Shown: positions 1-64,000 of the stretch, in pieces
Numbering within the stretch: the stretch's first letter is position 1
Layout of the letters: every line of letters starts with the position of its first letter
Virus record (IMG/VR): IMGVR_UViG_3300021963_008193
Span: 1-64,000 of that record
Length of the DNA stretch: 64,000 nucleotides
Source of the DNA: a virus
Reading direction: 5' to 3' (one strand)
Translations under genes and position numbers: made by a program
Notes under the pieces: generated by a model
Told to the model about the DNA's origin: nothing
The model's database searches: none
The model's input: the letters and a program-made list of their open reading frames with translations, nothing else

Positions 1-2
1 AA

Positions 3-242
3 GCAATCAAAAAAGAAGAAATCAAGGGGACGAAGATTTTGAATGAAATTACTTCAAGTAACCTTGTAAAATCAGAATACGATACTGAAACAAAAAAAAT
101 GGTCGTAGAATTTAAGAACGGATTAAAATATGAATATGATGAGGTTCCTCATCAAGTTTATACTCAGTTTAGAATGTCCGAATCACAAGGAAAATTCTTC
201 AGTACTAACATCACAAAAACTTTTAAATACAAAAAACTGTAA
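3..242 (+). CDS. KTSC-domain protein, 5' end uncertain
   Basis: The protein is a small KTSC-type domain (PF13619): an S-S-N start to the fold, a Y-D-x-x-T strand, then V-E-F-K-N-G and Y-E-Y-D-E-V-P, and finally G-K-F-F-S-T-N-I with the closing Y-K-K-L. KTSC domains occur alone or at the C-terminus of larger proteins and have no well-established activity. The frame is open to the left edge of the window without a stop. It could therefore be the tail of a longer gene, or it could start at a TTG at 39, giving 67 residues. No ATG is available upstream inside the window. The domain call is good; the start is not resolved. Confidence 0.7.
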   Translation, partial: AIKKEEIKGTKILNEITSSNLVKSEYDTETKKMVVEFKNGLKYEYDEVPHQVYTQFRMSESQGKFFSTNITKTFKYKKL

Positions 243-260
243 TAAATAGGATTACTCAAA

Positions 261-268
261 TATTTATA
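261..268 (+). promoter_or_regulatory. TATTTATA motif, candidate late promoter
   Basis: TATTTATA lies 4 bases before the ATG at 273. It is one of about 20 oriented copies in the window. The very short distance is unusual and would give an almost leaderless message. Confidence 0.4.
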
Positions 269-272
269 CTTG

Positions 273-2213
273 ATGAGTAATTTAAAGAGCATTTTACAGA
301 GTTTCCAATTAAAAGATGAATTAAATCCTAAAATTTGGGATAAGTCAGGGAATGATGAATATTCAATGAGACCTAAAGTCAGGACTCATCTACTTGAGGT
401 TGCTTATGATTTTATTGACTCTTTAGGAGTTGATGTCGTAGTAAGTGATATCATAATGACAGGTTCATTAGCCAATTACAATTGGTCAAATTATTCTGAT
501 GTTGACATTCATATTATTGCTGATTACGGTCAATTCCCTAAAAATACTCAAGAATTATACGATGAACTTTTTCGTTTAAGAAAGACCGTTTATGGTCTTA
601 AACGTAAAATTACAATTTTTGGTTATGATGTAGAACTTTACGTTGAGGATGATTCGATTAAAAGAGATGTTGAAAGTGCGGGTAGATATTCCATACTAAT
701 GGATGAGTGGGTTATAAAACCACCAAAAGAATCTGTAGATATTAATGTAGGGGAAATTCAAGAGAAAGCCAAAAAATGGATGTCAATTATTGACGGAGTT
801 GAGGAAAATATCCAAGATGAGGATATTGAAACCGCTAAAAAACTAATAGAAAAATACGTTACTAAAATTAGAAAGTTTAGAGAATGTGGTTTAGAAAAAG
901 GTGGTGAATATTCAGATGAAAATCTTGTATTTAAGATACTAAGAAGAAATGGATATTTAGAAAAAATCCGTGAGATGAAAGATAAGTTAGTTGATAAAAA
1001 ACTTTCATTAAAAGAATCAACAACAAATATCGGTGGAACATTTAAAACTGATTTAGAAAACGGTCCTAAAAATCATGGAAGTAGAGCTCTTGGTAATTGG
1101 GAATCAGATAATGCTTGGGATATATTTTCACCGCCAGGAACTGTTGTTAATTCCTACACAGATGGTACGGTAAAGAAAGTTAGAGATACAGGTAAAAATT
1201 CAGGTAAAATATTTGGGACACAAGTATCAATAAAAGGGAATGGAGAATTTCCTGATATATTTTACACCCATCTAAAAAATGTAAAATTACAAAAAGGTGA
1301 TACTGTTAAAGTTGGTGACTATATTGGTGAAATATCTGAATGGGTTGGTCACGAGACTATGACTCACGTACACATTGGGTTACCAAGAGGACACCACTTA
1401 AAAGAATTATTAGTTAATTCTAGTAAAATCTTTACAGGTTCTAGAGATGAAACTCAATCACCTGAAACAGACTCAACGTTTGTTAATAATTTAGAAACAA
1501 TATCATCATCAGGGAAAGAATACAAAAACTTAAAAGGACCTGGTAAAAAAATTCCTTACGACTCTGATGTTGAGAAGATACAGACCACCTTACAATTATT
1601 AGGTTACTCATTACCTAAATGGGGGGTTGATGGACTATTCGGTCCTGAAACAGAATCCGCAGTATTAAAATTTGAGGAGGAAAATAATATCACACCTGAT
1701 GGTATCCTGAATAGTGACGATTTAACTAAAATGAATGAATTGTTATTATCTAAAGGTTTTAAAGACGCCGATTTAAGTAAAGTCCAAAAAATATCTGATT
1801 TTGATAAAATTAATGTGGGTAACGACAAAGAATTTTATGAGTCAATTCTAAATGGTATAGGAGCACCAATCACAGATGAAAATATGAAATTCCTTTACGC
1901 ATGGAGAAAAGGTGAAGGAGGTAAAGCGACCAATAACCCATTCAATACAACTTTTAAATTAAAGAAAGATTCAGGAATGAGTAACTATAATAAAGTTGGG
2001 GTTAAAAATTACTCAACCCCTAACTATGGTATTGAAGCGACTGTTAAAACATTAAGTCTACCATATTACACTTGTATCACAGATGGTTTAAAAAATGACA
2101 TTGGTGCCGATAAATTAAGTCAATGTACATCTTTAAAAACATGGGGTACGGGTGATTTAGTTGCAAAAGTTTTAAGAGGTGGAGATGTGACACCACCAGA
2201 AATTTACGCATAA
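273..2213 (+). CDS. Nucleotidyltransferase / M23 peptidase-like / peptidoglycan-binding / lysozyme-like fusion
   Basis: This 646-residue protein appears to carry four modules. Residues about 60-140 look like a polymerase-beta-type nucleotidyltransferase (G64-S65, then S75-D76-x-D78). Residues about 275-385 look like an M23 endopeptidase fold with H365-V-H367, but the usual first zinc-ligand His in HxxxD is replaced, reading D-N-A-W-D. Residues about 430-490 are a peptidoglycan-binding type 1 domain. Residues about 519-646 resemble phage lysozyme/glucosaminidase-like C-termini (AWRKGEGGKATNNPFNTT). ATG 273 is preferred over an in-frame TTG at 270. An L-K-E-S site between modules one and two would fit the phage prohead protease. 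No signal peptide is seen, so a virion-borne role is more likely than secretion. The fusion order is seen directly; activity is inferred. Confidence 0.7.
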   Translation: MSNLKSILQSFQLKDELNPKIWDKSGNDEYSMRPKVRTHLLEVAYDFIDSLGVDVVVSDIIMTGSLANYNWSNYSDVDIHIIADYGQFPKNTQELYDELFRLRKTVYGLKRKITIFGYDVELYVEDDSIKRDVESAGRYSILMDEWVIKPPKESVDINVGEIQEKAKKWMSIIDGVEENIQDEDIETAKKLIEKYVTKIRKFRECGLEKGGEYSDENLVFKILRRNGYLEKIREMKDKLVDKKLSLKESTTNIGGTFKTDLENGPKNHGSRALGNWESDNAWDIFSPPGTVVNSYTDGTVKKVRDTGKNSGKIFGTQVSIKGNGEFPDIFYTHLKNVKLQKGDTVKVGDYIGEISEWVGHETMTHVHIGLPRGHHLKELLVNSSKIFTGSRDETQSPETDSTFVNNLETISSSGKEYKNLKGPGKKIPYDSDVEKIQTTLQLLGYSLPKWGVDGLFGPETESAVLKFEEENNITPDGILNSDDLTKMNELLLSKGFKDADLSKVQKISDFDKINVGNDKEFYESILNGIGAPITDENMKFLYAWRKGEGGKATNNPFNTTFKLKKDSGMSNYNKVGVKNYSTPNYGIEATVKTLSLPYYTCITDGLKNDIGADKLSQCTSLKTWGTGDLVAKVLRGGDVTPPEIYA

Positions 2214-2257
2214 TGGTATTTTTAGAACAAAGAACTTACGAATTGTATTATTCGGTA

Positions 2258-2265
2258 TATTTATA
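2258..2265 (+). promoter_or_regulatory. TATTTATA motif, candidate late promoter
   Basis: TATTTATA lies 31 bases before the ATG at 2297, in the intergenic gap after the peptidoglycan hydrolase gene, followed by an A-rich leader. Confidence 0.4.
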
Positions 2266-2296
2266 ATAAAATAATTTAAAACAAAAAAACATTGAA

Positions 2297-3610
2297 ATGG
2301 GAAATTTAAAACCAATTGGAAGTGAAAAACTACAAGGTATGGATAAGTTGACTCGTATTATGGAAATTGCGAGATACAAAGAAAACATCCCTCAACGAGT
2401 TAATGAAGATACATCATTAGAATTTAAAAAAACATTATCTGATGGTCATACATACCAAATCGTAAAAGAAAAAAACGGTTATGTTATTAAAAAAGGTATT
2501 AATGAATCAACAAGTGATTACGTTGAACCTATGAAAAATAGAAAATTTTATCCATCTTATTCTCAAGCGTTAAAACGATTAAATCTAATCGTTAAAGAAG
2601 TTAACGTTAATGAAGGTTATGAGAAAGGTTTATCTTTATTTACTGAAAGTGAAGACGATAGTGACAGATATATTTTAAAAATGCCGACTGACGAACAAGC
2701 GGCACCTGCTCCTGCTCCTGCACCCGCACCTGCTCCCGCACCCGCTCCTTCACCTGAAGAAGCTCCTGTTGACGATATGGGTATGGAAGATATGGGTATG
2801 GAAGATATGGGTGGTGAAGAGGAACCTCAAGACGATGAACCTGTTACACTTAAAACAATTCAAAAACTTACAGGTAAATTGGCTCAAAAATTAAGAGCAT
2901 TTGGTGCTGATGAAGAAAATGAAATGACTTCAAACGACATTAAATATGTTATTAATTCTGTATTATCCGCACTTGACTTAAACTCATTAGAAGAAGAAGA
3001 CAAAGAAGAAATTATGTCTAAATTTGAAGGTGAAGAAGAAGGTATGGAAGATATGGGTGATATGGGAGGTGAAGAAGAAATGTCTGCAGAACCACCAGCA
3101 TCTCCTGAAGGTGAAATGGCTGAGGATTTTGACGGTCATGATGATTTATCTGATGACGAAAGTGAAGATTTAGTTAGAGGTATTTTTGATATGGAAGAAT
3201 CTGAAGATATGGATGATGAATATCCGAGACACAGAATGAAAGGTAGAAGAATTAAAGACCATAGATTAAAAGATGACGAAGCGTCAAGAATGGAAGAGAT
3301 GATTGAAGGTTTATTTTCAGAATCTAAAGTCGATAATATTCTAAAAAAATATTTTAGAATTGAGGAGAAAGAGAGAGTGTTAATGGAAGAGAAAAGAAAA
3401 AAACAAATCTCCGATTTAGACAAGAATAAAAAAACGGCTCAAAGAATTAAAAGTTTATCTGAAAGTGTTGCACAGGAAATCTCATCAACTAAATTAGTTG
3501 CTAAATATCCAAAAGCAAAACTTATTGGTAAATCAAAAGAAACAAGTAATTTAGTATTTGAAGTTAATAATAGAAAACTTAAAATTACTCCAAAAGGAAG
3601 TATTTTATGA
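2297..3610 (+). CDS. Acidic low-complexity virion-type protein of unknown function
   Basis: I do not recognise a named family. The N-terminal ~130 residues form a compact-looking segment (strands around HTYQIVKEKNGYVIKKG, then SYSQALKRLNL). An Ala-Pro dipeptide linker of eight or more repeats follows, then two acidic Met-Glu-Asp-Gly stretches (DDMGMEDMGMEDMGG and EEGMEDMGDMGG), and finally a Lys-rich helical C-terminus. Ala-Pro linkers and acidic Met-rich runs resemble the scaffold at 12828, so a head or core role is plausible given its place upstream of terL. The stop overlaps the next start (ATGA), suggesting translational coupling. Function is inferred from position only. Confidence 0.5.
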   Translation: MGNLKPIGSEKLQGMDKLTRIMEIARYKENIPQRVNEDTSLEFKKTLSDGHTYQIVKEKNGYVIKKGINESTSDYVEPMKNRKFYPSYSQALKRLNLIVKEVNVNEGYEKGLSLFTESEDDSDRYILKMPTDEQAAPAPAPAPAPAPAPAPSPEEAPVDDMGMEDMGMEDMGGEEEPQDDEPVTLKTIQKLTGKLAQKLRAFGADEENEMTSNDIKYVINSVLSALDLNSLEEEDKEEIMSKFEGEEEGMEDMGDMGGEEEMSAEPPASPEGEMAEDFDGHDDLSDDESEDLVRGIFDMEESEDMDDEYPRHRMKGRRIKDHRLKDDEASRMEEMIEGLFSESKVDNILKKYFRIEEKERVLMEEKRKKQISDLDKNKKTAQRIKSLSESVAQEISSTKLVAKYPKAKLIGKSKETSNLVFEVNNRKLKITPKGSIL

Positions 3611-4017
3611 GTTATTTGATTTATGTAAATGAATTAGGACCGAACTATAAAGGGGATAATATATATGAATTTATTTTCTCCGATAGTTTGGAAGATATAT
3701 GGGGAGATTCTTGGGAATCAAAACCATCTAATGGTTACCCATCACCACCTGATTTAGAACATATCAATAAAGTAGGGGTTTTGAAAAACGATGAAATAAC
3801 ATTATCCGTAATTCAGAATTCCGATTATTTTTCAATGGTTGATGCAATTGATGGAGTTATTGCATTATCTTGGGAAAATGAAACAGAAAAAGTGGACTTT
3901 GAGGTTATAAAACGATTAGTATTTCGTTTTGGAGAAACCGAAGAGTCTGTAAAAAATAAATTATATGAACGAGATATTGTTCTAGAATTTGAAAAGAAAG
4001 TTGTATATGAAAACTAA
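3607..4017 (+). CDS. Conserved-looking phage protein of unknown function
   Basis: This 136-residue acidic protein starts within the stop codon of the previous gene (ATGA overlap) and runs 11 bases into the next, so it sits in a tightly coupled operon. It has a globular-looking composition with W-G-D-S-W-E and P-S-P-P-D-L segments and no signal peptide, membrane segment or motif I can name. Its position among virion-type genes before terL suggests a structural or assembly role, but that is only context. Confidence 0.5.
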   Translation: MSYLIYVNELGPNYKGDNIYEFIFSDSLEDIWGDSWESKPSNGYPSPPDLEHINKVGVLKNDEITLSVIQNSDYFSMVDAIDGVIALSWENETEKVDFEVIKRLVFRFGETEESVKNKLYERDIVLEFEKKVVYEN

Positions 4018-4966
4018 TAATAAAATTTTACAATTAATCAAACACGGATTTAGTGGAGCTCTTCTTTCAGACTTAAATGAAGGACAAATAAACGCGTTGT
4101 ATAATAGACTATCAGAACAAGTTACACCACTACCCGCAAAACCATCTTATAAAGTTGGTGATAAAGGAGGAACGTTACCCCCAAATGATAAAGGTTACGC
4201 AATTAAGAAAAATCCTAGTGATAATTCGGTAACTGCAACACCAATGGAAGAAGATAATACTTTAGATGTTGTGAATGACCCTGATGCAAGTGCTGATGGA
4301 ATGGGTATGTTTGAAGAAAAAGAACTAAGTGAAAAGTTTGAATCGAAAAAACAACAAAAATATTTCTTCGCTAAATGTGGAGACGGTAAAACTAAAGAAC
4401 AAAAAAAATGGTGTAAAATGGCGGATGAATTCGCAAAAAAGACTAACTTTGGAAAATTACCAAACAAGAAAGAAACAAAAGAAGAATTTAATATGGGTGA
4501 CTATTATAAAAAAGTTGCAAGTGCCGCGGCGGGAGCAACAAAAGAAAATTTAAGTAAAGTTTCACCAAGTCTTAATATGGGTGAAAGTGAAATGGAAAGA
4601 AAAATTATGAGGTTGATTGAGAGACACATTTCACCTAAAATGTCTAAAAAAGATTTTTTAAATTTAGTATCTGAACAAGGAACTAAAGAGAAAGAAAGAA
4701 CTAAAGAGAAAGAAAGAGAAACTACTAAAAAACCTGGTACTCCTTATAGTCCTAAACCAGGACCTAAAAAGGCTCCTAAGGCACATAAAGATGAGATGGG
4801 GGAACAAGCGTCACCGACCATTGCACCACCAAAAATAAAACCTGGGACAAAACAACCATCAACACCTTATAGTCCTAAACCAGGACCTAAAAAGGCACCA
4901 AAAGCGGGTAAGGAAAATTTACCGACATGGATGTCATTCAACTCGATTGGGATAAAACTAAAGTAA
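4007..4966 (+). CDS. Lys-rich virion-type protein with duplicated TPYSPKPGPKKAPKA motif
   Basis: ATG 4007 is chosen over an in-frame TTG at 3989; it overlaps the previous gene by 11 bases. The N-terminus is a basic helix ending in D-L-N-E-G and then L-S-E-Q, both matching the (L/I)-x-E rule of gp21-type prohead protease. A central segment (SKKQQKYFFAKCGDGK, then W-C-K-M-A-D-E-F) resembles a short motif I associate with phage head-region proteins. Near the C-terminus the 15-residue motif TPYSPKPGPKKAPKA occurs twice, and its DNA is nearly identical in both copies (around 4739-4785 and 4862-4908). The basic, Pro/Lys-rich tail could bind DNA. Unknown function. Confidence 0.5.
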   Translation: MKTNNKILQLIKHGFSGALLSDLNEGQINALYNRLSEQVTPLPAKPSYKVGDKGGTLPPNDKGYAIKKNPSDNSVTATPMEEDNTLDVVNDPDASADGMGMFEEKELSEKFESKKQQKYFFAKCGDGKTKEQKKWCKMADEFAKKTNFGKLPNKKETKEEFNMGDYYKKVASAAAGATKENLSKVSPSLNMGESEMERKIMRLIERHISPKMSKKDFLNLVSEQGTKEKERTKEKERETTKKPGTPYSPKPGPKKAPKAHKDEMGEQASPTIAPPKIKPGTKQPSTPYSPKPGPKKAPKAGKENLPTWMSFNSIGIKLK

Positions 4967-4967
4967 G

Positions 4968-6305
4968 ATGAGCGCAAATTTGAAAATGGAAAAAATATTT
5001 AAAATCAAAAAAAACTTGGAGAGGAAACTAATGTCTGAAGGATTATCATCAAAAGAACGTTCATTATTAAATGAAATTAAATCATCTTTAAAAGAAGCAC
5101 CGATTGATTACGAAGGTCCTGAAAGAATGGAACCTGGGATTGAAAGAAAAATTACGTCAAAACAAACTCCTTATCATGAACATCCTGCGATGCCAGGTGG
5201 TGATAGAGATTTTATCGAATTAGTTGCGTCTAAACGTTTTAAAGACTCTGTTGATAAGGTTAGACGTTATTTGGGAGACACTACCGCAATCCAAGGAAGA
5301 AACCCTCTTATGAACCTTATGGGAATGGCCATGGGTGGTATACAACAAATTGCAATGATAGAATCTCGTAACAAAGAATATCTTGAGAATTTGGCGGTTA
5401 ATTTAGTTAAGAAAGAAATGGGTATCCCTCAAGGAGCTTTACAGTTTGATGCTAAATTAGTACATGGAGGTATGTCATCTGCAGAAGGTATGAGAACACA
5501 ACCTCAGGAACCTGAGAAAGAGGATATTGAAGACGCATTTAAAGAATCGGAAGAACACTCAGAAGATTTATTAAACTTTGTTGATGCGTTTGAACAATTT
5601 AACTTAGAAAAAGCAAAAAGACGATTCATCAATTCATTAATCCAAGGGGCGGCGTTTAAAGGTGGTCACATGTATGTATTAGTTGCAGATGAAATTAATA
5701 GATTGGACCCAAGATTGTTAAACCTTTATGGTGTTACACAATCATTAATGGAACACTTGTATTGGGTATTTCCTGACATGGAAAATATGGCGGCGTCAGG
5801 TGGTGGACAAATGGGCCAAAGTGAAGTTGATGAAGAAACTGACCCACCAACGGTTAAAGCGAGAGCGGGAACATTCCCATTACTTATTCACGAATTAGTG
5901 AAAGGTGTTTACGAAGTTTTTGGAACTCATGGTTTACCTGATGACCCAAGACAACAAGAAATGGTTATGGGTGCTGAAGATACATTACCTGCTGAGATTT
6001 GGGATTCAAGATTAGGACCTGTATTTTGGGAGAAGTTTGTTTCAACATATCCGATGGAATTGTTTGAGGACGATAAGAAACATATCCAACACTACCTATT
6101 CATGAGATTTTCTAAATTAGATGCTCAAGAGTTCTTTAAAATCGCTAAATTAATTTTACAAGGAGACCCAAGAGGAAATCAATTTATTCAGAGAATGGTT
6201 GATGAAATTGTGTCAGAATTGAAACAACAAGATTACGAAGATAGTATGTCAGGAGATGACGATGATGATTTGGATGATATTGATTTATCTTCTTTAGGAT
6301 TCTAA
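4968..6305 (+). CDS. Unknown phage protein upstream of terminase
   Basis: This 445-residue protein begins one base after the preceding stop. The first ~45 residues form a basic helix with three possible prohead-protease sites (M-S-E-G, L-L-N-E-I, S-L-K-E-A). The rest is mainly helical with an acidic C-terminal tail (DDDDDLDDIDLSSLGF). I do not recognise a family. Position directly before the large terminase is where T4-like phages keep small terminase or neck genes, but neither is visible here by motif. It is followed by a clear terminator. Confidence 0.5.
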   Translation: MSANLKMEKIFKIKKNLERKLMSEGLSSKERSLLNEIKSSLKEAPIDYEGPERMEPGIERKITSKQTPYHEHPAMPGGDRDFIELVASKRFKDSVDKVRRYLGDTTAIQGRNPLMNLMGMAMGGIQQIAMIESRNKEYLENLAVNLVKKEMGIPQGALQFDAKLVHGGMSSAEGMRTQPQEPEKEDIEDAFKESEEHSEDLLNFVDAFEQFNLEKAKRRFINSLIQGAAFKGGHMYVLVADEINRLDPRLLNLYGVTQSLMEHLYWVFPDMENMAASGGGQMGQSEVDEETDPPTVKARAGTFPLLIHELVKGVYEVFGTHGLPDDPRQQEMVMGAEDTLPAEIWDSRLGPVFWEKFVSTYPMELFEDDKKHIQHYLFMRFSKLDAQEFFKIAKLILQGDPRGNQFIQRMVDEIVSELKQQDYEDSMSGDDDDDLDDIDLSSLGF

Positions 6306-6325
6306 AAAATAACTTAAATTTATGT

Positions 6326-6359
6326 AAAACCCTCATTTATTAATTTAAATGGGGGTTTT
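6326..6359 (+). terminator. Rho-independent terminator before terL
   Basis: A 13-base stem (AAAACCCTCATTT against AAATGGGGGTTTT, one G-U pair) with an 8-base loop ends in a T run. It closes the transcript ending with the 4968-6305 gene. Confidence 0.8.
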
Positions 6360-6361
6360 GA

Positions 6362-6369
6362 TATTTATA
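6362..6369 (+). promoter_or_regulatory. TATTTATA motif, candidate late promoter for terL
   Basis: TATTTATA immediately follows the terminator and lies 13 bases before the terL ATG at 6383. A terminator followed directly by this motif supports it being a transcription start element. Confidence 0.5.
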
Positions 6370-6382
6370 TAGAAATAGTTTT

Positions 6383-8149
6383 ATGAATTTAACTAAAGAA
6401 CAGTTATTGATGGAGTATGTAAAATGTATGAGGGATACTCCTTATGCGTTAAGAACATATTTACAAACTTACGATAACACTGTTTCTAAATACGTACCGT
6501 TAGAATTATTCCCTGACCAAGTTTCGTTGTTAAACGACTACGAAAATTTTAATGAGAATATCGCATTAAAGTATCGTCAGGCGGGTGTATCAACAGTAAC
6601 CGCCGCGTGGACATCTAAGAAATTAGTATTTGCGAAAAAAGAAAAACCTGAGAAAATCCTAATCATCGCCAACAAACTTGATACGTCATTGGAGATGGCG
6701 AATAAAATAAAGATGTTTGTCGGACAATGGCCTTCATGGACAAACGCGGGATTCTCACCTGAAAAAAACTCACAAAAACATTATAAGTTAACAAATGGTT
6801 GTGAAGTTAAGGCGGTTGCAACATCAAAGGATGCCTTACGTGGTTTTACCCCGACAATTCTAATCTTTGATGAGGCGGCCTTTATTGAGGCGGACAGTGA
6901 TTTCTGGTCAGCATGTATGGCGTCCTTATCCACAGGGGGTAAAGTAATTGTGGTTTCAACACCGAATGGTTATGACCCAATCTATTATGAAATCTACGAC
7001 CAAGCGTTGAGAAATATGAATGATTTTAAAATCACTGAAATGTTTTGGTTCAGAGACCCTCGTTATACTAAAGATTTATACTTAGTCAAAACTGATAATA
7101 TAATCCATTACCTCTTAAATAAAGAAGAATATACACAAGACCAAATTTTAAGTTGGGAACCGATTCCGTTTGAAGATAGGAATTATGAAGACCTTAAAAA
7201 GATTATGGATGATGGTTACAAACCATGTTCTATTTGGTTTGAGGGGATGGTTAAGAAACTTAAATACGATAAACGTAAAGTTTCTCAGGAGTTAGAGTGT
7301 AACTTCTTGGGTTCGGGGGATAACGTATTTGATTCTCTATTAATGGAGAAGGTTAGAGAAAATATGGTTAAAGAACCATCAAACAAAATGATGGGTAATG
7401 CTTTATGGATATGGAAAGAACCTGTGGTCGGTCACAAATATGTTATGGGTATTGACGTATCTCGTGGGGATAGTGAGGATTTTAGTTCGTTTCAAATTAT
7501 TGATTTTGATAGTAGAGAACAAGTTGCAGAATATGTTGGTAAATTACCACCTGATACCATGGCGGAAATTTCTTATAAATGGGCTAACATGTATTCGTGT
7601 TTTGTCGTAATTGATATCACGGGTGGGATGGGAGTATCTACCGCAAGAAAACTACAAGAGATGGGTTATAAAAATTTATACATTGATGGGGTTGATTCCG
7701 CAAACAAATGGAAGTACGACCCAAAGGCGTTAGAAAAAATTCCTGGTATCAATTTTAACAACAAACGAGTACAGATTATCGCATCCTTTGAGGAGGTCAT
7801 GAGACATGAGTTCAGAATCTACAGTTCAAGACTGTATAATGAAATGAATACGTTTGTTTATATCAATGGTAGACCTGACCACCAAAAAGGTCATCATGAT
7901 GACTTAATCATGTCAATCGCAATGGCGACTTATGTTGCCGAATCATCATTTAGTAATTTAACAAAGGTAACAGAACACACAAAGGCGATGATTAATTCAT
8001 GGGCGGTTACGAACAATGAATCAGTTGGTAAAGAGATTGAATTTAATCCTGTCATCCCATACGGTGGTGAAAGAATTAATCAATTCTCAAATAGTAATGT
8101 TGGTAGGGAAGAATACGCCAAGTATGGTTGGTTATTTGGTAATAGATAA
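6383..8149 (+). CDS. terL: Terminase large subunit, T4 gp17-like
   Basis: This is the packaging motor ATPase and nuclease that drives DNA into the prohead through the portal and makes the headful cut. The N-terminal ATPase shows the Walker A variant YRQAGVST (residues 64-71) and Walker B ILIFDEA with D163-E164 as the catalytic pair. The C-terminal RNase H-like nuclease shows the first Asp at D358 (MGIDVSRGDSEDFSSF), then VVIDITGGMG, and the final HDDLIMS motif. At 588 residues it is close to T4 gp17 (610). It stands alone between its own terminator-bounded promoter motif and a small ORF followed by the portal gene, the usual T4-like order. Confidence 0.96.
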   Translation: MNLTKEQLLMEYVKCMRDTPYALRTYLQTYDNTVSKYVPLELFPDQVSLLNDYENFNENIALKYRQAGVSTVTAAWTSKKLVFAKKEKPEKILIIANKLDTSLEMANKIKMFVGQWPSWTNAGFSPEKNSQKHYKLTNGCEVKAVATSKDALRGFTPTILIFDEAAFIEADSDFWSACMASLSTGGKVIVVSTPNGYDPIYYEIYDQALRNMNDFKITEMFWFRDPRYTKDLYLVKTDNIIHYLLNKEEYTQDQILSWEPIPFEDRNYEDLKKIMDDGYKPCSIWFEGMVKKLKYDKRKVSQELECNFLGSGDNVFDSLLMEKVRENMVKEPSNKMMGNALWIWKEPVVGHKYVMGIDVSRGDSEDFSSFQIIDFDSREQVAEYVGKLPPDTMAEISYKWANMYSCFVVIDITGGMGVSTARKLQEMGYKNLYIDGVDSANKWKYDPKALEKIPGINFNNKRVQIIASFEEVMRHEFRIYSSRLYNEMNTFVYINGRPDHQKGHHDDLIMSIAMATYVAESSFSNLTKVTEHTKAMINSWAVTNNESVGKEIEFNPVIPYGGERINQFSNSNVGREEYAKYGWLFGNR

Positions 8150-8157
8150 TATTTATA
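8150..8157 (+). promoter_or_regulatory. TATTTATA motif, candidate late promoter
   Basis: TATTTATA begins at the base after the terL stop and lies 13 bases before the ATG at 8171. Confidence 0.45.
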
Positions 8158-8170
8158 AGAAAATAAGATA

Positions 8171-8341
8171 ATGGGATTAGTCAGTAGAAAAAGGTCGGGT
8201 AGAAAATTTAACGGAAGTAAGTTAAACGTTCCAGGGCAAGGTATTAGTTCTGTAAAACCTGGTGGGGATAATAAAATTAACCAACAAGGTAGTTCTGATA
8301 ATAATACAAATAATAATACCAACAACAAGGGGAATTCATAA
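8171..8341 (+). CDS. Small Gly/Asn-rich protein between terL and portal (56 aa)
   Basis: A complete ORF from ATG 8171 to TAA 8341 encodes 56 residues: a basic head (MGLVSRKRSGRKF), a Gly/Ser/Lys middle and an Asn/Thr-rich tail. The candidate late promoter sits 13 bases upstream and the leader is A-rich like its neighbours, which supports it being real. T4-like phages have small head-core proteins (gp67, gp68) near the portal gene, but I see no sequence match; the product looks disordered. Function unknown. Confidence 0.6.
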   Translation: MGLVSRKRSGRKFNGSKLNVPGQGISSVKPGGDNKINQQGSSDNNTNNNTNNKGNS

Positions 8342-8378
8342 CTATTTAGTTATTCCCGATAAGAATTAAATTAGTAAT

Positions 8379-10199
8379 ATGGAAAATAATAATAATAGTA
8401 ATTTAACGGTATGGCAGAGGTTATCCCACGCGTTTGGACCTAACGCTCTGTTAAATCAGGATTACCCAACATATAAGTTTGATAGAAAAGAACTTTTAAA
8501 AACTCCATCAAAACAGGAGTATGATAAAGAGTTGTTACAAGCACAACAAACTTTTTACTTAGCCAATCAATGGACTAAGATTGAAAGTAACTTATACACT
8601 CAAGCGGTTTATTATGAACCAACAAGATTAGCATCATTCTATGATTATGAATCTATGGAATACACCCCTGAAATTTCTGCGGCGTTAGACATTTATGGTG
8701 AAGAATCAACTACTTCAGATGAGAATGGATATATGTTACAAATCTATTCTGAGTCAAAAAGAATTAAATCAATATTAACTGACTTATTTAACAATGTCTT
8801 AGATATTAACACCAATTTACCTATGTGGACAAGGAATACTTGTAAATATGGGGATAATTTTGTTTACTTAAAATTAGACGCTGAGAAAGGTATTATTGGT
8901 TGTATGCAATTACCAAACATCGAAATTGAACGTTTAGAAAGGGGAATGCCTGCCCAAGCGGCGAAACAAAATATCGAAGAACCTCAAGAAAATAAAGGTT
9001 TGAGATTTAAGTGGAAAGTGAAAGACATGGAATTTAATTCATGGGAAATTGCTCACTTTAGATTATTAGGTGACGACAGAAAACTTCCATACGGAACTTC
9101 TATGTTGGAAAAAGCAAGACGTATTTGGAAACAATTATTGTTATCTGAAGATGCGATGTTAATTTATAGAACATCAAGAGCACCTGAAAGAAGGGTCTTT
9201 AAAGTCTTTGTTGGTAACATGGATGATAAAGACGTTGAACCGTATGTACAACGTGTTGCAAATAAATTCAAGAGAGACCAAGTTGTAGATTCTAAAACGG
9301 GTAACGTTGATATGAGATTTAACCAAATGGCGGTTGACCAAGATTACTTTATCCCTGTTCGTGACCCTGCACAAGCAAATCCTATTGACACTTTACCTGG
9401 GGCACAAAATTTATCGGAAATTGCCGACATTGAGTACATCCAAAAGAAATTATTAACCGCATTACGTATACCAAAAGCATTTTTAGGTTTTGAGGAAGTC
9501 GTGGGAGACGGTAAAAATTTATCTTTAATGGATATCCGTTTTGCGAGAACCATTAATAGAATACAGAAATGTATGATTGCTGAGATGAACAAAATTGCAA
9601 TTATTCATTTATTCTTATTAGGGTTTGAAGATGAGCTATCAAACTTTACATTAGGTTTAACTAACCCGTCTTCACAAGCCGACTTACTTAAAGTTGATTT
9701 ATGGAAAGAAAAAATGTTACTATACAAAGATGCGGTTACCGCGATTGAGGGTATTGCTCCTGTATCTGTATCATGGGCTAAGAAACATATTTTAGGATTC
9801 TCAGATGAAGAAATTAAACTTGATTTACAACAACAACGTATTGAGAAGGCAGCGGGTGCTGAATTAACAAATACCGCAACGATAATAACTCACACAGGAT
9901 TGTTTGATACTGTTGATAAATTGTACGGTAGTAAATCAGGAGGAACTGCTAACGCGGGTGCCGCTCCACCACCACCTCCTGGGGGTGATGAAGGAGGAGC
10001 TCCACCACCGCCACCACCGCCAGGTCCTGAACCAGGTGGAGGTGCGGGAATAACACCTGAATCTTTTGAGAGAGATAACTTAAAGATATTGTTAGAATCT
10101 GACTCATTAACCGATGAAGATTCCTTTATTGATTTATCAAAAGGAAAAAATTCTTTGGGTGAAATGGAAGAGAAATTGAATAAACTTCTAAGAGATTGA
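8379..10199 (+). CDS. Portal protein, T4 gp20-like
   Basis: The 606-residue product matches the T4 gp20 portal family in length, position directly after terL, and signature segments: the N-terminal SFYDYESMEYTPEISAALDI, the RTSRAPERRVFKVFVGN region, and the stem/crown region ending with KKLLTALRIPKAFLGFEE. It forms the dodecameric ring at the head vertex through which DNA is packaged and to which the neck attaches. The C-terminus carries an unusual extension with two polyproline-glycine runs before a short acidic helix. ATG 8379 follows an A-rich leader. Family call is firm. Confidence 0.93.
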   Translation: MENNNNSNLTVWQRLSHAFGPNALLNQDYPTYKFDRKELLKTPSKQEYDKELLQAQQTFYLANQWTKIESNLYTQAVYYEPTRLASFYDYESMEYTPEISAALDIYGEESTTSDENGYMLQIYSESKRIKSILTDLFNNVLDINTNLPMWTRNTCKYGDNFVYLKLDAEKGIIGCMQLPNIEIERLERGMPAQAAKQNIEEPQENKGLRFKWKVKDMEFNSWEIAHFRLLGDDRKLPYGTSMLEKARRIWKQLLLSEDAMLIYRTSRAPERRVFKVFVGNMDDKDVEPYVQRVANKFKRDQVVDSKTGNVDMRFNQMAVDQDYFIPVRDPAQANPIDTLPGAQNLSEIADIEYIQKKLLTALRIPKAFLGFEEVVGDGKNLSLMDIRFARTINRIQKCMIAEMNKIAIIHLFLLGFEDELSNFTLGLTNPSSQADLLKVDLWKEKMLLYKDAVTAIEGIAPVSVSWAKKHILGFSDEEIKLDLQQQRIEKAAGAELTNTATIITHTGLFDTVDKLYGSKSGGTANAGAAPPPPPGGDEGGAPPPPPPPGPEPGGGAGITPESFERDNLKILLESDSLTDEDSFIDLSKGKNSLGEMEEKLNKLLRD

Positions 10200-10207
10200 T
10201 ATTTATT
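10200..10207 (+). promoter_or_regulatory. TATTTATT motif, candidate late promoter
   Basis: TATTTATT overlaps the end of the portal stop codon region and lies 15 bases before the ATG at 10223. Confidence 0.45.
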
Positions 10208-10222
10208 ATAAAAAACAAAGAA

Positions 10223-10939
10223 ATGATTAAGTTTGGTATATTAAAATCTAAGATAGAAAAAGTGTTATTGGAGTCATATTCTAACAACACAATTAAAGAC
10301 GAATTAAAAAAGTTTAAAACTAATGTTCTTGATAATAAGAACGTTAGTAAACTTTTTTACTTATATGATGAGTTGAATTCTAATAAAGGGTTGAGTGAGT
10401 CTGTAGTAAGTGATTACATTAATGAGTGTACTACTATCTATGAAAATACAGTTAATAAAATCAAACCGAATGAATTCCAAAAGATTAAATCGTGGGTTGG
10501 TAATGTTAAAACAAAAAACAATTACGAAAATGTCGATAACTTATTTTCAACAGACGTTCTAACAATTGAATCAAGATTACAAAGTAGAAAAGTAATTTCA
10601 GAATCATTAAAGAAAAATAAACCACTTGAAAAAGAAGTTGTTAATTTACCGTTAAGTACAATGGTTAATGTTGCTAATAAAACAATTACAACATTTATGG
10701 AGGGGTTAAATGAAACTGAGAAAAAAGAATTAATAAATCTTTTATCTGAAGATGAGTCTAAATTAAAAGATAATTTTGATAATATAAAAAATGACGTTAT
10801 CGTTAAGTTAGAAAACTTAAAAGAACATTCAGATGAGTCTACGTTAATTAGAATTAACGAAACCATCCAAAAAGTAACGTCTGAAAAATACGACAAGTTA
10901 TCCTACTTCAAATTAAAAGGTCTTAAGGACACTCTTTAA
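10223..10939 (+). CDS. Helical head-core candidate with protease-type N-terminal tag
   Basis: ATG 10223 is chosen because it follows the promoter-like motif and an AAAAAACAAAGAA leader; the frame also has an earlier TTG at 10196 overlapping the portal stop. The 238-residue product is highly charged and predominantly helical. It starts with MIKFGILKSKIEKVLLE followed by Ser, so L-L-E could be a gp21-type cleavage site. Its place between portal and protease corresponds to T4 gp67/gp68 (prohead core), but I cannot see homology. It converges with bS21 with a 4-base overlap of the two ends. Function is inferred from position. Confidence 0.5.
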   Translation: MIKFGILKSKIEKVLLESYSNNTIKDELKKFKTNVLDNKNVSKLFYLYDELNSNKGLSESVVSDYINECTTIYENTVNKIKPNEFQKIKSWVGNVKTKNNYENVDNLFSTDVLTIESRLQSRKVISESLKKNKPLEKEVVNLPLSTMVNVANKTITTFMEGLNETEKKELINLLSEDESKLKDNFDNIKNDVIVKLENLKEHSDESTLIRINETIQKVTSEKYDKLSYFKLKGLKDTL

Positions 10940-11127
10940 TCTTCGTTTGATTTAAAAGTTTTTTGAACGTAGATTGCTTTATTAATTTCGGCTCTTTTTG
11001 TGACTGAAGGTTTAACAAAGGTTTTACGGTTATTTAACTCAGTCATTTGTCTTGTCTTAATGACTTTACTTTTGTACATTTTTAGGGCTCTTTCGATATT
11101 CCCTTTTTCCACTTTGATTATTAGCAT
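10936..11127 (-). CDS. rpsU: Ribosomal protein bS21 homologue
   Basis: This 63-residue protein is a full-length bS21: MLIIKVEKG start, the I-x-R-A-L-K-x-Y-K-x-K-V helix, and KPSVTKRAEINKAIYVQK, which is close to the flavobacterial form. bS21 sits at the platform of the 30S subunit beside the 16S 3' end. In Flavobacterium it helps hide the anti-Shine-Dalgarno sequence, so a phage copy could retune initiation on infected-cell ribosomes. It is the only - strand gene inside the capsid operon, is convergent with 10223-10939, and is divergent from 11222-11677. Its upstream region lacks the TATTTAT motif, so it may be expressed at a different time. Some uncultured and pelagic phages are known to carry S21. 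Confidence 0.9.
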   Translation of the reverse strand: MLIIKVEKGNIERALKMYKSKVIKTRQMTELNNRKTFVKPSVTKRAEINKAIYVQKTFKSNED

Positions 11128-11221
11128 ATATTACAAATATCTACCGATTTTGATTTATTTTGACTATTGAAACAAATATACCTATTTTTTTGGAAAATAA
11201 ACTATAAAAATATGGAAATTA

Positions 11222-11677
11222 ATGAAAAAGGGGAAAACCTCACAAATCCAAGGGTTCAAAACGGCTAAAGTCATCTACGGGACTGTAGATTCAATTAACT
11301 TCAGGTCACTCTACTTAAACATTCAAACATGGGTTGAACCATTTAAAGATTCTGAGAATTGGAACAGAGTTGTACTAAATCTCAGTAGACAAATTAAACA
11401 CCTTGTCCATGACAGTTTAGACAGATTATTATTCGATGACAAATTTATTGTTGATTTAGATTTACGTTCAAGTGGATTAACTGTCGGAAAAAAGTCATTT
11501 CTAAATTTAGAAATAAACATTTACCTCAAAGAAACTGAAACGGATTTTAAATCTATCAGATTACGAGATTCACTTAAAAAAATGGCTAAAGACATATTCC
11601 AACAAGGATTTGGTGAGAACGAGTATTTCAAATTTTATTTGAGTAAAAAAGGTAAAACTACCGAAATCTATGAATAA
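11222..11677 (+). CDS. Unknown phage protein between bS21 and prohead protease
   Basis: A 151-residue protein with mixed alpha/beta composition. It shows a basic start (MKKGKTSQIQGFKTAKVIYG), a strand-rich centre (DLDLRSSGLTVGKKSFLNLEINIYL) and a final helix. No domain is recognised. The 94-base divergent gap to bS21 contains no TATTTAT copy, so it may share early or middle control with bS21. The next gene has its own promoter-like motif. Confidence 0.5.
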   Translation: MKKGKTSQIQGFKTAKVIYGTVDSINFRSLYLNIQTWVEPFKDSENWNRVVLNLSRQIKHLVHDSLDRLLFDDKFIVDLDLRSSGLTVGKKSFLNLEINIYLKETETDFKSIRLRDSLKKMAKDIFQQGFGENEYFKFYLSKKGKTTEIYE

Positions 11678-11692
11678 ACCAACAATCTTTAA

Positions 11693-11700
11693 TATTTATT
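11693..11700 (+). promoter_or_regulatory. TATTTATT motif, candidate late promoter
   Basis: TATTTATT lies 14 bases before the protease ATG at 11715 with an A-rich leader. Confidence 0.45.
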
Positions 11701-11714
11701 ATTAAAAAATAAAG

Positions 11715-12437
11715 ATGAGTTTACAAGTTTTAAAACCTGGCCAATCGGGTAAGGGAATATTGATAGAATACGATGCGGGATACGTATCACCAACAACGGA
11801 GAACAATTCATACATTATGGAATCTAAAACTATGTTAGACCATTCCAAACCGTTTGAGTTTTATGCCGTACTACAAAAATATAATACCCCAAACAGAAAT
11901 GGTAGAATATACCCTGAACGTATATTAAAAAGAGAAGCGGATAATTATAAAAAAATGATTGAGAAGGGGACTTCATTGTCAGAGTTAAATCACCCTGAAT
12001 CTTCATTGATTGATTTAGATAGAGTTTCTCATATTATCACAGAAGTTTGGTGGGACGGACCAACATTAATGGGTAAGTTAAAATTACTTACAAGTCCAGG
12101 ATTCCATGAGAGAGGTATTGTATCAACTAAAGGTGATATGGCGGCAAACTATTTAAGACAAGGTGTAACACTTGGTATCTCATCAAGAGGAGTTGGTTCA
12201 CTAAAAAAAGTAGGGGAACAAAATGAAGTACAGGATGATTTTGAATTAATTTGTTTCGACTTAGTTTCTTCACCTTCGACACCAGGAGCGTATCTTTTCT
12301 TAAATCCTGAAGATAAAAACAACTTTGAGGAGAATCTTGAAGAGGAAAAGAAAATGTCGGTTGAAAGAAATGTTGGAGCGTCGGGAAACAAATCACTTGA
12401 CTTAATGAAGAAATTATCCGATTATTTAGGATATTAA
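11715..12437 (+). CDS. Prohead core protease, T4 gp21-like
   Basis: This 240-residue protein matches the T4 gp21 / U9-type prohead serine protease: the N-terminal strand FEFYAVLQKYNTPNRNGRIY, the catalytic His at about H93 in SELNHPE, and the nucleophile Ser at 156 or 157 in LGISSRGVG. The family assembles in the prohead core, becomes active after shell closure, and cuts scaffold, capsid protein and internal proteins after (L/I)-x-E. The capsid protein here has a matching site at residues 58-60. The Lys/Glu-rich C-terminus after residue 200 is the usual self-cleaved tail. It is followed 13 bases later by a small gene. Confidence 0.92.
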   Translation: MSLQVLKPGQSGKGILIEYDAGYVSPTTENNSYIMESKTMLDHSKPFEFYAVLQKYNTPNRNGRIYPERILKREADNYKKMIEKGTSLSELNHPESSLIDLDRVSHIITEVWWDGPTLMGKLKLLTSPGFHERGIVSTKGDMAANYLRQGVTLGISSRGVGSLKKVGEQNEVQDDFELICFDLVSSPSTPGAYLFLNPEDKNNFEENLEEEKKMSVERNVGASGNKSLDLMKKLSDYLGY

Positions 12438-12450
12438 ACAAAAAAACATT

Positions 12451-12663
12451 ATGGACGAAAAGTATTTTATTGCAAAAGTAACAATTGACTCAGTTGATTC
12501 TGAATCAGGAAAAGTTAAAAAATTAAGAGAGGAAAAATTAGTTAGAGGATATAGCCCGACAGATGTTGAGGCAAAAGTAACTAAGGTTTTTGAAACGTAT
12601 TCTCAAGATTGGAGAATTACGGCAATTGTTGAAAGTAAAATTGATGAAGTGATAGAAGATTAA
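12451..12663 (+). CDS. Small protein resembling DUF4494
   Basis: The 70-residue product has the pattern Y-F-x-x-K-V-x-x-(x)n-E-S-G-K-V-K-K, then L-V-x-x-x-S-x-x-x-V-E-A-K-V, then I-T-A-I-V-E-S, which looks like the small Bacteroidetes family DUF4494 that turns up in phages and mobile elements. Its role is not established. It lies between protease and scaffold, shares the protease transcript, and is followed by a terminator. Family assignment is by pattern memory and is moderate. Confidence 0.55.
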   Translation: MDEKYFIAKVTIDSVDSESGKVKKLREEKLVRGYSPTDVEAKVTKVFETYSQDWRITAIVESKIDEVIED

Positions 12664-12682
12664 AAATTTCAATAATTAAATT

Positions 12683-12714
12683 AAAAGGAGACTCAAAAGG
12701 TCTCCTTTTTTTAT
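12683..12714 (+). terminator. Rho-independent terminator after the protease operon
   Basis: AAAAGGAGAC and GTCTCCTTTTTT form a stem around a short A-rich loop and end in a T tract. The stem sequence is nearly the same as the one after the capsid gene. Confidence 0.85.
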
Positions 12715-12732
12715 TTTTCTCATTTTGGGTAA

Positions 12733-12740
12733 TATTTATT
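12733..12740 (+). promoter_or_regulatory. TATTTATT motif, first of two before the scaffold gene
   Basis: TATTTATT lies just after the terminator and 87 bases before the scaffold ATG. A second copy is closer, so this may be an additional start point. Confidence 0.35.
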
Positions 12741-12799
12741 AAGGAATAAATAATCCACTGTCAAATTAGTTTTATTTAAACTTTTTTGGTAAATGGTAA

Positions 12800-12807
12800 T
12801 ATTTATT
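12800..12807 (+). promoter_or_regulatory. TATTTATT motif, candidate late promoter for scaffold and capsid
   Basis: TATTTATT lies 20 bases before the ATG at 12828 with an A-rich leader. Two copies ahead of the scaffold/capsid pair would fit a need for very high expression. Confidence 0.5.
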
Positions 12808-12827
12808 ATAAAAATATAAAACGCAAA

Positions 12828-14405
12828 ATGGCAAAAGAAAAATCATTAGTAGAAGATGCAATCATTCAAATGAAAAATTTGGAGGAAGCGGTTGCCGAAA
12901 ATGCAAAAGGAATACTTGCTTCAACAATGAAACAAGAAATCAAAGAATTGGTAAAAGAATCTCTATTCGAACAAGAAGATGAAGATGAGATTGACGCAGA
13001 TGTTGATGCTGACATGGAAGACATGGACGCTGAGGCAGATAACCAAGATATGGACGTTGAAGATGACATGGACATGGACCCTGAAATGATGGGTGATGAC
13101 ATGGAAGAACCAATTGACTTAACTGGCAAATCAGACGAAGAAGTTCTTCGTGTATTTCAGTTGATGGGTCCTGAGGATAATATCGTAGTAACAAAAGATA
13201 CTAACGGTAACATTAACCTTAAAGACAACGAAGCTAATAAAGAATACATGATTGTTGGTGAAAGCGAAGAGGAAATGGAATTTAATGAAATGTGGGATGA
13301 GGAAGAAGAAGAAGACTTCTCATTTGACGATGAAGATGAATCTATTGACGAAATTGTTTCTAAAGTTTTTGGCGAGGACGACTCTGAAGAAATGGACATG
13401 GACATGATGGAAGAAGATGAAATGGACATGGAAGACATGATGGAACAAGAAGATGATGAATTAATGGGTGACGCTGATATCGACAGTGAAGAAGAAATCG
13501 TTTACGAAATTTCTTTTGACGATGATGAAGCAGAATTAGACGAATGGGGACATTCTGAAAACCAATTCATGAAACATCACTTTAACATGGATGACGAAGA
13601 AGACATGGATGACGAAGAAGAAATGGATTTTTCATTTGATGATGAAGAAGATATGGACGAAGAAGACATGGATTTTGAAGCAATGATGGAATCTAAAAAG
13701 TCAATCAAACCAAAAGGAGTTGGAATGGGAAAAGGTCCTAACGTAAAAGTTTACCACGAAAAACCAAATCAAGGAACAGGTTTCAAAACAAAAATGAAAC
13801 AAGGTCCAAAATCGGTTGGAACAGGTAAAGCGAAATTTGAATATAAAGAAGGTGAAAACTCAGGTGACAAACTTGGAAAAAACAAGATGGTCAAAAAAGT
13901 TGAAACCAAAGAAGGAGTTAGAACATTAGGTGCAGGAAGTAGAGCAGGAAGAAAAGGTGGTTTACCAAAACCAAGAGCAGGTTCTGCATTTAACACGGCA
14001 CTTAAAGAAAGTAACTCAAGAGAATTACAAGTTCTTAGAGAAAAGAATGAAGAATACAGAAAAGCGTTAAACATCTTCAGAAATAAATTGAATGAGGTTG
14101 CGGTATTCAACTCAAACTTAGCATACGCTACACGTTTGTTTACAGAACACTCAACATCTAAACAAGAAAAAATCAATATATTAAGAAGATTTGACGGTGT
14201 AGAAACAATCAAAGAATCTAAAGGACTATACAAAGTCATTAAAGATGAACTTTCAACTACAACAAGTCAACCAATGAATGAGTCATTTGAACGTAAAATC
14301 CAAAGCGTTCCTACAACAGGTTCGGCAGTTAACTTAATTGAGTCAAAAACATATGAAAATCCTCAATTCCTTAGAATGAAAGATTTAATGGCTAAAATTA
14401 AATAA
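12828..14405 (+). CDS. Prohead scaffold / core protein, gp22-like by position
   Basis: ATG 12828 (MAKEKSLVEDAI) is chosen; the frame extends to a TTG at 12786, but the promoter-like motif lies between. The 525-residue product has a helical N-terminus, a very acidic Met-Asp-Glu repeat region (about residues 55-290), a basic Gly/Lys linker, and a C-terminal coiled segment (ELQVLREKNEEYRKALNIF, then FNSNLAYATRLFTE) that resembles T4-like gp22 scaffolds. Position between protease and major capsid protein is the canonical place for gp22. The scaffold forms the prohead core and is degraded by the protease. The long acidic insertion is unusual. Function rests on position plus the C-terminal pattern. 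Confidence 0.7.
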   Translation: MAKEKSLVEDAIIQMKNLEEAVAENAKGILASTMKQEIKELVKESLFEQEDEDEIDADVDADMEDMDAEADNQDMDVEDDMDMDPEMMGDDMEEPIDLTGKSDEEVLRVFQLMGPEDNIVVTKDTNGNINLKDNEANKEYMIVGESEEEMEFNEMWDEEEEEDFSFDDEDESIDEIVSKVFGEDDSEEMDMDMMEEDEMDMEDMMEQEDDELMGDADIDSEEEIVYEISFDDDEAELDEWGHSENQFMKHHFNMDDEEDMDDEEEMDFSFDDEEDMDEEDMDFEAMMESKKSIKPKGVGMGKGPNVKVYHEKPNQGTGFKTKMKQGPKSVGTGKAKFEYKEGENSGDKLGKNKMVKKVETKEGVRTLGAGSRAGRKGGLPKPRAGSAFNTALKESNSRELQVLREKNEEYRKALNIFRNKLNEVAVFNSNLAYATRLFTEHSTSKQEKINILRRFDGVETIKESKGLYKVIKDELSTTTSQPMNESFERKIQSVPTTGSAVNLIESKTYENPQFLRMKDLMAKIK

Positions 14406-14438
14406 AAAATAAACTAAAAACAAATAAAAAACCAAAAA

Positions 14439-16340
14439 ATGGGAGCATTATTAGAATCAGGTCTTGTTGGTAACATCGGGTTAAAACACCTTAAAGTTAT
14501 CAAAGAAGATACTATCAACAAATGGGATAAATTAGGATTCCTTGAAGGTCTTAGAGGCCACCTAAAAGAAAACGTAGCACAGTTGTATGAAAACCAAGCG
14601 TCTTTCTTAATCAACGAGGCTACATCAGAAGGGTCATCAGGTTCTTTCGAAACTGTTGTATTCCCTATCGTTAGACGTGTATTCTCTAAATTATTAGCGA
14701 ACGACATCGTATCTGTACAAGCTATGAACTTACCTATCGGTAAATTGTTCTACTTCGTACCTAAAATCCAAGGTTATAATGGAGGTCAAGTTCAAGGACC
14801 AGCAAATGATTACGCAGGTGAATCAGGAGCACATTACGCACCAATTGGAGCACCTAATGGACCAACTGCTGCAGATGGTCAAGCAGGTATTGGTTACGGT
14901 CAAAACTCAACTTACGGTAAGAAAAATCTTTATGATTTATTTTACGAAGGTAACGAAGGTCAATTAGACCCTCCAGGATTATTTGATTACTCTAAAGGTC
15001 AATGGTCAGCAATGACAGTTGATACAACTTTACAAGTTTGGTCAAATGGTAGTTTACAAGACTCTAACGGAACCGATTTTGATAATCAAAACGTTAGAAA
15101 AGTAATTATCTCTATGTGTGGATTCGCATCTGCAGGTTCAGGTAAATTAATCGGACCTGATGGTAATGAGTATGACTCAGAAACTTTCTTAGCTGATTTA
15201 AGAATTTATGCTAACGGTACTGCTAATGATGGTACTTGGTCAGCTGACACAGGATGTCAAGTTGCATTTGGTGCACAAGGTCCAAATTCATTATTGTTTA
15301 GAGTTGTTACTCAACAATACGGACAAGGAATCGTTAATGGTTTAAATAATAGAGCTCAAGCACCTTGGCCTACTAACGGTGGTAACATCGAAGGTGGTGG
15401 TAACGGTGGTTACTTTAACGACATCTGTTCACCAACAGGTTGTATCTATTTAGAAGTTGACTTATCATGTCCAGTATGTGCTGATTGTGGTGGTGGTACT
15501 TTAGATGGTTACACAGGAACTACACTTGGTGCTAATGTTGACCCTAACGCGTTCTCTGCAGTATTTAGACGTTACAAAGAATTAGAATTTGAAGACAAAA
15601 TCGGTGAGGTTTCTTTCGAATTGGATTCTGTAACAGTTTCTGTAACTGAAAGAAAATTAAGAGCACAATGGTCTCCTGAGTTAGCTCAAGACGTTGCGGC
15701 TTTCCATAACATCGACGCTGAGGCTGAGTTAACTGCATTGTTATCTGAGCAAGTTGCAGCTGAGATTGACCGTGAAATTTTACGTGACTTACGTAAAGGA
15801 GCGGCTTGGAATTTACGTTGGGACTACAACGGATGGAGAAGAATCCAAAACACAACTAACTACACTCAAAAAGATTGGAACCAAACATTGATTACTGCAA
15901 TCAATCAGTTGTCAGCACAAATCCACAAATCTACTTTAAGAGGTGGAGCTAACTGGATTGTTGTTTCTTCTGAGGTTTCTGCAATCTTTGATGATTTAGA
16001 ATACTTCCACGTATCTAACGCGTCTCCTGAGCAAGACCAATACAACATGGGTATTGAAAGAGTTGGTACATTAGCTGGTCGTTACCAAGTTTACCGTGAC
16101 CCTTACTTCCCACCAAACCAAGTTTTGATTGGACACAAAGGAACGTCATTGTTAGACACAGGTTACATCTACGCACCATACGTACCATTACAATTAACAC
16201 CTACAATGTATAACCCATTCAACTTCACACCTATCAAAGGTATTATGACAAGATACGCTAAGAAAATGGTTAATAACCGTTTCTACGGACGTATCACTGT
16301 TGATGGAGTACGTACATTTGATTTAAGAGAATTGAGATAA
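14439..16340 (+). CDS. Major capsid protein, T4 gp23-like
   Basis: The 633-residue product follows the gp23 plan. An N-terminal pro-region is followed by FLINE-A at residues 56-61, matching the gp21 cleavage site at about the same distance as in T4 (after residue 65). Then come the conserved VVFPIVRRVFSKLLANDIVSVQAMN and VSFELDSVTVSVTERKLRAQWSPELAQDV regions and the C-terminal APYVPLQLTPT and RYAKKMVNNRFYGRI. It is about 110 residues longer than T4 gp23. The extra length lies in a Gly/Asn-rich middle region (about residues 110-375) that contains a cysteine cluster (CSPTGC, then CPVCADC). It is transcribed with the scaffold and closed by a strong terminator. Confidence 0.95.
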   Translation: MGALLESGLVGNIGLKHLKVIKEDTINKWDKLGFLEGLRGHLKENVAQLYENQASFLINEATSEGSSGSFETVVFPIVRRVFSKLLANDIVSVQAMNLPIGKLFYFVPKIQGYNGGQVQGPANDYAGESGAHYAPIGAPNGPTAADGQAGIGYGQNSTYGKKNLYDLFYEGNEGQLDPPGLFDYSKGQWSAMTVDTTLQVWSNGSLQDSNGTDFDNQNVRKVIISMCGFASAGSGKLIGPDGNEYDSETFLADLRIYANGTANDGTWSADTGCQVAFGAQGPNSLLFRVVTQQYGQGIVNGLNNRAQAPWPTNGGNIEGGGNGGYFNDICSPTGCIYLEVDLSCPVCADCGGGTLDGYTGTTLGANVDPNAFSAVFRRYKELEFEDKIGEVSFELDSVTVSVTERKLRAQWSPELAQDVAAFHNIDAEAELTALLSEQVAAEIDREILRDLRKGAAWNLRWDYNGWRRIQNTTNYTQKDWNQTLITAINQLSAQIHKSTLRGGANWIVVSSEVSAIFDDLEYFHVSNASPEQDQYNMGIERVGTLAGRYQVYRDPYFPPNQVLIGHKGTSLLDTGYIYAPYVPLQLTPTMYNPFNFTPIKGIMTRYAKKMVNNRFYGRITVDGVRTFDLRELR

Positions 16341-16362
16341 TCAACAACTTAAAATAACCCTC

Positions 16363-16395
16363 AAAAGGAGACAAGAAATTGTCTCCTTTTTTTAT
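16363..16395 (+). terminator. Rho-independent terminator after the capsid gene
   Basis: A perfect stem AAAAGGAGACAA / TTGTCTCCTTTT closes on a GAAA tetraloop and runs into seven or more T bases. It ends the scaffold-capsid transcript. Confidence 0.92.
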
Positions 16396-16439
16396 TTCAT
16401 ATGTTTTGCTAATTAAATGGTTAGATTTATTCATAACAA

Positions 16440-16447
16440 TATTTATT
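16440..16447 (+). promoter_or_regulatory. TATTTATT motif upstream of the surface-protein gene
   Basis: TATTTATT lies 59 bases before the ATG at 16507; a second, one-mismatch copy lies nearer. Confidence 0.35.
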
Positions 16448-16485
16448 TTATGGTTAACTATCGTCAATATTATGTTGTTAAATAA

Positions 16486-16493
16486 TACTTATT
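16486..16493 (+). promoter_or_regulatory. TACTTATT variant motif, candidate late promoter
   Basis: TACTTATT differs from the common motif at one base but sits at the commonest distance, 13 bases before the ATG at 16507. Confidence 0.35.
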
Positions 16494-16506
16494 AAAAAAG
16501 TCATTT

Positions 16507-18642
16507 ATGAAAAAAATACTAATCTTATTATCATTTCTAATTACCTCATCAATATTCTCACAGGTTAGTTACTACACATTTAGTGAAACTACGGGTACAT
16601 ACACATCAATAGTTGCTGGTACACAATTAGTAACAACTACAGGGGGTGCAACCGCTTATGATACTGACGGTAGTTATTTCACCCTACCCGTAGGTTCCCA
16701 ATTTATATTTAATGGTACAACTATAACATCAGTTAATATGACCGCCGATGGTTCGGTTTGGTTAAATCCAAATACTACAACAACAGGTAATAATGTTACA
16801 GGACCAATATCCTCTGCAGGAGTTGCTTCAGGAGTAATATCTGCGATGGGTATGGATTTAAGAAGTACCGCGATTTCAAGTCAAGTATATGAAAGAAGAT
16901 GGCAAGATAACGGTACTGAAGTTATATTCCAATGGCAAAATGTTGCTAGATACTCAACAACAACACCCTTTGTACAAAATGAAAGATTCTCATTTCAAGT
17001 AAGGGTAAATAAATCTACAGGGGTTGTTCGTATCATTTATGGTAATATGACCACAATTACTAGTAGTACTCAATATACACCTATGGTTGGTTTAAGAGGG
17101 TCTGTAAATACTGATTTTAATAATAGAAGATTAACAAATGCAATTCCTGATGCAACACCAAATTGGGGAGCACCGAATGGAACAACTGCAGGTACATCAA
17201 ACGCACATACGGTTAGATTTACATCAACAGGGACCTGTTACCCAACTTCGGGATTAACATTTATATGGACACCACCTGCGGTTCCATCAAATGACGCTTG
17301 TTCTAACGCCTCATTATTAACATTACAATGTCCTGGTTCCACCACAGGAACTATTGGGACGACTATCGGTTCTATAACTACTGATGGGTTACCAAATCCT
17401 TCTTGTGATGCCACAGGAACTATTAGAGATGTGTGGTATTATTTTAATACGGGAAATAATACTGAAATGAACCTTTATGCGTCATTAGGGACCTCAACAT
17501 GGATTGGTGTTGAAATTTATACTACTTGTGGTACATTGGCAACAGGATTAAATACTACATGTGATTTTAATTTAATTTCACCAAATCCAACAAATATAAC
17601 AGGTCTTTTAATGAATACAACATATCGTTTAAGAATTTTTACAAATGTGTCATATGACACTCCAGGAACTTTTACAATATATTTAAATACTGTAAATAAT
17701 ACATCAACACTTTCTTCAATAACAGGAACTGATAACCAAACTGTTTGTCAAAACACTTCAATAACTAATATTACTTATAACACAAAAGGTGCGACAGGTT
17801 CTACCTTTTCAGGATTACCAACGGGAGTGTCGGGAAGTTGGAATAGTAATGTAGTAACGATTACGGGAACTCCATTAGTTTCAGGTACGTTTAATTATGT
17901 TATAACTCTTACGGGTGGTTGCGGTACAGTCACATCAAATGGTGCTATAACCGTCAATCCTACAGTTGTAACTATTTCATCAATAACAGGTAATCCAAAC
18001 ATAATTGCAGGTACAACTGAAAATTACTCAATACCGTCAGACCCAAATGCAACAACATATCAATGGGATTATAGGGAAAGTAGTACATCAAGTTGGGTCA
18101 CTAATGTTTCAAACACTAACTCAGTAAGTATTACTTGGCCAACAACAACAACTGATGGTGAAGTTAAGATTACAGTGTCAAATAGTTGTAATACGGTAAA
18201 TAAAAATTTGTTAATCCATGTTGACGGTATCCTACCTGTTGAATTACTGTATTTTGAAGGTAAACCCGTTTCAAATACTAACTACTTATATTGGTCAACC
18301 GCGTCAGAACATAACTCAGATTATTTTGAAATTCTACACAGTGTGAATGGTGAAGTATGGGAATCTATTGGACAAATTACTTCATCAGGTAATTCAACAA
18401 TCAAAAACGACTATCACTATTATCATAACTCACCCGAACACGTATTTAATTATTACATATTAAAACAAGTTGATTATGATGGTGTGTATAAAACCTATAA
18501 TCCAATTGTGATTAATAACAGAATTAAAGACAAAAAAATTATAAAGTACACTAACATCCTTGGACAAGAAGTGGGACCAAATGAAAATGGTGTTATTTTT
18601 ATCACTTATGAGGATAATTCAGTGATAAAAACCGTAAAATAA
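16507..18642 (+). CDS. Secreted surface protein with T9SS-type C-terminal region
   Basis: This 711-residue protein begins with a clear signal peptide (MKKILILLSFLITSSIFS before Gln), typical of flavobacteria. Residues about 20-250 are Thr/Ser-rich beta. Residues about 258-400 resemble a pre-peptidase/CUB-like beta domain (SNDACSNASLL start), and residues about 400-570 contain two Ig-like/PKD-like segments. From about residue 573 it has the block LPVELLYFEGK, then WSTASEHNSDYFEI, then KQVDYDGVYKTYNPIVI, which is common in Bacteroidetes extracellular proteins. It ends with a short T9SS type A-like tail (YTNILGQEVGP to VIKTVK). In hosts this tail directs export across the outer membrane by the type IX system. 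Its position right after the capsid gene is unexpected. It may be host-derived and act at the host surface, for example in superinfection exclusion; that role is inference. Confidence 0.8.
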   Translation: MKKILILLSFLITSSIFSQVSYYTFSETTGTYTSIVAGTQLVTTTGGATAYDTDGSYFTLPVGSQFIFNGTTITSVNMTADGSVWLNPNTTTTGNNVTGPISSAGVASGVISAMGMDLRSTAISSQVYERRWQDNGTEVIFQWQNVARYSTTTPFVQNERFSFQVRVNKSTGVVRIIYGNMTTITSSTQYTPMVGLRGSVNTDFNNRRLTNAIPDATPNWGAPNGTTAGTSNAHTVRFTSTGTCYPTSGLTFIWTPPAVPSNDACSNASLLTLQCPGSTTGTIGTTIGSITTDGLPNPSCDATGTIRDVWYYFNTGNNTEMNLYASLGTSTWIGVEIYTTCGTLATGLNTTCDFNLISPNPTNITGLLMNTTYRLRIFTNVSYDTPGTFTIYLNTVNNTSTLSSITGTDNQTVCQNTSITNITYNTKGATGSTFSGLPTGVSGSWNSNVVTITGTPLVSGTFNYVITLTGGCGTVTSNGAITVNPTVVTISSITGNPNIIAGTTENYSIPSDPNATTYQWDYRESSTSSWVTNVSNTNSVSITWPTTTTDGEVKITVSNSCNTVNKNLLIHVDGILPVELLYFEGKPVSNTNYLYWSTASEHNSDYFEILHSVNGEVWESIGQITSSGNSTIKNDYHYYHNSPEHVFNYYILKQVDYDGVYKTYNPIVINNRIKDKKIIKYTNILGQEVGPNENGVIFITYEDNSVIKTVK

Positions 18643-18645
18643 AAG

Positions 18646-18653
18646 TATTTATA
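18646..18653 (+). promoter_or_regulatory. TATTTATA motif, candidate late promoter
   Basis: TATTTATA lies only 3 bases before the ATG at 18657, so the message would be nearly leaderless or start further down. Confidence 0.35.
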
Positions 18654-18656
18654 TGT

Positions 18657-19073
18657 ATGAATACTTTAAGAGGATTAATTAAGGAAAATCTTTTATTAGA
18701 AAAACGAATTGGGCAAATCTCGGCCAATTTTGAGATTGTGTTTGGTTTTGATGTAATTACCACTAAACATTCTAAAGATAGAAGTGGTGGTAGAGAAGAA
18801 CTCGAGGGATACAACCAAAGACCTGTCGATAATAAAGAAATTGTTGAGGTTCTTAATATGTTCAAGAAAGACATTGCCGAAAAAATTATCATGGGAGAAA
18901 TAAAAGACCAAGAAAATTTTGTGGTAATTTCAAATCAATGGGAATTAGCCATGGCAATTATCCCTGAAAAAGAATCGAACACTTATTGGAAATTAATAGT
19001 TAGAACAGTATTTAGACAATCAGATACTCATAAGTTCTTATATGGAAGAAACCAAGTGGTTTTGGAAAAATAA
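18657..19073 (+). CDS. Unknown small protein, possible nuclease-like fold, tagged N-terminus
   Basis: The 138-residue product begins with MNTLRGLIKENLLLEKR, which contains two (L/I)-x-E sites suited to the prohead protease. The rest has a TTKHSKDRSGG motif, a helix, then strands FVVISNQWELAMAII and WKLIVRTVFRQSD. The alternation of His, Arg and strands is faintly reminiscent of RelE/barnase-like phage nucleases, but no catalytic set is clear and I do not assign activity. ATG 18657 directly follows a promoter-like motif. Confidence 0.5.
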   Translation: MNTLRGLIKENLLLEKRIGQISANFEIVFGFDVITTKHSKDRSGGREELEGYNQRPVDNKEIVEVLNMFKKDIAEKIIMGEIKDQENFVVISNQWELAMAIIPEKESNTYWKLIVRTVFRQSDTHKFLYGRNQVVLEK

Positions 19074-19080
19074 ATGAGGG

Positions 19081-19140
19081 TTGTATCTAAATCGTTGCCT
19101 CCCCCATTTCCTGTAATTAATTGTATCTAAATCGTTACCT
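19081..19140 (+). repeat. Direct repeat pair, 20 bases, 40-base period
   Basis: TTGTATCTAAATCGTTGCCT at 19081-19100 recurs at 19121-19140 with one change (G to A). The pair lies in the 152-base gap before the 19226 gene and could be a regulatory binding site. The rest of the gap is unremarkable and AT-rich. Confidence 0.7.
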
Positions 19141-19204
19141 TCAATCACAGTACAAAGATACACATTTTTCGGACATTTACAAACTTTTTTTATCTAATTC
19201 GGGA

Positions 19205-19212
19205 TATTTATA
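19205..19212 (+). promoter_or_regulatory. TATTTATA motif, candidate late promoter
   Basis: TATTTATA lies 13 bases before the ATG at 19226, the most common spacing in the window. This spacing decides the start over an in-frame upstream TTG at 19121. Confidence 0.5.
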
Positions 19213-19225
19213 TAAAAAAGTTAAA

Positions 19226-19750
19226 ATGAAAAGATTAATCATAAATGAAAGTGAACGAGAGTTAATTAAACTACTTCATGAATCCGCGATTAAAAAAGAA
19301 AAAAGAAATTTAATTTCCGAGGCTAACGGTCAGTCTAAAGAAGAATACCAAGCATGTATCAAACAAATGGGGTCCCCATCCCCAACTACCTCAGGACAAT
19401 GGAGTATTGGTGGAATTAGGTCATTAAAAGGATATCAATTCTATTCCAACATGAGGGTTAGGAAACCTGATGGAGGAATGACTAACTACTCATGTTCAGG
19501 TAATAAAATAGTTATTGATGGTAAAACCTATACAGTATCAAATGGTACTAAAAAAAGTTATAGTTATTACATTAAACAAGCTCAAACATTGTTAGGTGTT
19601 CCTACAACAGGTATTGTTGATGATAAAACATTAGAAGCCGCTAAGACAAAACTTGGAGGAGGTGCAACACCATCCTCAACAACTGATTCATCATCAACAA
19701 CTACAACAACAACGGTTGCACCTGTTACAACAACAAGTTTAGACCTTTAA
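19226..19750 (+). CDS. Small tagged protein with peptidoglycan-binding-like segment
   Basis: The 174-residue product starts with a tag-like helix (MKRLIINESERELIKLLHE, then NLISEANG) holding L-H-E-S and I-S-E-A sites. A central domain with two Cys (ACIKQ and YSCSG) is followed by YYIKQAQTLLGVPTTGIVDD, which matches the helix-turn pattern of PG_binding_1 domains, and then a Ser/Thr-rich tail. It pairs with the next gene, which has the same layout. A packaged or virion-borne peptidoglycan-binding factor is possible; there is no signal peptide. Confidence 0.55.
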   Translation: MKRLIINESERELIKLLHESAIKKEKRNLISEANGQSKEEYQACIKQMGSPSPTTSGQWSIGGIRSLKGYQFYSNMRVRKPDGGMTNYSCSGNKIVIDGKTYTVSNGTKKSYSYYIKQAQTLLGVPTTGIVDDKTLEAAKTKLGGGATPSSTTDSSSTTTTTTVAPVTTTSLDL

Positions 19751-19776
19751 AAAAAAATAATTAAAAACGTAAAACA

Positions 19777-20322
19777 ATGAAAAAACTATATTTTTTAAAC
19801 GAGGAAGAGTCTAATAGAATATTAAATCTTCACAAAAAGGCAGTTAAAAAACAATTTTTAAATGAAGCTGGACCATATCAAGATACTGAGTCTATACCAT
19901 CCTCCCCTACAACACCTGCATCACCAACTACACCCACTACTCCATCAACACCTACTACACCCACAACACCAACTACTCCGTCAACACCTGCGTCACCAAC
20001 AACGTCTACACCAACAACACCAACAGGTTCGTTGACTCAACAGTTACAAACTCTTATAGGTGCAAAGGCGGATGATAAGTTTGGTAAATTGTCATTACAG
20101 GCATTGACTGATAAATTAAAAACCGTCCCAAAACCAAGTACACCAACACCCGCAACAGGAACACCCGCAACAGGAACACCCGCGACAGGAACACCTGCGA
20201 CAGGAACACCTGCGACAGGAACACCTGCGACAGGAACACCCGCAACAGGAACACCCGCAACAGGAACACCCGCAACAGGAACACCTGCGACAGGGACTAA
20301 AATGAATAATACTGATTTATAA
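19777..20322 (+). CDS. Tagged Thr-Pro-rich protein with peptidoglycan-binding-like segment and TPATG repeats
   Basis: The 181-residue product begins MKKLYFLNEEESNRILNLH and reaches FLNEAG at about residue 27-32, an L-N-E-A site suited to the prohead protease. A Thr-Pro-Ala-Ser linker follows, then a short PG_binding_1-like helix pair (LQTLIGAKADDKFGKLSLQA), then ten TPATG units and a short tail. Layout matches the preceding gene, so the two may have arisen by duplication. It ends one base before a convergent gene. Function unknown. Confidence 0.55.
   Translation: MKKLYFLNEEESNRILNLHKKAVKKQFLNEAGPYQDTESIPSSPTTPASPTTPTTPSTPTTPTTPTTPSTPASPTTSTPTTPTGSLTQQLQTLIGAKADDKFGKLSLQALTDKLKTVPKPSTPTPATGTPATGTPATGTPATGTPATGTPATGTPATGTPATGTPATGTPATGTKMNNTDL
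20146..20295 (+). repeat. 15-bp tandem repeat encoding TPATG
   Basis: Ten head-to-tail copies of ACACC(C/T)GC(A/G)ACAGGA differ only at synonymous positions. They are in frame in the gene at 19777-20322, so copy-number change would keep the frame. Confidence 0.9.
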
Positions 20323-20703
20323 TTAAACCACGATACAATCAATAATTCTACTTGCGGTAGAATAGTTGGTGGCTAACGGAACGTCATGGACGTTACAAAT
20401 TCTTAATAACATACTAACATCCACTTGATGTGGATGAACTTCTAAAGGGTCGATGAAGAATATAACTACATCGACTTCTTTATTTATAATCATTGATGCA
20501 ATCTGAGCATCACCACCCATTGGTCCACTGAATACTGTTTGAACTTTCTGTAACCCCGCGTGAATTAAGTGTTTTCCCGTTGTCCCCGTTGCAACAACTT
20601 CAACATTGTTTGAGGTGAAGAACGGTAAACGTTTCATAACAAATGAAACCATATCAGCCTTCTTCCCATCATGAGCAATTAACGCTAATTTAATTTTGTT
20701 CAT
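20323..20703 (-). CDS. mgsA: Methylglyoxal synthase
   Basis: The 126-residue product matches MgsA (EC 4.2.3.3), which converts dihydroxyacetone phosphate to methylglyoxal and inorganic phosphate. Visible motifs are LALIAHDGKK with the active-site His, the phosphate-binding ATGTTG, SGPMGGDAQI with the catalytic Asp, FFIDPLEVHPHQVD with the second His and Asp, and the closing VPLATNYSTA. It lacks the last ~25 residues of the E. coli enzyme but keeps the catalytic set. ATG 20703 is preferred to the TTG at 20706. It overlaps the end of the upstream gene by 14 bases, so the two form an operon. A role in releasing phosphate or altering host glycolysis is inference. Confidence 0.9.
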   Translation of the reverse strand: MNKIKLALIAHDGKKADMVSFVMKRLPFFTSNNVEVVATGTTGKHLIHAGLQKVQTVFSGPMGGDAQIASMIINKEVDVVIFFIDPLEVHPHQVDVSMLLRICNVHDVPLATNYSTASRIIDCIVV

Positions 20704-20926
20704 CAACTTCTTCTTTTTTTGATAATACTCGAATACATTTGGAAATCACTTCAGATTCACCTAAAGAATAAACACCTGATTCATGGGCATATTTAACGGC
20801 TTGTACCAATAGATAGATTGAATGGTCTTTATCCATAGTCTGTAATAATACATCCAAATGGTCTTCATTAAGTAATGGGACCGAATTAAATAATTTCCCA
20901 AATAATTGTTGTTCTTCCATTTCCAT
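20690..20926 (-). CDS. Small unknown protein co-transcribed with mgsA
   Basis: A 78-residue acidic helical protein (MEMEEQQLFGKLFNSVPLL start, then KCIRVLSKKEEVDEQN end). No domain is recognised. Its 3' end overlaps mgsA by 14 bases, so coupled translation and a linked job are likely. Its start lies across a 39-base divergent gap from the 20966 gene. Confidence 0.5.
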   Translation of the reverse strand: MEMEEQQLFGKLFNSVPLLNEDHLDVLLQTMDKDHSIYLLVQAVKYAHESGVYSLGESEVISKCIRVLSKKEEVDEQN

Positions 20927-20935
20927 AGTTTACGA

Positions 20936-20943
20936 TATTTATA
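20936..20943 (+). promoter_or_regulatory. TATTTATA motif, candidate late promoter
   Basis: TATTTATA lies 22 bases before the + strand ATG at 20966 in a divergent gap; on the other strand it reads TATAAATA and lies 9 bases before 20926. Confidence 0.4.
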
Positions 20944-20965
20944 AGTATAAGTATTATTTTTCATA

Positions 20966-21928
20966 ATGTTAAGAGATATCGTAAATAAGATAAAGGAGGA
21001 AATCCTTAAAGAAGCCACAGGGGAATCAGGTGCTAGAGGGTCATATGTGGGACCGTTCCAACCAGGTGTTAAGGAATTTAATAAAAATGTTTTAGGACCT
21101 TTTAATATTCCTGTATCAAAATATAATGACGCCATGTTGGAGTATGACAGTTACGATGGTAAAATGGACGAACCAAAAAAACAAATTAAAAAGATTGAGA
21201 GTAAAGCTAAGAAAGAATCCGATTACCTTAAAAAACATCCTAATTTGACCTCAAGTGATGATGATGGTAACAATATTAACCAAACACCTGGAAAGGGTCT
21301 ACAAATGGTCCCTATAAAAGAAAGTGGTACATCAATTAGTGCAGGTCCTTATAACGGACCAATGGAGATAGGATTAAAAAAATGGAAAAAAGAACATTTA
21401 GGACCATTCCAAGAGTTTGTTGATACAGAGTTTAATCATAAGAAAAAACAAAAAACATTAAAGAATAACATAAATACCGTTGTTGGGGTTTGGGAAAAAA
21501 ACGCTGATGGTACTTATGATACTGATGAACATGATGTTCATACTGTTAATGAATGGATTGAAGTAACTGACGATTTAATTGTTGAGGATTTGGGTGTTTG
21601 GTTTGGAACCAAAAAGAAACCTAAAGGTAGTAGTCAACCTAAAGGTCCTTGGGTTAATATATGTAAAAAAGTTGACGGTCATCATCCACCATGTGGTAGA
21701 CCTGAAGCATCTGATAAATCATACCCTAAATGTAGAGCAGCAGGTGTTGCGGGTAAAATGACCGATTCTGAAAAACGTTCTGCTTGTAGTCAAAAAAGAA
21801 AGGCTGAAAAAACACATTCTAAAAGTGGTACAGGTAATTCACCAAAAATGGTTAGTTATAAACCAAGGGAAAAACAAAATGAATCACTTAAAGACTTAAT
21901 AAAGAACGAATTACGAAGATTAATCTAA
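20966..21928 (+). CDS. Tagged protein with internal duplication and DUF5872-like Cys-rich domain
   Basis: The 320-residue protein starts MLRDIVNKIKEEILKE followed by Ala, a basic helix ending in an L-K-E-A site like the prohead protease substrate. Two related segments follow (about residues 24-55 and 127-160), each with G-P-Y/F-x-x-G and an LGPF block. Residues about 210-300 hold a Lys/Cys/Gly domain (WFGTKKKPKGSSQPKGPWV, then PPCGRP, YPKCRAAGVAGKM) that resembles DUF5872, a short domain seen in phages and giant viruses. It ends with another amphipathic helix (LKDLIKNELRRLI). The Cys and His residues could bind zinc. It is tail-to-tail with the next gene, overlapping by 9 bases. Function unknown. 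Confidence 0.6.
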   Translation: MLRDIVNKIKEEILKEATGESGARGSYVGPFQPGVKEFNKNVLGPFNIPVSKYNDAMLEYDSYDGKMDEPKKQIKKIESKAKKESDYLKKHPNLTSSDDDGNNINQTPGKGLQMVPIKESGTSISAGPYNGPMEIGLKKWKKEHLGPFQEFVDTEFNHKKKQKTLKNNINTVVGVWEKNADGTYDTDEHDVHTVNEWIEVTDDLIVEDLGVWFGTKKKPKGSSQPKGPWVNICKKVDGHHPPCGRPEASDKSYPKCRAAGVAGKMTDSEKRSACSQKRKAEKTHSKSGTGNSPKMVSYKPREKQNESLKDLIKNELRRLI

Positions 21929-22336
21929 ATTCTTAATTCTATCGTGAATATTCTTTAATGAAAATTTAATTTGAGTCATTATCTCGTCCTCATATTCTTT
22001 TCTAATCTTTTCAGTTTTACCATCATACATAGTAGTGATTCTATCCCAATCCCTCTGAGACACTTTAACGTCATAATGATAAACGTGATTAGTAATACTG
22101 ATATTTCTTTCATCTAAAATTACAAATAACCCAAGGTCTTCATTTTTAATATATCTCACCATTGATAATGGGGCGATTAAGAACTTAGAATTAGCATGTG
22201 AAATCATACTACGACATATGGACAAACACAAAGTTTCTGTATCAGAAACTTTTGTTTCGTTTTGTAACCATTTATATTTTGTTTTTAAACGCCATTTTAC
22301 ATATAATCGTCTAAACAACTTTCTTAATTTGAACAT
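21920..22336 (-). CDS. Unknown basic protein
   Basis: The 138-residue product starts with an Arg/Lys-rich helix (MFKLRKLFRRLYVKWRLK), then a mixed alpha/beta body (SMISHANSKFLIAPLSMVRY; GLFVILDERNISITNHVYHY) and a long C-terminal helix. No family is recognised and the first helix is too charged for a membrane anchor. It is convergent with the previous gene and is separated from the 22404 gene by a terminator. Confidence 0.5.
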   Translation of the reverse strand: MFKLRKLFRRLYVKWRLKTKYKWLQNETKVSDTETLCLSICRSMISHANSKFLIAPLSMVRYIKNEDLGLFVILDERNISITNHVYHYDVKVSQRDWDRITTMYDGKTEKIRKEYEDEIMTQIKFSLKNIHDRIKNLD

Positions 22337-22377
22337 AATTTTTATTTTAATACAAATTTAGAAAACTTTTTCCATAA

Positions 22378-22400
22378 AAAAAAGGACCTGAGTCCTTTTT
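22378..22400 (-). terminator. Rho-independent terminator, probably bidirectional
   Basis: AAAAGGAC and GTCCTTTTT flank a CTGA loop with A and T runs on both sides, so it can work in either direction. It lies just downstream of the - strand gene ending at 22404. Confidence 0.85.
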
Positions 22401-22403
22401 ATT

Positions 22404-22865
22404 TTAACAATATGGTGATGAACATCGTTTTTTACCATCTAAACCTGGCATCTTACCTTTACATACTTGGACGGCATAACCATTAGCGTAAGCGGATGGG
22501 TACACTTTAAATTTAGATTTAGCCGCTGACTTACCTCTTGAACATAGTTTTGTACCTGTTTTTTTTCTTCCTTCCATCATAACATTATCCATGTCTTCAG
22601 AATCGTCTTTTTTTGTTTCATTCATCAAGAAATCAAACACTTGGTCAATAGATTCTTTTGCAGTTGCGATATGGTCTTGAGCCCAATCGTGTCCATTTTC
22701 TAAAATCTTTTGAAGTTCGTTTTCATTTTGTTTTAATAACAAACCTGTTTGTCTATGTATTTGTTCTAAATTACTAAAGAACATGTATCTATCATTTTCT
22801 TGTTCTTTAACAACTTTAGAAATTAATCTTGTTAAATCTGATTCACTTACTCTTATTACTTTCAT
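22404..22865 (-). CDS. Tagged small protein with Cys-rich phage/giant-virus domain
   Basis: The 153-residue protein begins MKVIRVSESDLTRLISKVVKE, almost the same tag as the neighbouring gene. A helical middle follows, and then a C-terminal domain with LCSRGKSAAKSKFKVYPSAY and four Cys, a pattern I associate with a short domain in phages and giant viruses. A zinc or nucleic-acid binding role is possible. It starts one base after the 22867 gene ends and is closed by a terminator. Function unknown; the tag and domain are seen directly. Confidence 0.6.
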   Translation of the reverse strand: MKVIRVSESDLTRLISKVVKEQENDRYMFFSNLEQIHRQTGLLLKQNENELQKILENGHDWAQDHIATAKESIDQVFDFLMNETKKDDSEDMDNVMMEGRKKTGTKLCSRGKSAAKSKFKVYPSAYANGYAVQVCKGKMPGLDGKKRCSSPYC

Positions 22866-22866
22866 T

Positions 22867-23178
22867 TTAATCTTTGATTTTATATGTGTTCATATATGCC
22901 TTTTCAGCATAATCTAAGAATTTATCTCCATAGATACGACATAATCTATTCATTACTAATTGAGGATTCTTTCTCATATAACGAAGGATATCGGCAGGTA
23001 TTTGTTCATCATACTTGCCGAATAATCCTTGTATTTGTTTTTCTCTTGGAATCATTTTTACATGAGGTTCCACAGTGAATTCGGGTTCTCCAATTGTGTC
23101 ATCAAAGTCTTCTTCATTAAGAACTCGTTTAATAATTCTATTTAAATCAGATTCTGTTAATTTTACAACTTTTTTCAT
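22867..23178 (-). CDS. Tagged small protein of unknown function
   Basis: The 103-residue protein starts MKKVVKLTESDLNRIIKRVL and then N-E-E-D, the clearest example of the shared N-terminal tag, ending in L-N-E. The body (EFTVEPHVKMIPREKQIQGL to RIYGDKFLDYAEKAYMNTYK) is helical. It lies 2 bases after the 23181 gene and 1 base before the 22404 gene, forming an operon. Confidence 0.55.
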   Translation of the reverse strand: MKKVVKLTESDLNRIIKRVLNEEDFDDTIGEPEFTVEPHVKMIPREKQIQGLFGKYDEQIPADILRYMRKNPQLVMNRLCRIYGDKFLDYAEKAYMNTYKIKD

Positions 23179-23180
23179 AG

Positions 23181-23396
23181 TTAAGAATTTAAACCGTTCA
23201 TTCCTCCTAAAGCAACCGCGTCTAACAATACTACTGCTTTACCTTGGTCATTTAACCACGTTGGGTGTGGTGGTGTTATAGACACAGTGTTTCCACTACA
23301 GTCTAAGACACATACGTTATATTCAGTTCCTGCAGATATCGGAGCTAATGCTTCCTCAACGTTGGGGAACAAAAATGATGGATTTATATTTGACAT
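23181..23396 (-). CDS. Small unknown protein downstream of the delta-60 protein
   Basis: The 71-residue protein is rich in small residues (VEEALAPISAGTEYNVCVL; VVLLDAVALGGMNGLNS) with no signal peptide. It follows the 23411 gene by 14 bases and is likely transcribed with it, so it may be a small structural accessory of that large protein. No family recognised. Confidence 0.45.
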   Translation of the reverse strand: MSNINPSFLFPNVEEALAPISAGTEYNVCVLDCSGNTVSITPPHPTWLNDQGKAVVLLDAVALGGMNGLNS

Positions 23397-23410
23397 AATT
23401 TTGTTTTTTT

Positions 23411-26400
23411 TTAATAGTAATAGTTTATTATTTCGTAAGCCTCTACACCTCCTGTAGTAAATATCGGACCGTTAGCCAATACATTATCAATATTTGTTTT
23501 AGTCATTGTACGTGTTGTAACATACTCAGTAACTCCTGTTCTAACGTATAATATAGTGCTAAGTAATTGTCCACAATCTTCACAACTATTGTAACTTGTA
23601 AAATCAGTTGCGGTAAATAATGAGAAATTAAGTGCGTTTACAAATGGTGATTCACTTGACCAAGTCACTCCTGTATTTGATGAACTTTGTCCTGCACAAA
23701 TATCGTTATCTAAATTATCTTCATCGTTTGAGGTTATTAACAATATTACATTTGCGTCACAAGTTAATGGTGATGTTGGGACTGTTATGTTTGGTCCTGA
23801 ATAGATAGCTGATTGGTTATTTATTCTAAAATTTGTTATATATCCTTTGAATATACCATCATTATCGGTTTGATTACCAATAACCAAAGGGTATGTGTTT
23901 GCTAAGTCAATACTATAAGGTTCTTCAGATACGACACGTAGACCATCAACATATACACTCCATAAATGTTGTGACCCATTAAAGTATCTTGTTATTGCGA
24001 AATGAATCCATTTATTTTCTAAATCAGTTAAATTAAGACCTAAATTATATGTTTGACCATCACCAATCCAAAGAAGTCCTCCACCTTCAAAGGAAATTTG
24101 AAGTACGTTAGTCCCACCACCATAAGTACCTATTGAGAACGGTCTTGCTGGCGTATTTACCTCACCTCCCCAATATTGGAACCATTCTATAGTTAAATCC
24201 CATTCACCTGCTCCCCCAAATCCAAATTGACCAGCTGAGTTATCAACTTGGACCATAGTATTATTATCACCACCAAAGTACATACTACCACCGATACCAC
24301 CACTTTGAGTTAATTGTGGTGTTGTTATTACTCCATTGTCAAGACCACACACTGCAGCTCTATTATTTACGTTTGCTTTGATTATACCTAATTGAGTATC
24401 ATTGGTTGGTAAATAGATATTTGACAATGAATTATCACAAGTAATAAATGAATGTAACTCATATTCTTCTCCGATGAACAATTCTAATAGTCGGTCATAA
24501 GGACTATTAAATCTACCACCTACTAATAATCTTCCTGAAGATAGTAATAAAGTTTTATTTACGTAATCATCATCTAAATCAAAAGTAAACGTCTCATCTA
24601 AAGTACCATTTGAATTTAATCTTACTAAATATGGGATATTATTATGAGCACTATTATTATCTTCATAATCGTTAAATTGTCCACCAAGCATAATTTTACC
24701 ATTTGGTAAAAGAGAAGCTGACAATACTGCCCCATCAAATCCCCCATTATTATCCCAATTACGAGTTGTAAATGTTTCATCAATAACATATTGTCTATTA
24801 ACTTTAACTAATCTAACAATATTTTGAGGAATCCAAGTATTATTATAATCTCGAAGGTATCCTCCATCGGCACCACCAATAATAACTAACTTACCGTCAG
24901 GTTGTGTTAATATTTGATTCACTCTTGGTCTACTTCCAGTGTCAACGTTAAATCCATCACCAAAGTCAGGTAATATTTCACCTGTTGGGGACAATTTAAC
25001 AATACCACCTACGTTAGTTCCGTTATACCAATTAAACCAACCCCCAACAACAATGTTTTCGGTGTAAGTTACGGGTCCATTTTCATTATAAAAAGGGGTG
25101 TTTCTAATTGATTCGATATTGATTGTAAATACATCATCTCCGTCAAATCCATCTCCCATAACAAATGTTCTATCAGGAGTACCATTAGAATTTAATCTAA
25201 CAATTTGAGGACAGTAGAAATCATAGTAATAACTAAAACCACCACCTACAACAATTTTACCGTCTTTTTGGATAGCAATAGCTCTAACTATACCATTAAA
25301 TTCACTATTAAAGGTAAATCCTGAGTCGATAGTTCCATCAGAATTTAATCTAATTATACGTCCAGCATTATATCCGTCATAATTTGTGAAATTACCACCT
25401 ACTAATATTTTACCATCGGGTTGTAAAGCAATTGCTCTAATATAATTATTGAATTGTCCTAAGTAGAATGTTTCGTCTAAACTTCCGTCAGGATTTATTC
25501 TCATAAAATTACCGACAGGAACCTCAAGATAGTCATTAAAATTACCACCAACTAATATCTTACCATCAGGTTGTTCTACCATTGTATAAACTAAACTACC
25601 GTCAAACCCTGTGTTACGGAAACCTCCATTTAAAACACCTTCAGGACTTACCTTAGTTAAACCTAATGAACATAAATCTTCATAACTTTCGGAGTTTATA
25701 TCTCCTAAATTAACAAAACTATAAATCTCAGGAGTTCCACCTGAAATAAATTCATAAGGTCCATATGAGTAGTAATTAAATAAAACCTTAACAGGATTGT
25801 CACCTGTAGGTATTAATAACGCGGTTGGTCCATAAATTGCTTTATGAATTAATGGATAAGTACTTTCCATTTCTGTACAAGAATTTGCTCCATAAATTAA
25901 ACCATTTGAGTCTACCGCTTCCTCACAAGAAGAATAAGGTGCGTAATTAATTGAAGGTAAATAATCCCAAATAGGGTAAGGGACATTCCAATTCTCGTCT
26001 GTTTTTATCTGAGCGGCGAACTTACTAAAAGTTCTACCATCCGCGTCATAAATCATATCGATATATAAAATGTCACCAACCTCATATTTTTTATCAACAA
26101 CCCAGAATGTCATACCATCGTCAATATAAGGAAAATAACAATCCTCAACTGTAACTAATTTATAGTTATCTATGTAAGCGTCGCCACAATAACTGTAAGA
26201 GTTAACCTCCACATATTCAATAAGATTGGACGGGTAACTATAATCAATGTAACCACAAACAGTCACCGATGGATTTCGTAGACTTTGGAAACTATGAACT
26301 GATTCGAATTCTAAAGGAGTCATTGACCCTACCACATAGGTAATTCTTTCGTCCATTAATGGTCGTGCACATGCTACAACATTATATGTATATGGGTATA

Positions 26401-27856
26401 CTGAAATTGAGTTATGTAATCTACCGAAGTAGTTAAGTGGGTATACCGTTGGGTCTGCGTTACCAAAAAAACCACCAATTAAAATATTATCATCTTCTAA
26501 AATGGTGATATACTCAACACCACTATTTAAAATGTCATCATAAGAAAAACTATAATCAAATGAACAATCAGAATGAAATCTAACCAACTCATCTATAGGA
26601 AGTCTATTATTATTGTTATCATAATAGTTATTAAAGTAGCCACCAACTAATATTTTACCATCAGATTGTATTGCTAATGAGTGTACTTGATTATCTAATC
26701 CGTAACCAAATAAAGTATCTAACGTACCATTAGAACTTAATCTAACAATGTGACCACTAAATAAATCATTATTGTCAAATAAATAAAAATACCCACCAAC
26801 AATAATTTTACCGTCTGATTGTAATGCAATTGTCATAACCTCAGTATCAAATCCATTCCCTGTTTGGAATGTTGTATCTAAAGTACCATCAGAATTTAAT
26901 CTTGTAATATAATTTTGAGTACTAAACCCATAAGTTGTAAAGTAACCCCCTACCAATATTTTACCATCTGATTGTAATTCAATTACATTTACATAACAAT
27001 CATCGGGACCACTAAATGCAACATCACCATCACCAATTAAGAATGAACTATCAATACTACCATTAGAGTTTAATCTAATGATACGATATGCGTCTATATT
27101 ATTATATTGTGTAAATTCACCACCAACTATTATTTTACCATCAGGTTGTACGTGAATATCGTAAACATTCCCGTTAAATCCATCACCAATATTAAATGTT
27201 GTATCTCTACTACCATCAGAATTCAATCTAATTATACTATTAAAAGTATCACAGTCACCGTCTCTATCAAATCGTGTAAAAGCACCACCCACTAATATCT
27301 TTCCGTCAGGTTGTATCTCAAGTGTGTAAACAGTATCATCAAAACCTCCACCATAACAATCCTCATTATATGAGATATCAAATGATTCGTCAATTGTACC
27401 GTCAGTGTTTAGTCTTATTAAACGATTATTTCTGTAAGAGTCACCATTATAATAGTAGTTAACAAATCCTCCACCAATTACATATCTTCCATCGGAATCC
27501 ACCGCAATATGATATACCGCACCGTCAAATCCATCTACTCCAAAACCACCACCCGCAGGGAATGAATAATCAACTGTACCTGCGGTAAATGGTAAATCAA
27601 TACCTTGAGGAACTGTTAATGAACGTCTATTGGATACCGTTTGAGTTTGAGTTGTTGCAGTTATAAAAACAGGTTCTGAATTTTTAGTTCTAGACGGACC
27701 ATTTTGAGGTGTTTTATTAATGGTTACAGGACCCTCAATAATAGGTGAAGACATGTTTAAGGTTTGTGTGGAACCACTAAGATTTGTTTTAATCAAGTCT
27801 AATGTAGTAAATTCGGTATTACCACCCCATCCGTTAAATTTTGATTTGTTAGTCAT
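23411..27856 (-). CDS. Giant delta-60 repeat / LamG-like virion or adhesion protein
   Basis: ATG 27856 (MTNKSKFNGWGG) is chosen over an in-frame start at 27883 because a TATTTATA motif lies 15 bases upstream of it. The 1481-residue protein carries about 14 copies of the delta-60 repeat (QPDGKILVGG, then IIRLNSDGTLDTTF), in two blocks of about seven separated by a ~270-residue beta-rich segment with Cys. The repeats probably fold as beta-propeller-like blades. Residues about 1170-1370 form a concanavalin A/LamG-like domain (GGSMYFGGDNNT, then WIHFAITRYF). No signal peptide is present. Its place next to tail genes suggests a tail or fibre component that binds host surface glycans; that is inference. 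Confidence 0.8.
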   Translation of the reverse strand: MTNKSKFNGWGGNTEFTTLDLIKTNLSGSTQTLNMSSPIIEGPVTINKTPQNGPSRTKNSEPVFITATTQTQTVSNRRSLTVPQGIDLPFTAGTVDYSFPAGGGFGVDGFDGAVYHIAVDSDGRYVIGGGFVNYYYNGDSYRNNRLIRLNTDGTIDESFDISYNEDCYGGGFDDTVYTLEIQPDGKILVGGAFTRFDRDGDCDTFNSIIRLNSDGSRDTTFNIGDGFNGNVYDIHVQPDGKIIVGGEFTQYNNIDAYRIIRLNSNGSIDSSFLIGDGDVAFSGPDDCYVNVIELQSDGKILVGGYFTTYGFSTQNYITRLNSDGTLDTTFQTGNGFDTEVMTIALQSDGKIIVGGYFYLFDNNDLFSGHIVRLSSNGTLDTLFGYGLDNQVHSLAIQSDGKILVGGYFNNYYDNNNNRLPIDELVRFHSDCSFDYSFSYDDILNSGVEYITILEDDNILIGGFFGNADPTVYPLNYFGRLHNSISVYPYTYNVVACARPLMDERITYVVGSMTPLEFESVHSFQSLRNPSVTVCGYIDYSYPSNLIEYVEVNSYSYCGDAYIDNYKLVTVEDCYFPYIDDGMTFWVVDKKYEVGDILYIDMIYDADGRTFSKFAAQIKTDENWNVPYPIWDYLPSINYAPYSSCEEAVDSNGLIYGANSCTEMESTYPLIHKAIYGPTALLIPTGDNPVKVLFNYYSYGPYEFISGGTPEIYSFVNLGDINSESYEDLCSLGLTKVSPEGVLNGGFRNTGFDGSLVYTMVEQPDGKILVGGNFNDYLEVPVGNFMRINPDGSLDETFYLGQFNNYIRAIALQPDGKILVGGNFTNYDGYNAGRIIRLNSDGTIDSGFTFNSEFNGIVRAIAIQKDGKIVVGGGFSYYYDFYCPQIVRLNSNGTPDRTFVMGDGFDGDDVFTINIESIRNTPFYNENGPVTYTENIVVGGWFNWYNGTNVGGIVKLSPTGEILPDFGDGFNVDTGSRPRVNQILTQPDGKLVIIGGADGGYLRDYNNTWIPQNIVRLVKVNRQYVIDETFTTRNWDNNGGFDGAVLSASLLPNGKIMLGGQFNDYEDNNSAHNNIPYLVRLNSNGTLDETFTFDLDDDYVNKTLLLSSGRLLVGGRFNSPYDRLLELFIGEEYELHSFITCDNSLSNIYLPTNDTQLGIIKANVNNRAAVCGLDNGVITTPQLTQSGGIGGSMYFGGDNNTMVQVDNSAGQFGFGGAGEWDLTIEWFQYWGGEVNTPARPFSIGTYGGGTNVLQISFEGGGLLWIGDGQTYNLGLNLTDLENKWIHFAITRYFNGSQHLWSVYVDGLRVVSEEPYSIDLANTYPLVIGNQTDNDGIFKGYITNFRINNQSAIYSGPNITVPTSPLTCDANVILLITSNDEDNLDNDICAGQSSSNTGVTWSSESPFVNALNFSLFTATDFTSYNSCEDCGQLLSTILYVRTGVTEYVTTRTMTKTNIDNVLANGPIFTTGGVEAYEIINYYY

Positions 27857-27871
27857 TTTACTTTTTTTATT

Positions 27872-27879
27872 TATAAATA
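27872..27879 (-). promoter_or_regulatory. TATTTATA motif (on - strand), candidate late promoter
   Basis: Read on the - strand the bases are TATTTATA, 15 bases before the ATG at 27856, with an A-rich leader. Confidence 0.5.
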
Positions 27880-27893
27880 TCAATTTATTATGA

Positions 27894-29366
27894 TTACTTC
27901 ACATTAACAATCTGAAATTTTATTTGTCTTTTGTAGGTATTAATCTCACCCGAACTTTCTACCTTAATATCAATGAAATATTCATTAGGTATTTTATCTC
28001 TTGTATCGAACATAAAATAGTATTCGTTTGGAGTTCTATTTATTTTAGTCCAATCTTGAACTTGTACTTCTGTTTGACCTTCTCGTACATAAACACGATA
28101 ATACGCGTCCACTTTTTGTAAAAGTTTTTGAGTTGAGTAAGCTTGTTTAATGATAACACCAACTTTTCTAATATCGGTATTTAATATTTTTTCATCTTGT
28201 TTAATACCGTAATAATCAAACCCATAAATTTTTGGGTCGACAGATGTTGTCCCGATTTGAAGGGAATTTTTATATGGGTAAAGTGTGAAGTCATTAAGTA
28301 TTGGTGGAACATTAAATCCGTTAATATTCAAGTTATACCATCTATCTGAAAATGTGCAAGGTGTTTTGTAACCTGATAAAGGAGGGACAACAACTTCATA
28401 TATTCCTTTTGTTCTTTGACATGTTGGTAAATTAGTTAACCCAGGAATTACGGTCCCTGAGGAATCTAAAATATCTACCTTTGGTAAATCGTCTAAATTA
28501 ACAGGTTGTCCATTATCATATAGGTAAAGATATAGTTTGTTAACATGACCTAATGTGAATAGATTTCTATCATCATCAATTACGTCATTATAATTAGACT
28601 CTAAAAATGGTTCATAAAATGTTTGGGTATGTCTTGTAAAGAATTGTACCTCATAAGCATCTGTTAACCCCATTAGATTCTCAACTTGAGGTTTATAAGC
28701 TATCCCCCAACCTGAAACATTAGTTAACGTACCTTTTAAGATATCATTAATTTCGTCTGTCATATCAAAACTAACATTTTCATTACCAAATTCGAAATGT
28801 TGAGTTGCAACTACAGTTAATGCACTAAATGGGACAACCCCTAAATTTTTATTATTATAAATTCCTGGTTCTGTCCACACACCGATAGTTGTTGTTTGAT
28901 ACCAATTGGATGGTCTATCAGAAAAGTTTTTATCTAAATCACTATATTCATAAATCAAGTCAGCAAAATCATAACCAACGCCCTCATCCCAATATTGAGG
29001 CTGAGTCACATCATCATCAATGTAGGGAATTCTAAATAAGATTAAATCAAATGAAGTTGCTCTCATTCTTGTCTGAGAGGTTTTAGTGTTTAGTAACTCA
29101 ACATTAAAAAATGCCGTATTGGTCATTCTTAACGTATGTTTTACTGTGTCGGAACAGGTAGTATCGATACTAATAGTCCCATCATAAACCTTCTCCATTA
29201 ATAATGAAAGGTCTAAATTGAATATAAAACGACTATACCCATTTGGATATTCAGAACTTGCCAAAGAACCATAAAAAAGTTCTGTCACAGGGTTTCTTCC
29301 TGTGTTGGTAAAACTGTTAGATATTATCGTGTTATTCTTACTGAAATACGAATTATTTATTGACAT
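27894..29366 (-). CDS. Tail or baseplate structural protein, unassigned
   Basis: The 490-residue protein is beta-rich, with no signal peptide and no family I can name. Features include an early segment SRFIFNLDLSLLMEKVYDG, a central WYNLNINGF region and a final all-beta stretch with YYRVYVREGQTEVQVQDWTK. The ATG at 29366 is preferred to the TTG at 29369. It lies between the delta-60 protein and the gp5-like OB-fold protein, which supports a structural tail role. That is the basis of the call. Confidence 0.55.
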   Translation of the reverse strand: MSINNSYFSKNNTIISNSFTNTGRNPVTELFYGSLASSEYPNGYSRFIFNLDLSLLMEKVYDGTISIDTTCSDTVKHTLRMTNTAFFNVELLNTKTSQTRMRATSFDLILFRIPYIDDDVTQPQYWDEGVGYDFADLIYEYSDLDKNFSDRPSNWYQTTTIGVWTEPGIYNNKNLGVVPFSALTVVATQHFEFGNENVSFDMTDEINDILKGTLTNVSGWGIAYKPQVENLMGLTDAYEVQFFTRHTQTFYEPFLESNYNDVIDDDRNLFTLGHVNKLYLYLYDNGQPVNLDDLPKVDILDSSGTVIPGLTNLPTCQRTKGIYEVVVPPLSGYKTPCTFSDRWYNLNINGFNVPPILNDFTLYPYKNSLQIGTTSVDPKIYGFDYYGIKQDEKILNTDIRKVGVIIKQAYSTQKLLQKVDAYYRVYVREGQTEVQVQDWTKINRTPNEYYFMFDTRDKIPNEYFIDIKVESSGEINTYKRQIKFQIVNVK

Positions 29367-29379
29367 CAATGCTTTATTA

Positions 29380-29387
29380 CATAAATA
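29380..29387 (-). promoter_or_regulatory. TATTTATG motif (on - strand), candidate late promoter
   Basis: Read on the - strand the motif is TATTTATG, 13 bases before the ATG at 29366. Confidence 0.45.
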
Positions 29388-30959
29388 TCAATTAATTCGG
29401 ATATTTTGATTTAAGATTGAATTTTCAGCGTCAGCAAGTATTTGGTCTATCTCAGTAGTCGTCTGTCCATTACCCGCAGCGACAGGGACAGGAGGCATTG
29501 TTGCTATTTGGTGGACGTGACCTTTAACATAAGAAAAGATTTTTCTTAACAATATCATCAATTGGTCACCTCTAACTGTTGGGTATGTTTGATTAGAAAT
29601 ACTTTTCTCATCACCAATGAATTTATCTTGAGGTATACCGTATAATGTTTGTTGTAAATTAATTTGACCTTTTGGTCCTGTGGAATCCTGAGATAACAAA
29701 TATATCCTTTGACCACCTAAAATTCCGTAAGTTATTGATGATGGGTCAAATTCTGCAGGAGTTACAGTTTCTGTTTTAACATCTGCTTGAGGGCCTATCA
29801 AAGGTTTACCATTTTTGTTTTCAGATACTAAAAAGAATCCACTTTCTAATTTACCTTTGGTTAATTTAATTTTAGTATAGAATCTAAGATAATTAGCCAA
29901 TTCCGCGACTTCGTTAGATGTTGTTGAGGATGAAAATTTATGACCTTTTTCATATGTTAACTTTGATGGGGTAACGATAAAAGGATACACGTCATTTGAA
30001 AAGTTTTGTTGATTATTAACAGTATAACCTGTTATATCTAAACGACCTTCAAGTAACGCACCTGCGAATTTATTTATTAAATAAACCGCTTCATCAAATG
30101 AAACACTTGTAAAAGTTATTTCCTCTAATGGACCTGTGTAATTAGTACCTATCGATAGATTAGTAATTGTTTTAGGTTTAAAATTTGCAGTGGTAACCAT
30201 AGTGGAATTAGGAATGATGTTATATAAACCAACAGAACCATTAAATACATCCTGAGTATTTTCAAGAGTGTCTATATTCCACATAACCATTTTTTTAACA
30301 ACTTTAATTACCTCTTGTAATTTTGTCTTTGTTTCAGGTTCACCTAATATTTTTGTTTGAGTAAAATTAGATAATTGTAAAAATGACCTAAATTGATTAC
30401 CAACAGGTAATTGACTTGTTTTTAAAGACTTAGTTTTACCCGCTCTAATTAAAACTTCATTTTCCTTAACCACAACATCGGCACTACCTCTACCTAAAAG
30501 AGAATTATCTCCAGGTTCAGGAAAAACACCATAACTATTTTTATCTCGATAAGTACCGTCAGTATTTCTAATACTTAAACCTTCTTTAATTCTTTCTCCT
30601 GAAGCCAAAAATTTCTTTGCTCCCTGATAGTACTCAAAAGGTGTTAACATTGGAGATGAAAACGGTCCTTGAATATAAAATTGGTTTCTATATGGGAAGT
30701 TTTTATCTTGGTATATAATGTGAACGTATTCGTCTTTCTTTGGGACCTGATTAAAGTAAAAAGGTAACAACGGTAAAAACACTAAAGGGTCTTTACTCGT
30801 CCATCTATCAGTTAATTCATTCCAATTATCAACGGATTTAATAATTGAATCATAATCTTTAGTTTCAGGAATTACACGAAGTCTACCTAACATCATAGGG
30901 TCTTGGTCGTCATAGACAATTCCTGGAAATATTATTTGTGCGTGATTAACTAAATTCAT
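29388..30959 (-). CDS. gp5-like baseplate protein with N-terminal OB fold
   Basis: The 523-residue protein opens with the OB-fold signature of T4 gp5 and related baseplate hub proteins ([20 protein letters not shown]), then [11 protein letters not shown] and YIQGPF strands. The C-terminal part ends with [20 protein letters not shown], as in gp5-like or spike-adapter proteins. No lysozyme domain like that of T4 gp5 is seen, so it may be the hub/spike scaffold while peptidoglycan hydrolysis is done elsewhere. Its start overlaps the end of the upstream small gene by 4 bases. Confidence 0.75.
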
Positions 30960-31168
30960 TTTTTAACTCTTGAGTTGTATTCTTTTAAAATTGTATCGTA
31001 ACTTAATTCTAATTTATCTAAATGATGTGTTAATTTAAGTAACGTTTCTTTAGTTAAATTAAAATCTTCCTGTATAAAGTCCATAACAAAAACCAAATCT
31101 TTATTCGATTGTGTTTTATAATCTTTTAATATTTTAAGTGCTTTTTCAGCTTCTTCTTTTTTAGTCAT
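30956..31168 (-). CDS. Small coiled-coil protein
   Basis: The 70-residue protein is almost wholly helical and charged ([20 protein letters not shown], then [20 protein letters not shown]). It is coupled to both neighbours (2-base gap upstream, 4-base overlap downstream), so it belongs to the baseplate operon. A small chaperone or structural link is plausible. No family recognised. Confidence 0.5.
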
Positions 31169-31170
31169 TA

Positions 31171-33081
31171 TTACATTTTTTTACCGAATGCACTTGTCGG
31201 AACTGTAAGTCCCGCAGGTGTTATACTTAATGCCCCAACCGCGATTTGTACTTTACCATTTTCCGCTTCCTCATTCGCCATTGCTTTCATTTGGGCTAAT
31301 TTACTTAGGACTTCTAAATTTGGACTCCCATCAGGCATAGGTCCTGTAGGTATACCTAATTTTTGCATTTCCTCAATTGCACCGATAAACGCTCTCGATT
31401 CTGAATAACCATCCATTAACTGAGAAGCGAATAATAAAGGTAGAGGAATACTGTTTAATCCAAATCCTGACGTTGCAATTTTTAACAACCAAAGTAATTC
31501 ATCAACAACACTTTTACACTTTCTCCAATCACTTATGAATTGTGCAACGACTAATAACAATTGTATTAATTTTAGAATCATTGTAATTCTTTTATCTCCT
31601 TGTTCTTTGGCGATATCCATTATAACTTGTTGTAGTAAATTTTTAATGTCTTTCTTAATAAGTTCAAACAATTCTTTAACGAATAGTCCACCAATTTTCG
31701 ATACTAAATTAATAACAAAACTTTTAAACGATTTTGCAAATGTGACATAAGAATTTACTTGGTCTACTACTGTTTGTCCTAAAGCCTTTAACATTGTAAA
31801 GATGGGTAATAAAATTTTTGGACCAAGTAACGCACCAATTAAACCTTGTACAATTAATTTAACAAAGTTCAAATCCACCGCGGCTTGTATATTACCCGTT
31901 ATTGCTAACCCCGACCATTCAGGGTTCTCAGTCATCGCATTTGTTAAATTATCTGCAGCGTTAACCAAATCGGTATCAGGGACGTACAATAAATTATTTA
32001 TCGAATCAACAATAGAATCTGCATCGACAGGTAATTTAACATTATCACAATTTTCATATTCAACAACGCCGTTTTTAATATTAGTAACTTTTAAATCAAT
32101 GTTTCTTAAATCAATGTCAGTAAACTCGAAAAAAGCATCGTCCACACCATCCAACTCAGCAACTTTAGCGACCCCACTAACATCTATTTCAGTTTTATTA
32201 TCAAAACAAAGACCCAAAATTCTTTGGAGTATTAATTCAAATTTAGTCGCGTCTTCGGCTTGAACTAAACCTACACTAGCCTTTATTGAAACCGCACCTG
32301 ATAATGAATTCATTATTGATGCCATAATATTATGAAAATCAACAATTTTAATTGTTTTATAATAATCAACTAAAAATTCACCAACCTTGTTAATGTTATT
32401 AACTCGGTTAGGTAGTGTGACTTTATACCAAGGTCCTGATTGACCAATATTATCAAACTCAACATATTGTATATCAAATAAATCTTGACCTGATTGACCA
32501 ATATATAATTGACCATTATCAACAGAATATGGTTGACCACTTTCAATACGTTTAAATAATTCTTTATTTAAAGAAAACGGATATGTTTGAACTTGTATTG
32601 GGTCCTTTTCATATAAAGATTTACCAACCTCATCTGTTGGGTCTTTAGTTAAGATATTAGCAATATCTATTGATGGGATTTTAATGTATAAAGTTTGTGC
32701 ATTAAACATTTGTTGTTGGTCACAACCAACCGCGTTTAAAGATTCATCAAGTAAAATCTCCGCAATCTTAGGTTCAATATTTTTTAAAGTTTGTATTAAT
32801 AATTTCTTAACGTATTTGATAGAATTACTACCTTTACCACCAGTTACATTATTAATATCTAAAAGTTCCTCAAACTGACTTTTGATTTGTTTCTCAAAAC
32901 GTTTTGTTTGGTCTTTTATATTGTTTAAAGTTTCAGTAACATTCGCCTTTTTTTCATCGAAACTTTCACCTGCCTTTTTTTTTGCAGAACTATATTGGTC
33001 CTTTAAATCGGTATATGCCTTTGTTGCAGATACCTTTTCTTGGACTTTTTTGTAATCGACATTTAAATCTAAAGACGCCAT
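31171..33081 (-). CDS. Large virion-type protein with hydrophobic core region, unassigned
   Basis: The 636-residue protein has a Lys-rich coiled-coil N-terminus (residues about 1-75), a mixed middle with many Gln-Ser-Gly turns, and a hydrophobic helical region at about 400-520 (LIVQGLIGALLGPKILLPIF, then MILKLIQLLLVVAQFI) with no signal peptide. It ends ITPAGLTVPTSAFGKK. Hydrophobic helices in a tail operon recall tape-measure or baseplate hub proteins, but length and order do not settle it. It lies 2 bases from both neighbouring genes. Confidence 0.5.
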   Translation of the reverse strand: MASLDLNVDYKKVQEKVSATKAYTDLKDQYSSAKKKAGESFDEKKANVTETLNNIKDQTKRFEKQIKSQFEELLDINNVTGGKGSNSIKYVKKLLIQTLKNIEPKIAEILLDESLNAVGCDQQQMFNAQTLYIKIPSIDIANILTKDPTDEVGKSLYEKDPIQVQTYPFSLNKELFKRIESGQPYSVDNGQLYIGQSGQDLFDIQYVEFDNIGQSGPWYKVTLPNRVNNINKVGEFLVDYYKTIKIVDFHNIMASIMNSLSGAVSIKASVGLVQAEDATKFELILQRILGLCFDNKTEIDVSGVAKVAELDGVDDAFFEFTDIDLRNIDLKVTNIKNGVVEYENCDNVKLPVDADSIVDSINNLLYVPDTDLVNAADNLTNAMTENPEWSGLAITGNIQAAVDLNFVKLIVQGLIGALLGPKILLPIFTMLKALGQTVVDQVNSYVTFAKSFKSFVINLVSKIGGLFVKELFELIKKDIKNLLQQVIMDIAKEQGDKRITMILKLIQLLLVVAQFISDWRKCKSVVDELLWLLKIATSGFGLNSIPLPLLFASQLMDGYSESRAFIGAIEEMQKLGIPTGPMPDGSPNLEVLSKLAQMKAMANEEAENGKVQIAVGALSITPAGLTVPTSAFGKKM

Positions 33082-33083
33082 AT

Positions 33084-33455
33084 TTATTTTTTCATTTTAT
33101 AGGTATCGTCTTTTGCAATATCTCGTTCTATTAAATTCTGAATAATGTCATCATCCATATTTAAATCTGATATTGAAAAGGCTTCTGTTGATGAACTTGA
33201 TTTTTCCCATATTGATGATTGTATCTTAGAAAGTGACAATTTCTTCTCAACACAGTCGTTAATAATTTTTTGTTGTTTCTCAATCACAGGACCTATAAGA
33301 GTCATATCTTCAGGTTCTTTCATCATAGCTAACATTTTATTCTGTATTCTTATAGCAGTATTTCTTTGTTCTACAAGTTCATTGTAAATTTCCTGTAATA
33401 AAGAAAGTATAGATTCCTTACTTAAATTAATTTCTTTTTTTGTTGGTCTTCCCAT
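33084..33455 (-). CDS. Small coiled-coil protein of the baseplate operon
   Basis: The 123-residue protein starts MGRPTKKEINLSKESILSLL and has long charged helices (EIYNELVEQRNTAIRIQNKM). It is 2 bases upstream of the next gene and 25 bases after the sigma factor gene, and has the TATTTATC motif unusually close to its start. No family recognised; a structural or assembly-linked role is suggested by context only. Confidence 0.5.
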   Translation of the reverse strand: MGRPTKKEINLSKESILSLLQEIYNELVEQRNTAIRIQNKMLAMMKEPEDMTLIGPVIEKQQKIINDCVEKKLSLSKIQSSIWEKSSSSTEAFSISDLNMDDDIIQNLIERDIAKDDTYKMKK

Positions 33456-33458
33456 AAC

Positions 33459-33466
33459 GATAAATA
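33459..33466 (-). promoter_or_regulatory. TATTTATC motif (on - strand), candidate late promoter
   Basis: Read on the - strand the motif is TATTTATC, 3 bases before the ATG at 33455; this short spacing also occurs at 18646. Confidence 0.35.
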
Positions 33467-33480
33467 TTAGTCCTTAATTT

Positions 33481-34230
33481 TTATTTTGACATTTTCTCAA
33501 CCAAGTTCAAATAGATAACTCGGTATTTCTTCATTGAAGAACGAATTTCTTTCGTTGATAGATTTGTCATTTCACGTAATGACAATAGAATTATATTTTT
33601 ATTAAACTTATTATTTGAATTTCCAATAAATATATTTTCATAATTTTCAAATAAATCATGTAATGCGTGACCTAATTTTATTTCATTTTCATTTAGGTTC
33701 TCCTGCTCAAGAAAAGAATCCAATTCCTGTAAAAAGTTTTTAATTACTTGAGATGGGTCAACATAATCATTATCTATTAAGTATGAAAAATCAGGGTTAT
33801 TCTCTAAATTCGATGAAATATCTTCGTAGGATATTTTTCTATTTATTTCTTTTTGGTCTTTAATTATTTGACCCATCAAATAATTCTTACAGATGGTTCC
33901 AAAATAAGAATAAGCCTTCTTTTCTTTAGAAGGTTTAAACTTATCAATTTTGGTCATCAAAAACGAATGGGTGTCGGTATGGATTTCATAGAAGTCCATA
34001 TCTTTACGATACAATTTATACCTTCTAATAATTGAAGATATCATTTTATCTAACGGTTTTCGTAGAAAATCATTGTAGATTTTATTTTTTTCGTCCCACG
34101 ATTCGGTAGTTAAAAATCGTACTACCGCTAATTCTTCTTGAACGTCAAAATAATTTGCTTGTTTTGGTTTTCTCCCTTTTCGTTTTAAATCTGTATCCGT
34201 ATTCCCTGATATAGTCAGTTCCTCACTCAT
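33481..34230 (-). CDS. gp55-like late sigma factor candidate
   Basis: The 249-residue protein has a sigma-70 region 2-like block (HTDTHSFLMTKIDKFKP, then AYSYFGTICKNYLMGQIIKD), the same layout as T4 gp55, which directs host RNA polymerase to late promoters. Region 4 is not evident as such; the C-terminus has a short helix pair (LREMTNLSTKEIRSSMKKYR) that could be a reduced helix-turn-helix. A Lys/Arg patch follows the N-terminus (KRKGRKPKQANYF). It begins on the last base of the upstream glycosyltransferase gene. It is the best candidate for reading the TATTTAT motifs; that link is inference. Confidence 0.7.
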   Translation of the reverse strand: MSEELTISGNTDTDLKRKGRKPKQANYFDVQEELAVVRFLTTESWDEKNKIYNDFLRKPLDKMISSIIRRYKLYRKDMDFYEIHTDTHSFLMTKIDKFKPSKEKKAYSYFGTICKNYLMGQIIKDQKEINRKISYEDISSNLENNPDFSYLIDNDYVDPSQVIKNFLQELDSFLEQENLNENEIKLGHALHDLFENYENIFIGNSNNKFNKNIILLSLREMTNLSTKEIRSSMKKYRVIYLNLVEKMSK

Positions 34231-35033
34231 TAAACAGTTTGGGGTTCGTATTTTATGGCTCTATCATTAATAAAGAAATACTCTTTCTTAGCCGACTCAA
34301 CCCAAAATCTAACTTCTTCTTCAGTTAAAACTTCTTCACCATTTTTGTAATTCCAAAAAATAGACCCTTCACGTAAATTAAGATGTTTATAACCAATTTT
34401 AGGAATTGACATTATTTTAACTGAATTATGTGTCATCCTTAAGAAGAACTCATAACCAAATGTCAATTTGAATGATGGTTTTAATAAACCAAAATCAACG
34501 AATGAAGATTTTTTAATAACCATTCCTGAGATTTGGAAGTTTTGATACGTCTGAAGAGTATCATTACTTAGTATTCCCATTTCAGCTGCAATATTTAATG
34601 CAAACGTTGCTTCGTTAGTGAATCCTGCAAATTGACCTTTCTCATCTGTGTCAATAACAACAGGTAAAAATGCGTCAACATCAGGGTATGAGTTCGAATA
34701 TTTAACCACATTATTGAACCATATACTTGAATACTCATCATCAAATTCAAAAAGAGAGACCCACTTAGATTCCGATGACCTAACACCATGGTTTACTTGT
34801 TCTGCGAAGTTTGGGGTTTTAGTCCAAACAATTTTATTTACTTTTAAAGTCCCAAAATCATAGTCACCCAAAAACTCAACCAATGACGTTTCATCAGTAT
34901 GAACTATTACTAATTCATTAACTTGAGTTTTTTGGTTTTTAAGTGAGGTAATTGCCTTTTCAAAGTATTCGGCAAAACCGTTAGTTTTAGATGATTTAAT
35001 TGGTAGTATTACTGATACATCAAATTTTTCCAT
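34230..35033 (-). CDS. Glycosyltransferase, family 2-like (GT-A)
   Basis: The 267-residue protein starts with the GT-A strand FDVSVILPIKSSKTNG and has FEFDDEYSSIWF as a likely metal/nucleotide-sugar motif, then a helix-rich acceptor half. It may act on phage structural proteins, capsular sugars or DNA bases; the acceptor cannot be told from sequence. It is in an operon with the sigma factor, overlapping it by one base. Length is compact for GT2. Confidence 0.75.
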   Translation of the reverse strand: MEKFDVSVILPIKSSKTNGFAEYFEKAITSLKNQKTQVNELVIVHTDETSLVEFLGDYDFGTLKVNKIVWTKTPNFAEQVNHGVRSSESKWVSLFEFDDEYSSIWFNNVVKYSNSYPDVDAFLPVVIDTDEKGQFAGFTNEATFALNIAAEMGILSNDTLQTYQNFQISGMVIKKSSFVDFGLLKPSFKLTFGYEFFLRMTHNSVKIMSIPKIGYKHLNLREGSIFWNYKNGEEVLTEEEVRFWVESAKKEYFFINDRAIKYEPQTV

Positions 35034-35054
35034 TGTATATAATTTTTTAATTTT

Positions 35055-36113
35055 TTATTCTGTTGGTTCTAGTTTATTTAATTGTTCTTCAAAAGACACT
35101 AATCTTGTTTGGAGATATCCACCAAAAAGAGAATCGACTTCTTTATCAAATTCTTCTTTAGAACTTAATTCATTTACAGTTTCCGACATTGATTCAAACA
35201 TCTTCTCGTTGATATTATCCTCTAACCAATTTTGTAAGAAATCTGCCGCGAAATCAACTACTTGGTTTTTATTGTTAATCCAAAGACCATTATCTTCATT
35301 AATCCAATGAGGTAAAAGATTAGGAACCAAACCTAAAACAGGGACACCTGATATCATCGATTCTAATGGGAATGTACCATAAGCACTTGTCTCATCAATC
35401 CAAATAGAAAGAAAACAATCTTGTAATGCTTCTGAAAATTGTTTTTCACTCAATCCTTTCATATCTCTGAAAGTAATCCATCTGTATTGAGGAAATTTAA
35501 TGTAAAAACTTTTAATAATGTTCGCAGTATCTCTCTGTTCTCTTGAGTGGATAGCAATCATTGGTTTTGCTGGTAGAGTTTGTTTTTTAAAATCCTCAGA
35601 AATATATGGACGTAAAATATCAATACTTGAACTTCTCATAAGATTTGAGATGTGTTCTTTTTGGTGTTCGGAAGTTGTGATACATTTATGGAAACCTAAT
35701 TGTGACCACGTTTGACCTGGTTGTAGAGTTTCTAACATATGGTCATATGATTGACATAAGACAATTTTTGCACATGGTAATTTTGTAATTTGACTCATAA
35801 CAAATCCGTACAATTCAGGGATGATAATAAAATCATCAGGAGAAACCTCCAAGTTTTGACCCTCAATTGACCTATGAGGTAATTCCATATATTCCTTACC
35901 TAACCATCCTTCTACACCAACGTAGTCAGGTTTTTCATGTAACATTATAGGATTATAACCTTGTCTTGATAATGATAAACCTAAACGGTAAATATACGAC
36001 ACTGAAGCCTTTGCGTTACCTTTAGTATCTTGAACTAAGAGATAAAGTTTTGATTTTTTATTTCTTAGATTCTCTATTGATTGTTCTAATTTTTTAATTT
36101 GTTCTTGATTCAT
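35055..36113 (-). CDS. Glycosyltransferase, GT-B fold (GT4-like)
   Basis: The 352-residue protein has the two-domain GT-B pattern: KLYLLVQDTKGNAKASVSYI at the start, and a C-terminal nucleotide-sugar-binding block FPLESMISGVPVLGLV, matching the E-x7-E-like region of GT4 enzymes. The acceptor is unknown. It is the second of five or six glycosyltransferases in this cluster and has a short gap to the next gene. Confidence 0.72.
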   Translation of the reverse strand: MNQEQIKKLEQSIENLRNKKSKLYLLVQDTKGNAKASVSYIYRLGLSLSRQGYNPIMLHEKPDYVGVEGWLGKEYMELPHRSIEGQNLEVSPDDFIIIPELYGFVMSQITKLPCAKIVLCQSYDHMLETLQPGQTWSQLGFHKCITTSEHQKEHISNLMRSSSIDILRPYISEDFKKQTLPAKPMIAIHSREQRDTANIIKSFYIKFPQYRWITFRDMKGLSEKQFSEALQDCFLSIWIDETSAYGTFPLESMISGVPVLGLVPNLLPHWINEDNGLWINNKNQVVDFAADFLQNWLEDNINEKMFESMSETVNELSSKEEFDKEVDSLFGGYLQTRLVSFEEQLNKLEPTE

Positions 36114-36117
36114 ATTC

Positions 36118-36387
36118 TTAGTATTTATTTAATAATTTTTTATTTAACAAACTGTTAAAGGCCAATTTAAAAGGAATTGATAATTCATTACTTTTCATTG
36201 CCAAGGTTTCATCCACCTCTTCATTCTCAGTCATTATGACATCGACAAGGACTTTAATCATATCGTATTTAACAACACTTATGTGATTTTCAGACATTCC
36301 AGTATAATCCTCAGGTTGTTTAATCGTTGTAAATTCCTCAATTTTATCTAAGTCTAGATAATAATGGTCTCCTAATATTTTTAACAT
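36118..36387 (-). CDS. Small unknown protein
   Basis: The 89-residue acidic protein (MLKILGDHYYLDLDKIEEFT; then VEVDETLAMKSNEL-like segments) contains no domain I recognise. It shares its start base with the end of the 36387 gene, so it is transcribed and probably translated together with the HAD-like gene. No further inference. Confidence 0.45.
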   Translation of the reverse strand: MLKILGDHYYLDLDKIEEFTTIKQPEDYTGMSENHISVVKYDMIKVLVDVIMTENEEVDETLAMKSNELSIPFKLAFNSLLNKKLLNKY

Positions 36388-36983
36388 TACACGAGTTCTT
36401 TTAATTTATCCCCCAACTCTTTAATTGACTTAATTGTATGGGTGGTATTTATGGTTTTATTATATTCCGTCTCATACTTTATAATCAATTTATTTGACGG
36501 ATAATCTAATAATAAAGCAGGGTTTGAAGTAAGTAAAAGGTCTATTTCATCCCACATAGAATTAATTGTATAATTACTATAGAATTTTACTTTTTCTAAT
36601 TGACATCCAAACTTAGACAAGAAGAATAATGATGCGGGTTTTGATTTCCCTATTTCATCAGATACGATGATTAAATCATGATTATCTCTTAAATCAACAT
36701 ATACCTCATTTAAATCATTAAACGTACTATATTCAGTTGATTGAGAGTGACCAAAAATCTCCATTGGGAATTCCTCATACAAGAATGAAAACATTTCTTC
36801 ATCGTTTTGGAATTTAAAATGGGACTTTAAATCTAAACTATTAACAGGTAATGACATCTCATAAACAAATTCGTTCTCAGTTTCAATACCATCAGTTTTG
36901 TCAATTAAAAATTTCTGATAAGTTTGTTCAATCTTACCAAGGGTATTTCTAAGAACCCCATTTATCTCAATCCCAATTCTCAT
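36387..36983 (-). CDS. Degenerate HAD-like (5'-nucleotidase type) protein
   Basis: The 198-residue protein looks like a small HAD nucleotidase but the first motif is MRIGIEINGVLRNT, where the expected catalytic D-x-D is replaced by E-x-N. The later Ser/Lys motif (LIIVSDEIGKSKPASLFFLS) and final segment (LLTSNPALLLDYPSNKLIIK) are recognisable. Without the two Asp residues, classic HAD phosphatase activity is unlikely, so it may be a binding or regulatory pseudo-enzyme. Its start overlaps the PhoH gene by 4 bases. Confidence 0.6.
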   Translation of the reverse strand: MRIGIEINGVLRNTLGKIEQTYQKFLIDKTDGIETENEFVYEMSLPVNSLDLKSHFKFQNDEEMFSFLYEEFPMEIFGHSQSTEYSTFNDLNEVYVDLRDNHDLIIVSDEIGKSKPASLFFLSKFGCQLEKVKFYSNYTINSMWDEIDLLLTSNPALLLDYPSNKLIIKYETEYNKTINTTHTIKSIKELGDKLKELV

Positions 36984-37717
36984 TGCTCCTCGTATTTTTC
37001 TAATATGCTACTGATTAATGGGTTTCTTACAATATCATTTTTATCTTTAAACTCAAAGGTTGAGATATTCTTAGAGTCTCTAAATTTTTCAATTGCATCC
37101 CATAAACCACTGTGTGTTTTATTCTTGTATTTATCAGATTGTTCAACATCTCCCGAAATAAAGAATTTACTATTGAAACCAATTCTTGTCAATAAAAGTT
37201 TCATTTGACTTGGTGAGGCATTTTGACCCTCCTCAAAAATTAATATTGAATTATCAATATTCATACCTCTCATGTAAGCCAATGCAAACACCTCAATAAC
37301 ATCAAGGTCTTTTAATTTTTCACGAGCTTCTTTACCAATAATTTTATTCATTAAGTAATAAGAAGGGAAAATATATGGGTCCAATTTCTCCTCAACATTT
37401 CCTGGTAATGAACCTAATTTTTCTTCAGCTTCAACCGCAGGTCTAACGATGATAATTTTTTCGTAAGGTGTTGTTGGGTCTGAGATTAAGTCGATTGCTG
37501 CTTTCATGGTAATGTAACTTTTACCAACTCCCGCGGGACCTGAACAAATCGTTATCTCACTTGAGATTAAAGTATCGTAATACTTTTTTTGGTTATTGGT
37601 TAAGAATTTTTCTTTAGTTTTTTTCTTAACAATTTCCATAATCAAATCTTTTCTGTTAACGTGTTTTCTTGGTTCTTCAGAATTTTGAGTTTGATTTGTT
37701 TTTTTTCTTTGTGTCAT
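36980..37717 (-). CDS. phoH: PhoH-like ATPase
   Basis: The 245-residue protein has Walker A GPAGVGKS at residues 60-67, the RPAVEAEEKLGSLPG block typical of PhoH, a Walker B ILIFEEGQN (EE in place of the usual DE), and a FISGDVEQSD motif. PhoH-like ATPases are common in marine phages and have been linked to phosphate stress and RNA handling, though the actual job in phages is unsettled. It is the first gene of the block after a promoter-like motif and overlaps the degenerate HAD gene. Confidence 0.9.
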   Translation of the reverse strand: MTQRKKTNQTQNSEEPRKHVNRKDLIMEIVKKKTKEKFLTNNQKKYYDTLISSEITICSGPAGVGKSYITMKAAIDLISDPTTPYEKIIIVRPAVEAEEKLGSLPGNVEEKLDPYIFPSYYLMNKIIGKEAREKLKDLDVIEVFALAYMRGMNIDNSILIFEEGQNASPSQMKLLLTRIGFNSKFFISGDVEQSDKYKNKTHSGLWDAIEKFRDSKNISTFEFKDKNDIVRNPLISSILEKYEEQ

Positions 37718-37745
37718 AGACGTTTTTAATATAAATTTATGTCAT

Positions 37746-37753
37746 CATAAATA
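37746..37753 (-). promoter_or_regulatory. TATTTATG motif (on - strand), candidate late promoter
   Basis: Read on the - strand the motif is TATTTATG, 28 bases before the PhoH ATG at 37717. Confidence 0.35.
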
Positions 37754-37774
37754 ATTGTAAACTCCTAATGTATT

Positions 37775-39295
37775 TTAGTGAATACGTATAAGATGATTAA
37801 CTAATCTATTAAGGTTTTGATAAAAAAATGGTAACAATGTTTGAGAATAGTCATGTCTTTCCCCTATCATGTTTTTCTCATCTTTACCTCTTGACTGACT
37901 TTCAAAATGATACGAAACTAAACTACCGTCAAAATAATTTTCATATCCCATTAAGAGACATTTTGCGTTAAGTTCTACATCTTCAAAACAAGTTGTATAA
38001 TTCTCATTATAACTCCCACATTTTTCAAAAACATTTTTTCTAATCATCATTAACGCTGCCGTATTACCAAATACTTTTTTAAATGATACAGGATGGTTAT
38101 AATATGATTTTATATTATCGTGACCTAAAATAATTTGTTGTCGACTATTAACTCCTGCGAACACACCCCCATGTTGTACGGTATTATCTTCAAAATGTAA
38201 TCTACAACCAACAGTTCCTGTTTTAGGGTGTTCTTTCATGATTTTTAACATACCATAAATGACGTTGTTTAATATTTTAATATCATTATTACAAAACAAC
38301 AAAAATTCATATTTGTTATCTATATGATTTTTGACAACATCATTATTTATTTTAGCGAAATTATAATAATCGTATTCAATTAGAGTTATTTGTACCTTTG
38401 TTGAGTTTTCGGTTATATAATTTTTTATTTCGGAAATCTCGTCCTCGTTTGACCCAGTATCTGCAACGAAAATATGATAAAGTTGCGAGTTGGAATGTTC
38501 TATAAATGAATCTATACATTGTTTTAATAAATTAACTTTCCCTTTTGTCGGGATTATTACTGCAACACTACCAACATTTTTAATTGGTTTTTCTTTAATT
38601 TCGGGAGTATATATTTTATTCGGTAATAAGTCTAATGGTAATTTTTCTTTCCATTTATTTAAAAATTTATCCTTACTTTCCCAAAATTCTTGGTTTGGTT
38701 GACCTACCGATTTATGAGTTATTTCAAATGAAGATGTTACACCAATTTTTACATTATCTAAATAATTTGGAATACAAAACCCATGGTCGTAAAAATGGAA
38801 CTTTCCATAAGATTCATCAAAAGTATGTTTGATTTTTGTTTTGTCAAATGATATAAACAAACCATCAATTGTTACTACGGGAATTAAAAAAGGTAGTTTA
38901 GGGGAATATTGACTTAACCATTTTTTTTGGTTTTCAGGATGGTGATACACTTGTCCCACCATTGTTTGTTTCATTTTTTCCCAATAAACTCCTGATTCGG
39001 GAAAATAACATGAACCAGCCTTTCCAATTATACCGAATTCGGGGTTAATGGAAAAATCCTCTAATAGTTTTTTACCCCAATTCTTCTCAAGTTTTATATC
39101 GTTATGACAACAAACTATTATATCATGAGAGGACTCTTCAATACCCTTATTATATAATTCCGATAATGAATATTGGTTGTTATTATTATATTCAATGATT
39201 TGAACATCGGGTAAACCAACTGTCTGTAATAAGTGTCGTTGGAAATTGGAATTATATTCGAAATCCTTATGAGTTGAGTATATTATCGTTATCAT
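37775..39295 (-). CDS. Two-domain glycosyltransferase (GT2-like)
   Basis: The 506-residue protein has an N-terminal half starting MITIIYSTHKDFEYNSNFQR with a GT-A-like DIIVCCHNDIKLE, and a C-terminal GT2 domain from about residue 245 (VAVIIPTKGKVNLLKQCIDS) with FLLFCNNDIKILN and CFEDVELNAKCLLMGY. The C-terminal half resembles rhamnosyltransferase-type GT2 enzymes. Two catalytic units in one protein could add two sugars. It overlaps the next gene by 29 bases, so they are coupled. Confidence 0.75.
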   Translation of the reverse strand: MITIIYSTHKDFEYNSNFQRHLLQTVGLPDVQIIEYNNNNQYSLSELYNKGIEESSHDIIVCCHNDIKLEKNWGKKLLEDFSINPEFGIIGKAGSCYFPESGVYWEKMKQTMVGQVYHHPENQKKWLSQYSPKLPFLIPVVTIDGLFISFDKTKIKHTFDESYGKFHFYDHGFCIPNYLDNVKIGVTSSFEITHKSVGQPNQEFWESKDKFLNKWKEKLPLDLLPNKIYTPEIKEKPIKNVGSVAVIIPTKGKVNLLKQCIDSFIEHSNSQLYHIFVADTGSNEDEISEIKNYITENSTKVQITLIEYDYYNFAKINNDVVKNHIDNKYEFLLFCNNDIKILNNVIYGMLKIMKEHPKTGTVGCRLHFEDNTVQHGGVFAGVNSRQQIILGHDNIKSYYNHPVSFKKVFGNTAALMMIRKNVFEKCGSYNENYTTCFEDVELNAKCLLMGYENYFDGSLVSYHFESQSRGKDEKNMIGERHDYSQTLLPFFYQNLNRLVNHLIRIH

Positions 39296-40010
39296 ATAAA
39301 AAGTTCATTGCGGTTAAATCTTCAACCTCGTTAAAATTATGTGCCTCGAAATCTTTCATAGTTCGTCTATGTTCTAACAATGGAGTGTCGGCTCTACCTC
39401 GATTACATTTTTGTGTAAATTCTTCTTTAGTTTTACCAAAGTAATGATTTAATTGGGCAATATCATCATCACCATTTTCATTAAATGGTCCCATAAACAA
39501 TCTTTTATTTGTGTCTGTTGATGGTTTATTAAAAGGATTATGAACATCCATTATAATATTACTTGATAATTTAATAATGGATTTAACATGATTGTTAATA
39601 GATTTTTGACGTTTTGTAAATCGTTTAAGAACACTGTATTCGTTATTTACTCGTTGATGACCATTGTCACCAAATAAAACCCAGTTAACACCTATTGAGT
39701 GATAATCTAAATAATCTGAGATAAAATCTTTAACATTTTGATGTTTTTTTAAAACTAAAAATTCATCAATATCAAAAAATGCCGCCCAATCATATTTTGT
39801 ATAATTGTTTTGAATAAAATGGTGATAAGCTTCTCGTTGTTTATTAACACCGTCAAAATCTATTGTAATAACGTTAGGTTCGTCAATAGAACACCTCCAA
39901 TCATTTTGATAAATAATAATATCATCAAAACCAAGTTTTTTATTATAATTTATCCATTCTTGGATATACATATCCTCGTTTTTTGCTATACAAACTAATG
40001 CAACCTTCAT
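39267..40010 (-). CDS. Glycosyltransferase of the DUF23/GT92-like or GT2-like type
   Basis: ATG 40010 (MKVALVCIAKNEDMYIQEWI) is preferred over upstream in-frame starts because it clears the next gene. The 247-residue protein matches the small GT2/GT92 pattern: KNED near the start, WAAFFDIDEFLVL as the D-x-D region, and an aspartate-rich C-terminal end. The DIDEF motif is characteristic of GT92-like enzymes. Substrate unknown. It overlaps the previous gene by 29 bases and lies 4 bases after the methyltransferase. Confidence 0.72.
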   Translation of the reverse strand: MKVALVCIAKNEDMYIQEWINYNKKLGFDDIIIYQNDWRCSIDEPNVITIDFDGVNKQREAYHHFIQNNYTKYDWAAFFDIDEFLVLKKHQNVKDFISDYLDYHSIGVNWVLFGDNGHQRVNNEYSVLKRFTKRQKSINNHVKSIIKLSSNIIMDVHNPFNKPSTDTNKRLFMGPFNENGDDDIAQLNHYFGKTKEEFTQKCNRGRADTPLLEHRRTMKDFEAHNFNEVEDLTAMNFLYDNDNILNS

Positions 40011-40014
40011 AATG

Positions 40015-40563
40015 TTATATTTTAACCCACCATTGTTGTCCACCAACAACATTTATTTTATCCCCAAATATTTCATCAACGGCTTGCATTACCCCTGGCC
40101 AACCGATAACATAATCGTCCCCACATAATACTCCACCTTTTTTCACTTTAGGTAACCAATTTTTAATATCTTCAATAACAAATTCATATTCGTGGGAGGC
40201 ATCAATATAAACAATATCGAAATATTCATCACTATAGTTTTTAGATTCAGAAATTGAATCATTTTTAATAAGTTCTATTTTATCTAAAATTGGTTTTAAA
40301 TTTTCCAAAGTAATACCATGGTAGTTAATTGTTTTATCGTGTTCAGTAGACCCCTCAAAATGGTCAATTGCTTTATATTCGTATTCAAGGTTTTCATTAA
40401 TTAATATAGTATTCCACATTGAAGTCCCTCGACCTTGGTAAACACCTATTTCGGCAATTTTTATTTTTTGATTGGTATTAATCAAAGGTAAAATTGTTTT
40501 AAGTAATTCACCTTGTTCAGATTCCGAAGACCATCCTTCGATATTATGATAAAAATGCTCCAT
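40015..40563 (-). CDS. Class I SAM methyltransferase
   Basis: The protein shows IKIAEIGVYQGRGTSMWN (SAM-binding motif I), then EYFDIVYIDASHEYEFV and GGVLCGDDY, a pattern of the class I methyltransferase type 24 group that often acts on sugars. ATG 40563 (MEHFYHN) is chosen; a start at 40590 would run inside the dUTPase reading frame. It lies among glycosyltransferases, so sugar methylation is the most likely use, but this is inferred. Confidence 0.72.
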   Translation of the reverse strand: MEHFYHNIEGWSSESEQGELLKTILPLINTNQKIKIAEIGVYQGRGTSMWNTILINENLEYEYKAIDHFEGSTEHDKTINYHGITLENLKPILDKIELIKNDSISESKNYSDEYFDIVYIDASHEYEFVIEDIKNWLPKVKKGGVLCGDDYVIGWPGVMQAVDEIFGDKINVVGGQQWWVKI

Positions 40564-40564
40564 A

Positions 40565-41155
40565 TTATATTCCTGTTGAACCGAACCCATTATCTCCTCG
40601 GTCTTTTTCGTTTATTTTATTTTTTTGTACTAAATTAACCCATTTACCATTAACAACAGGACAAAGGACTGCTTGTCCTATTTTCATACCTTTAGTGATT
40701 GTTACAGGATGATTATTCGTATTAAAAATAATTCCTTTAACTTCACCCGTATAACCATTATCAACAGTCCCTGGAGAATTTAAAATCATTAGTCCTTGAT
40801 TAATAGCTAAACCGCTTTTTGACCTAACTTGAATTTCGTATCCGTCTTTAATGTCAAATGACAATCCTGTCGGAACTAACGCTCTCCCAAATGAGGGGAT
40901 AATTACCTCCTCAATAGCATGTAAATCAAACCCCGAATCTGTTTCGTAATTATATTTTGGTGTATACGCTTCAGGATTTAATTTGATAAACCCTAAATCT
41001 AATTGTGGCGTATAGTTCTCCATTTCCTCTTCTAATGATTTCATATCAAGACCATGTTCTTGTAATATTTTGTCATAGTCTAACTCAGAATCATCGGTTT
41101 GTAATAGATATTCTTGTAGTTTTTCTGATTGTTCTTTTAGTGAATCTAAATTCAT
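40565..41155 (-). CDS. dut: dUTP diphosphatase
   Basis: The 196-residue protein carries all five trimeric dUTPase motifs: ETDSGFDLHA, the EIQVRSKSGLA uridine/phosphate motif, NSPGTVDNGYTGEV, the GMKIGQAVL motif and the C-terminal GDNGFGSTG loop that closes on substrate. An N-terminal ~50-residue helical extension is extra. The enzyme hydrolyses dUTP to dUMP and pyrophosphate, keeping uracil out of phage DNA and supplying dUMP. It begins on the last base of the exonuclease gene. Confidence 0.95.
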   Translation of the reverse strand: MNLDSLKEQSEKLQEYLLQTDDSELDYDKILQEHGLDMKSLEEEMENYTPQLDLGFIKLNPEAYTPKYNYETDSGFDLHAIEEVIIPSFGRALVPTGLSFDIKDGYEIQVRSKSGLAINQGLMILNSPGTVDNGYTGEVKGIIFNTNNHPVTITKGMKIGQAVLCPVVNGKWVNLVQKNKINEKDRGDNGFGSTGI

Positions 41156-41865
41156 TATTCTAATTCTTTTAATTTTTTAATAACATCAATTAATACTTGA
41201 ACATCTCGTTCACAGTATTCAGATATTTCTTTTAACATACTCTTTTCCCAATAACATTCGTGAACTTTATCTCCTGTAACATCTCCGTCCTTAGGTGATG
41301 GAACTTCCATACAAGTACACATTAAGTCTAAAGAACCAATTGATGTGTAGGACCCGTATTGCCAAATTTCTTTGGTATCGATAGCCTTAATTTCCCATGG
41401 TTTTGTGTCGTAAGACGGTAAAATTGATGGTGGTAATAAACCATTAACAATCATACGTTTTGCCAACATAGGGATATCAAAATTCTTCAAGTTATGACCA
41501 CATAAAAAGAAGTCTAATTTACCGCATCTTTCAAGTAGTTTCTGAACACCTTTTAATAAAGTTTTTTCATCATCGTCAGAAAATGTTTGTGATTTAGTTT
41601 CTCCGTTATCCATAACGAATGCGACACTAACACAAACTATTTTAGCGAACTCGGGAACAAGTGCCGCTCTTCTTTTAAACATATAATTTTTAGAATCAAT
41701 GTCTACCGACGCGTCTTCAGGGAATCTTTTTTGGAACCAATCAAAATATTTATCAAATTGATTTGCAATTTCAGGATTGAAGTTTTGACATGAGTCATAG
41801 TCAGGACATGCTCCAACCGTCTCAATGTCCAAAAATAAAATTTTGGTAATAGGTATTTTAATCAT
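41155..41865 (-). CDS. DEDD 3'-5' exonuclease (PolB-like)
   Basis: The 236-residue protein has the RNase H-like DEDD set: ILFLDIETVGACPD (Asp/Glu), FLCGHNLKNFDIPMLA (Asp) and YCERDVQVLIDVI (Asp). It matches predicted PolB-like 3'-5' exonucleases (PF10108 group), with roles in replication or repair and removal of mismatched ends. It lies 3 bases from the next gene and overlaps the dUTPase start by one base, in a small nucleotide-metabolism pair within the modification cluster. Confidence 0.85.
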   Translation of the reverse strand: MIKIPITKILFLDIETVGACPDYDSCQNFNPEIANQFDKYFDWFQKRFPEDASVDIDSKNYMFKRRAALVPEFAKIVCVSVAFVMDNGETKSQTFSDDDEKTLLKGVQKLLERCGKLDFFLCGHNLKNFDIPMLAKRMIVNGLLPPSILPSYDTKPWEIKAIDTKEIWQYGSYTSIGSLDLMCTCMEVPSPKDGDVTGDKVHECYWEKSMLKEISEYCERDVQVLIDVIKKLKELE

Positions 41866-41868
41866 AAA

Positions 41869-43086
41869 TTATTTAATTAAAGATTTGTAAAATTCTGCTC
41901 TTGTTTTAGTTACAACTCTAAGGTCATAAGTGTCTTTAACAGTTTCATAAAGACGTTCACCCATATCAGTAATCAAATTAGGGTTGTTAACCAATTTCTT
42001 AATAAACTTACTCCAATCTCCATGGTTTCTATTTTCTTGGACCAACATAGCATTACCATCAACAAATTCACCATTTTTTAAACAGTGTTTAAGGTCGATA
42101 GTATAAGGACCAACCTCAGAAGCAATTATCGCTTTTTTATAGAACCCCGCCTCAATAACTTTAAGTTGAGACTTCATTCTATTAAAGATATGATTTTTAA
42201 TTGGTGCTAATGAAATGTCGAATTTAGAATAATTCATTGCGTATGATGTAACGGGTTTTGTCCAAACCCGTTGGTATGGTAATGAAATTCCTGAATCATA
42301 ATTACTTTCTTTAAATTCCATTAGGAAGTTTTTATAATCGTTACCAATTATCTTATAGTTGTCTGTGAAAATTTCTTCATATTTCGACCAAACAGTTTCT
42401 TCAGGTTTAATAGGTCTTTGATTCTTTTCACCTGTCTGTTTATTAATCTCGGTGATTGTTCCTCTCGTATCAAAACCACACAAAACATATTGTATTTTTT
42501 GAGTTAGGTCATTATTTTTAGAAACAAAACCATTCAATAATTTTAAATCGTGTAAGTGAGAAGAACCTCCTAACCAACCAATTCTAATTCTATCAGACTC
42601 CTCTGAAGGTTGTTTAAACTGAGATTCATTTGGGTCTATTGCGTTAGGTAATACTATTACGTTTTTATTAACTTTACGGATTTCATTAGCAAATAAAACT
42701 GTTGTAGTTGTAACATAATCAGCTTCTCGTAAATTAGCAACAATTTTTTCGTGTATCTTGTCTTGAACAATGATACTATGTATTGGGTGTTCCATAGTTG
42801 GTAACCAATAATCATCAATATCTACAATAGTTATAATTCCCATAGATTTTAGGTTCTTAATAATCATTGGGGTGTGTTCATATATGTTTCCAATATTTCT
42901 ATGGACATGAACTATTTGATACTGTTTCCAATAATTTGGGTCATTAATCCTCGGCTCATAATCGATATCTACATGGAAGTCATCATTATACATGTTTTGT
43001 AACATTACGTGAGGGTCCACAGAACGAAATTTACCCACACCTGTTTTATCTGAAGGGAGTACTAATACTTTAATCTTTTGTGTCAT
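41869..43086 (-). CDS. Glycosyltransferase, GT-B fold (GT4-like)
   Basis: The 405-residue protein has a Rossmann-like N-terminal half (KIKVLVLPSDKTGVGKFRSV; QIVHVHRNIG) and a C-terminal half with IRIGWLGGSSHLHDLKLL and a KVIEAGFYKKAIIASEVGP block, both usual for GT4 enzymes. Substrate is unknown. It is the upstream member of the cluster, with a 105-base gap to the 43192 gene, and the leader lacks the TATTTAT motif. Confidence 0.75.
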   Translation of the reverse strand: MTQKIKVLVLPSDKTGVGKFRSVDPHVMLQNMYNDDFHVDIDYEPRINDPNYWKQYQIVHVHRNIGNIYEHTPMIIKNLKSMGIITIVDIDDYWLPTMEHPIHSIIVQDKIHEKIVANLREADYVTTTTVLFANEIRKVNKNVIVLPNAIDPNESQFKQPSEESDRIRIGWLGGSSHLHDLKLLNGFVSKNNDLTQKIQYVLCGFDTRGTITEINKQTGEKNQRPIKPEETVWSKYEEIFTDNYKIIGNDYKNFLMEFKESNYDSGISLPYQRVWTKPVTSYAMNYSKFDISLAPIKNHIFNRMKSQLKVIEAGFYKKAIIASEVGPYTIDLKHCLKNGEFVDGNAMLVQENRNHGDWSKFIKKLVNNPNLITDMGERLYETVKDTYDLRVVTKTRAEFYKSLIK

Positions 43087-43143
43087 AGTTTTCTTTTATT
43101 AAAAAAATATAACACGAAAAGGATAGATTATCAACTGTACTAA

Positions 43144-43172
43144 ATAAAAAATCCCCACCGTTAAGTGAGGAC
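43144..43172 (-). terminator. Rho-independent terminator (- strand)
   Basis: Read on the - strand, CCTCAC and GTGGGG form a 6-base stem (one G-U pair) with a TTAACG loop, followed by ATTTTTTATTT. It closes the operon ending with the gene at 43192. Confidence 0.75.
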
Positions 43173-43191
43173 CATATTTTTGTTTTTAAAA

Positions 43192-43770
43192 TTATTGTAC
43201 TTTTCTAATTTTAGTTACCTTACCTTCAAATATGTGTTTACCTACTTTAAATGAGATAGTTTCATTTGATTTACTAGTTGATTCTGTTAATAAACCATTT
43301 TCAGATAAAACTTCTTCAACCACTTCTCTCATCATCTGTCTCATCATTTTCATATCGATAGAAGATGACTGTTGTTGTGTTTGAGGTTGTTGTTTTGTTT
43401 GAGTGGGATTACTACCCGTATTCATTAATCTACTTGCTTTCTCAACTAAGTCATTTGATAACGATGGTCCCGTCATTGAATCAGGTTGACTAATAGGGTG
43501 TTCAATCATTAACATTTTAATCTCATCAGGTAATTTTGACGACATGATTCTTTCTTTAGATGATGATTGAGGCATTGGGTTCATTGGGATGTTACTTTCT
43601 TGTAAAATGTCGGATGGTAAATTATAATTTGCCGTTGGAGCCGAATAATCTTCTACCATTGGTGCGGTTAATACATTTCCTTGAACACCATTTCTTGGCA
43701 TTTCACCGTGTTTTTCCATAATTTTTTTAGATACCATTAACCTTTGTATCAATTCATTTTCGTTTGTCAT
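43192..43770 (-). CDS. Unknown Gln/Met-rich virion-type protein
   Basis: The 192-residue protein has a Pro/Asn/Ser-rich middle, a Gln-rich stretch (TQTKQQPQTQQQSSSIDMKM) and a beta-like C-terminus ending VGKHIFEGKVTKIRKVQ. No motif I can name. It is the last gene of an operon that ends in a terminator and overlaps the WYL gene by 4 bases. Its neighbours are also unknown, so function cannot be given. Confidence 0.5.
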   Translation of the reverse strand: MTNENELIQRLMVSKKIMEKHGEMPRNGVQGNVLTAPMVEDYSAPTANYNLPSDILQESNIPMNPMPQSSSKERIMSSKLPDEIKMLMIEHPISQPDSMTGPSLSNDLVEKASRLMNTGSNPTQTKQQPQTQQQSSSIDMKMMRQMMREVVEEVLSENGLLTESTSKSNETISFKVGKHIFEGKVTKIRKVQ

Positions 43771-44207
43771 ATTTCATTATTTTCTTCAGGTGTATTTTCT
43801 TCAGGTGATGTTTCCTCAGGTGTGTTATCGAAAACCGCATTAATAATTATTCTATTCATACTTCTATCACCATTTGGGTTATACCCAGGTCTTAGTTCAT
43901 TAAATGATTCTCCTGATGGTTTGAAAGAAAGAATTTTATCAACTCTAAACATTCTCCATCCTGGTAAAGGTTGTTCACCTTTATAAGCGGTATGAGAAGA
44001 ACCTTCATCATCCCAAGCTCGTAAAACAGGGTTATCCGATTTACTATACCCAAGACATACAGGTTCAACTGACCTTAATCCTCGACCTCCTGGTTCATCC
44101 CCGTCATAATAAATCACTATTTTTTGTTTTTTCTTAATAGCATCAACAATAGAATCGATAGACGCTACCTCTAAAATAAGTGATTTAGTAATGTTGTAAA
44201 GTTTCAT
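43767..44207 (-). CDS. Solo WYL-domain protein with tag-like N-terminus
   Basis: The 146-residue protein (ATG 44207 chosen over GTG 44210) starts MKLYNITKSLILE followed by Val, which fits the tag pattern found on other small proteins here. The body resembles a WYL ligand-sensing domain: I-D-A-I-K-K-K-Q-K-I-V-I-Y-Y, then GRGLRSVEPVCLGYS, then VLRAWDDEG and PGWRMFRVDKILSF. WYL domains usually sit in DNA-binding regulators and anti-phage systems, but this one has no helix-turn-helix. It could be a packaged regulator. The domain is my reading of the pattern; role is inference. Confidence 0.6.
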   Translation of the reverse strand: MKLYNITKSLILEVASIDSIVDAIKKKQKIVIYYDGDEPGGRGLRSVEPVCLGYSKSDNPVLRAWDDEGSSHTAYKGEQPLPGWRMFRVDKILSFKPSGESFNELRPGYNPNGDRSMNRIIINAVFDNTPEETSPEENTPEENNEI

Positions 44208-44503
44208 CACGCTGAAGGTGTTGTGTAAGGGTTTGTTGGTTTATATTCATTAATAACGGTTTCTGCCTTTCTCTCAAGAATGTCTTGAATTGCTCCTGCC
44301 GATTGATTATATACATCTAAATCACCACCTGTTCCTTTACCTTTAGTATCACCATCAGCAATAGCATCAGGGTTAACAGATGAATATTCATATGCGGTTT
44401 GTTTATAATCGTTTTTAGGGATTAGTTTCGCTCTCTCCGCTTCTGCGATTGCGGACAAATCATTTTTTGGTTGTTCAAAATTTAAAGGTTCAATTGTTGC
44501 CAT
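44207..44503 (-). CDS. Small unknown protein
   Basis: The 98-residue protein (MATIEPLNFEQPKNDLSAIA start) is Glu/Lys/Ala-rich with an acidic Gly middle. No domain recognised. Its stop overlaps the WYL start (TGATG) and it lies one base from the 44505 gene, so it is part of the same operon. Confidence 0.45.
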   Translation of the reverse strand: MATIEPLNFEQPKNDLSAIAEAERAKLIPKNDYKQTAYEYSSVNPDAIADGDTKGKGTGGDLDVYNQSAGAIQDILERKAETVINEYKPTNPYTTPSA

Positions 44504-44504
44504 C

Positions 44505-44975
44505 TTAAATTATTTTTTTCATTATGTCGTTTATTCTTCTCAAGCTTTCGGTAACCTGTAAATCGTAATCACCAATACTTGTTTTATGACTTTTACTTGG
44601 TCTATTCATATCCGTAATACCATCTTTTTCATGTGTTTGGATGAATTGATTTGGTAGTACTTCTGATTTATTTTGTTTAGTTGTGTGGATACCATCTCTC
44701 ATGGTCCCCAAAGTATTATGAACCCAATTCTTTACGTAGTGACCACCATTTAAAATATAGGGTAATTCGTTTTCATGACCGTCAAAACTATCAAACCAAT
44801 TCTTCATTCGTTTTAATTGTTGGTAACTAACTTCACGAGTATCTCTTAAATCCTTGTTGCGTTTGTAACCTTCAGTGTTTTCATCGGCACCATGTGCAGA
44901 ATCAAAACATTGACCTAAATAGTTTAACACATCTTCAGGTAAGGGAACTTTATGTCCGTATAAATCCTTATTCAC
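44505..44975 (-). CDS. Conserved-looking phage protein of unknown function
   Basis: The 156-residue protein (MNKDLYGHKVPLPEDVLNYL start) has many His, Asn and Asp residues and a helix-rich fold (RMKNWFDSFDGHENELPYIL), ending LRRINDIMKKII. I have the impression of similar proteins in marine T4-like phages, but no function. It overlaps the upstream gene by 8 bases. Confidence 0.5.
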   Translation of the reverse strand: MNKDLYGHKVPLPEDVLNYLGQCFDSAHGADENTEGYKRNKDLRDTREVSYQQLKRMKNWFDSFDGHENELPYILNGGHYVKNWVHNTLGTMRDGIHTTKQNKSEVLPNQFIQTHEKDGITDMNRPSKSHKTSIGDYDLQVTESLRRINDIMKKII

Positions 44976-45810
44976 TTGTCTTTAATATACTGATTAATTT
45001 ATTAATACTAATACCTTCTTTATCCGCCAATTTTTTAATTGACTGTAAGTTCTTAACTAGTATTTTACTAACACTATTATTTTCATTCTCTCGTCTAACA
45101 ACATCAGAATTCTCTTTTGATTTTTTAGAAAGAATATCCTCTACCATCTTAATCATTTGTTGTTTTTCCTGTTCCTCAATACTTTCTTTTTCCGATAGAC
45201 GTTGTCTTAATTTACCGTTTTTCTTTTTCGCTTTAGGTAATTTGCCTAATTCCTTAGCTCTATGAACTGAATTTTCAACACCCATTTTTTTAAGAGTTTT
45301 AACGGTGTTGTTAAAATCCATGTCTTGAGTTTCCTCAAAACCAAATGCGTCCGAATAATCAATTTCTGATACTACATTTTCATCCTCTTCTTCACTTTCA
45401 CCGTAGTACACTCTAAACCCTCTTGTAATTGGGTCATTAGAAAATCTTGACATTGTTACCGTTTGGTCCATAGTCTTTCTTGGGTGTAACGCCTGATTTA
45501 GGTATGGTGTTCTCGCACTTAAAAAACCTCCATCGGCATCAATTAATTCATCGATTTCGCCAGACTTAGTAACATCGTCTAACTCCTTATCAATTTCTTT
45601 TTTTGAAACTTTTTTCTTAGAAGTTAAAAACTTATTCATAATATTTTTAACATTTTTTGAATCCTTCTTTTTGAAATCTTTTTTATCATCTTTCTTTCTT
45701 GATTCGGTTAATGTGTCGGCAACAGAGTAATATAAAGAGATTTTGTCACCTTTATCCTTAAGAAAAAAGTAACAATTGTTATTGAAGTATTCTTTATTAA
45801 AATTAATCAT
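44968..45810 (-). CDS. Lys-rich helical protein, possible head/core role
   Basis: The 280-residue protein is highly charged with Lys/Asp-rich runs (SRKKDDKKDFKKKDSKN) and several long helices. A possible L-T-E-S protease site lies near residue 36. No domain recognised. A promoter-like motif lies 12 bases before the ATG and a second one faces the divergent + strand gene 45862. Function is not assigned. Confidence 0.5.
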   Translation of the reverse strand: MINFNKEYFNNNCYFFLKDKGDKISLYYSVADTLTESRKKDDKKDFKKKDSKNVKNIMNKFLTSKKKVSKKEIDKELDDVTKSGEIDELIDADGGFLSARTPYLNQALHPRKTMDQTVTMSRFSNDPITRGFRVYYGESEEEDENVVSEIDYSDAFGFEETQDMDFNNTVKTLKKMGVENSVHRAKELGKLPKAKKKNGKLRQRLSEKESIEEQEKQQMIKMVEDILSKKSKENSDVVRRENENNSVSKILVKNLQSIKKLADKEGISINKLISILKTSE

Positions 45811-45822
45811 GTCTTTTTTATC

Positions 45823-45830
45823 AATAAATA
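45823..45830 (-). promoter_or_regulatory. TATTTATT motif (on - strand), candidate late promoter
   Basis: Read on the - strand the motif is TATTTATT, 12 bases before the ATG at 45810, in a 51-base divergent gap. Confidence 0.5.
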
Positions 45831-45843
45831 CTTCGTTTTAATG

Positions 45844-45851
45844 TATTTATC
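45844..45851 (+). promoter_or_regulatory. TATTTATC motif, candidate late promoter
   Basis: TATTTATC lies 10 bases before the + strand ATG at 45862. Two oppositely directed copies sit back-to-back in this divergent gap, each at standard distance from its own gene, which is strong support for a directional element. Confidence 0.55.
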
Positions 45852-45861
45852 ATAAAAAAAG

Positions 45862-48675
45862 ATGCCGAGTCAAAATATAAATCAATACGTGTATCCTAAC
45901 CTATTTCCAAAACTTGCTTTGGAAAGTCACGACATGTCTTTAACATCGGATGAGTTAGGTTTTAATCAAGAGGTTGTTTTTTCACCTTATTTGATTGCAC
46001 AGACTTATGGTAACCGACTTCCTTTTTACTTTGATATTAATAATAGTGAAACGGTACAAAATCTAAATTTAACTTATAAAAATTATAATCGAAATAATAT
46101 TTTTGTTTCTCAGAACTATTATAACCCCGATAAAAAAGACTTAACTTGTTTTACAGGGATGAGTTCTTGTGACATTGGATTAACAGGAATAGATAATGGT
46201 TTAGTTACTCAAATGACGGGTCAGACTATTACATTCACTAATGGTTTATTACCTGACACATTAAAATTTGATAGGTTAAGTTTTGACAGAAGATTAAAAT
46301 TATTTCAAGTAACTGGAAACACATCAAACAATATTAGATTCTCAGGGTTCGATAAAACCATTCTATATGAGGTTGTAAGTAAATACAGTCCTTATGAAGG
46401 TAAATACCATGAATTATATGGTGGGTTTTATCAAGGATTTTATAAGTTATTTGGTTATGATTATGAAATTTTTCCTGAAAGAATGAACAAAGGATGGGCG
46501 GTTGAGATGATTCTAAAACCAAGACTATTCAATGAATATACACCATTACCAAACGAAACAACCTTAAATGATTTGTACCCTGGTAATAAAAATACTTTCT
46601 TTTATTTCGGGACTCGAGCGGAAAATAAATTCTATCATCATGCTGATGGTACTCCAAATTGTTTTACAGGTTATACAAGAGTTACGTCTCCTTTAACAGG
46701 TTTAAGTACTTGTGCATGTTGTAATAAAACAATCACAGATAGTCGTTGTATCTATGTTTACCCTCCAAGGTCTGTTGATGGTAAACATGACCCACATATT
46801 AATTACGGTTGTAAATTATGTAATGGTGATAAAACAAAAAGTTTAACATGTGGTTGTAATTGTGGTGATTATGGTTGTGAGGATTGTGGATGGGAATGTC
46901 AAACACATGTTTGTCCTCCTGAACCATCACCTACACCAACCCCAACACCGAGCCCAACGCCTACAAGTGACGGGTGCATCCCAAAACCTGTGTGCACACC
47001 AACATGTACAACATGTGATACTTGTACAGATTGTATTGATTGTGCATCTACAGGTTATACTTCAGTCGAAGATACTTGTGAAAAAGACCCGTTATATGAC
47101 GCAATGTCAAACGCGTTATCTTTTAGACTTTGTGGTGACCCAAAAAACCCACAAATTGGTGTAAAAGTTTTAAGGTTTACAGGTGATTGTACAACAACAG
47201 GTTCTTGTTCTACATCAGGAATAACATATACAACAGGTTATACGGTAACTGAATATTGTACACCACCAATTTATCCAAGATGTCAAAAAGAAAATCCTGC
47301 TTGGTTAGAACAAGAACATTGGTTCCAACTTGATGCGGTATGGGAGAGATATACATGGTTGGATTACTGCGATTTAAATTATAGGGGTGGTTTAGGTGAC
47401 ATAACAAAAGAATTTTATCTTGAGTCATTAGCCAATAATACTACTTCATTAGTAACTGCACAATATACTCATTCAGGAACAACTCCACCACAACAAATCG
47501 AACTTGTTAATTTAAACGAGAAATGGTTACTTGATAAACATTATAGAAAAGGTAGATTAAAATTTTACATTAACGGTAAAATTTTCCATACGTTGGAGGA
47601 TTTTGAAGAACTTATTCCAAGAGCGTTAAACACTGATAAAGAAAAACAGGTTGGTGTTCCGTTTAATGTATCGTGGGGAGGTGGTACTCAAGGACTAAGA
47701 GAGAATTTAACGTTCTCATCTATGACATTACCATACGGACCTTATATTCAAGACCCTGAATGTCTCCCAATTAATGATTTAACAGGTACAACATTTAACG
47801 GTTTAAAAACAAATATTCAAATAGAACAAAACTTTGCTGGTAACTTTGAAGGTGGAATTTCCCAATTCAGAATGTATGTGGAACCATTATCAGCACCTGA
47901 AGTAAAACACAACTTTAAATTATTAAAGAATATCTTTAGGATGTTTAATCCTGATTGTCCTGATTGTTCGACTGATGTTTGTTTAACTGATGATTTCACT
48001 TATGACATTGTTGAAAACCCACAACAATTAGGAAGAATACACATTCCTGATAACAGAGATAACAAATATTTGATTGAGAATAAATTAACTTTAAAACCAT
48101 CATTACTAACCTCAAAAAATTGGGAGGACAATATTTGGTGGGGAAACCAAGGTCAGACACCTATGTGTGTTGGATATGCTTGGGCTCATTGGATTGAGGA
48201 TGGCCCAATTACTCACAAGTCAAAAACTCGACCTGTTGTTTCACCAATTCTAATTTATAAAGAAGCGCAAAAACTTGATGAATGGGTTGGGGAAAATTAT
48301 GATGGAACATCTGTTAGAGGTGGTGCGAAATATTTAAAAAAGACAGGAAAGATATCATCATATCTTTGGACATTCGACCTTAATGTTATGATTAATACTG
48401 TTTTAACAGTTGGTCCTGTTGTAGTTGGTACTAATTGGTATAACACCATGTTTTATCCTGACCGTAATGGTCTATTAAGAGTTGGTGGTAGAGTTGCAGG
48501 AGGTCATGCTTATGAAATAAATGGTGTTGACACGGTTAAACAATTATTTAGAATCAAAAATAGTTGGGGTAGAACTTGGGGTCAACAAGGACACGCATAT
48601 ATATCGTTCTCTGATATGAGAAGATTAATTAACGAAAACGGTGAGGTTTGTTTAGCCGTTGAAAATAGATTTTAA
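45862..48675 (+). CDS. Large virion/tail protein with C-terminal papain-like protease
   Basis: The 937-residue protein has an N-terminal beta-rich region, a cysteine-rich segment at about 275-420 (many C-x2-C pairs), split by a [12 protein letters not shown] linker, a lectin/LamG-like beta region (about 480-690), and a papain (C1A) domain at about 745-937. The catalytic set is visible: oxyanion Gln at 763, Cys 769 (PMCVGYAWA), His 882 (GGHAYEING) and Asn 900 (KNSWGRTWG). No signal peptide is present. A virion protein with a cysteine protease at its end could cut host surface proteins or process neighbouring fibres; that is inference. The next gene starts 3 bases later. Confidence 0.8.
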   Translation: MPSQNINQYVYPNLFPKLALESHDMSLTSDELGFNQEVVFSPYLIAQTYGNRLPFYFDINNSETVQNLNLTYKNYNRNNIFVSQNYYNPDKKDLTCFTGMSSCDIGLTGIDNGLVTQMTGQTITFTNGLLPDTLKFDRLSFDRRLKLFQVTGNTSNNIRFSGFDKTILYEVVSKYSPYEGKYHELYGGFYQGFYKLFGYDYEIFPERMNKGWAVEMILKPRLFNEYTPLPNETTLNDLYPGNKNTFFYFGTRAENKFYHHADGTPNCFTGYTRVTSPLTGLSTCACCNKTITDSRCIYVYPPRSVDGKHDPHINYGCKLCNGDKTKSLTCGCNCGDYGCEDCGWECQTHVCPPEPSPTPTPTPSPTPTSDGCIPKPVCTPTCTTCDTCTDCIDCASTGYTSVEDTCEKDPLYDAMSNALSFRLCGDPKNPQIGVKVLRFTGDCTTTGSCSTSGITYTTGYTVTEYCTPPIYPRCQKENPAWLEQEHWFQLDAVWERYTWLDYCDLNYRGGLGDITKEFYLESLANNTTSLVTAQYTHSGTTPPQQIELVNLNEKWLLDKHYRKGRLKFYINGKIFHTLEDFEELIPRALNTDKEKQVGVPFNVSWGGGTQGLRENLTFSSMTLPYGPYIQDPECLPINDLTGTTFNGLKTNIQIEQNFAGNFEGGISQFRMYVEPLSAPEVKHNFKLLKNIFRMFNPDCPDCSTDVCLTDDFTYDIVENPQQLGRIHIPDNRDNKYLIENKLTLKPSLLTSKNWEDNIWWGNQGQTPMCVGYAWAHWIEDGPITHKSKTRPVVSPILIYKEAQKLDEWVGENYDGTSVRGGAKYLKKTGKISSYLWTFDLNVMINTVLTVGPVVVGTNWYNTMFYPDRNGLLRVGGRVAGGHAYEINGVDTVKQLFRIKNSWGRTWGQQGHAYISFSDMRRLINENGEVCLAVENRF

Positions 48676-48678
48676 AAA

Positions 48679-50220
48679 ATGAGTCAAAGTATTATTATAC
48701 GAAGTATTAACTACGATGGAGAAATGGCAAACATCCTCTTCAACCCATACGGGGAAGAAACTGTTTTTAACTTAGGGGACCATAACCTCCCATTCGTATT
48801 TAACCCTTCATTATTAGAACCACCAAAAGATGTTTATGGTACATACACTATTTTAGTATTAGGTTCCGATTGCCCAAATTTTTTAAATGTCCCAAGACCT
48901 ACACCTACACCTACACCAACTCCGAGCGTTACTAAAACATCAACACCTACTGTTACCCCAACAATTACCCCAACACCTACATTTGACCCTTGTAAAGTTC
49001 CAACTCAAACACCAACAGTAACTACAAGTCCAACGGTAACACCAACAATGACCATGACACCTAGTCAAACTTGTACTAATCCTTGTGGATGTCCTGAACC
49101 AAGTAAAACACCTAAACCTCGTAAAACACCTACACCTACACCAAGTGCCACAAGTGGGTACTGTTATCCTACTCCAACACCTACACAGACAATAACTCCA
49201 ACAAATACTATAACACCTACACATACTGCGACGCCGACTATAACACCAAGTACATCACCATTAACATGTGATTTTACTTATGAAATTTTAGATGTGACAA
49301 ATACCCCAACTCCAACCCCAACAATTACACCTACAATATCATTAACTCCCACAATGACCCCAACTAACACCATTACACCAACCCCTACGGAAAGTCTTAC
49401 ACCAACCCCTACAGTTACACCTACTGAATCATTAACACCAACTCCAACACCTACCATTACTCCAACCAATACCCTAACACCAACACCAACAATAACACCT
49501 ACGGAATCATTAACACCAACGCCAACACCAACAATAACTCCTACGGAATCATTAACACCAACACCAACACCAACAATAACCCTCACACCAACCTCAACCT
49601 TAACCCCAACACCTACGCCTACACCATATAGAAATTTCTTAATTACAAATTTAGATACTGATGGTTGTGTTGTTTCATCTATTGGAGCTAATTTCAGTAC
49701 GATGTTTAATTTCTCTTATCCAATTATAAATGGACAAAGTGGTAACGGATTCTTGTATTCAAACATTGTAGGAGACTATATGACTTTTACAATAACAGGA
49801 GGTACTGTTAATGGTGTTAATGTTTATGAGAATGGTATATTGACTAGCGGATTTACAGGATTTGACCCAGTAACGTACACCTACTATCTAACTCAAACTA
49901 TTGGTGATAATGATTTATTGTACGTTGAGGTATTTAACCCTTTAAATCCACCGAGTCCAACCCCAACAATAACCCCTACAATTACACCAACTCAAACAAT
50001 AACCCCTACAATTACCTCAACTCAAACATTAACCCCAACACCTACCTCGACTCAAACATTAACTCCAACACCTACCGAAACTTTAACCCCTACCCCGACT
50101 ATCACACCAACTGAAACATTAACTCCGACTCCAACTCCGACCGATACAGGAAGTTATCTATTACAAGCAAATGGATTCTTCGTTTTACAGGCGGATGGGT
50201 CAAAGATTATAATAACATAA
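48679..50220 (+). CDS. Thr-Pro-rich fibre protein
   Basis: The 513-residue protein has a folded ~75-residue N-terminal domain ([19 protein letters not shown]), then a Cys-containing Thr-Pro region, a long TPTPT / TPTESL repeat stalk, a ~100-residue beta domain (about residues 315-430) and a second Thr-Pro stretch, ending in a hairpin-like tail [19 protein letters not shown]. The N-terminal domain resembles that of the 50878 gene, suggesting a common attachment unit. The Thr-Pro stalk is probably extended and a good O-glycosylation target. It lies in a fibre operon. Confidence 0.75.
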
Positions 50221-50222
50221 AG

Positions 50223-50230
50223 TATTTATA
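50223..50230 (+). promoter_or_regulatory. TATTTATA motif, candidate late promoter
   Basis: TATTTATA lies 12 bases before the ATG at 50243, with an A-rich leader. Confidence 0.5.
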
Positions 50231-50242
50231 AAATAAAAAGAA

Positions 50243-50878
50243 ATGCCGAATTTACCGATATCCTCATTACCCGAATTAACCGCAATCACCTCAACTGCAG
50301 AATATGTTGTTGAGCTTTCAGGTACAACTTATAAAATAAAACAAGGAACATTATCACCTTTACCAACTGTTTATGGTTTATATTCTCAAACCGCAAATAG
50401 TGTAACGGTTAGTGCAACAACGGTTGAGTCGACATTAATTGATGGTGGTGTTGGTACGTTAACAGTGCCTGCAAACGGATTTAAAATTGGTGATAGTTTT
50501 AGGGCCGATTTTGGCGGGTTAATATCCGCTAAAAATAATGATACAATTAGAATTAGAGTTAAAACAGGGTCGGTCATCCTTGCTGATAGCGGACCTCAAA
50601 CTATGGTATCATCAACAAATGATGTTTGGCAATTTTCAATAAATTTTACGGTTAGGACTATAGGTGGACCAGGAGTTGCTTCAATGGTATCGTTAGGAGT
50701 ATTCCATACAGAAAAACAATCAAACGGTACTCCAAGAGGTTTTGCGTTTAATACAGTAAATAATACAACATTTGATACCACCGTTTCAAATACTTTAAAT
50801 GTTACTGTTGAGTTTAGTAGTAACAGTGGTTTAAACTCAATTTACTCAGATATATTCGTTTTAAATAAAATTTATTAA
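50243..50878 (+). CDS. Small tail-fibre-type protein
   Basis: The 211-residue protein begins MPNLPISSLPELTAITSTAE, an N-terminal attachment motif typical of phage fibres (I-S-x-L-P near the start, then Y-K-I-K-Q) and shared with the large fibre at 51178. The rest is beta-rich with a C-terminal TNF-like or jelly-roll feel (YSDIFVLNKIY). It overlaps the next gene by one base. Function as a fibre or accessory fibre is inferred from the N-terminus and context. Confidence 0.65.
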   Translation: MPNLPISSLPELTAITSTAEYVVELSGTTYKIKQGTLSPLPTVYGLYSQTANSVTVSATTVESTLIDGGVGTLTVPANGFKIGDSFRADFGGLISAKNNDTIRIRVKTGSVILADSGPQTMVSSTNDVWQFSINFTVRTIGGPGVASMVSLGVFHTEKQSNGTPRGFAFNTVNNTTFDTTVSNTLNVTVEFSSNSGLNSIYSDIFVLNKIY

Positions 50879-51153
50879 TGAGCACTGTTTTACAAATATT
50901 ATCTAATAACTATAGTGGACAGTCCGCTGATATAACCTTTTATCCTTGTTCAGGTGGGATTATTAATATAGGAACCGTTACGTTACCCTACAACTATTAT
51001 AGTGATGATTTTACAGGATTGTATTCGATATATATACCTCATTATGATAAAACATGTGAAGTTGATGTCCCGTGTACCTCAACGTTATATCTGACAAATG
51101 AATCAGGAAATAGACTTATTTCTGAGAATGGGTTCTATATAATCGTAGAATAA
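50878..51153 (+). CDS. Small fibre-associated protein
   Basis: The 91-residue protein (MSTVLQILSNNYSGQSADIT start) resembles the N-terminal domain of the Thr-Pro protein at 48679 (NYSGQSADITFYP against [13 protein letters not shown]) and ends in the same style of hairpin (LISENGFYIIVE). It could be a minimal, stalk-less version. It shares one base with the previous gene. Confidence 0.6.
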   Translation: MSTVLQILSNNYSGQSADITFYPCSGGIINIGTVTLPYNYYSDDFTGLYSIYIPHYDKTCEVDVPCTSTLYLTNESGNRLISENGFYIIVE

Positions 51154-51155
51154 AG

Positions 51156-51163
51156 TATTTATA
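51156..51163 (+). promoter_or_regulatory. TATTTATA motif, candidate late promoter
   Basis: TATTTATA lies 14 bases before the ATG at 51178. Confidence 0.5.
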
Positions 51164-51177
51164 AATAAAAAAAGAAA

Positions 51178-54100
51178 ATGCCTAATATTAAAATATCACA
51201 ACTTCCTTATGTCGGTAAAACGGGTTATACCTCTAACGACATAGTTCCTTTTGTTAGTTACATAAATCCAACGGGTACTACAAGTGAAACTAAAATAGAT
51301 GACATAAAAGATTATGTTTTAGACAATTCATTTGTACAAAACGTAATTAAAGTTGGTAAAGGTGGTGATGTTGATTTTACATCTTTAAATGATGCAATAC
51401 AATCAATTACAGGTTCCTCAGATAGTAATAGGTTTACAATTCAAGTCGGACCTGGAGTATATGTTGAACCTCCAATGAGTTTAATTGGTAAAGAATACGT
51501 TAGTATAGTTGGTGATGATATATATTCGGTTGTTATTGTACCTGATAATCCATCAAATACTATAATACGACTAGGTAATACGAGTTATATCTCATTTTTA
51601 ACAATTAGTGGTGCAACTTCAGGGGTCGGTATTTCGTGTGATAACTTAGGAGGTTTTGCTTTAGTACATAAAATATCAATGTACGATAATGATGTACAAA
51701 TTACTGTAATCTCAACAGTTGATAATACACAATTTTATGGGGAATATATAGATTTAAATGGGTACTATAGTTACGGTGTATATGTAATTGCACAGTCAAA
51801 TTACCAAGCATTTGCTAATTTAGAAAATCACTTTAACTTCCCATCAGGAAACCCGACAATTGCAAACTTTTGTCAAGGACAAAATTCTGTTTTGAGTTTT
51901 GATAGTGGTAGTGCGATTGGTGTTGGAGTACCTGGGTCAGTAGCCTTTTGGCTTGAAGACAGTTCTCAAATGACAATGTCCAATTCTAATATTGTAGGTT
52001 GGGATGTCGCAATTAGAATTGCAAATAATGGGGGTCCATCAACATTTGATATTGATGGGGTTAGTATACGTGACTCGGTTACATATGATTTATCGGTTGA
52101 CCACATTGATACTCAAGGAACTATACAAGGTAGTTTATCTCACCAGTTAATTAGTAACGTTTCAGAAAACGTTTATTGGGGTTTTTTAGACCATACGGAT
52201 GGTGAGTTTGATATTACAAGAAAACTTTCAGTAACATTTAAAGACGGAACACACACTGATTTATCGACCTTAATTTTTGAAGGGGGTACAATGGGTGTTC
52301 TTGAGGGTGGTGTTATTACAATAGTAAGTGGACTTACTTTTAGTATTTCTGAGGGGTATGGATATTTGGAAAGTATTATTGATAATGGTATTATCAAAAG
52401 ATACGATTGGTTAGATACTCAACACACATTATTACCAAAACAAAACCAATACATTTATATTAATAATAACGGAATTTTATCTAATTCAGGTACAAGACCA
52501 AACTCAATTTACAATATTGTACTTGGTAGAGTTGTAACAAATTCTACTAATATAATAATGATTGACGCAAGTCCATTACAAGCATCGCATACTTCAAACT
52601 TATATGGTAATTTATTTAGAAACGCATTAGGACCAATTTATGACTCAGGCTCAATTGTAACTGAAAATAATACCGTTTACCATTTAGATGTTACAGGTGG
52701 GGATTATTACTACTCAACAAATGAATACTTACCAAGTGGTGGAACTGATATTACATTTACAATGTATTATGGTGATGGCACTACAGGTTGGACAACCTCG
52801 GCAACAACTGAAGTCGTTAATGGATGGGATGATGGTAGCGGAACTATTGCTCCATTACCTACAACAGGATTTACAAAACATACATTATATGTTGTTGGTG
52901 AAGGAATAAATGAACAATACTTTTTAGTTTTAGGTCAAGAGAAATATACAAGTTTAATTGAAACTGAAAATGGTTTATTACCGATTCCACCGACTTACTT
53001 TGAGGACTCGGTGACTCAGATTGCGTCTATTTATATACAACAAGGACAACCAAGTATTGTTCAGATTGAGGATATTAGACCTGTAATTGGTTTTAAAGCA
53101 GGTGGAGTAAACGCATCTTCATTACACGCCAATTTATTAGGATTGAGTGCGGATGACCACACACAATATCTTTTAGTTGATGGTGGTAGAGCTATGGAAG
53201 GTGACCTTGATATGGGTGGTAACGACATACTAAATGTTGATAGGATTCTAAGTGATAACGTAACATCAACAAGTGTATCTGCAACAACTTATTATAATTT
53301 ACCTATTGACCCTGATACATATGTTACAGGTTTTACATATAATAACAACGTTTTCACGGTAAAACAAAACAATGGTCAACCTGATTTGACCGCGGTTATT
53401 AATTCAGTAACAGGATGGACAGTTAATGGTAATTTAACCGTAACAGGTGATACATCAGTACAAGGATTAACCGCAACAACAATCTCCGCAACAACTTATC
53501 AGAACTTGCCTGTTGACCCTAATACATTTGTTACGGCATTTACCTACAATAACAATGTTTTCACTTTAAAACAAAATAATGGACAACCTGATTTAAGTAC
53601 AACAATTAATACTGTGACGGGGTTAACAGTTAATGGTGATTTAACTGTAACAGGAAATACATCAATGAAGTCAGTTACTGCGACAACAGTAAGTGCATCA
53701 ACCGTAACTATACAATCAACAAATGTTCCACCAACTCCAACCGTTTCAACACCATTCATTGACAATTATGATAGGGTAACTTTATCCCCAGGAGGGACAC
53801 CATCTTTAACGTATACGAATACAAATACAGGTGGAGGAAATTCTACAATAGTAACAAATTATTTAAACTTAAATAATGGAACTCCTGCGGGTCAGTCGTA
53901 CACAACGGTCCCACTTTCAGGATTTGGTTCACCATTTAACCCAACGTTATCTAGTAATAACCCATTATCCACAATTGAATGGACTTTCAATTTAAGGACT
54001 AATAGAGCCGCAATATTTGCGGGATTTGGGGCTTCCTCATACGGTGGAGCGGTAGTGTTAGTAGGGTCAAACACTAACTTACAAAGTGCGGGTAGTGGTT

Positions 54101-55071
54101 ACGCATTAGTCTATGGTACGACAGGTACACGAAATTGGAAACTTGTTAAATATAATAATGGTCTTGCGGGAACTCAAACAGATATCATTACTGGTGGACT
54201 TTTCTCAGGTAACACAAATTATGTCAGTGCTAGAATTTTATATACACCATCAACAAATACTTGGTCGTATTATTTTAGAGATGATGGACCAACTGCTTGG
54301 GCGGACCCAACCACAACTAATACATTAATAGGTTCTGCAGTTGATAGCACATACACCTCAACACTTATGAGTGTTTTTGGAGTATTTTTTAACTACTCCA
54401 CCGCGGCATCACAAAATTTACAATTTGATAATTTAAGGGTACAACAAAGTATAACCCCTAGTGCATCTACCGTAGATTCGGTAGTGGTAAAAAATTATGT
54501 AGGTAGTGAGGTCTTCAAAGTAAAAGATGACGGTACAACAACTATGTCAGGGACTGTAACTTCATCAATAGGGTTCTTTGGTTCTTTTTCAGGTACTCAC
54601 TTAGGTAATGGAAGTTCCTTAACTTTAGGTCAATCAGGTGTAATGGTTACAGGTACGACCGCGTTAACTGTTACAAATGCAACAACCGCGTTGACTTTAA
54701 TTCCAGGTTTATCAACAACAATTACAGTTTCGGGTCAAACCATGGTTTATATACAAACAAACGGTGGAGTCAATACTACTGCAACAACATCTACGGGTGG
54801 TTCGGCCTTAGATATTGGAATTTTAGTTGATGGTGCGGTATTAGCCGCAGGGGGGTATCAGAGAATATACGCCGACAACCCAACGGCAAATGCAACAGTT
54901 ACCAACTGGGTAGCCAATTGGAATACTTCGGTACTACTTACTTTAGCGGCGGGTTCACATACTATTGAGGTAGATGCCGTTTATGTTGCAGGTTCTACCG
55001 CAACTGTTAGTGGTGGTAGTGGGGCAATAAAACAAGGTACATTATCAGTAATGGTTTTAAAAAGTAATTAA
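51178..55071 (+). CDS. Large tail fibre with beta-helix and LamG-like regions
   Basis: The 1297-residue protein starts with the fibre-attachment motif (MPNIKISQLPYVGKTGYTSN). Residues about 55-330 look like a right-handed beta-helix (pectate-lyase-like) with FTIQVGPGVYVEP and repeating turn strands. A phage-fibre block (ADDHTQYLLVDGGRAMEGDL) is at about 660. Two near-identical ~70-residue repeats (YNLPIDPDTYVTGFTYNNNV and the second copy about 207 bases later) follow, then a lectin-like region at about 860-1100 and a C-terminal beta domain. It is the main host-recognition fibre candidate and might cut or bind host polysaccharide. Confidence 0.8.
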   Translation: MPNIKISQLPYVGKTGYTSNDIVPFVSYINPTGTTSETKIDDIKDYVLDNSFVQNVIKVGKGGDVDFTSLNDAIQSITGSSDSNRFTIQVGPGVYVEPPMSLIGKEYVSIVGDDIYSVVIVPDNPSNTIIRLGNTSYISFLTISGATSGVGISCDNLGGFALVHKISMYDNDVQITVISTVDNTQFYGEYIDLNGYYSYGVYVIAQSNYQAFANLENHFNFPSGNPTIANFCQGQNSVLSFDSGSAIGVGVPGSVAFWLEDSSQMTMSNSNIVGWDVAIRIANNGGPSTFDIDGVSIRDSVTYDLSVDHIDTQGTIQGSLSHQLISNVSENVYWGFLDHTDGEFDITRKLSVTFKDGTHTDLSTLIFEGGTMGVLEGGVITIVSGLTFSISEGYGYLESIIDNGIIKRYDWLDTQHTLLPKQNQYIYINNNGILSNSGTRPNSIYNIVLGRVVTNSTNIIMIDASPLQASHTSNLYGNLFRNALGPIYDSGSIVTENNTVYHLDVTGGDYYYSTNEYLPSGGTDITFTMYYGDGTTGWTTSATTEVVNGWDDGSGTIAPLPTTGFTKHTLYVVGEGINEQYFLVLGQEKYTSLIETENGLLPIPPTYFEDSVTQIASIYIQQGQPSIVQIEDIRPVIGFKAGGVNASSLHANLLGLSADDHTQYLLVDGGRAMEGDLDMGGNDILNVDRILSDNVTSTSVSATTYYNLPIDPDTYVTGFTYNNNVFTVKQNNGQPDLTAVINSVTGWTVNGNLTVTGDTSVQGLTATTISATTYQNLPVDPNTFVTAFTYNNNVFTLKQNNGQPDLSTTINTVTGLTVNGDLTVTGNTSMKSVTATTVSASTVTIQSTNVPPTPTVSTPFIDNYDRVTLSPGGTPSLTYTNTNTGGGNSTIVTNYLNLNNGTPAGQSYTTVPLSGFGSPFNPTLSSNNPLSTIEWTFNLRTNRAAIFAGFGASSYGGAVVLVGSNTNLQSAGSGYALVYGTTGTRNWKLVKYNNGLAGTQTDIITGGLFSGNTNYVSARILYTPSTNTWSYYFRDDGPTAWADPTTTNTLIGSAVDSTYTSTLMSVFGVFFNYSTAASQNLQFDNLRVQQSITPSASTVDSVVVKNYVGSEVFKVKDDGTTTMSGTVTSSIGFFGSFSGTHLGNGSSLTLGQSGVMVTGTTALTVTNATTALTLIPGLSTTITVSGQTMVYIQTNGGVNTTATTSTGGSALDIGILVDGAVLAAGGYQRIYADNPTANATVTNWVANWNTSVLLTLAAGSHTIEVDAVYVAGSTATVSGGSGAIKQGTLSVMVLKSN
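53278..53690 (+). repeat. Tandem ~207-bp repeat in tail fibre gene
   Basis: Two adjacent segments of about 207 bases encode nearly the same ~69-residue unit (T-Y-x-N-L-P-x-D-P, then NNVFT-x-KQNNGQPDL and V-N-G-x-L-T-V-T-G). Boundaries are approximate. Confidence 0.75.
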
Positions 55072-55072
55072 T

Positions 55073-55444
55073 ATGAATTATACAGATTGGAACGGATTAA
55101 TAATAACCCTTTTTCAAAATGGGTCTGAATTAAATAAAAATTTAATTATGAGGGTCGACATTGAGAAGATGAATAATTTAATAGTTAAAACGTTATTAAT
55201 TGATGTTTTATCTATGATGACATCCGAAAATTTAAAAACACAAACTAACTCAGATTTAACCTCAAATTGTAACAATTGGGATGAGATGAGTTTGTCTTTA
55301 TTTTTAGATAATGTTTTATATGGAAATATTATTTTAAATAGAATAGAATTTACAAGTAACTTGATAGACTCAAATGATTTTTTATATAATAAATTTATAG
55401 AATTATCAGGGATAGTAATAAGTGATACTCAAATAACAAATTAA
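55073..55444 (+). CDS. Small unknown protein downstream of the tail fibre
   Basis: The 123-residue protein (MNYTDWNGLIITLFQNGSEL start) begins 1 base after the fibre stop and is helical with Ile/Leu/Asn-rich segments. It may be a fibre chaperone or assembly partner, but this rests only on position. No family recognised. Confidence 0.5.
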   Translation: MNYTDWNGLIITLFQNGSELNKNLIMRVDIEKMNNLIVKTLLIDVLSMMTSENLKTQTNSDLTSNCNNWDEMSLSLFLDNVLYGNIILNRIEFTSNLIDSNDFLYNKFIELSGIVISDTQITN

Positions 55445-55481
55445 ATTTATGTGTTAAGAACACCATTTTTACTATTAAATA

Positions 55482-57950
55482 ATGATTGAAATAACAGGGG
55501 CAACGGGCTCAGGGCCATATGATATTATTATATGTGACATTACGTTGACATATTGTTACCCCGTTGCTTATTCTGTCTCAATTCCACCAACATATTACGC
55601 AACAATTCCATCTGAACTTGAGGGGGTTACTCAAGTTGCGGTTCAATTAATTGATTCTTTAGGTTGTCCTTGCGTTCAGATATGTGATTGTCCAATACCG
55701 TCAGTTACACCAACGTTAACACCTACGGTTACGCCGACAATGATTGTTGAATGCAATTGTATTACATTTGAAAACACTTTATCGGACCCACAAGATTATA
55801 CATATACAAATTGTGATGGAACTGTGATTTACGGTTCTATTTATGGTGAAACTTCACTTTATGTTTGTGGTAAATTACCAAGTACAAATAGTGAATATGT
55901 TAATATAACAATCTCTTCATTTTGTGTTGGAGGTTCTTGTCCTCCACCAACACAAACACCAACACCAAGTATCACCCCAACAAATAGTTTACCACCAATT
56001 ACTGGTATTTTTGAAGACTGTTGTGACCCAACAAATATAATGGCTATTACAACAATACCATTTAGTTTTTATCCTTTATCAGGAGTTTATTACGTTGAGA
56101 GTTCAGGATTTAATGGTTGTGTGAATTTATTAACAACAACATTCTATGATAATGTTTATACTTATGTTGACGCAACAACCTTTATTGATTGTATGGATTG
56201 TCAAATATCATACCCATGCTCAACTCCTACACCAACAATGACCCCAACTAATACCACAACCCCTACATTTACACCGACAAATACCCCAACAATGACAGAA
56301 AGTCCTACACCGACACTTACTCAAACTATTTCACCAACAATAACTCCTACAAATACAATTACCCCAACGTTAACTCCTACAATAACCCCAACAAATACAT
56401 TAACCGTTACTCCAACTAATACAATTACTCCAACTAATACTATCACACCTACAAATACGATTACACCAACTAATACTATCACACCAACCCATACAATTAC
56501 CCCAACAAATACTATCACACCTACAAATACTATCACACCTACAGTAACTCCAAGTATTTCATTGACACCTACTCAAACAGTGACACAAACCCCAACTCAA
56601 ACCATAACCCCTACTATTTCATTAACACCAACTAAAACTGTAACACCAACAATAACTGCGACTATTTCATTAACACCAACTAAAACTGTAACACCAACAA
56701 TTTCATTAACACCAACTAATACTATTACCCCAACAATAACTCCTACAAATACGATTACGCCTACTCAGACTATTACACCTACAAATACTATTACACCAAC
56801 TCAGACTATTACACCAACTCAAACTGTAACACCATCAATAACACCTACAATATCATTATCACCTAGAAATACCTCAACGCCTACTCAAACTATTACTCCA
56901 ACCGTTACTCCGACAATTTCGTTAACACCAACGATTTCGTTAACGCCAACACAAACCCCAACTAAAACTACGACCCCTACAATTTCGTTAACACCAACAC
57001 AAACTCCGACTAAAACTACAACCCCTACAATTTCATTAACCCCGACACAAACTATAACGCCAACAGTTACCCCTACAATTTCACTAACTCCAACTATTTC
57101 ATTAACTCCGACAAGAACAATTACACCAACTGTAACCCCAACTATTTCATTAACTCCAACTAATACAAATACTCCAACAATAACACCTGCTCGTACATCA
57201 ACCCCAACTCAAACAATTACCCCAACAAATACTTTAACACCTACTAATACAGGTACTCCTGGTGTTTCTGTAACTCCTACAATTTCATTAACTCCAACAC
57301 AAACTATAACACCGACAGTTACTCCTACAATTTCATTAACTCCAACACAAACTATAACACCGACAGTTACCCCTACAATTTCATTAACTCCAACACAAAC
57401 TATAACACCGACAGTTACCCCTACAATTTCATTAAGTCCAACAATATCACTAACACCTACGATTTCATTAACTCCAACCAATACCCCAACTAAAACTGTT
57501 ACACCAAGTATCACATTGACACCGACAAATACAAATACTCCGACAATGACAATTACACCAACTGTTACACCTACAATTTCATTAACTCCAACTAATACAA
57601 ATACACCGACTCAAACACCAACTAAAACTACAACACCAACTATCTCATTAACACCTACAATATCCTTAACGCCAACGATTTCGTTAACTCCAACTCAGAC
57701 TATAACTCAAACAGTAACACCTACGATTTCATTAACTCCAACAATATCCTTAACGCCAACTAACACTCAGACACCAACTAACACGCCTGCACGTACATCA
57801 ACCCCAACACAAACATTAACTCCAACAGTGACTCCAACAATATCCTTAACGCCAACGATTTCATTAACACCAACAATTTCATTAACCCCTACTCAAACAA
57901 TAACGCCAACTAATAAATCACACCGACAGTTACACCTACAATTTCATTAA
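55482..57950 (+). CDS. Thr-Pro repeat fibre protein, first part of a frameshifted gene
   Basis: The 822-residue frame has a small N-terminal domain, two Cys-rich beta segments, then from about residue 245 hundreds of residues of T-P-T-x repeats ([11 protein letters not shown] and variants). It ends with [15 protein letters not shown], which no longer fits the repeat. In another frame the repeat continues immediately after base 57916 and runs to 59281. Restoring one base around 57913-57917 joins both into a protein of about 1266 residues. The repeat DNA is codon-varied, so the repeat is kept at the protein level. Confidence 0.75.
57292..57440 (+). repeat. Tandem ~48-bp repeats in Thr-Pro gene
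   Basis: About three near-identical units of about 48 bases (CTCCAACACAAACTATAACA and onward) encode the [16 protein letters not shown] unit. They are embedded in the Thr-Pro gene and may change copy number. Confidence 0.65.
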
Positions 57951-59281
57951 CACCAACTAATACGGGAACACCAGGAAATTCTGCAACACCAACACAAACA
58001 TTAACCCCTACCCAAACTCCGACTAAAACCGTGACACCAACGATTTCATTAACACCGACTCAAACATCTACAGTAACTATTACTCCAACAATTTCATTAA
58101 CACCAACACAAACTCCGACTAAAACTGTTACACCAACAATATCATTAACTCCAACCCAAACAATTACCCCAACTGTTACACCGACAATTTCATTAACCCC
58201 TACAATATCGTTAACTCCAACCCAAACAATTACCCCAACTGTTACACCTACAATTTCATTAACTCCAACTAATACAAATACACCGACTCAAACACCAACT
58301 AAAACTACAACACCAACTATCTCATTAACACCTACAATATCCTTAACCCCAACTAGAACTATTACGCCTACAATATCGTTAACACCGACTCAAACACCAA
58401 CTAAAACTACAACACCTACAATTTCGTTAACTCCAACGATTTCATTAACTCCTACAATTTCGTTAACTCCAACGATTTCATTAACTCCAACTATAACCCC
58501 AACACCAACTATAACTCAAACACCAACAAAAACAGTAACACCAAGTGTTAGTAATAAACCTACTGACACACCTGCGGTAACTCCTACAATTTCGTTAACA
58601 CCAACCATAACACCAACAAAAACTGTTACTCCGACCATAACACCAACAAAAACTGTTACTCCGACCATAACACCAACAAAAACTGTTACTCCGACCATAA
58701 CACCAACTCCAAGTGCAACATGTCTTACTTATCGTTTAACGGCGGGTAAAACTAATGCCACTTTCACATTCACACCTTGTTGTGGGGAACCAACAACATC
58801 ACCTGTAACACTTGTAAGTACTGATAGTATTGACGTTTGCTCAACAACATTACCAACAACTGCAAATCCTGGAGCAACGATAGTTGGACTGAATACCCCA
58901 TGTACATTATGTAATGATGCGATAGTGGCGATTAATTATAGAACGTCTAATAGTGGAACAACCACAAGCCAAACAGGAACTTTAAGTTACACATTAAATG
59001 GGGGGTCACCTATAGTGATAAGTTCAATACTACGGTCAAATTTAGGGACAAATTATGTTGGTTTTACTCCTATTACATGTAATTATGGTGACGTTTTAGT
59101 ATTTAATTTTTCAGCAAATGTTGGTGGGGATAATTCATGGGGTGTTGGTAACTTAGGACCATATAATAATATTGGATGTTTTACGGCAAACGATTACACC
59201 TATACCGTGACATCAACAGGTCTTACTAATCTATACTTCAACATTACTTCCCAAAATACCATATGGGGGGCAACTTGTTAA
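57917..59281 (+). CDS. Thr-Pro repeat fibre protein, second part of a frameshifted gene
   Basis: The frame is open from 57917 but has no ATG near its start; the first alternative start is a GTG at 58031, giving 416 residues. It continues the T-P-T-x repeat of the preceding ORF for about 270 residues and then has a ~185-residue C-terminal domain with eight Cys ([20 protein letters not shown] start; ending NTIWGATC). There is no promoter-like motif or leader between the two ORFs, so this is most likely the C-terminal part of one gene interrupted by a one-base indel, or joined by an unusual frameshift. Confidence 0.75.
58604..58693 (+). repeat. 30-bp tandem repeat, three exact copies
   Basis: Three exact head-to-tail copies of a 30-base unit (ACCATAACACCAACAAAAAC and ten more bases) encode [10 protein letters not shown]. 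They lie near the end of the Thr-Pro stalk. Confidence 0.9.
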
Positions 59282-59292
59282 TTTAAGTAATC

Positions 59293-59300
59293 TATTTATT
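59293..59300 (+). promoter_or_regulatory. TATTTATT motif, candidate late promoter of the modification cassette
   Basis: TATTTATT lies 40 bases before the ATG at 59341, farther than usual; the intervening leader is A/T-rich. Confidence 0.35.
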
Positions 59301-59340
59301 TTAAACGAAAACAAATTACTTTTTTCATAAAAAAAGAAGT

Positions 59341-60588
59341 ATGAGAATATTTGTGCAAATCGCATCCTACAGGGACCCCCAATTATTACCGACAATAAAA
59401 AATATGTTTGAAAATGCTAAGAAACCTAAAAATTTGGTTTTAAGTATTTGTAGACAATATCATCCTGAAGATGGTTTTGATAATCTTGATGAATACAGAG
59501 ATGATGATAGATTTAGAATTATTGATATTTTATATTCGGAATCAAAAGGAGTATGTTGGGCAAGAAATTTAACACAACAACAATATCAAGGTGAGGAATA
59601 CACTTTACAGATTGACTCTCATATGAGATTTGAAAAGAATTGGGACGATACCCTAATAAAAATGATTAAACAACTTCAAAAGAAAGGATTTGAGAAACCA
59701 TTATTAACAGGTTATGTTTCTTCTTTTGACCCCGATAATGACCCGCAAGGAAGAATCCAAGAACCATGGAGAATGGTATTTGATAGATTTATTCCTGAAG
59801 GTGCGGTTTTCTTTTTACCTGAAACAATACCAGGGTGGAAAGAAATGAAAGAACCTGTAACCGCAAGATTTTATTCTGCTCACTTCGCGTTTACAATAGG
59901 TAAATTCAGTGAAGAGGTTCAACACGACCCTGAATTTTATTTTCATGGTGAAGAAATTTCAATTGCCGCAAGAGCTTACACTCATGGGTATGATTTATTC
60001 CACCCACATAAAGTAGTGATTTGGCACGAATATACTCGTAAAGGTAGGACCAAGCAATGGGATGATGATAAAGAATGGGTTAAGAAAAATGATGTGTCTC
60101 ATGCCAAAAATAGACAACTATTCGGAATGGATGATGAGGAAGTTACATTAGAATTTGGTAAATACGGTTTTGGAACTGAAAGAACATTAAAAGAATATGA
60201 AATTTATTCAGGGTTGAGGTTTTCAAGAAGAGCGGTTCAACAATATACTTTAGATAAATTATACCCACCAAACCCTCAGGTTTTTGATACTGAAGAAGAA
60301 TGGGAAAATAGTTTTGCGAGTATCTTTAAACATTGTATCGATGTTGGATTTTACCAAGTCCCTGAAAAAGATTATGAGTTTTGGGTAGTAGCGTTCCATG
60401 ACGAAAATGACGAAACCATTTTTAGAAAAGATGCTGACATACATGAGATTAATCGAATGATGACAGACCCTGATGGGTATTGTAAAGTATGGAGAGATTT
60501 CCAAACAACACATAAACCAAAATATTGGGTAATATGGCCTTATAGTACATCAAAAGGTTGGTGTGAAAGATTAACAGGAAATTTATAA
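59341..60588 (+). CDS. GT60-like GlcNAc-transferase (Skp1-type)
   Basis: The 415-residue protein matches the GlcNAc-transferase family PF11397 (CAZy GT60), known from Dictyostelium and protozoa as UDP-GlcNAc:polypeptide GlcNAc-transferases that modify hydroxyproline or Thr. Motifs: QIASYRDPQL (residues 6-15), VCWARNL, LQIDSHMRFEKNWD with the D-x-H metal motif at residues 92-94, FYSAHFAFTIGKF, and FHGEEISIAARAYTHG around 201-216. It lies 59 bases after the Thr-Pro stalk gene and 4 bases before an FkbM methyltransferase. Modification of the neighbouring Thr-Pro fibres is an inference from family and position. Confidence 0.85.
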   Translation: MRIFVQIASYRDPQLLPTIKNMFENAKKPKNLVLSICRQYHPEDGFDNLDEYRDDDRFRIIDILYSESKGVCWARNLTQQQYQGEEYTLQIDSHMRFEKNWDDTLIKMIKQLQKKGFEKPLLTGYVSSFDPDNDPQGRIQEPWRMVFDRFIPEGAVFFLPETIPGWKEMKEPVTARFYSAHFAFTIGKFSEEVQHDPEFYFHGEEISIAARAYTHGYDLFHPHKVVIWHEYTRKGRTKQWDDDKEWVKKNDVSHAKNRQLFGMDDEEVTLEFGKYGFGTERTLKEYEIYSGLRFSRRAVQQYTLDKLYPPNPQVFDTEEEWENSFASIFKHCIDVGFYQVPEKDYEFWVVAFHDENDETIFRKDADIHEINRMMTDPDGYCKVWRDFQTTHKPKYWVIWPYSTSKGWCERLTGNL

Positions 60589-60592
60589 TTAT

Positions 60593-61264
60593 ATGAACAC
60601 ATTTAATTTACCAGAGTTAGAAACTCTAATTTACGAAAAAACAAATAGTTTTATTATCATTGGGGCCTTTGATGGGGAAAGTCATGATAATTTTTTTACT
60701 AAAATACAAGAAAAACCAAATAAAAATAACAATACGATAATTTTTGTAGAGCCCGTAGAAAAGTACTACAACGAGTTAACAAAAAAAGTTAGTTCATTGG
60801 TTAATTATAACGTTATATGTGAGAACACGGCAATTTCAGATAAAGTTGAGTCTATTGAAATGGTTTCTGTTAAACCTAATTTATTGGATAAATACGGTTG
60901 GTATATAGAAGGGTGTGCGTGTGTTGTTGAGAACAATACCCCGTTAAATATCTACATGAAAGAGGTAGAGGAAATCGACATTGATAGAGAAGAAATTACA
61001 ACTATTACGTTTAATGATTTATTATTTAAACATGGTTTACCTACCATCGATTTTTTACAAATTGATACTGAAGGTTATGATGAAAGAATTTTAAATACCA
61101 TTAATTTTGAATCATTGAACATCAAATTTATAAAATTTGAAAGACATTATTTAAGTGAAGGATTCATCGAGGTCTTTATAAATAAATTAGAGGTACTTGA
61201 TTATTCATATTATTGGGACAATGATAATTACTACTTTGTTAAAAATTCAATTATTAATGGCTAA
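60593..61264 (+). CDS. FkbM-type methyltransferase
   Basis: The 223-residue protein has the FkbM pattern: SFIIIGAFDGESHDNFF, TIIFVEPVEKYYNELTKKV and IDFLQIDTEGYDERILNTI. FkbM enzymes methylate sugar or polyketide hydroxyls. The end overlaps the carbamoyltransferase by 8 bases, so it belongs to a tight modification operon. The natural acceptor may be the sugar added by the upstream enzyme; that is inference. Confidence 0.82.
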   Translation: MNTFNLPELETLIYEKTNSFIIIGAFDGESHDNFFTKIQEKPNKNNNTIIFVEPVEKYYNELTKKVSSLVNYNVICENTAISDKVESIEMVSVKPNLLDKYGWYIEGCACVVENNTPLNIYMKEVEEIDIDREEITTITFNDLLFKHGLPTIDFLQIDTEGYDERILNTINFESLNIKFIKFERHYLSEGFIEVFINKLEVLDYSYYWDNDNYYFVKNSIING

Positions 61265-62834
61265 TATATCTTTTTACGGTTCACATAACTCTTCCGTTGT
61301 TGTTGAGAACAATGGTAAAATATTAACGGTTATTGAAGTTGAGCGTTTTTTAAACGTTAAAAATGCGGGGTATGGACAATATCTAACTTCCAATACAAGA
61401 TTCTTTTTAATAAATGAAATTTTAAAATATATTAAGAACGAATATGGTATAAGTGAATTTGAAACTTGTTACTACTCTAATACAGATACAATTGAAGGCC
61501 CTACTAAGGTTCATTATGAAAAAATGATACCCGCTAAAAATTATGTAAATGTTTTACACCATCTGTCTCACGCGGCTTGTGCGTTTTACCAATCAAAATA
61601 TAATGAAGGGTTAATTGTTTCATTTGATGGTGGTGGTAGTGATGGGTTTTTTAACATATATCACGCAAAGAATCGAGATGAAATTATTTTAATTGATAAA
61701 TTTAATATTGATTTAGGGTTTGCATATATGTCATTTGGTGATTACTTAAACGATATAAGACAGGAGCCTGCATTAAACATTGGTAATTTAGTTTATTCAG
61801 GTAAAATAATGGGATTATGTTCTTATGGTACAATTAACGAAATGTGGTTACCTTATTTTGAGAAATATTATAGAGCAAAACCTGATGGTTTAAATTATTT
61901 AGAATTATTAAATCAATTAGGTGAAGAAACTGGTTTAATATTTAATCGTAATGATAGGTTAACAGGTCAAACATCTTGGGACGTTGCTAAGACTTCACAA
62001 ATCGCTTTTGAAAATGTTTTTATGGAGATAATAACTCCATTCTTAGAAATGTTTCCTAAATTACCTTTATTATTAACGGGGGGTTGTGCTTTAAATATTT
62101 TACTAAATACAAAATTATATCATGAATTAGAAAGAGATGTATTTGTCCCGCCAAATCCAAATGACTGTGGGATGGCTTCAGGTATGATTTTATTACATAT
62201 GAAACCTAAAGAGGTTATTGATTTAACGTATTCAGGGATTCCAATTTTAGATAAAAATACATTAATGATGATTTCCGAAAATCAATATAATACCACCCCA
62301 ATAGATACCGACACAGTTGTTAATGATTTAGTTTCAGGTAAAATTATTGGTGTTGTTAGAGGAAACTCGGAGCATGGACCAAGAGCTTTGGGGAATAGAA
62401 GTATAATTTGTGACCCATCTCACCCTGATATGAAAGACATACTAAATACCAAAGTTAAAAATAGAGAGTGGTATCGACCATTCGCACCTGTTTGTAGATT
62501 AGAAGATGTTTCTAAATACTTTAAATTTAGTGGTGAAAGTAGATGGATGAGTTTTTGTCCTGAAGTACGAGAGGAATGGAGGGAAAAATTAACCTCAATA
62601 ACACATATTGATGGGACCGCTAGAGTTCAAACAGTAACCAAAGAAGAAAATGAATGGTTATATAATTTAATAACCGAATTTGAAAAGGTTTCAGGAATTG
62701 GGGTTCTTCTAAACACATCATTTAACGTTAATGGTAAACCAATATTATCAACCTATAAAGACGCGTTACATGTATTTAAAACCACACAAATGGATAAACT
62801 AATATTGGAAGATTATTACATAATTAACAAATGA
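61257..62834 (+). CDS. Carbamoyltransferase, NodU/TobZ/CmcH family
   Basis: ATG 61257 (MANISFYGSHNSSVVV) is chosen; an in-frame start at 61197 would add 20 residues inside the FkbM gene. The 525-residue protein shows the N-terminal Kae1-like half (HHLSHAACAFYQS; IVSFDGGGSDGFF; LTGGCALNILLNTK) and the C-terminal YrdC-like half (EHGPRALGNRSII; REWYRPFAPV; NTSFNVNGKPIL). These enzymes transfer a carbamoyl group from carbamoyl phosphate to a sugar or antibiotic hydroxyl. It overlaps its neighbours by 8 and 4 bases. Confidence 0.92.
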   Translation: MANISFYGSHNSSVVVENNGKILTVIEVERFLNVKNAGYGQYLTSNTRFFLINEILKYIKNEYGISEFETCYYSNTDTIEGPTKVHYEKMIPAKNYVNVLHHLSHAACAFYQSKYNEGLIVSFDGGGSDGFFNIYHAKNRDEIILIDKFNIDLGFAYMSFGDYLNDIRQEPALNIGNLVYSGKIMGLCSYGTINEMWLPYFEKYYRAKPDGLNYLELLNQLGEETGLIFNRNDRLTGQTSWDVAKTSQIAFENVFMEIITPFLEMFPKLPLLLTGGCALNILLNTKLYHELERDVFVPPNPNDCGMASGMILLHMKPKEVIDLTYSGIPILDKNTLMMISENQYNTTPIDTDTVVNDLVSGKIIGVVRGNSEHGPRALGNRSIICDPSHPDMKDILNTKVKNREWYRPFAPVCRLEDVSKYFKFSGESRWMSFCPEVREEWREKLTSITHIDGTARVQTVTKEENEWLYNLITEFEKVSGIGVLLNTSFNVNGKPILSTYKDALHVFKTTQMDKLILEDYYIINK

Positions 62835-63724
62835 AAAATACAAAACTAGTTACATCGTTTTACACCGAAATAGACGGACACCCATTTTACGGACATGCCG
62901 AGCAATCAAGACACGAAAGATATTTACATTCTATGAGAGTTCTAAATAACATGGGGATTGAGATTGTCTGTTATTGCAATGATACTCAATTAGAGTTATT
63001 AACAGAGTATGTAAGTGAATTCAATCTAAATAACATTACATTAAAAGTTTCTAATTTATCTGATTCACTATTTGCTAGTCGAATGAAAGATATTAAAGAA
63101 AAAACTAATAATTTTAAATTTTATCATGAAGTTGATTGGAACAAACTTTTTTTATTAGAAAAGGAATATGATGAAAGTTATGACTATCTGTATTGGATTG
63201 ATGCTGGGTTATCTCACCATGGAATATTTCCTAAAAAATATAATCCGAATTCTCATTTGGCAACAGGGATGTCAAGTGACTTTAACACATATTCATTTAC
63301 AAATCTGTTTACTAAGGAATTATTCGGAGGAATAAATAACTTTGTCGGAGACAAATTACTTAGTTTAGACAATGAATTAAAATTCCATAACATTTACGAA
63401 CTAAATGAAGTTCTTGAGGGTAATTTTACATTTGATTCATTATCCGTTGGGGGAATAATCGGAGGTCATGTGAGTAAGATTAAATGGTTAATTGATAAGT
63501 TTAATTTAATGGGTGAGAAGTCGTTAAGTAAAAATGTAATTTTAAATCACGAAGCAATAATTTCATTTATCAAGGAAGAAACCCCTGAGAATTTCGAAAG
63601 ATTTATTTTCCAAACATGGTATCATGAAGATACTGAAGGTATGGATGATTATATAATAAAAGAACAAATACACTTTAGTCATTTTTTTGATATGATTAAT
63701 GAAAAACATATAACAAATAATTAA
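62831..63724 (+). CDS. Glycosyltransferase-like protein (HtrL/YibB or WlaTC type)
   Basis: The 297-residue protein begins KLVTSFYTEIDGHPFYGHAE and has YLYWIDAGLSHHGIFPK, which fits the W-I-D-A-G pattern of the HtrL_YibB/WlaTC group, believed to be GT-A-like glycosyltransferases. The end has FIFQTWYHEDTEGMDD. Assignment is by pattern and moderate. It overlaps the carbamoyltransferase by 4 bases and is followed 1 base later by another FkbM-like gene. Confidence 0.6.
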   Translation: MKNTKLVTSFYTEIDGHPFYGHAEQSRHERYLHSMRVLNNMGIEIVCYCNDTQLELLTEYVSEFNLNNITLKVSNLSDSLFASRMKDIKEKTNNFKFYHEVDWNKLFLLEKEYDESYDYLYWIDAGLSHHGIFPKKYNPNSHLATGMSSDFNTYSFTNLFTKELFGGINNFVGDKLLSLDNELKFHNIYELNEVLEGNFTFDSLSVGGIIGGHVSKIKWLIDKFNLMGEKSLSKNVILNHEAIISFIKEETPENFERFIFQTWYHEDTEGMDDYIIKEQIHFSHFFDMINEKHITNN

Positions 63725-63725
63725 C

Positions 63726-64000
63726 ATGGATAATTTTTTTGATAAGTCATTACATTTTTTAGGGAAAACTAACAATACCATAACCGCATTAAACATTGGG
63801 TCAATGGACGGTGTGATGTTCGATGAAATGATTGGGTATACTCAAATGTATAATTTTAAAGTTCTATATGTTGAACCAATACCTTATTTATTTGACAGAT
63901 TAAAAAGTAATATTGGTGACGGAGGGTTATTTGAAAATAGTGCAATATCTGACTACGATGGTGAGATTGAGATGATGACAATTGATAGAGAAGTTATTGA
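63726..64000 (+). CDS. FkbM-type methyltransferase, 3'-truncated by window edge
   Basis: From ATG 63726 the frame is open to the right edge. The visible 91 residues show LNIGSMDGVMFDEMI (SAM-binding region), FKVLYVEPIPYLFDRLKSNI and FENSAISDYDGEIEM, the same start as FkbM-like methyltransferases and similar to the gene at 60593. It is probably the second methyltransferase of the cassette. The rest lies outside the window. Confidence 0.75.
   Translation, partial: MDNFFDKSLHFLGKTNNTITALNIGSMDGVMFDEMIGYTQMYNFKVLYVEPIPYLFDRLKSNIGDGGLFENSAISDYDGEIEMMTIDREVI

What the first reader, a model, noticed from the sequence alone, without database searches (positions are those of the whole stretch)
16507..18642. 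Host-style T9SS-exported surface protein directly after the capsid gene
Seen: signal peptide, Ig-like segments, the Bacteroidetes block starting LPVELLYFEGK, and a type A-like sorting tail. Known: such tails send proteins through the type IX system to the cell surface in Bacteroidetes. A phage gene with both signals, in the late capsid region and with a promoter-like motif, is unusual. Inference: it may be displayed on infected cells, for example to block superinfection, change adhesion or gliding, or trap phage.
Basis: partly seen in the sequence, partly recalled or inferred. Interest (0 to 1): 0.8.

Follow-up and report, generated by a model that had tools for sequence, protein, structure and literature searches.

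The report
Phage gene exporting surface protein
A virus of Flavobacteria-type bacteria carries, right behind its capsid gene, a gene for a protein that looks tagged at both ends for export to the bacterial surface by the host's own secretion machine; many related viruses carry versions with the same kind of export tail and different front parts, so infected cells are probably given a virus-made surface protein.

Summary
ORF 16507-18642 (711 aa) lies 166 nt behind a T4-type gp23 gene. It has a signal peptide followed by the Bacteroidota-typical Gln, a T9SS-associated galactose-binding-like domain, a PKD domain, a fibronectin-III-like block (LPVELLYFEGK...) and a 45-residue C-terminal tail. The tail is not a type A CTD: no curated type A, B or C model was listed for any of 19 phage C-termini. 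It meets most features of the "short CTD" described in 2025 for Prevotella intermedia. Flavobacteriales genomes carry the same tail (109 of 199 sampled); on secreted Endonuclease I it alternates with type A CTDs. The gene is not a one-off: all 80 loci kept from a viral scan for the C-terminal block hold tailed proteins, 51 of 80 with gp23 upstream within 2.7 kb. Of 68 distinct tailed phage proteins, 67 have a signal peptide by a simple rule, against 15 of 446 non-redundant control ORFs. N-terminal parts of 67 fall into 12 families, in some pairs on nearly identical C-termini. One sibling slot holds a subtilase with a type A CTD. Export by the host T9SS is the best reading; the role is inference. 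Phage-encoded T9SS cargo is already in print, so this is a new variant of a known kind.

The parts
14439..16340 (+). major capsid protein, T4 gp23 type (context)
   Evidence: PF07068 E 2.4e-73; phrog_138 E 4e-67
16363..16390 (+). terminator-like hairpin (12 pairs) plus T run between capsid gene and cargo gene
   Evidence: a hairpin of this kind in 22 of 25 distinct gp23-to-cargo intergenic regions by my own rule
16486..16494 (+). TACTTATTA, imperfect copy of a TATTTAT motif found just before the start codon in relatives; possible phage promoter
   Evidence: sequence; TATTTAT within 37 nt of ATG in 23 of 25 regions (related, not independent; the window's is one of the two without), 0.019 expected per region from the window's base rate
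16507..18642 (+). whole gene: predicted T9SS-exported surface protein, 711 aa
16507..16560 (+). Sec signal peptide, residues 1-18, followed by Q19 (Bacteroidota Q-rule)
   Evidence: sequence; home-made rule; Q-rule from PMC5837995 (abstract and outline)
16561..17270 (+). variable N-terminal domain (residues 19 to about 255); of the largest N-domain family (25 of 67) by its start sequence
   Evidence: structure prediction failed (mean pLDDT 40.5)
17287..17679 (+). GBD_T9SS_assoc, galactose-binding-like domain, residues 261-391
   Evidence: PF23759 E 6e-7, over cut-off
17971..18204 (+). PKD-like domain, residues 489-566
   Evidence: PF19408 E 6.3e-6, over cut-off
18232..18516 (+). fibronectin-III-like module LPVELLYFEGK...YYILKQVDYDG, residues 576-670
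   Evidence: AF2 pLDDT 90.9 for the C-terminal 140 aa; VIA Z up to 11.4; same module before longer C-termini in hosts
18505..18639 (+). 45-residue C-terminal tail, residues 667-711, short-CTD-like: motif B ILGQEV, motif D G, basic motif E, three predicted strands
   Evidence: features of short CTDs from PMC11969387

Best explanation
The gene encodes a phage-made cargo of the host's type IX secretion system (T9SS). Steps: (1) it is transcribed with the late genes, from its own promoter behind the capsid gene's terminator [inferred from position and motif]; (2) the signal peptide takes the protein through Sec and signal peptidase I exposes the N-terminal Gln [inferred; the sequence signal is shown]; (3) the 45-residue tail acts as a short C-terminal sorting domain that engages PorV and the SprA translocon, so that the galactose-binding-like, PKD and FnIII parts end up on the cell surface or outside the cell [inferred from comparative evidence]; (4) there it changes how the infected or lysing cell meets phages, most likely by masking or competing for surface receptors so that superinfecting phages and newly released progeny do not adsorb to spent cells and debris [a guess; I give this role about 0.3]. 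In related phages unrelated N-terminal parts sit on nearly identical export ends [shown by sequence]. The confidence below is for steps 2 and 3.
For: Tail and signal peptide go together: by a home-made rule 67 of 68 distinct phage tailed proteins have a signal peptide with Q next, against 15 of 446 non-redundant other ORFs of at least 250 aa in the same loci with a signal peptide, 12 of them with Q (non-redundant tailed proteins 57 of 57). No locus was chosen by its signal peptide. Same tail in hosts: 109 of 199 genomes of the order sampled, in which Brumimicrobium (Flavobacteriales) lies; in 40 host ORFs of fetched loci it is within 4 residues of the C-terminus in 38, and 21 of the 26 not cut at the 5' end have a signal peptide. 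CTD exchange: secreted Endonuclease I carries the short tail in 6 of 31 examined loci and a type A-profile CTD in 17 of 31, at similar nuclease identity; curated models see type A in 4 of 4 tested of the latter and no sorting domain in 2 of 2 of the former. The FnIII module precedes longer, type A-looking C-termini in hosts and the short tail in phages. Tail features match short CTDs: motif B Gly 67 of 67, motif D Gly 66 of 67, spacing 3-6, basic residue in last six 67 of 67, three strands. Sibling genes have curated CTDs: subtilase + SprB repeat + type A, 203 nt after gp23 in L078; type B next to a tailed protein in L107.
Against: No experiment. No curated CTD model is listed for the tail, profile-profile comparison with type A CTDs is not significant (probability 0.5%, E 0.12), and motif D lacks the usual GxY (GxY in 2 of 66). 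Co-occurrence with SprA does not discriminate, as 196 of 199 genomes have it; of the three without a match, two (G345, G396) do carry the tail, perhaps because they are incomplete. In isolated phage immuto the second gene after gp23 encodes similar Ig/PKD repeats without signal peptide or tail, as a virion protein would. One of 68 distinct tailed proteins has no signal peptide by my rule (by probably L150, whose ORF starts late or is broken). The window itself lacks the exact promoter motif. The effect on adsorption has no direct evidence; the N-terminal fold is unresolved. Signal peptides were judged by a simple rule, not SignalP.
Confidence: 0.7

Rival explanations
1. Virion decoration: an Ig-like head protein (as T4 Hoc, recalled) placed next to gp23, with the N-terminal hydrophobic stretch acting in head assembly or being cut by the prohead protease, and the tail as a capsid-binding or folding unit.
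For: Position behind gp23; in Flavobacterium phage immuto the second gene after gp23 encodes tandem Ig/PKD repeats without export signals; residues 373-499 of the window protein match it (43.8%). PMC10367356 (passages) notes signal peptides predicted on phage capsid proteins, thought to be cut by prohead proteases.
Against: Signal peptide with Q in 67 of 68 distinct tailed proteins; host genomes use the same tail on proteins with signal peptides; sibling genes carry curated type A and B sorting domains and a subtilase domain; 29 of 80 tailed genes have no gp23 found in the fetched upstream flank (9 of the 29 have under 2 kb of flank, and a very divergent gp23 would be missed).
Confidence: 0.13
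2. Jamming: the main effect is to flood PorV/SprA with cargo late in infection, so host T9SS products such as gliding adhesins that can serve as receptors are no longer displayed; the cargo domain itself matters little.
For: Position among late genes and a promoter-like motif of its own in relatives; T9SS adhesins SprB and RemA are named as possible phage receptors (passage in PMC13288928).
Against: The N-terminal parts are large and diverse and siblings include enzymes, which jamming would not need.
Confidence: 0.1
3. Selfish or neutral cargo: a mobile host gene kept in a tolerant intergenic slot beside homing endonucleases, with no benefit to the phage.
For: The slot is variable: of 51 usable gp23 loci only 12 have a tailed gene within 4 kb, others hold other ORFs, some resembling HNH endonucleases by eye.
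Against: The proteins are long, mostly intact and recur across many contigs with conserved signals at both ends.
Confidence: 0.07

Closest known systems
Short CTDs of Prevotella intermedia T9SS cargo (PMC11969387, 2025)
   Same: 40-55 aa C-terminal signal, motifs B, D and E with short B-D spacing, invariant Gly in B (and nearly in D), basic motif E, three predicted strands, N-terminal signal peptide
   Different: Motif D is mostly GxI/GxV rather than GxY/GxN; preceded by an FnIII module in the phage proteins; found in Flavobacteriales and phages, whereas that paper calls P. intermedia the only species observed with short CTDs; no secretion or cleavage data here
Cryophage T9SS type A cargo genes (PMC7468147, 2020)
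   Same: Phage-encoded T9SS cargo, variable between phage variants, superinfection exclusion proposed
   Different: Cryophage is a 76 kb circular Bacteroidetes phage with type A domains on an endoglucanase, a glycoside hydrolase and a PA14 protein; here a gp23 phage with a short tail in a slot behind gp23 (the Cryophage record was not held, so no direct comparison)
crAss-like cluster 2 T9SS sorting-domain proteins (PMC6949934, 2019)
   Same: T9SS sorting-domain ORFs beside the head section of Bacteroidota phages
   Different: crAss-like lineage; BACON domains; sorting-domain type not stated in the passages I saw
Type A CTD (PF18962, TIGR04183)
   Same: Occupies the same place after the same FnIII module and on the same nuclease in hosts
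   Different: Longer (models 72-75 positions) and seven strands by the literature; curated models do not report the short tail
Flavobacterium phage immuto second gene after gp23 (MW353176, immuto35A_206)
   Same: Ig/PKD-like repeats encoded shortly after gp23
   Different: No signal peptide, FnIII module or tail seen

Membership tests
T9SS cargo (general) | N-terminal Sec signal peptide | tested here: met
   window protein and 67 of 68 distinct tailed proteins, by a home-made rule; 15 of 446 non-redundant controls
T9SS cargo (general) | Sorting domain at the extreme C-terminus | tested here: met
   Tail ends within 4 residues of the C-terminus in 57 of 57 non-redundant phage proteins; that it is a sorting domain is inferred
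T9SS cargo (general) | Secretion depends on SprA/PorV | not testable with these tools
   needs mutants
Type A CTD | Hit to PF18962 or TIGR04183 | tested here: not met
   0 of 19 phage C-termini; controls in the same libraries do hit
Type B CTD | Hit to TIGR04131 or PF13585 | tested here: not met
   0 of 19; L107 and L147 proteins hit as controls
Type C CTD | Hit to NF033708 | tested here: not met
   0 of 19; the model is in the library
Short CTD (P. intermedia kind) | 40-55 residues | tested here: met
   45-46 conserved positions at the C-terminus; the true cleavage site is unknown
Short CTD (P. intermedia kind) | Invariant Gly in motifs B and D, 1-6 residues between the motifs | tested here: met
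   67 of 67 and 66 of 67; spacing 3-6 in the 66 that fit my pattern, by my own motif boundaries
Short CTD (P. intermedia kind) | Motif D GxY or GxN | tested here: not met
   GxY in 2 of 66, mostly GxI (40) or GxV (14)
Short CTD (P. intermedia kind) | Basic residue(s) in motif E | tested here: met
   K or R in last six residues, 67 of 67
Short CTD (P. intermedia kind) | Three-stranded sheet | tested here: met
   strands 107-111, 125-130, 135-139 of the 140-aa model; the pairing of the strands was not inspected
Short CTD (P. intermedia kind) | Cleavage by the PorU sortase and glycan linkage | not testable with these tools
   needs mass spectrometry
T4-type phage | gp23, gp20 portal, gp21-type protease, T4-type terminase | tested here: met
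Virion Ig decoration (Hoc-like) | No signal peptide, present in virion | tested here: inconclusive
   signal peptide present; virion content not testable

The most novel reading that the evidence does not exclude
T4-type phages of Flavobacteriales keep a slot behind gp23 for polymorphic T9SS effectors: a constant export end (FnIII module plus short CTD) joined by recombination to interchangeable payloads (lectin-like, CUB/GEVED and others; secreted subtilases in sibling slots), which remodel the surface of the infected cell to exclude rival phages and keep progeny from sticking to spent cells. The short CTD would be a widespread, so far unmodelled T9SS signal shared by hosts and phages.
Probability: 0.4. 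Interest if true: 0.85.

Novelty: new variant of a known kind. Interest (0 to 1): 0.7.

Why it matters
If right, a common group of aquatic phages uses the host's surface-export machine during late infection, with a swappable payload. It also says that short C-terminal sorting signals, reported as peculiar to Prevotella intermedia, are widespread in Flavobacteriales and missed by the Pfam and NCBIfam models, so many secreted proteins of these bacteria and their phages would go unrecognised. Both points can be tested with simple reporter fusions.

Tried and rejected
Chimera or misassembly: rejected, since a second contig (L002) is 100% identical over the protein's best segment and eight further viral contigs carry relatives. 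Direct type A, B or C membership: rejected by curated models (HMMER's filters drop most matches above E about 0.1). Profile-profile comparison with 19 host type A-like CTDs: not significant; the best 13 columns fall on the motif D glycine. Fold searches of the C-terminal model list FnIII-type and other beta-sandwich domains; the tail was barely tested there, so no T9SS CTD in those lists proves nothing. BFVD gives phage proteins of similar C-terminal fold, one lower-ranked one annotated 'Secretion system C-terminal sorting domain'. Structure of the N-terminal 381 residues: mean pLDDT 40.5, not used further. SprA co-occurrence within the order: uninformative, and two of the three SprA-less genomes carry the tail. 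A phylum-wide sample gave the tail in 5 of 296 genomes, four of them weakly (E 2e-5 to 1e-3), and two of these hits are internal and probably false. Sigma-70 promoter scan: chance level. TAnnTTTG and TATAAATA in intergenic regions: 1 and 0 of 25. Isolated phages with the tail: none detected among 50,697 records with two queries; four uncultured huge-phage records match the C-terminal block of L072, two of them over at least 80% of it. Print search for short or novel CTDs found PMC11969387; searches for phage T9SS cargo found PMC7468147 and PMC6949934; nothing found on a slot behind gp23, in a library that lacks most subscription papers.

Full report
What is there. The window is part of a 74,965-base uncultured virus record with T4-type head genes: terminase, portal gp20, gp21-type protease and capsid gp23. 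ORF 16507-18642 follows gp23 by 166 nt, after a terminator-like hairpin at 16363-16390. It starts with a signal peptide ending before Gln, has GBD_T9SS_assoc and PKD_6 domains over Pfam's cut-offs, then a block that AlphaFold2 models as a fibronectin-III-like domain (mean pLDDT 90.9 over the C-terminal 140 aa; best VIA match Z 11.4, rmsd 2.0, 84 residues), then 45 residues with three predicted strands.

The tail is not type A by curated models. For 19 phage C-termini, neither PF18962, TIGR04183, TIGR04131, PF13585 nor NF033708 is listed at E up to 10, with HMMER's filters on, while control proteins do hit in the same libraries. A profile-profile comparison with 19 host type A-like CTDs is not significant.

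The tail behaves like a sorting signal. In hosts, the FnIII block is followed by 76-98 further residues in 92 of 95 ORFs from the best 80 of 140 genome loci, the other three being cut by a contig end; they mostly look like type A CTDs by eye, a reading tested by a curated model only for one, L171. The short tail itself occurs in 109 of 199 sampled genomes of the order of G005 and in 5 of 296 of the phylum. G005 is the genome of locus L213, titled a Flavobacteriia bacterium, and the sample includes G001, the Brumimicrobium glaciale genome (Flavobacteriales). In fetched host loci the tail lies within 4 residues of the C-terminus in 38 of 40 ORFs; the other two are probably false. Of the 26 ORFs not cut at the 5' end, 21 have a signal peptide by my rule. 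On one secreted enzyme, Endonuclease I, 31 loci were examined (the query's and 30 of 56 match rows): 6 carry the short tail, 17 a C-terminus matching my type A profile, 8 neither. The nearest type A-bearing relative is 61% identical to the query nuclease, the short-tailed ones 61-78%. NCBIfam and Pfam recognise type A in 4 of 4 and no sorting domain in 2 of 2 short-tailed nucleases tested, nor in four other short-tailed host proteins. Two of the six short tails also hit my type A profile weakly (E 1.9e-4 and 7e-5 in a search of a few dozen C-termini).

A result that does not help. SprA is found in 196 of the 199 genomes, so T9SS co-occurrence cannot discriminate; two of the three without a SprA match carry the tail (G345, G396), perhaps because the assemblies are incomplete.

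A published match. Ye et al. 2025 (PMC11969387; outline and passages read) describe short CTDs of P. intermedia cargo: 40-55 aa, motifs B, D and E, 1-6 residues between B and D, conserved glycines, three strands equivalent to strands 3, 6 and 7 of long CTDs, modelled to bind PorV the same way; [quoted passage not shown] They state that P. [quoted passage not shown] The phage tail meets length, glycines (67 of 67; 66 of 67), spacing, basic end (67 of 67) and strand number, but not GxY (2 of 66). I therefore call it short-CTD-like.

How common. A viral scan with the C-terminal block found 444 relatives; the best 80 were kept. All 80 hold an ORF with block and tail; 51 of 80 have gp23 upstream on the same strand (at most 2,645 nt away), 34 of these within 220 nt. 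Of the 29 without, 9 have under 2 kb of upstream flank. Many contigs are near copies: the 80 give 47 non-redundant proteins, 27 of them with a member behind gp23. Starting from gp23 instead (80 best of at least 599 hits), 51 loci have a complete capsid gene and 2.5 kb downstream; 12 of 51 have a tailed gene within 4 kb and 4 more another Q-rule ORF; without near-copies, 11 and 4 of 46. So the place behind gp23 is a variable slot, and a tailed gene is one of several fillings.

Signals at both ends. By a home-made rule 67 of 68 distinct tailed phage proteins have a signal peptide with Q at the expected place. The exception is, probably L150, whose ORF starts later than its relatives'. Among 446 non-redundant other ORFs of at least 250 aa in the same loci, 15 have a signal peptide and 12 a Q (before de-duplication 16 and 13 of 666). 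Some of these 'controls' are themselves T9SS-type siblings. The Q-rule is a Bacteroidota mark of signal peptidase I substrates (PMC5837995; abstract and outline) and has been noted in phages of Porphyromonas (PMC10367356; passages).

Swapped payloads. The mature N-terminal 150 residues of 67 distinct tailed proteins fall into 12 families (at least 30% over at least 80 aa). Twelve pairs, all involving L099, L114 or L129, share 83-99% of the C-terminal 140 residues but have N-termini of different families; L072 and L099 are 99.3% identical over 139 residues there, with capsids 89% identical. Sibling genes include a subtilase with SprB repeat and type A CTD 203 nt after gp23 in L078; subtilases in L083 and L117, also roughly 220 nt after gp23, whose C-termini no curated model reports; a CUB/GEVED protein with the short tail (L033); and a type B protein beside a tailed one (L107).

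What is known. Phage-encoded T9SS cargo is in print: Cryophage, with three variable genes bearing type A domains and the proposal of superinfection exclusion (PMC7468147; section 7 and passages), and a crAss-like cluster with T9SS sorting-domain ORFs beside the head section (PMC6949934; passages). New here, as far as can tell, are the short tail in phages and Flavobacteriales, the slot behind gp23 in T4-type phages, and the exchange of N-terminal parts on a near-constant export end.

Function. Shown: the sequence signals, their joint conservation, the host use of the tail, its exchange with type A CTDs. Inferred: export by SprA/PorV; for type A CTDs an AlphaFold model has motifs B, D and E contacting PorV, and the last 22 residues of HBP35 suffice for secretion (PMC10202324; passages). 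Guessed: late expression and the effect on adsorption. The main rival, a virion Ig decoration, draws on immuto, where the second gene after gp23 encodes Ig/PKD repeats without export signals; virion proteomics would decide.

Noticed in passing
L078:10015-12066; L083:4361-5815; L117:4400-5830: Phage-encoded Q-rule secreted subtilases roughly 200-230 nt behind gp23; the L078 one ends in a SprB repeat and a curated type A CTD, the other two C-termini are not reported by curated models.
   Followed up: partly
L107:3576-6014; L168:3947-6385; L147:10695-11270: Phage proteins ending in type B T9SS sorting domains (curated models tested for L107 and L147; L168 by eye), in L107 and L168 directly before a short-tailed protein.
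   Followed up: partly
window 19777 (and more loosely 19121), and downstream of gp23 in many L011-L090 loci: Several phage proteins share an N-terminal motif like MKKLYFLNEEEKxRILNLHExxTKxQYLxE; could be a capsid-targeting or prohead-protease propeptide (seen by eye).
   Followed up: no
window 6362, 11693, 20936, 50223, 51156 and the start of the minus-strand gene 44968-45810: TATTTAT(A/T) about 20-30 nt before several gene starts; possible phage promoter motif.
   Followed up: partly
L294-L323, L256: Flavobacteriales Endonuclease I homologues carry either the short tail or a type A CTD: natural test pairs for CTD function.
   Followed up: yes
L091:7209-8849: Flavobacterium phage immuto, second gene after gp23: tandem Ig/PKD repeats without signal peptide or tail.
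   Followed up: partly
L092:5539-6528; L325:2682-4342: Uncultured huge phages (about 635 kb) also encode proteins with a Q-rule-like start with, or just upstream of, the FnIII block; in L325 the block lies just behind a secreted-looking ORF, possibly frameshifted.
   Followed up: partly
window 37775-43086 (-): Stretch with glycosyltransferase-like genes (phrog_7162 E 2.7e-44, phrog_1721 E 1e-5).
   Followed up: no

Follow-up and report, generated by a model that had tools for sequence, protein, structure and literature searches.

Linkage of a GT60-family glycosyltransferase gene to Thr-Pro-repeat genes suggests mucin-type O-glycosylation of a phage's own proteins

What does a phage do with a glycosyltransferase gene that lies directly behind a very long run of Thr-Pro repeats? 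This question is raised by the window analysed here, a stretch of 64,000 nucleotides from a viral IMG/VR record, the features of which are collected in Table 1. Large phages, most of them metagenomic, repeatedly encode very long Thr-Pro-repeat (TP) proteins, for the function of which we found no explanation; phage glycosyltransferases are usually assigned by default to the modification of DNA or of the host surface. An open-access literature search returned no paper tying GT60 or PF11397 to phages, nor one tying phages to Thr-Pro or mucin-like glycosylated fibres.

Table 1. Positions of the TP proteins, the GT60 enzyme and the genes downstream of it within the window.
Feature	Positions	Strand	Remarks
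Thr-Pro-repeat fibre-like protein, putative acceptor	48679..50220	+	513 aa, 65 TP dipeptides, four tracts
Thr-Pro-repeat protein, first frame, putative main acceptor	55482..57950	+	822 aa, tract at residues 248-809
Frame break within Thr-Pro tract, reading shifts frame	57905..57920	+	at ~57,912
Thr-Pro tract continuation, second frame	57917..59281	+	open frame; first in-frame start 58031
C-terminal domain, Cys-containing	58721-59278	+	186 aa; 60% identity in relative L005
GT60-family (PF11397) glycosyltransferase	59341..60588	+	415 aa; Pfam, PHROG, motif, predicted structure
FkbM-type methyltransferase, putative glycan decoration, variable cassette	60593..61264	+	Pfam
NodU/TobZ-type carbamoyltransferase, putative glycan decoration	61197..62834	+	Pfam; likely start near 61257
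297-aa protein, possible glycosyltransferase	62831..63724	+	distant homologues downstream of GT60
FkbM + HtrL_YibB + C-terminal domain protein, start	63726..64000	+	gene cut by the window

The enzyme itself is a true member of the GT60 family. Its ORF is matched by PF11397 with E=3e-72 and 244.5 bits, where the curated cut-off is 21, and by phrog_24687, a 'glycosyltransferase' family, at 8.5e-171; a search of NCBIfam gave no match. Both the family and the location of the gene, which starts 59 bases past the stop of the Thr-Pro-repeat frame, had been put forward in the first-pass annotation and are confirmed here. The metal motif is DSH (D92-S93-H94), invariant among 79 diverse relatives, and thus of the DxH type that substitutes for DxD in both GT27 and GT60 (PMC7185993). 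The catalytic domain spans approximately residues 1-295 and is followed by an extra C-terminal beta domain at approximately residues 300-415. In the predicted structure (pLDDT 94.8), the enzyme has a GT-A fold nearest to the polypeptide GalNAc-transferases (ppGalNAc-transferases), which account for all 18 of the best PDB matches, several of them solved with peptide or glycopeptide acceptors; a profile sequence search of the PDB yielded no matches. The beta domain modelled alone (116 aa, pLDDT 91.9) matched nothing in the PDB with E below 0.04, and we do not claim it to be a lectin.

In mucin-like proteins, it is Thr to which known GT60 enzymes attach alpha-GlcNAc, and KPPTTTTTTTTKPP has served as a test acceptor (PMC3769586, PMC8724618). 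With two such initiators of mucin-type glycosylation, Gnt2 of Dictyostelium and TcOGNT-2 of Trypanosoma cruzi, the window enzyme has in common its PF11397/GT60 membership, the DxH motif and, as likely acceptors, Thr-rich mucin-like proteins. It differs from them in being phage-encoded, apparently cytoplasmic and gene-linked to its likely acceptor, in carrying the extra beta domain, for which no PDB match is confident, and in that its activity is a predicted one. The GT27 ppGalNAc-transferases, which share the DxH type, provide its best fold matches (E 8e-11 to 1e-9), but they form a separate family with 10-18% identity, and no ricin-type lectin domain was identified in the window enzyme. We propose that this enzyme is an initiating polypeptide O-HexNAc transferase.

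Upstream of it, a single TP protein of ~1266 residues had been described, a reading that we must reject, as the frame that starts at 55482 stops at 57950 and one break divides the protein into 822 + 416 aa; of the tract, ~562 residues belong to the first frame and 264 to the second. We surveyed 411 Thr-Pro tracts, 36,492 residues in total, from the window and from 160 GT60 loci, and met no second frame jump. The break is therefore more probably an error of sequencing or assembly, or else a recent mutation, than something programmed, and neither programmed frameshifting nor phase variation is supported. Recent simple-repeat slippage as the source of the tract itself is ruled out, since the synonymous Thr codon proportions within it resemble those of the adjacent genes. 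The other Thr-Pro protein, at 48679, is present as the first-pass annotation had it; its PHROG match is weak, to a family of unknown function. At loci L044, L047, L048, L054 and L060 the TP proteins end within the tract, which weakens the view of the tract as nothing but a spacer for a tip. Going by gene neighbourhood only, we infer the TP proteins to be virion fibres. Long Thr/Pro- or Thr-rich putative acceptor domains, one hallmark of a mucin-type system, are present in any case.

The pairing of GT60 with Thr-Pro repeats is not due to chance. TP repeats occur in 22/23 large GT60-bearing phage records and in none of 28 random viral contigs (p=1.5e-13); conversely, GT60 is encoded by 20 of the 49 contigs picked solely for their Thr-Pro repeats, compared to 1/28 random ones (Fisher p=3.5e-4). 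The co-occurrence that the earlier annotation had named as a check is thus found from both directions. Where 5 kb or more of sequence precedes GT60, a TP tract lies within ~10 kb of it in 52/58 loci of the window's clade and in 42/67 loci of distant clades, while a comparable tract was seen in 0/67 random viral loci (585 kb). Commonly, the nearest TP gene is the one directly upstream of GT60. Within a single same-capsid lineage, all 7 GT60-positive records are TP-positive, compared to 6 of 15 GT60-negative ones (p=0.017). Furthermore, the GT60 tree, a quick tree with many weak branches, forces at least 14 changes of TP label, which weakens shared ancestry alone as the reason for the pairing. 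The enzyme is not always paired with TP repeats, though, given that no TP tract lies near ~18/53 of the well-flanked GT60 loci in distant clades and that such repeats are absent throughout the GT60-bearing records G068 and G137. GT60 is in turn missing from 29/49 TP-seeded records, many of which are fragments and several of which exceed 100 kb.

The genes downstream of GT60 appear to make up a variable set for sugar modification, in which a single partner is steady within the window's clade (clade A): the HtrL_YibB protein, found in 48/50 well-flanked loci of that clade. In the present record this protein has 790 aa, is fused to FkbM and extends to record position 66098. The FkbM and carbamoyltransferase identities given in the first-pass annotation hold by Pfam; what does not hold is their standing as conserved members of a module, as homologues lie downstream of GT60 in only 3/162 and 4/162 other viral loci, respectively. 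Genes of these classes are nonetheless typical of this position in relatives, and the sampled downstream genes match GT10, GT34, FkbM, carbamoyltransferase and nucleotidyltransferase. The 297-aa protein has no match in Pfam or PHROG, and distant homologues of it (24-30%) turn up in 24 viral loci, at most 8 kb past GT60. As in a mucin-type system, extending or modifying enzymes accompany the proposed initiator. Within distant clades, the presence of HtrL shows no significant link with that of TP (p=0.40) and does not predict it.

We consider it probable that these genes constitute a phage-encoded, cytoplasmic mucin-type O-glycosylation set that modifies the phage's own Thr-rich proteins, with downstream genes extending or capping the sugar, and that the phage in this way coats its own particles. 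The GT60-like enzyme would add the first sugar, most likely an alpha-HexNAc from UDP-GlcNAc, to many threonines of the Thr-Pro tracts, or of poly-Thr in relatives, in fibre or baseplate proteins fresh from synthesis. The FkbM methyltransferase, the carbamoyltransferase and the HtrL_YibB-type and other glycosyltransferases may then extend or cap this sugar, and the swapping of such genes among phages would leave each phage with a sugar coat of its own. Such a coat might make the stalks stiff and extended, give protection against proteases, mask the particle or present the tips. That this amounts to a widespread, self-contained phage mucin system, with a conserved GT60 initiator, several virion acceptors and exchangeable sugar genes, and with related clusters in bacteria, we put forward tentatively, at a little short of an even chance.

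Which residue, then, would receive the first sugar? Tracts of the viral clades consist of 42-47% Thr and only ~4% Ser. Poly-Thr tails occur at clade-A loci without long TP tracts (L045, L046, L066), and a conserved protein near GT60 carries tails that are dissimilar yet Thr-rich in 29/38 distinct cases. PF13640 prolyl hydroxylases are absent from all 45 GT60-positive records, the window's own included, in a search made with this one 2OG-oxygenase family. These tails, together with the absence of PF13640, favour threonine as the acceptor, in line with the earlier annotation, which had likewise seen no prolyl hydroxylase. Modification of hydroxyproline, as in Dictyostelium Skp1, seems very unlikely: it is known for one branch of GT60 enzymes (PMC8724618) and the tracts are rich in Pro, but the prolyl 4-hydroxylase that would accompany a Skp1-type transferase was not found as PF13640, so that it would have to come from the host or be an unrecognised phage enzyme of another family, and in some relatives tails with few prolines stand in for the TP tracts.

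A wholly different target for the enzyme has also to be considered. Phage glycosyltransferases often act on host envelopes or other targets (PMC12619734), and if this one acted on some other virion protein or on a polysaccharide of the host surface, its proximity to TP genes would merely reflect a shared variable genome island. Roughly a third of the GT60 loci in distant clades lack a TP tract nearby, and TP proteins occur in records without GT60; both would fit such a situation. We nevertheless judge it unlikely, as the nearest solved folds of the predicted model are polypeptide transferases, the gene directly upstream is so commonly the nearest TP gene, at least 14 recurrences of the pairing are counted on the GT60 tree, and bacterial genomes, in which one would not look for a phage fibre island, show it as well. 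Glycosylation of phage DNA bases, a role commonly proposed for the glycosyltransferases of large phages, for instance in the moraphage paper (PMC12619734), is most improbable for a PF11397 enzyme that is modelled nearest to the ppGalNAc-transferases and linked to Thr-rich proteins.

Threonine-directed glycosylation of the phage's own proteins would not be the first case of sugars on phage particles. For mycobacteriophages, they are reported on the C-termini of capsid and tail-tube proteins (Freeman et al. 2023, cited in PMC12619734) and not, as proposed here, on Thr-Pro stalks. The Xanthomonas phage XacN1 has glycoproteins that, in the portion of the text consulted, are neither named nor assigned to an enzyme (PMC5852040), and microscopy revealed no tail fibres on it. 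These phages share with the window the possession of glycosyltransferases, and their particles are glycosylated or bear glycoproteins. ORF334 of XacN1 is a homologue of the window GT60 enzyme; the long TP gene of this phage lies ~12 kb away from GT60, which, like the fibres not seen and the glycoproteins not named, counts against the proposal. A virion proteome of XacN1 is deposited as PXD008065. With initiator and acceptor gene-linked and with candidate acceptors and residues named, virion O-glycosylation becomes directly testable, and XacN1, RAS14, CM1 and Jiulongibacter sediminis are cultured organisms that lend themselves to this. If the proposal is true, GT60-started mucin-type glycosylation extends beyond protists, and phages may exchange sugar coats as they do fibre tips; together with the clusters of free-living bacteria, this would be the first bacterial or phage mucin-type O-glycosylation initiated by GT60.

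In bacterial genomes, TP tracts are located within 2 kb upstream of GT60 at 12/67 loci, a density of 91 per Mb in that interval compared to 6.5-18 per Mb elsewhere. A chromosomal cluster of J. sediminis JN14-9 (L485) unites a TP-repeat protein with GT60 (57%), a carbamoyltransferase (66%) and an FkbM-HtrL_YibB protein (55%). Unlike the window, it has a second, divergent PF11397 gene, and its acceptor would be a cell protein. The carbamoyltransferase adjoins GT60 in XacN1 and RAS14 as well as in Jiulongibacter.

The combination of a GT60 gene with a Thr-Pro gene is a real and recurrent system. Among GT60 loci whose upstream sequence reaches 5 kb or more, a Thr-Pro tract lies within ~10 kb of GT60 in 52/58 loci of the window clade (the clade that holds the window's enzyme) and 42/67 of the distant clades, compared with 0/67 random viral loci; window-clade tracts nearly always share the strand of GT60. 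At 85% clustering, 17/20 window-clade and 29/49 distant clusters hold a tract. The first-pass annotation had held the pairing to be statistically testable, and a co-occurrence survey upheld it: the DNA pattern of Thr-Pro repeats occurs in 22 of 23 large GT60-positive records vs. 0/28 random contigs, and PF11397 in 20/49 contigs picked solely by that pattern vs. 1/28 random ones (p = 3.5e-4), the contigs being fragments and the random ones shorter on average, although eight of the random ones exceed 100 kb. In a same-lineage comparison of contigs picked by capsid protein, Thr-Pro repeats were present in 7/7 GT60-positive vs. 6/15 GT60-negative contigs (p = 0.017). Because GT60 loci are not independent, the presence or absence of a Thr-Pro tract in the 3 kb upstream was followed as a label on the GT60 tree, where it takes 24 changes, at least 14 of them forced by well-supported branches. 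Other upstream sequences were also seen: collagen-like, Thr-rich TSGTNGTNGT repeats (ORF 2-3421 of loci L083 and L084, with only short Thr-Pro tracts nearby), an LTPDEPEVP repeat ~450 bases upstream of GT60 (L073), and a fibre-like ORF just upstream whose end ('...NLYFADGILTHNKL...') resembles an intein/Hint C-terminus (L023 and L024).

The 74,965-base IMG/VR record (1-64,000 in the window) can be assigned to a tailed phage because of its major capsid and terminase matches. The second Thr-Pro protein of the first-pass annotation was confirmed, but the supposed single protein of ~1266 residues was not: its first frame ends after 822 aa at 57950, and the repeat resumes one frame over. This is the single frame jump among 411 Thr-Pro tracts (36,492 residues; window plus 160 GT60 loci). 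Since all Thr codons are used, in proportions similar to neighbouring genes, the tract is long-maintained coding sequence. A short Pro-Thr linker is present in a 937-aa protein at 45862-48675 (+), which has a papain-like cysteine peptidase (PF00112, phrog_16701) at its C-terminus and homologues in ~20 GT60 loci.

Features of the GT60 region
Feature	Position	Strand	Remarks
Second Thr-Pro protein	48679-50220	+	ORF
Thr-Pro-repeat sequence	55482-59281	+	not one reading frame
GT60/PF11397 enzyme, 415 aa	59341-60588	+	PF11397 E=3e-72; phrog_24687
HtrL_YibB protein	starts 63726, cut by window edge	+	partner of GT60

Both the family assignment and the 59-base gap behind the Thr-Pro gene were confirmed, and no terminator-like site was found in that gap. 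On every feature testable here, the enzyme is a GT60 member. D92, S93 and H94 are invariant among 79 diverse phage relatives, as are Gly203, Glu205, Arg211, His229 and others; DxH replacing DxD marks GT27 and GT60 (PMC7185993). The best 18 PDB matches of its AlphaFold2 model (mean pLDDT 94.8) are all polypeptide GalNAc-transferases, and DNA glucosyltransferase is absent among the best 50 listed. An additional beta domain spans residues ~300-415 (pLDDT 91.9 modelled alone), for which structure search gave no confident PDB match. As no signal peptide was seen by eye at the N-terminus, the enzyme likely acts in the cytoplasm.

Which residue would be modified? Viral tracts contain 42-47% Thr, 23-34% Pro and ~4% Ser, and window-clade loci without long tracts can carry poly-Thr tails, e.g. 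TTTTTIPVTTTTTTI (L045, L046, L066). The neighbourhood of GT60 in 78/160 loci includes a protein whose N-terminal part is conserved (the window phage's own copy at record positions 66146-66706, beyond the window); its tails differ in sequence, and 29 of 38 distinct long ones are Thr-rich (poly-Thr or Thr-Pro). The conserved feature is threonine density, as in mucins, rather than a fixed motif. A T. cruzi GT60 enzyme was assayed with KPPTTTTTTTTKPP (PMC3769586), and PF13640 (prolyl hydroxylase) was found in 0/45 GT60-positive records searched, in line with the first-pass annotation. Together, these points favour Thr over hydroxyproline as putative acceptor. Glycosylation of Thr in Thr-Pro tracts is the best explanation for the enzyme, a putative activity that we consider reasonably probable. 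Mucin-type initiation by GT60 is known, as is glycosylation of phage virions; no report combining them on Thr-Pro proteins was found in the open-access literature searched.

The steady downstream partner of GT60 is the HtrL_YibB protein, present in 48/50 window-clade and 7/53 distant well-flanked loci, and 0/67 random loci. The genes between are variable. Among 18 downstream proteins drawn, not randomly, from other loci, 12 matched a glycan-related family, HtrL_YibB or FkbM above a Pfam cut-off; domains include GT10, GT34, PLOD-type and RXYLT1-type glycosyltransferase, FkbM, carbamoyltransferase and a nucleotidyltransferase fusion. The suggested FkbM and carbamoyltransferase genes stand as gene classes, but not as steady partners: other phages seldom have homologues of the window's own downstream of GT60. 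A constant GT60 initiator with a changing downstream set would be the expected look of outer-sugar exchange. A second glycosyltransferase set (GT2 types, GT92-like) is mixed with a PhoH gene at 34230-40052 (-). Beyond the window, at record positions 71088-72626 (-; 9088-10626 of locus L085), an iron/manganese superoxide dismutase domain is by eye fused to a further ~300-residue domain.

Cultured phages encode the enzyme too: ORF334 of jumbo phage XacN1 is 48% identical to it and adjoins a carbamoyltransferase gene, and Stenotrophomonas phages RAS14 and CM1 also carry it. Proteomic analysis of XacN1 is reported to show at least two glycoproteins, with no sugar, site or enzyme assigned (PMC5852040). 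Large aquatic 'moraphages', with hosts predicted as Bacteroidota, have four core glycosyltransferase groups, no target given (PMC12619734).

In bacterial loci with a GT60 relative, 12/67 have a Thr-Pro tract in the 2 kb upstream (91 per Mb, vs. 6.5-18 per Mb elsewhere in these loci), in several phyla, although some may hold phage contigs because many are metagenome-assembled. The cultured Bacteroidota Jiulongibacter sediminis JN14-9 combines a Thr-Pro protein, two PF11397 genes, a carbamoyltransferase (66%) and an FkbM-HtrL_YibB protein (55%) in one cluster (7945-15142 of chromosomal locus L485). As in the phage, GT60, carbamoyltransferase and FkbM-HtrL follow in succession; the Thr-Pro gene is divergent.
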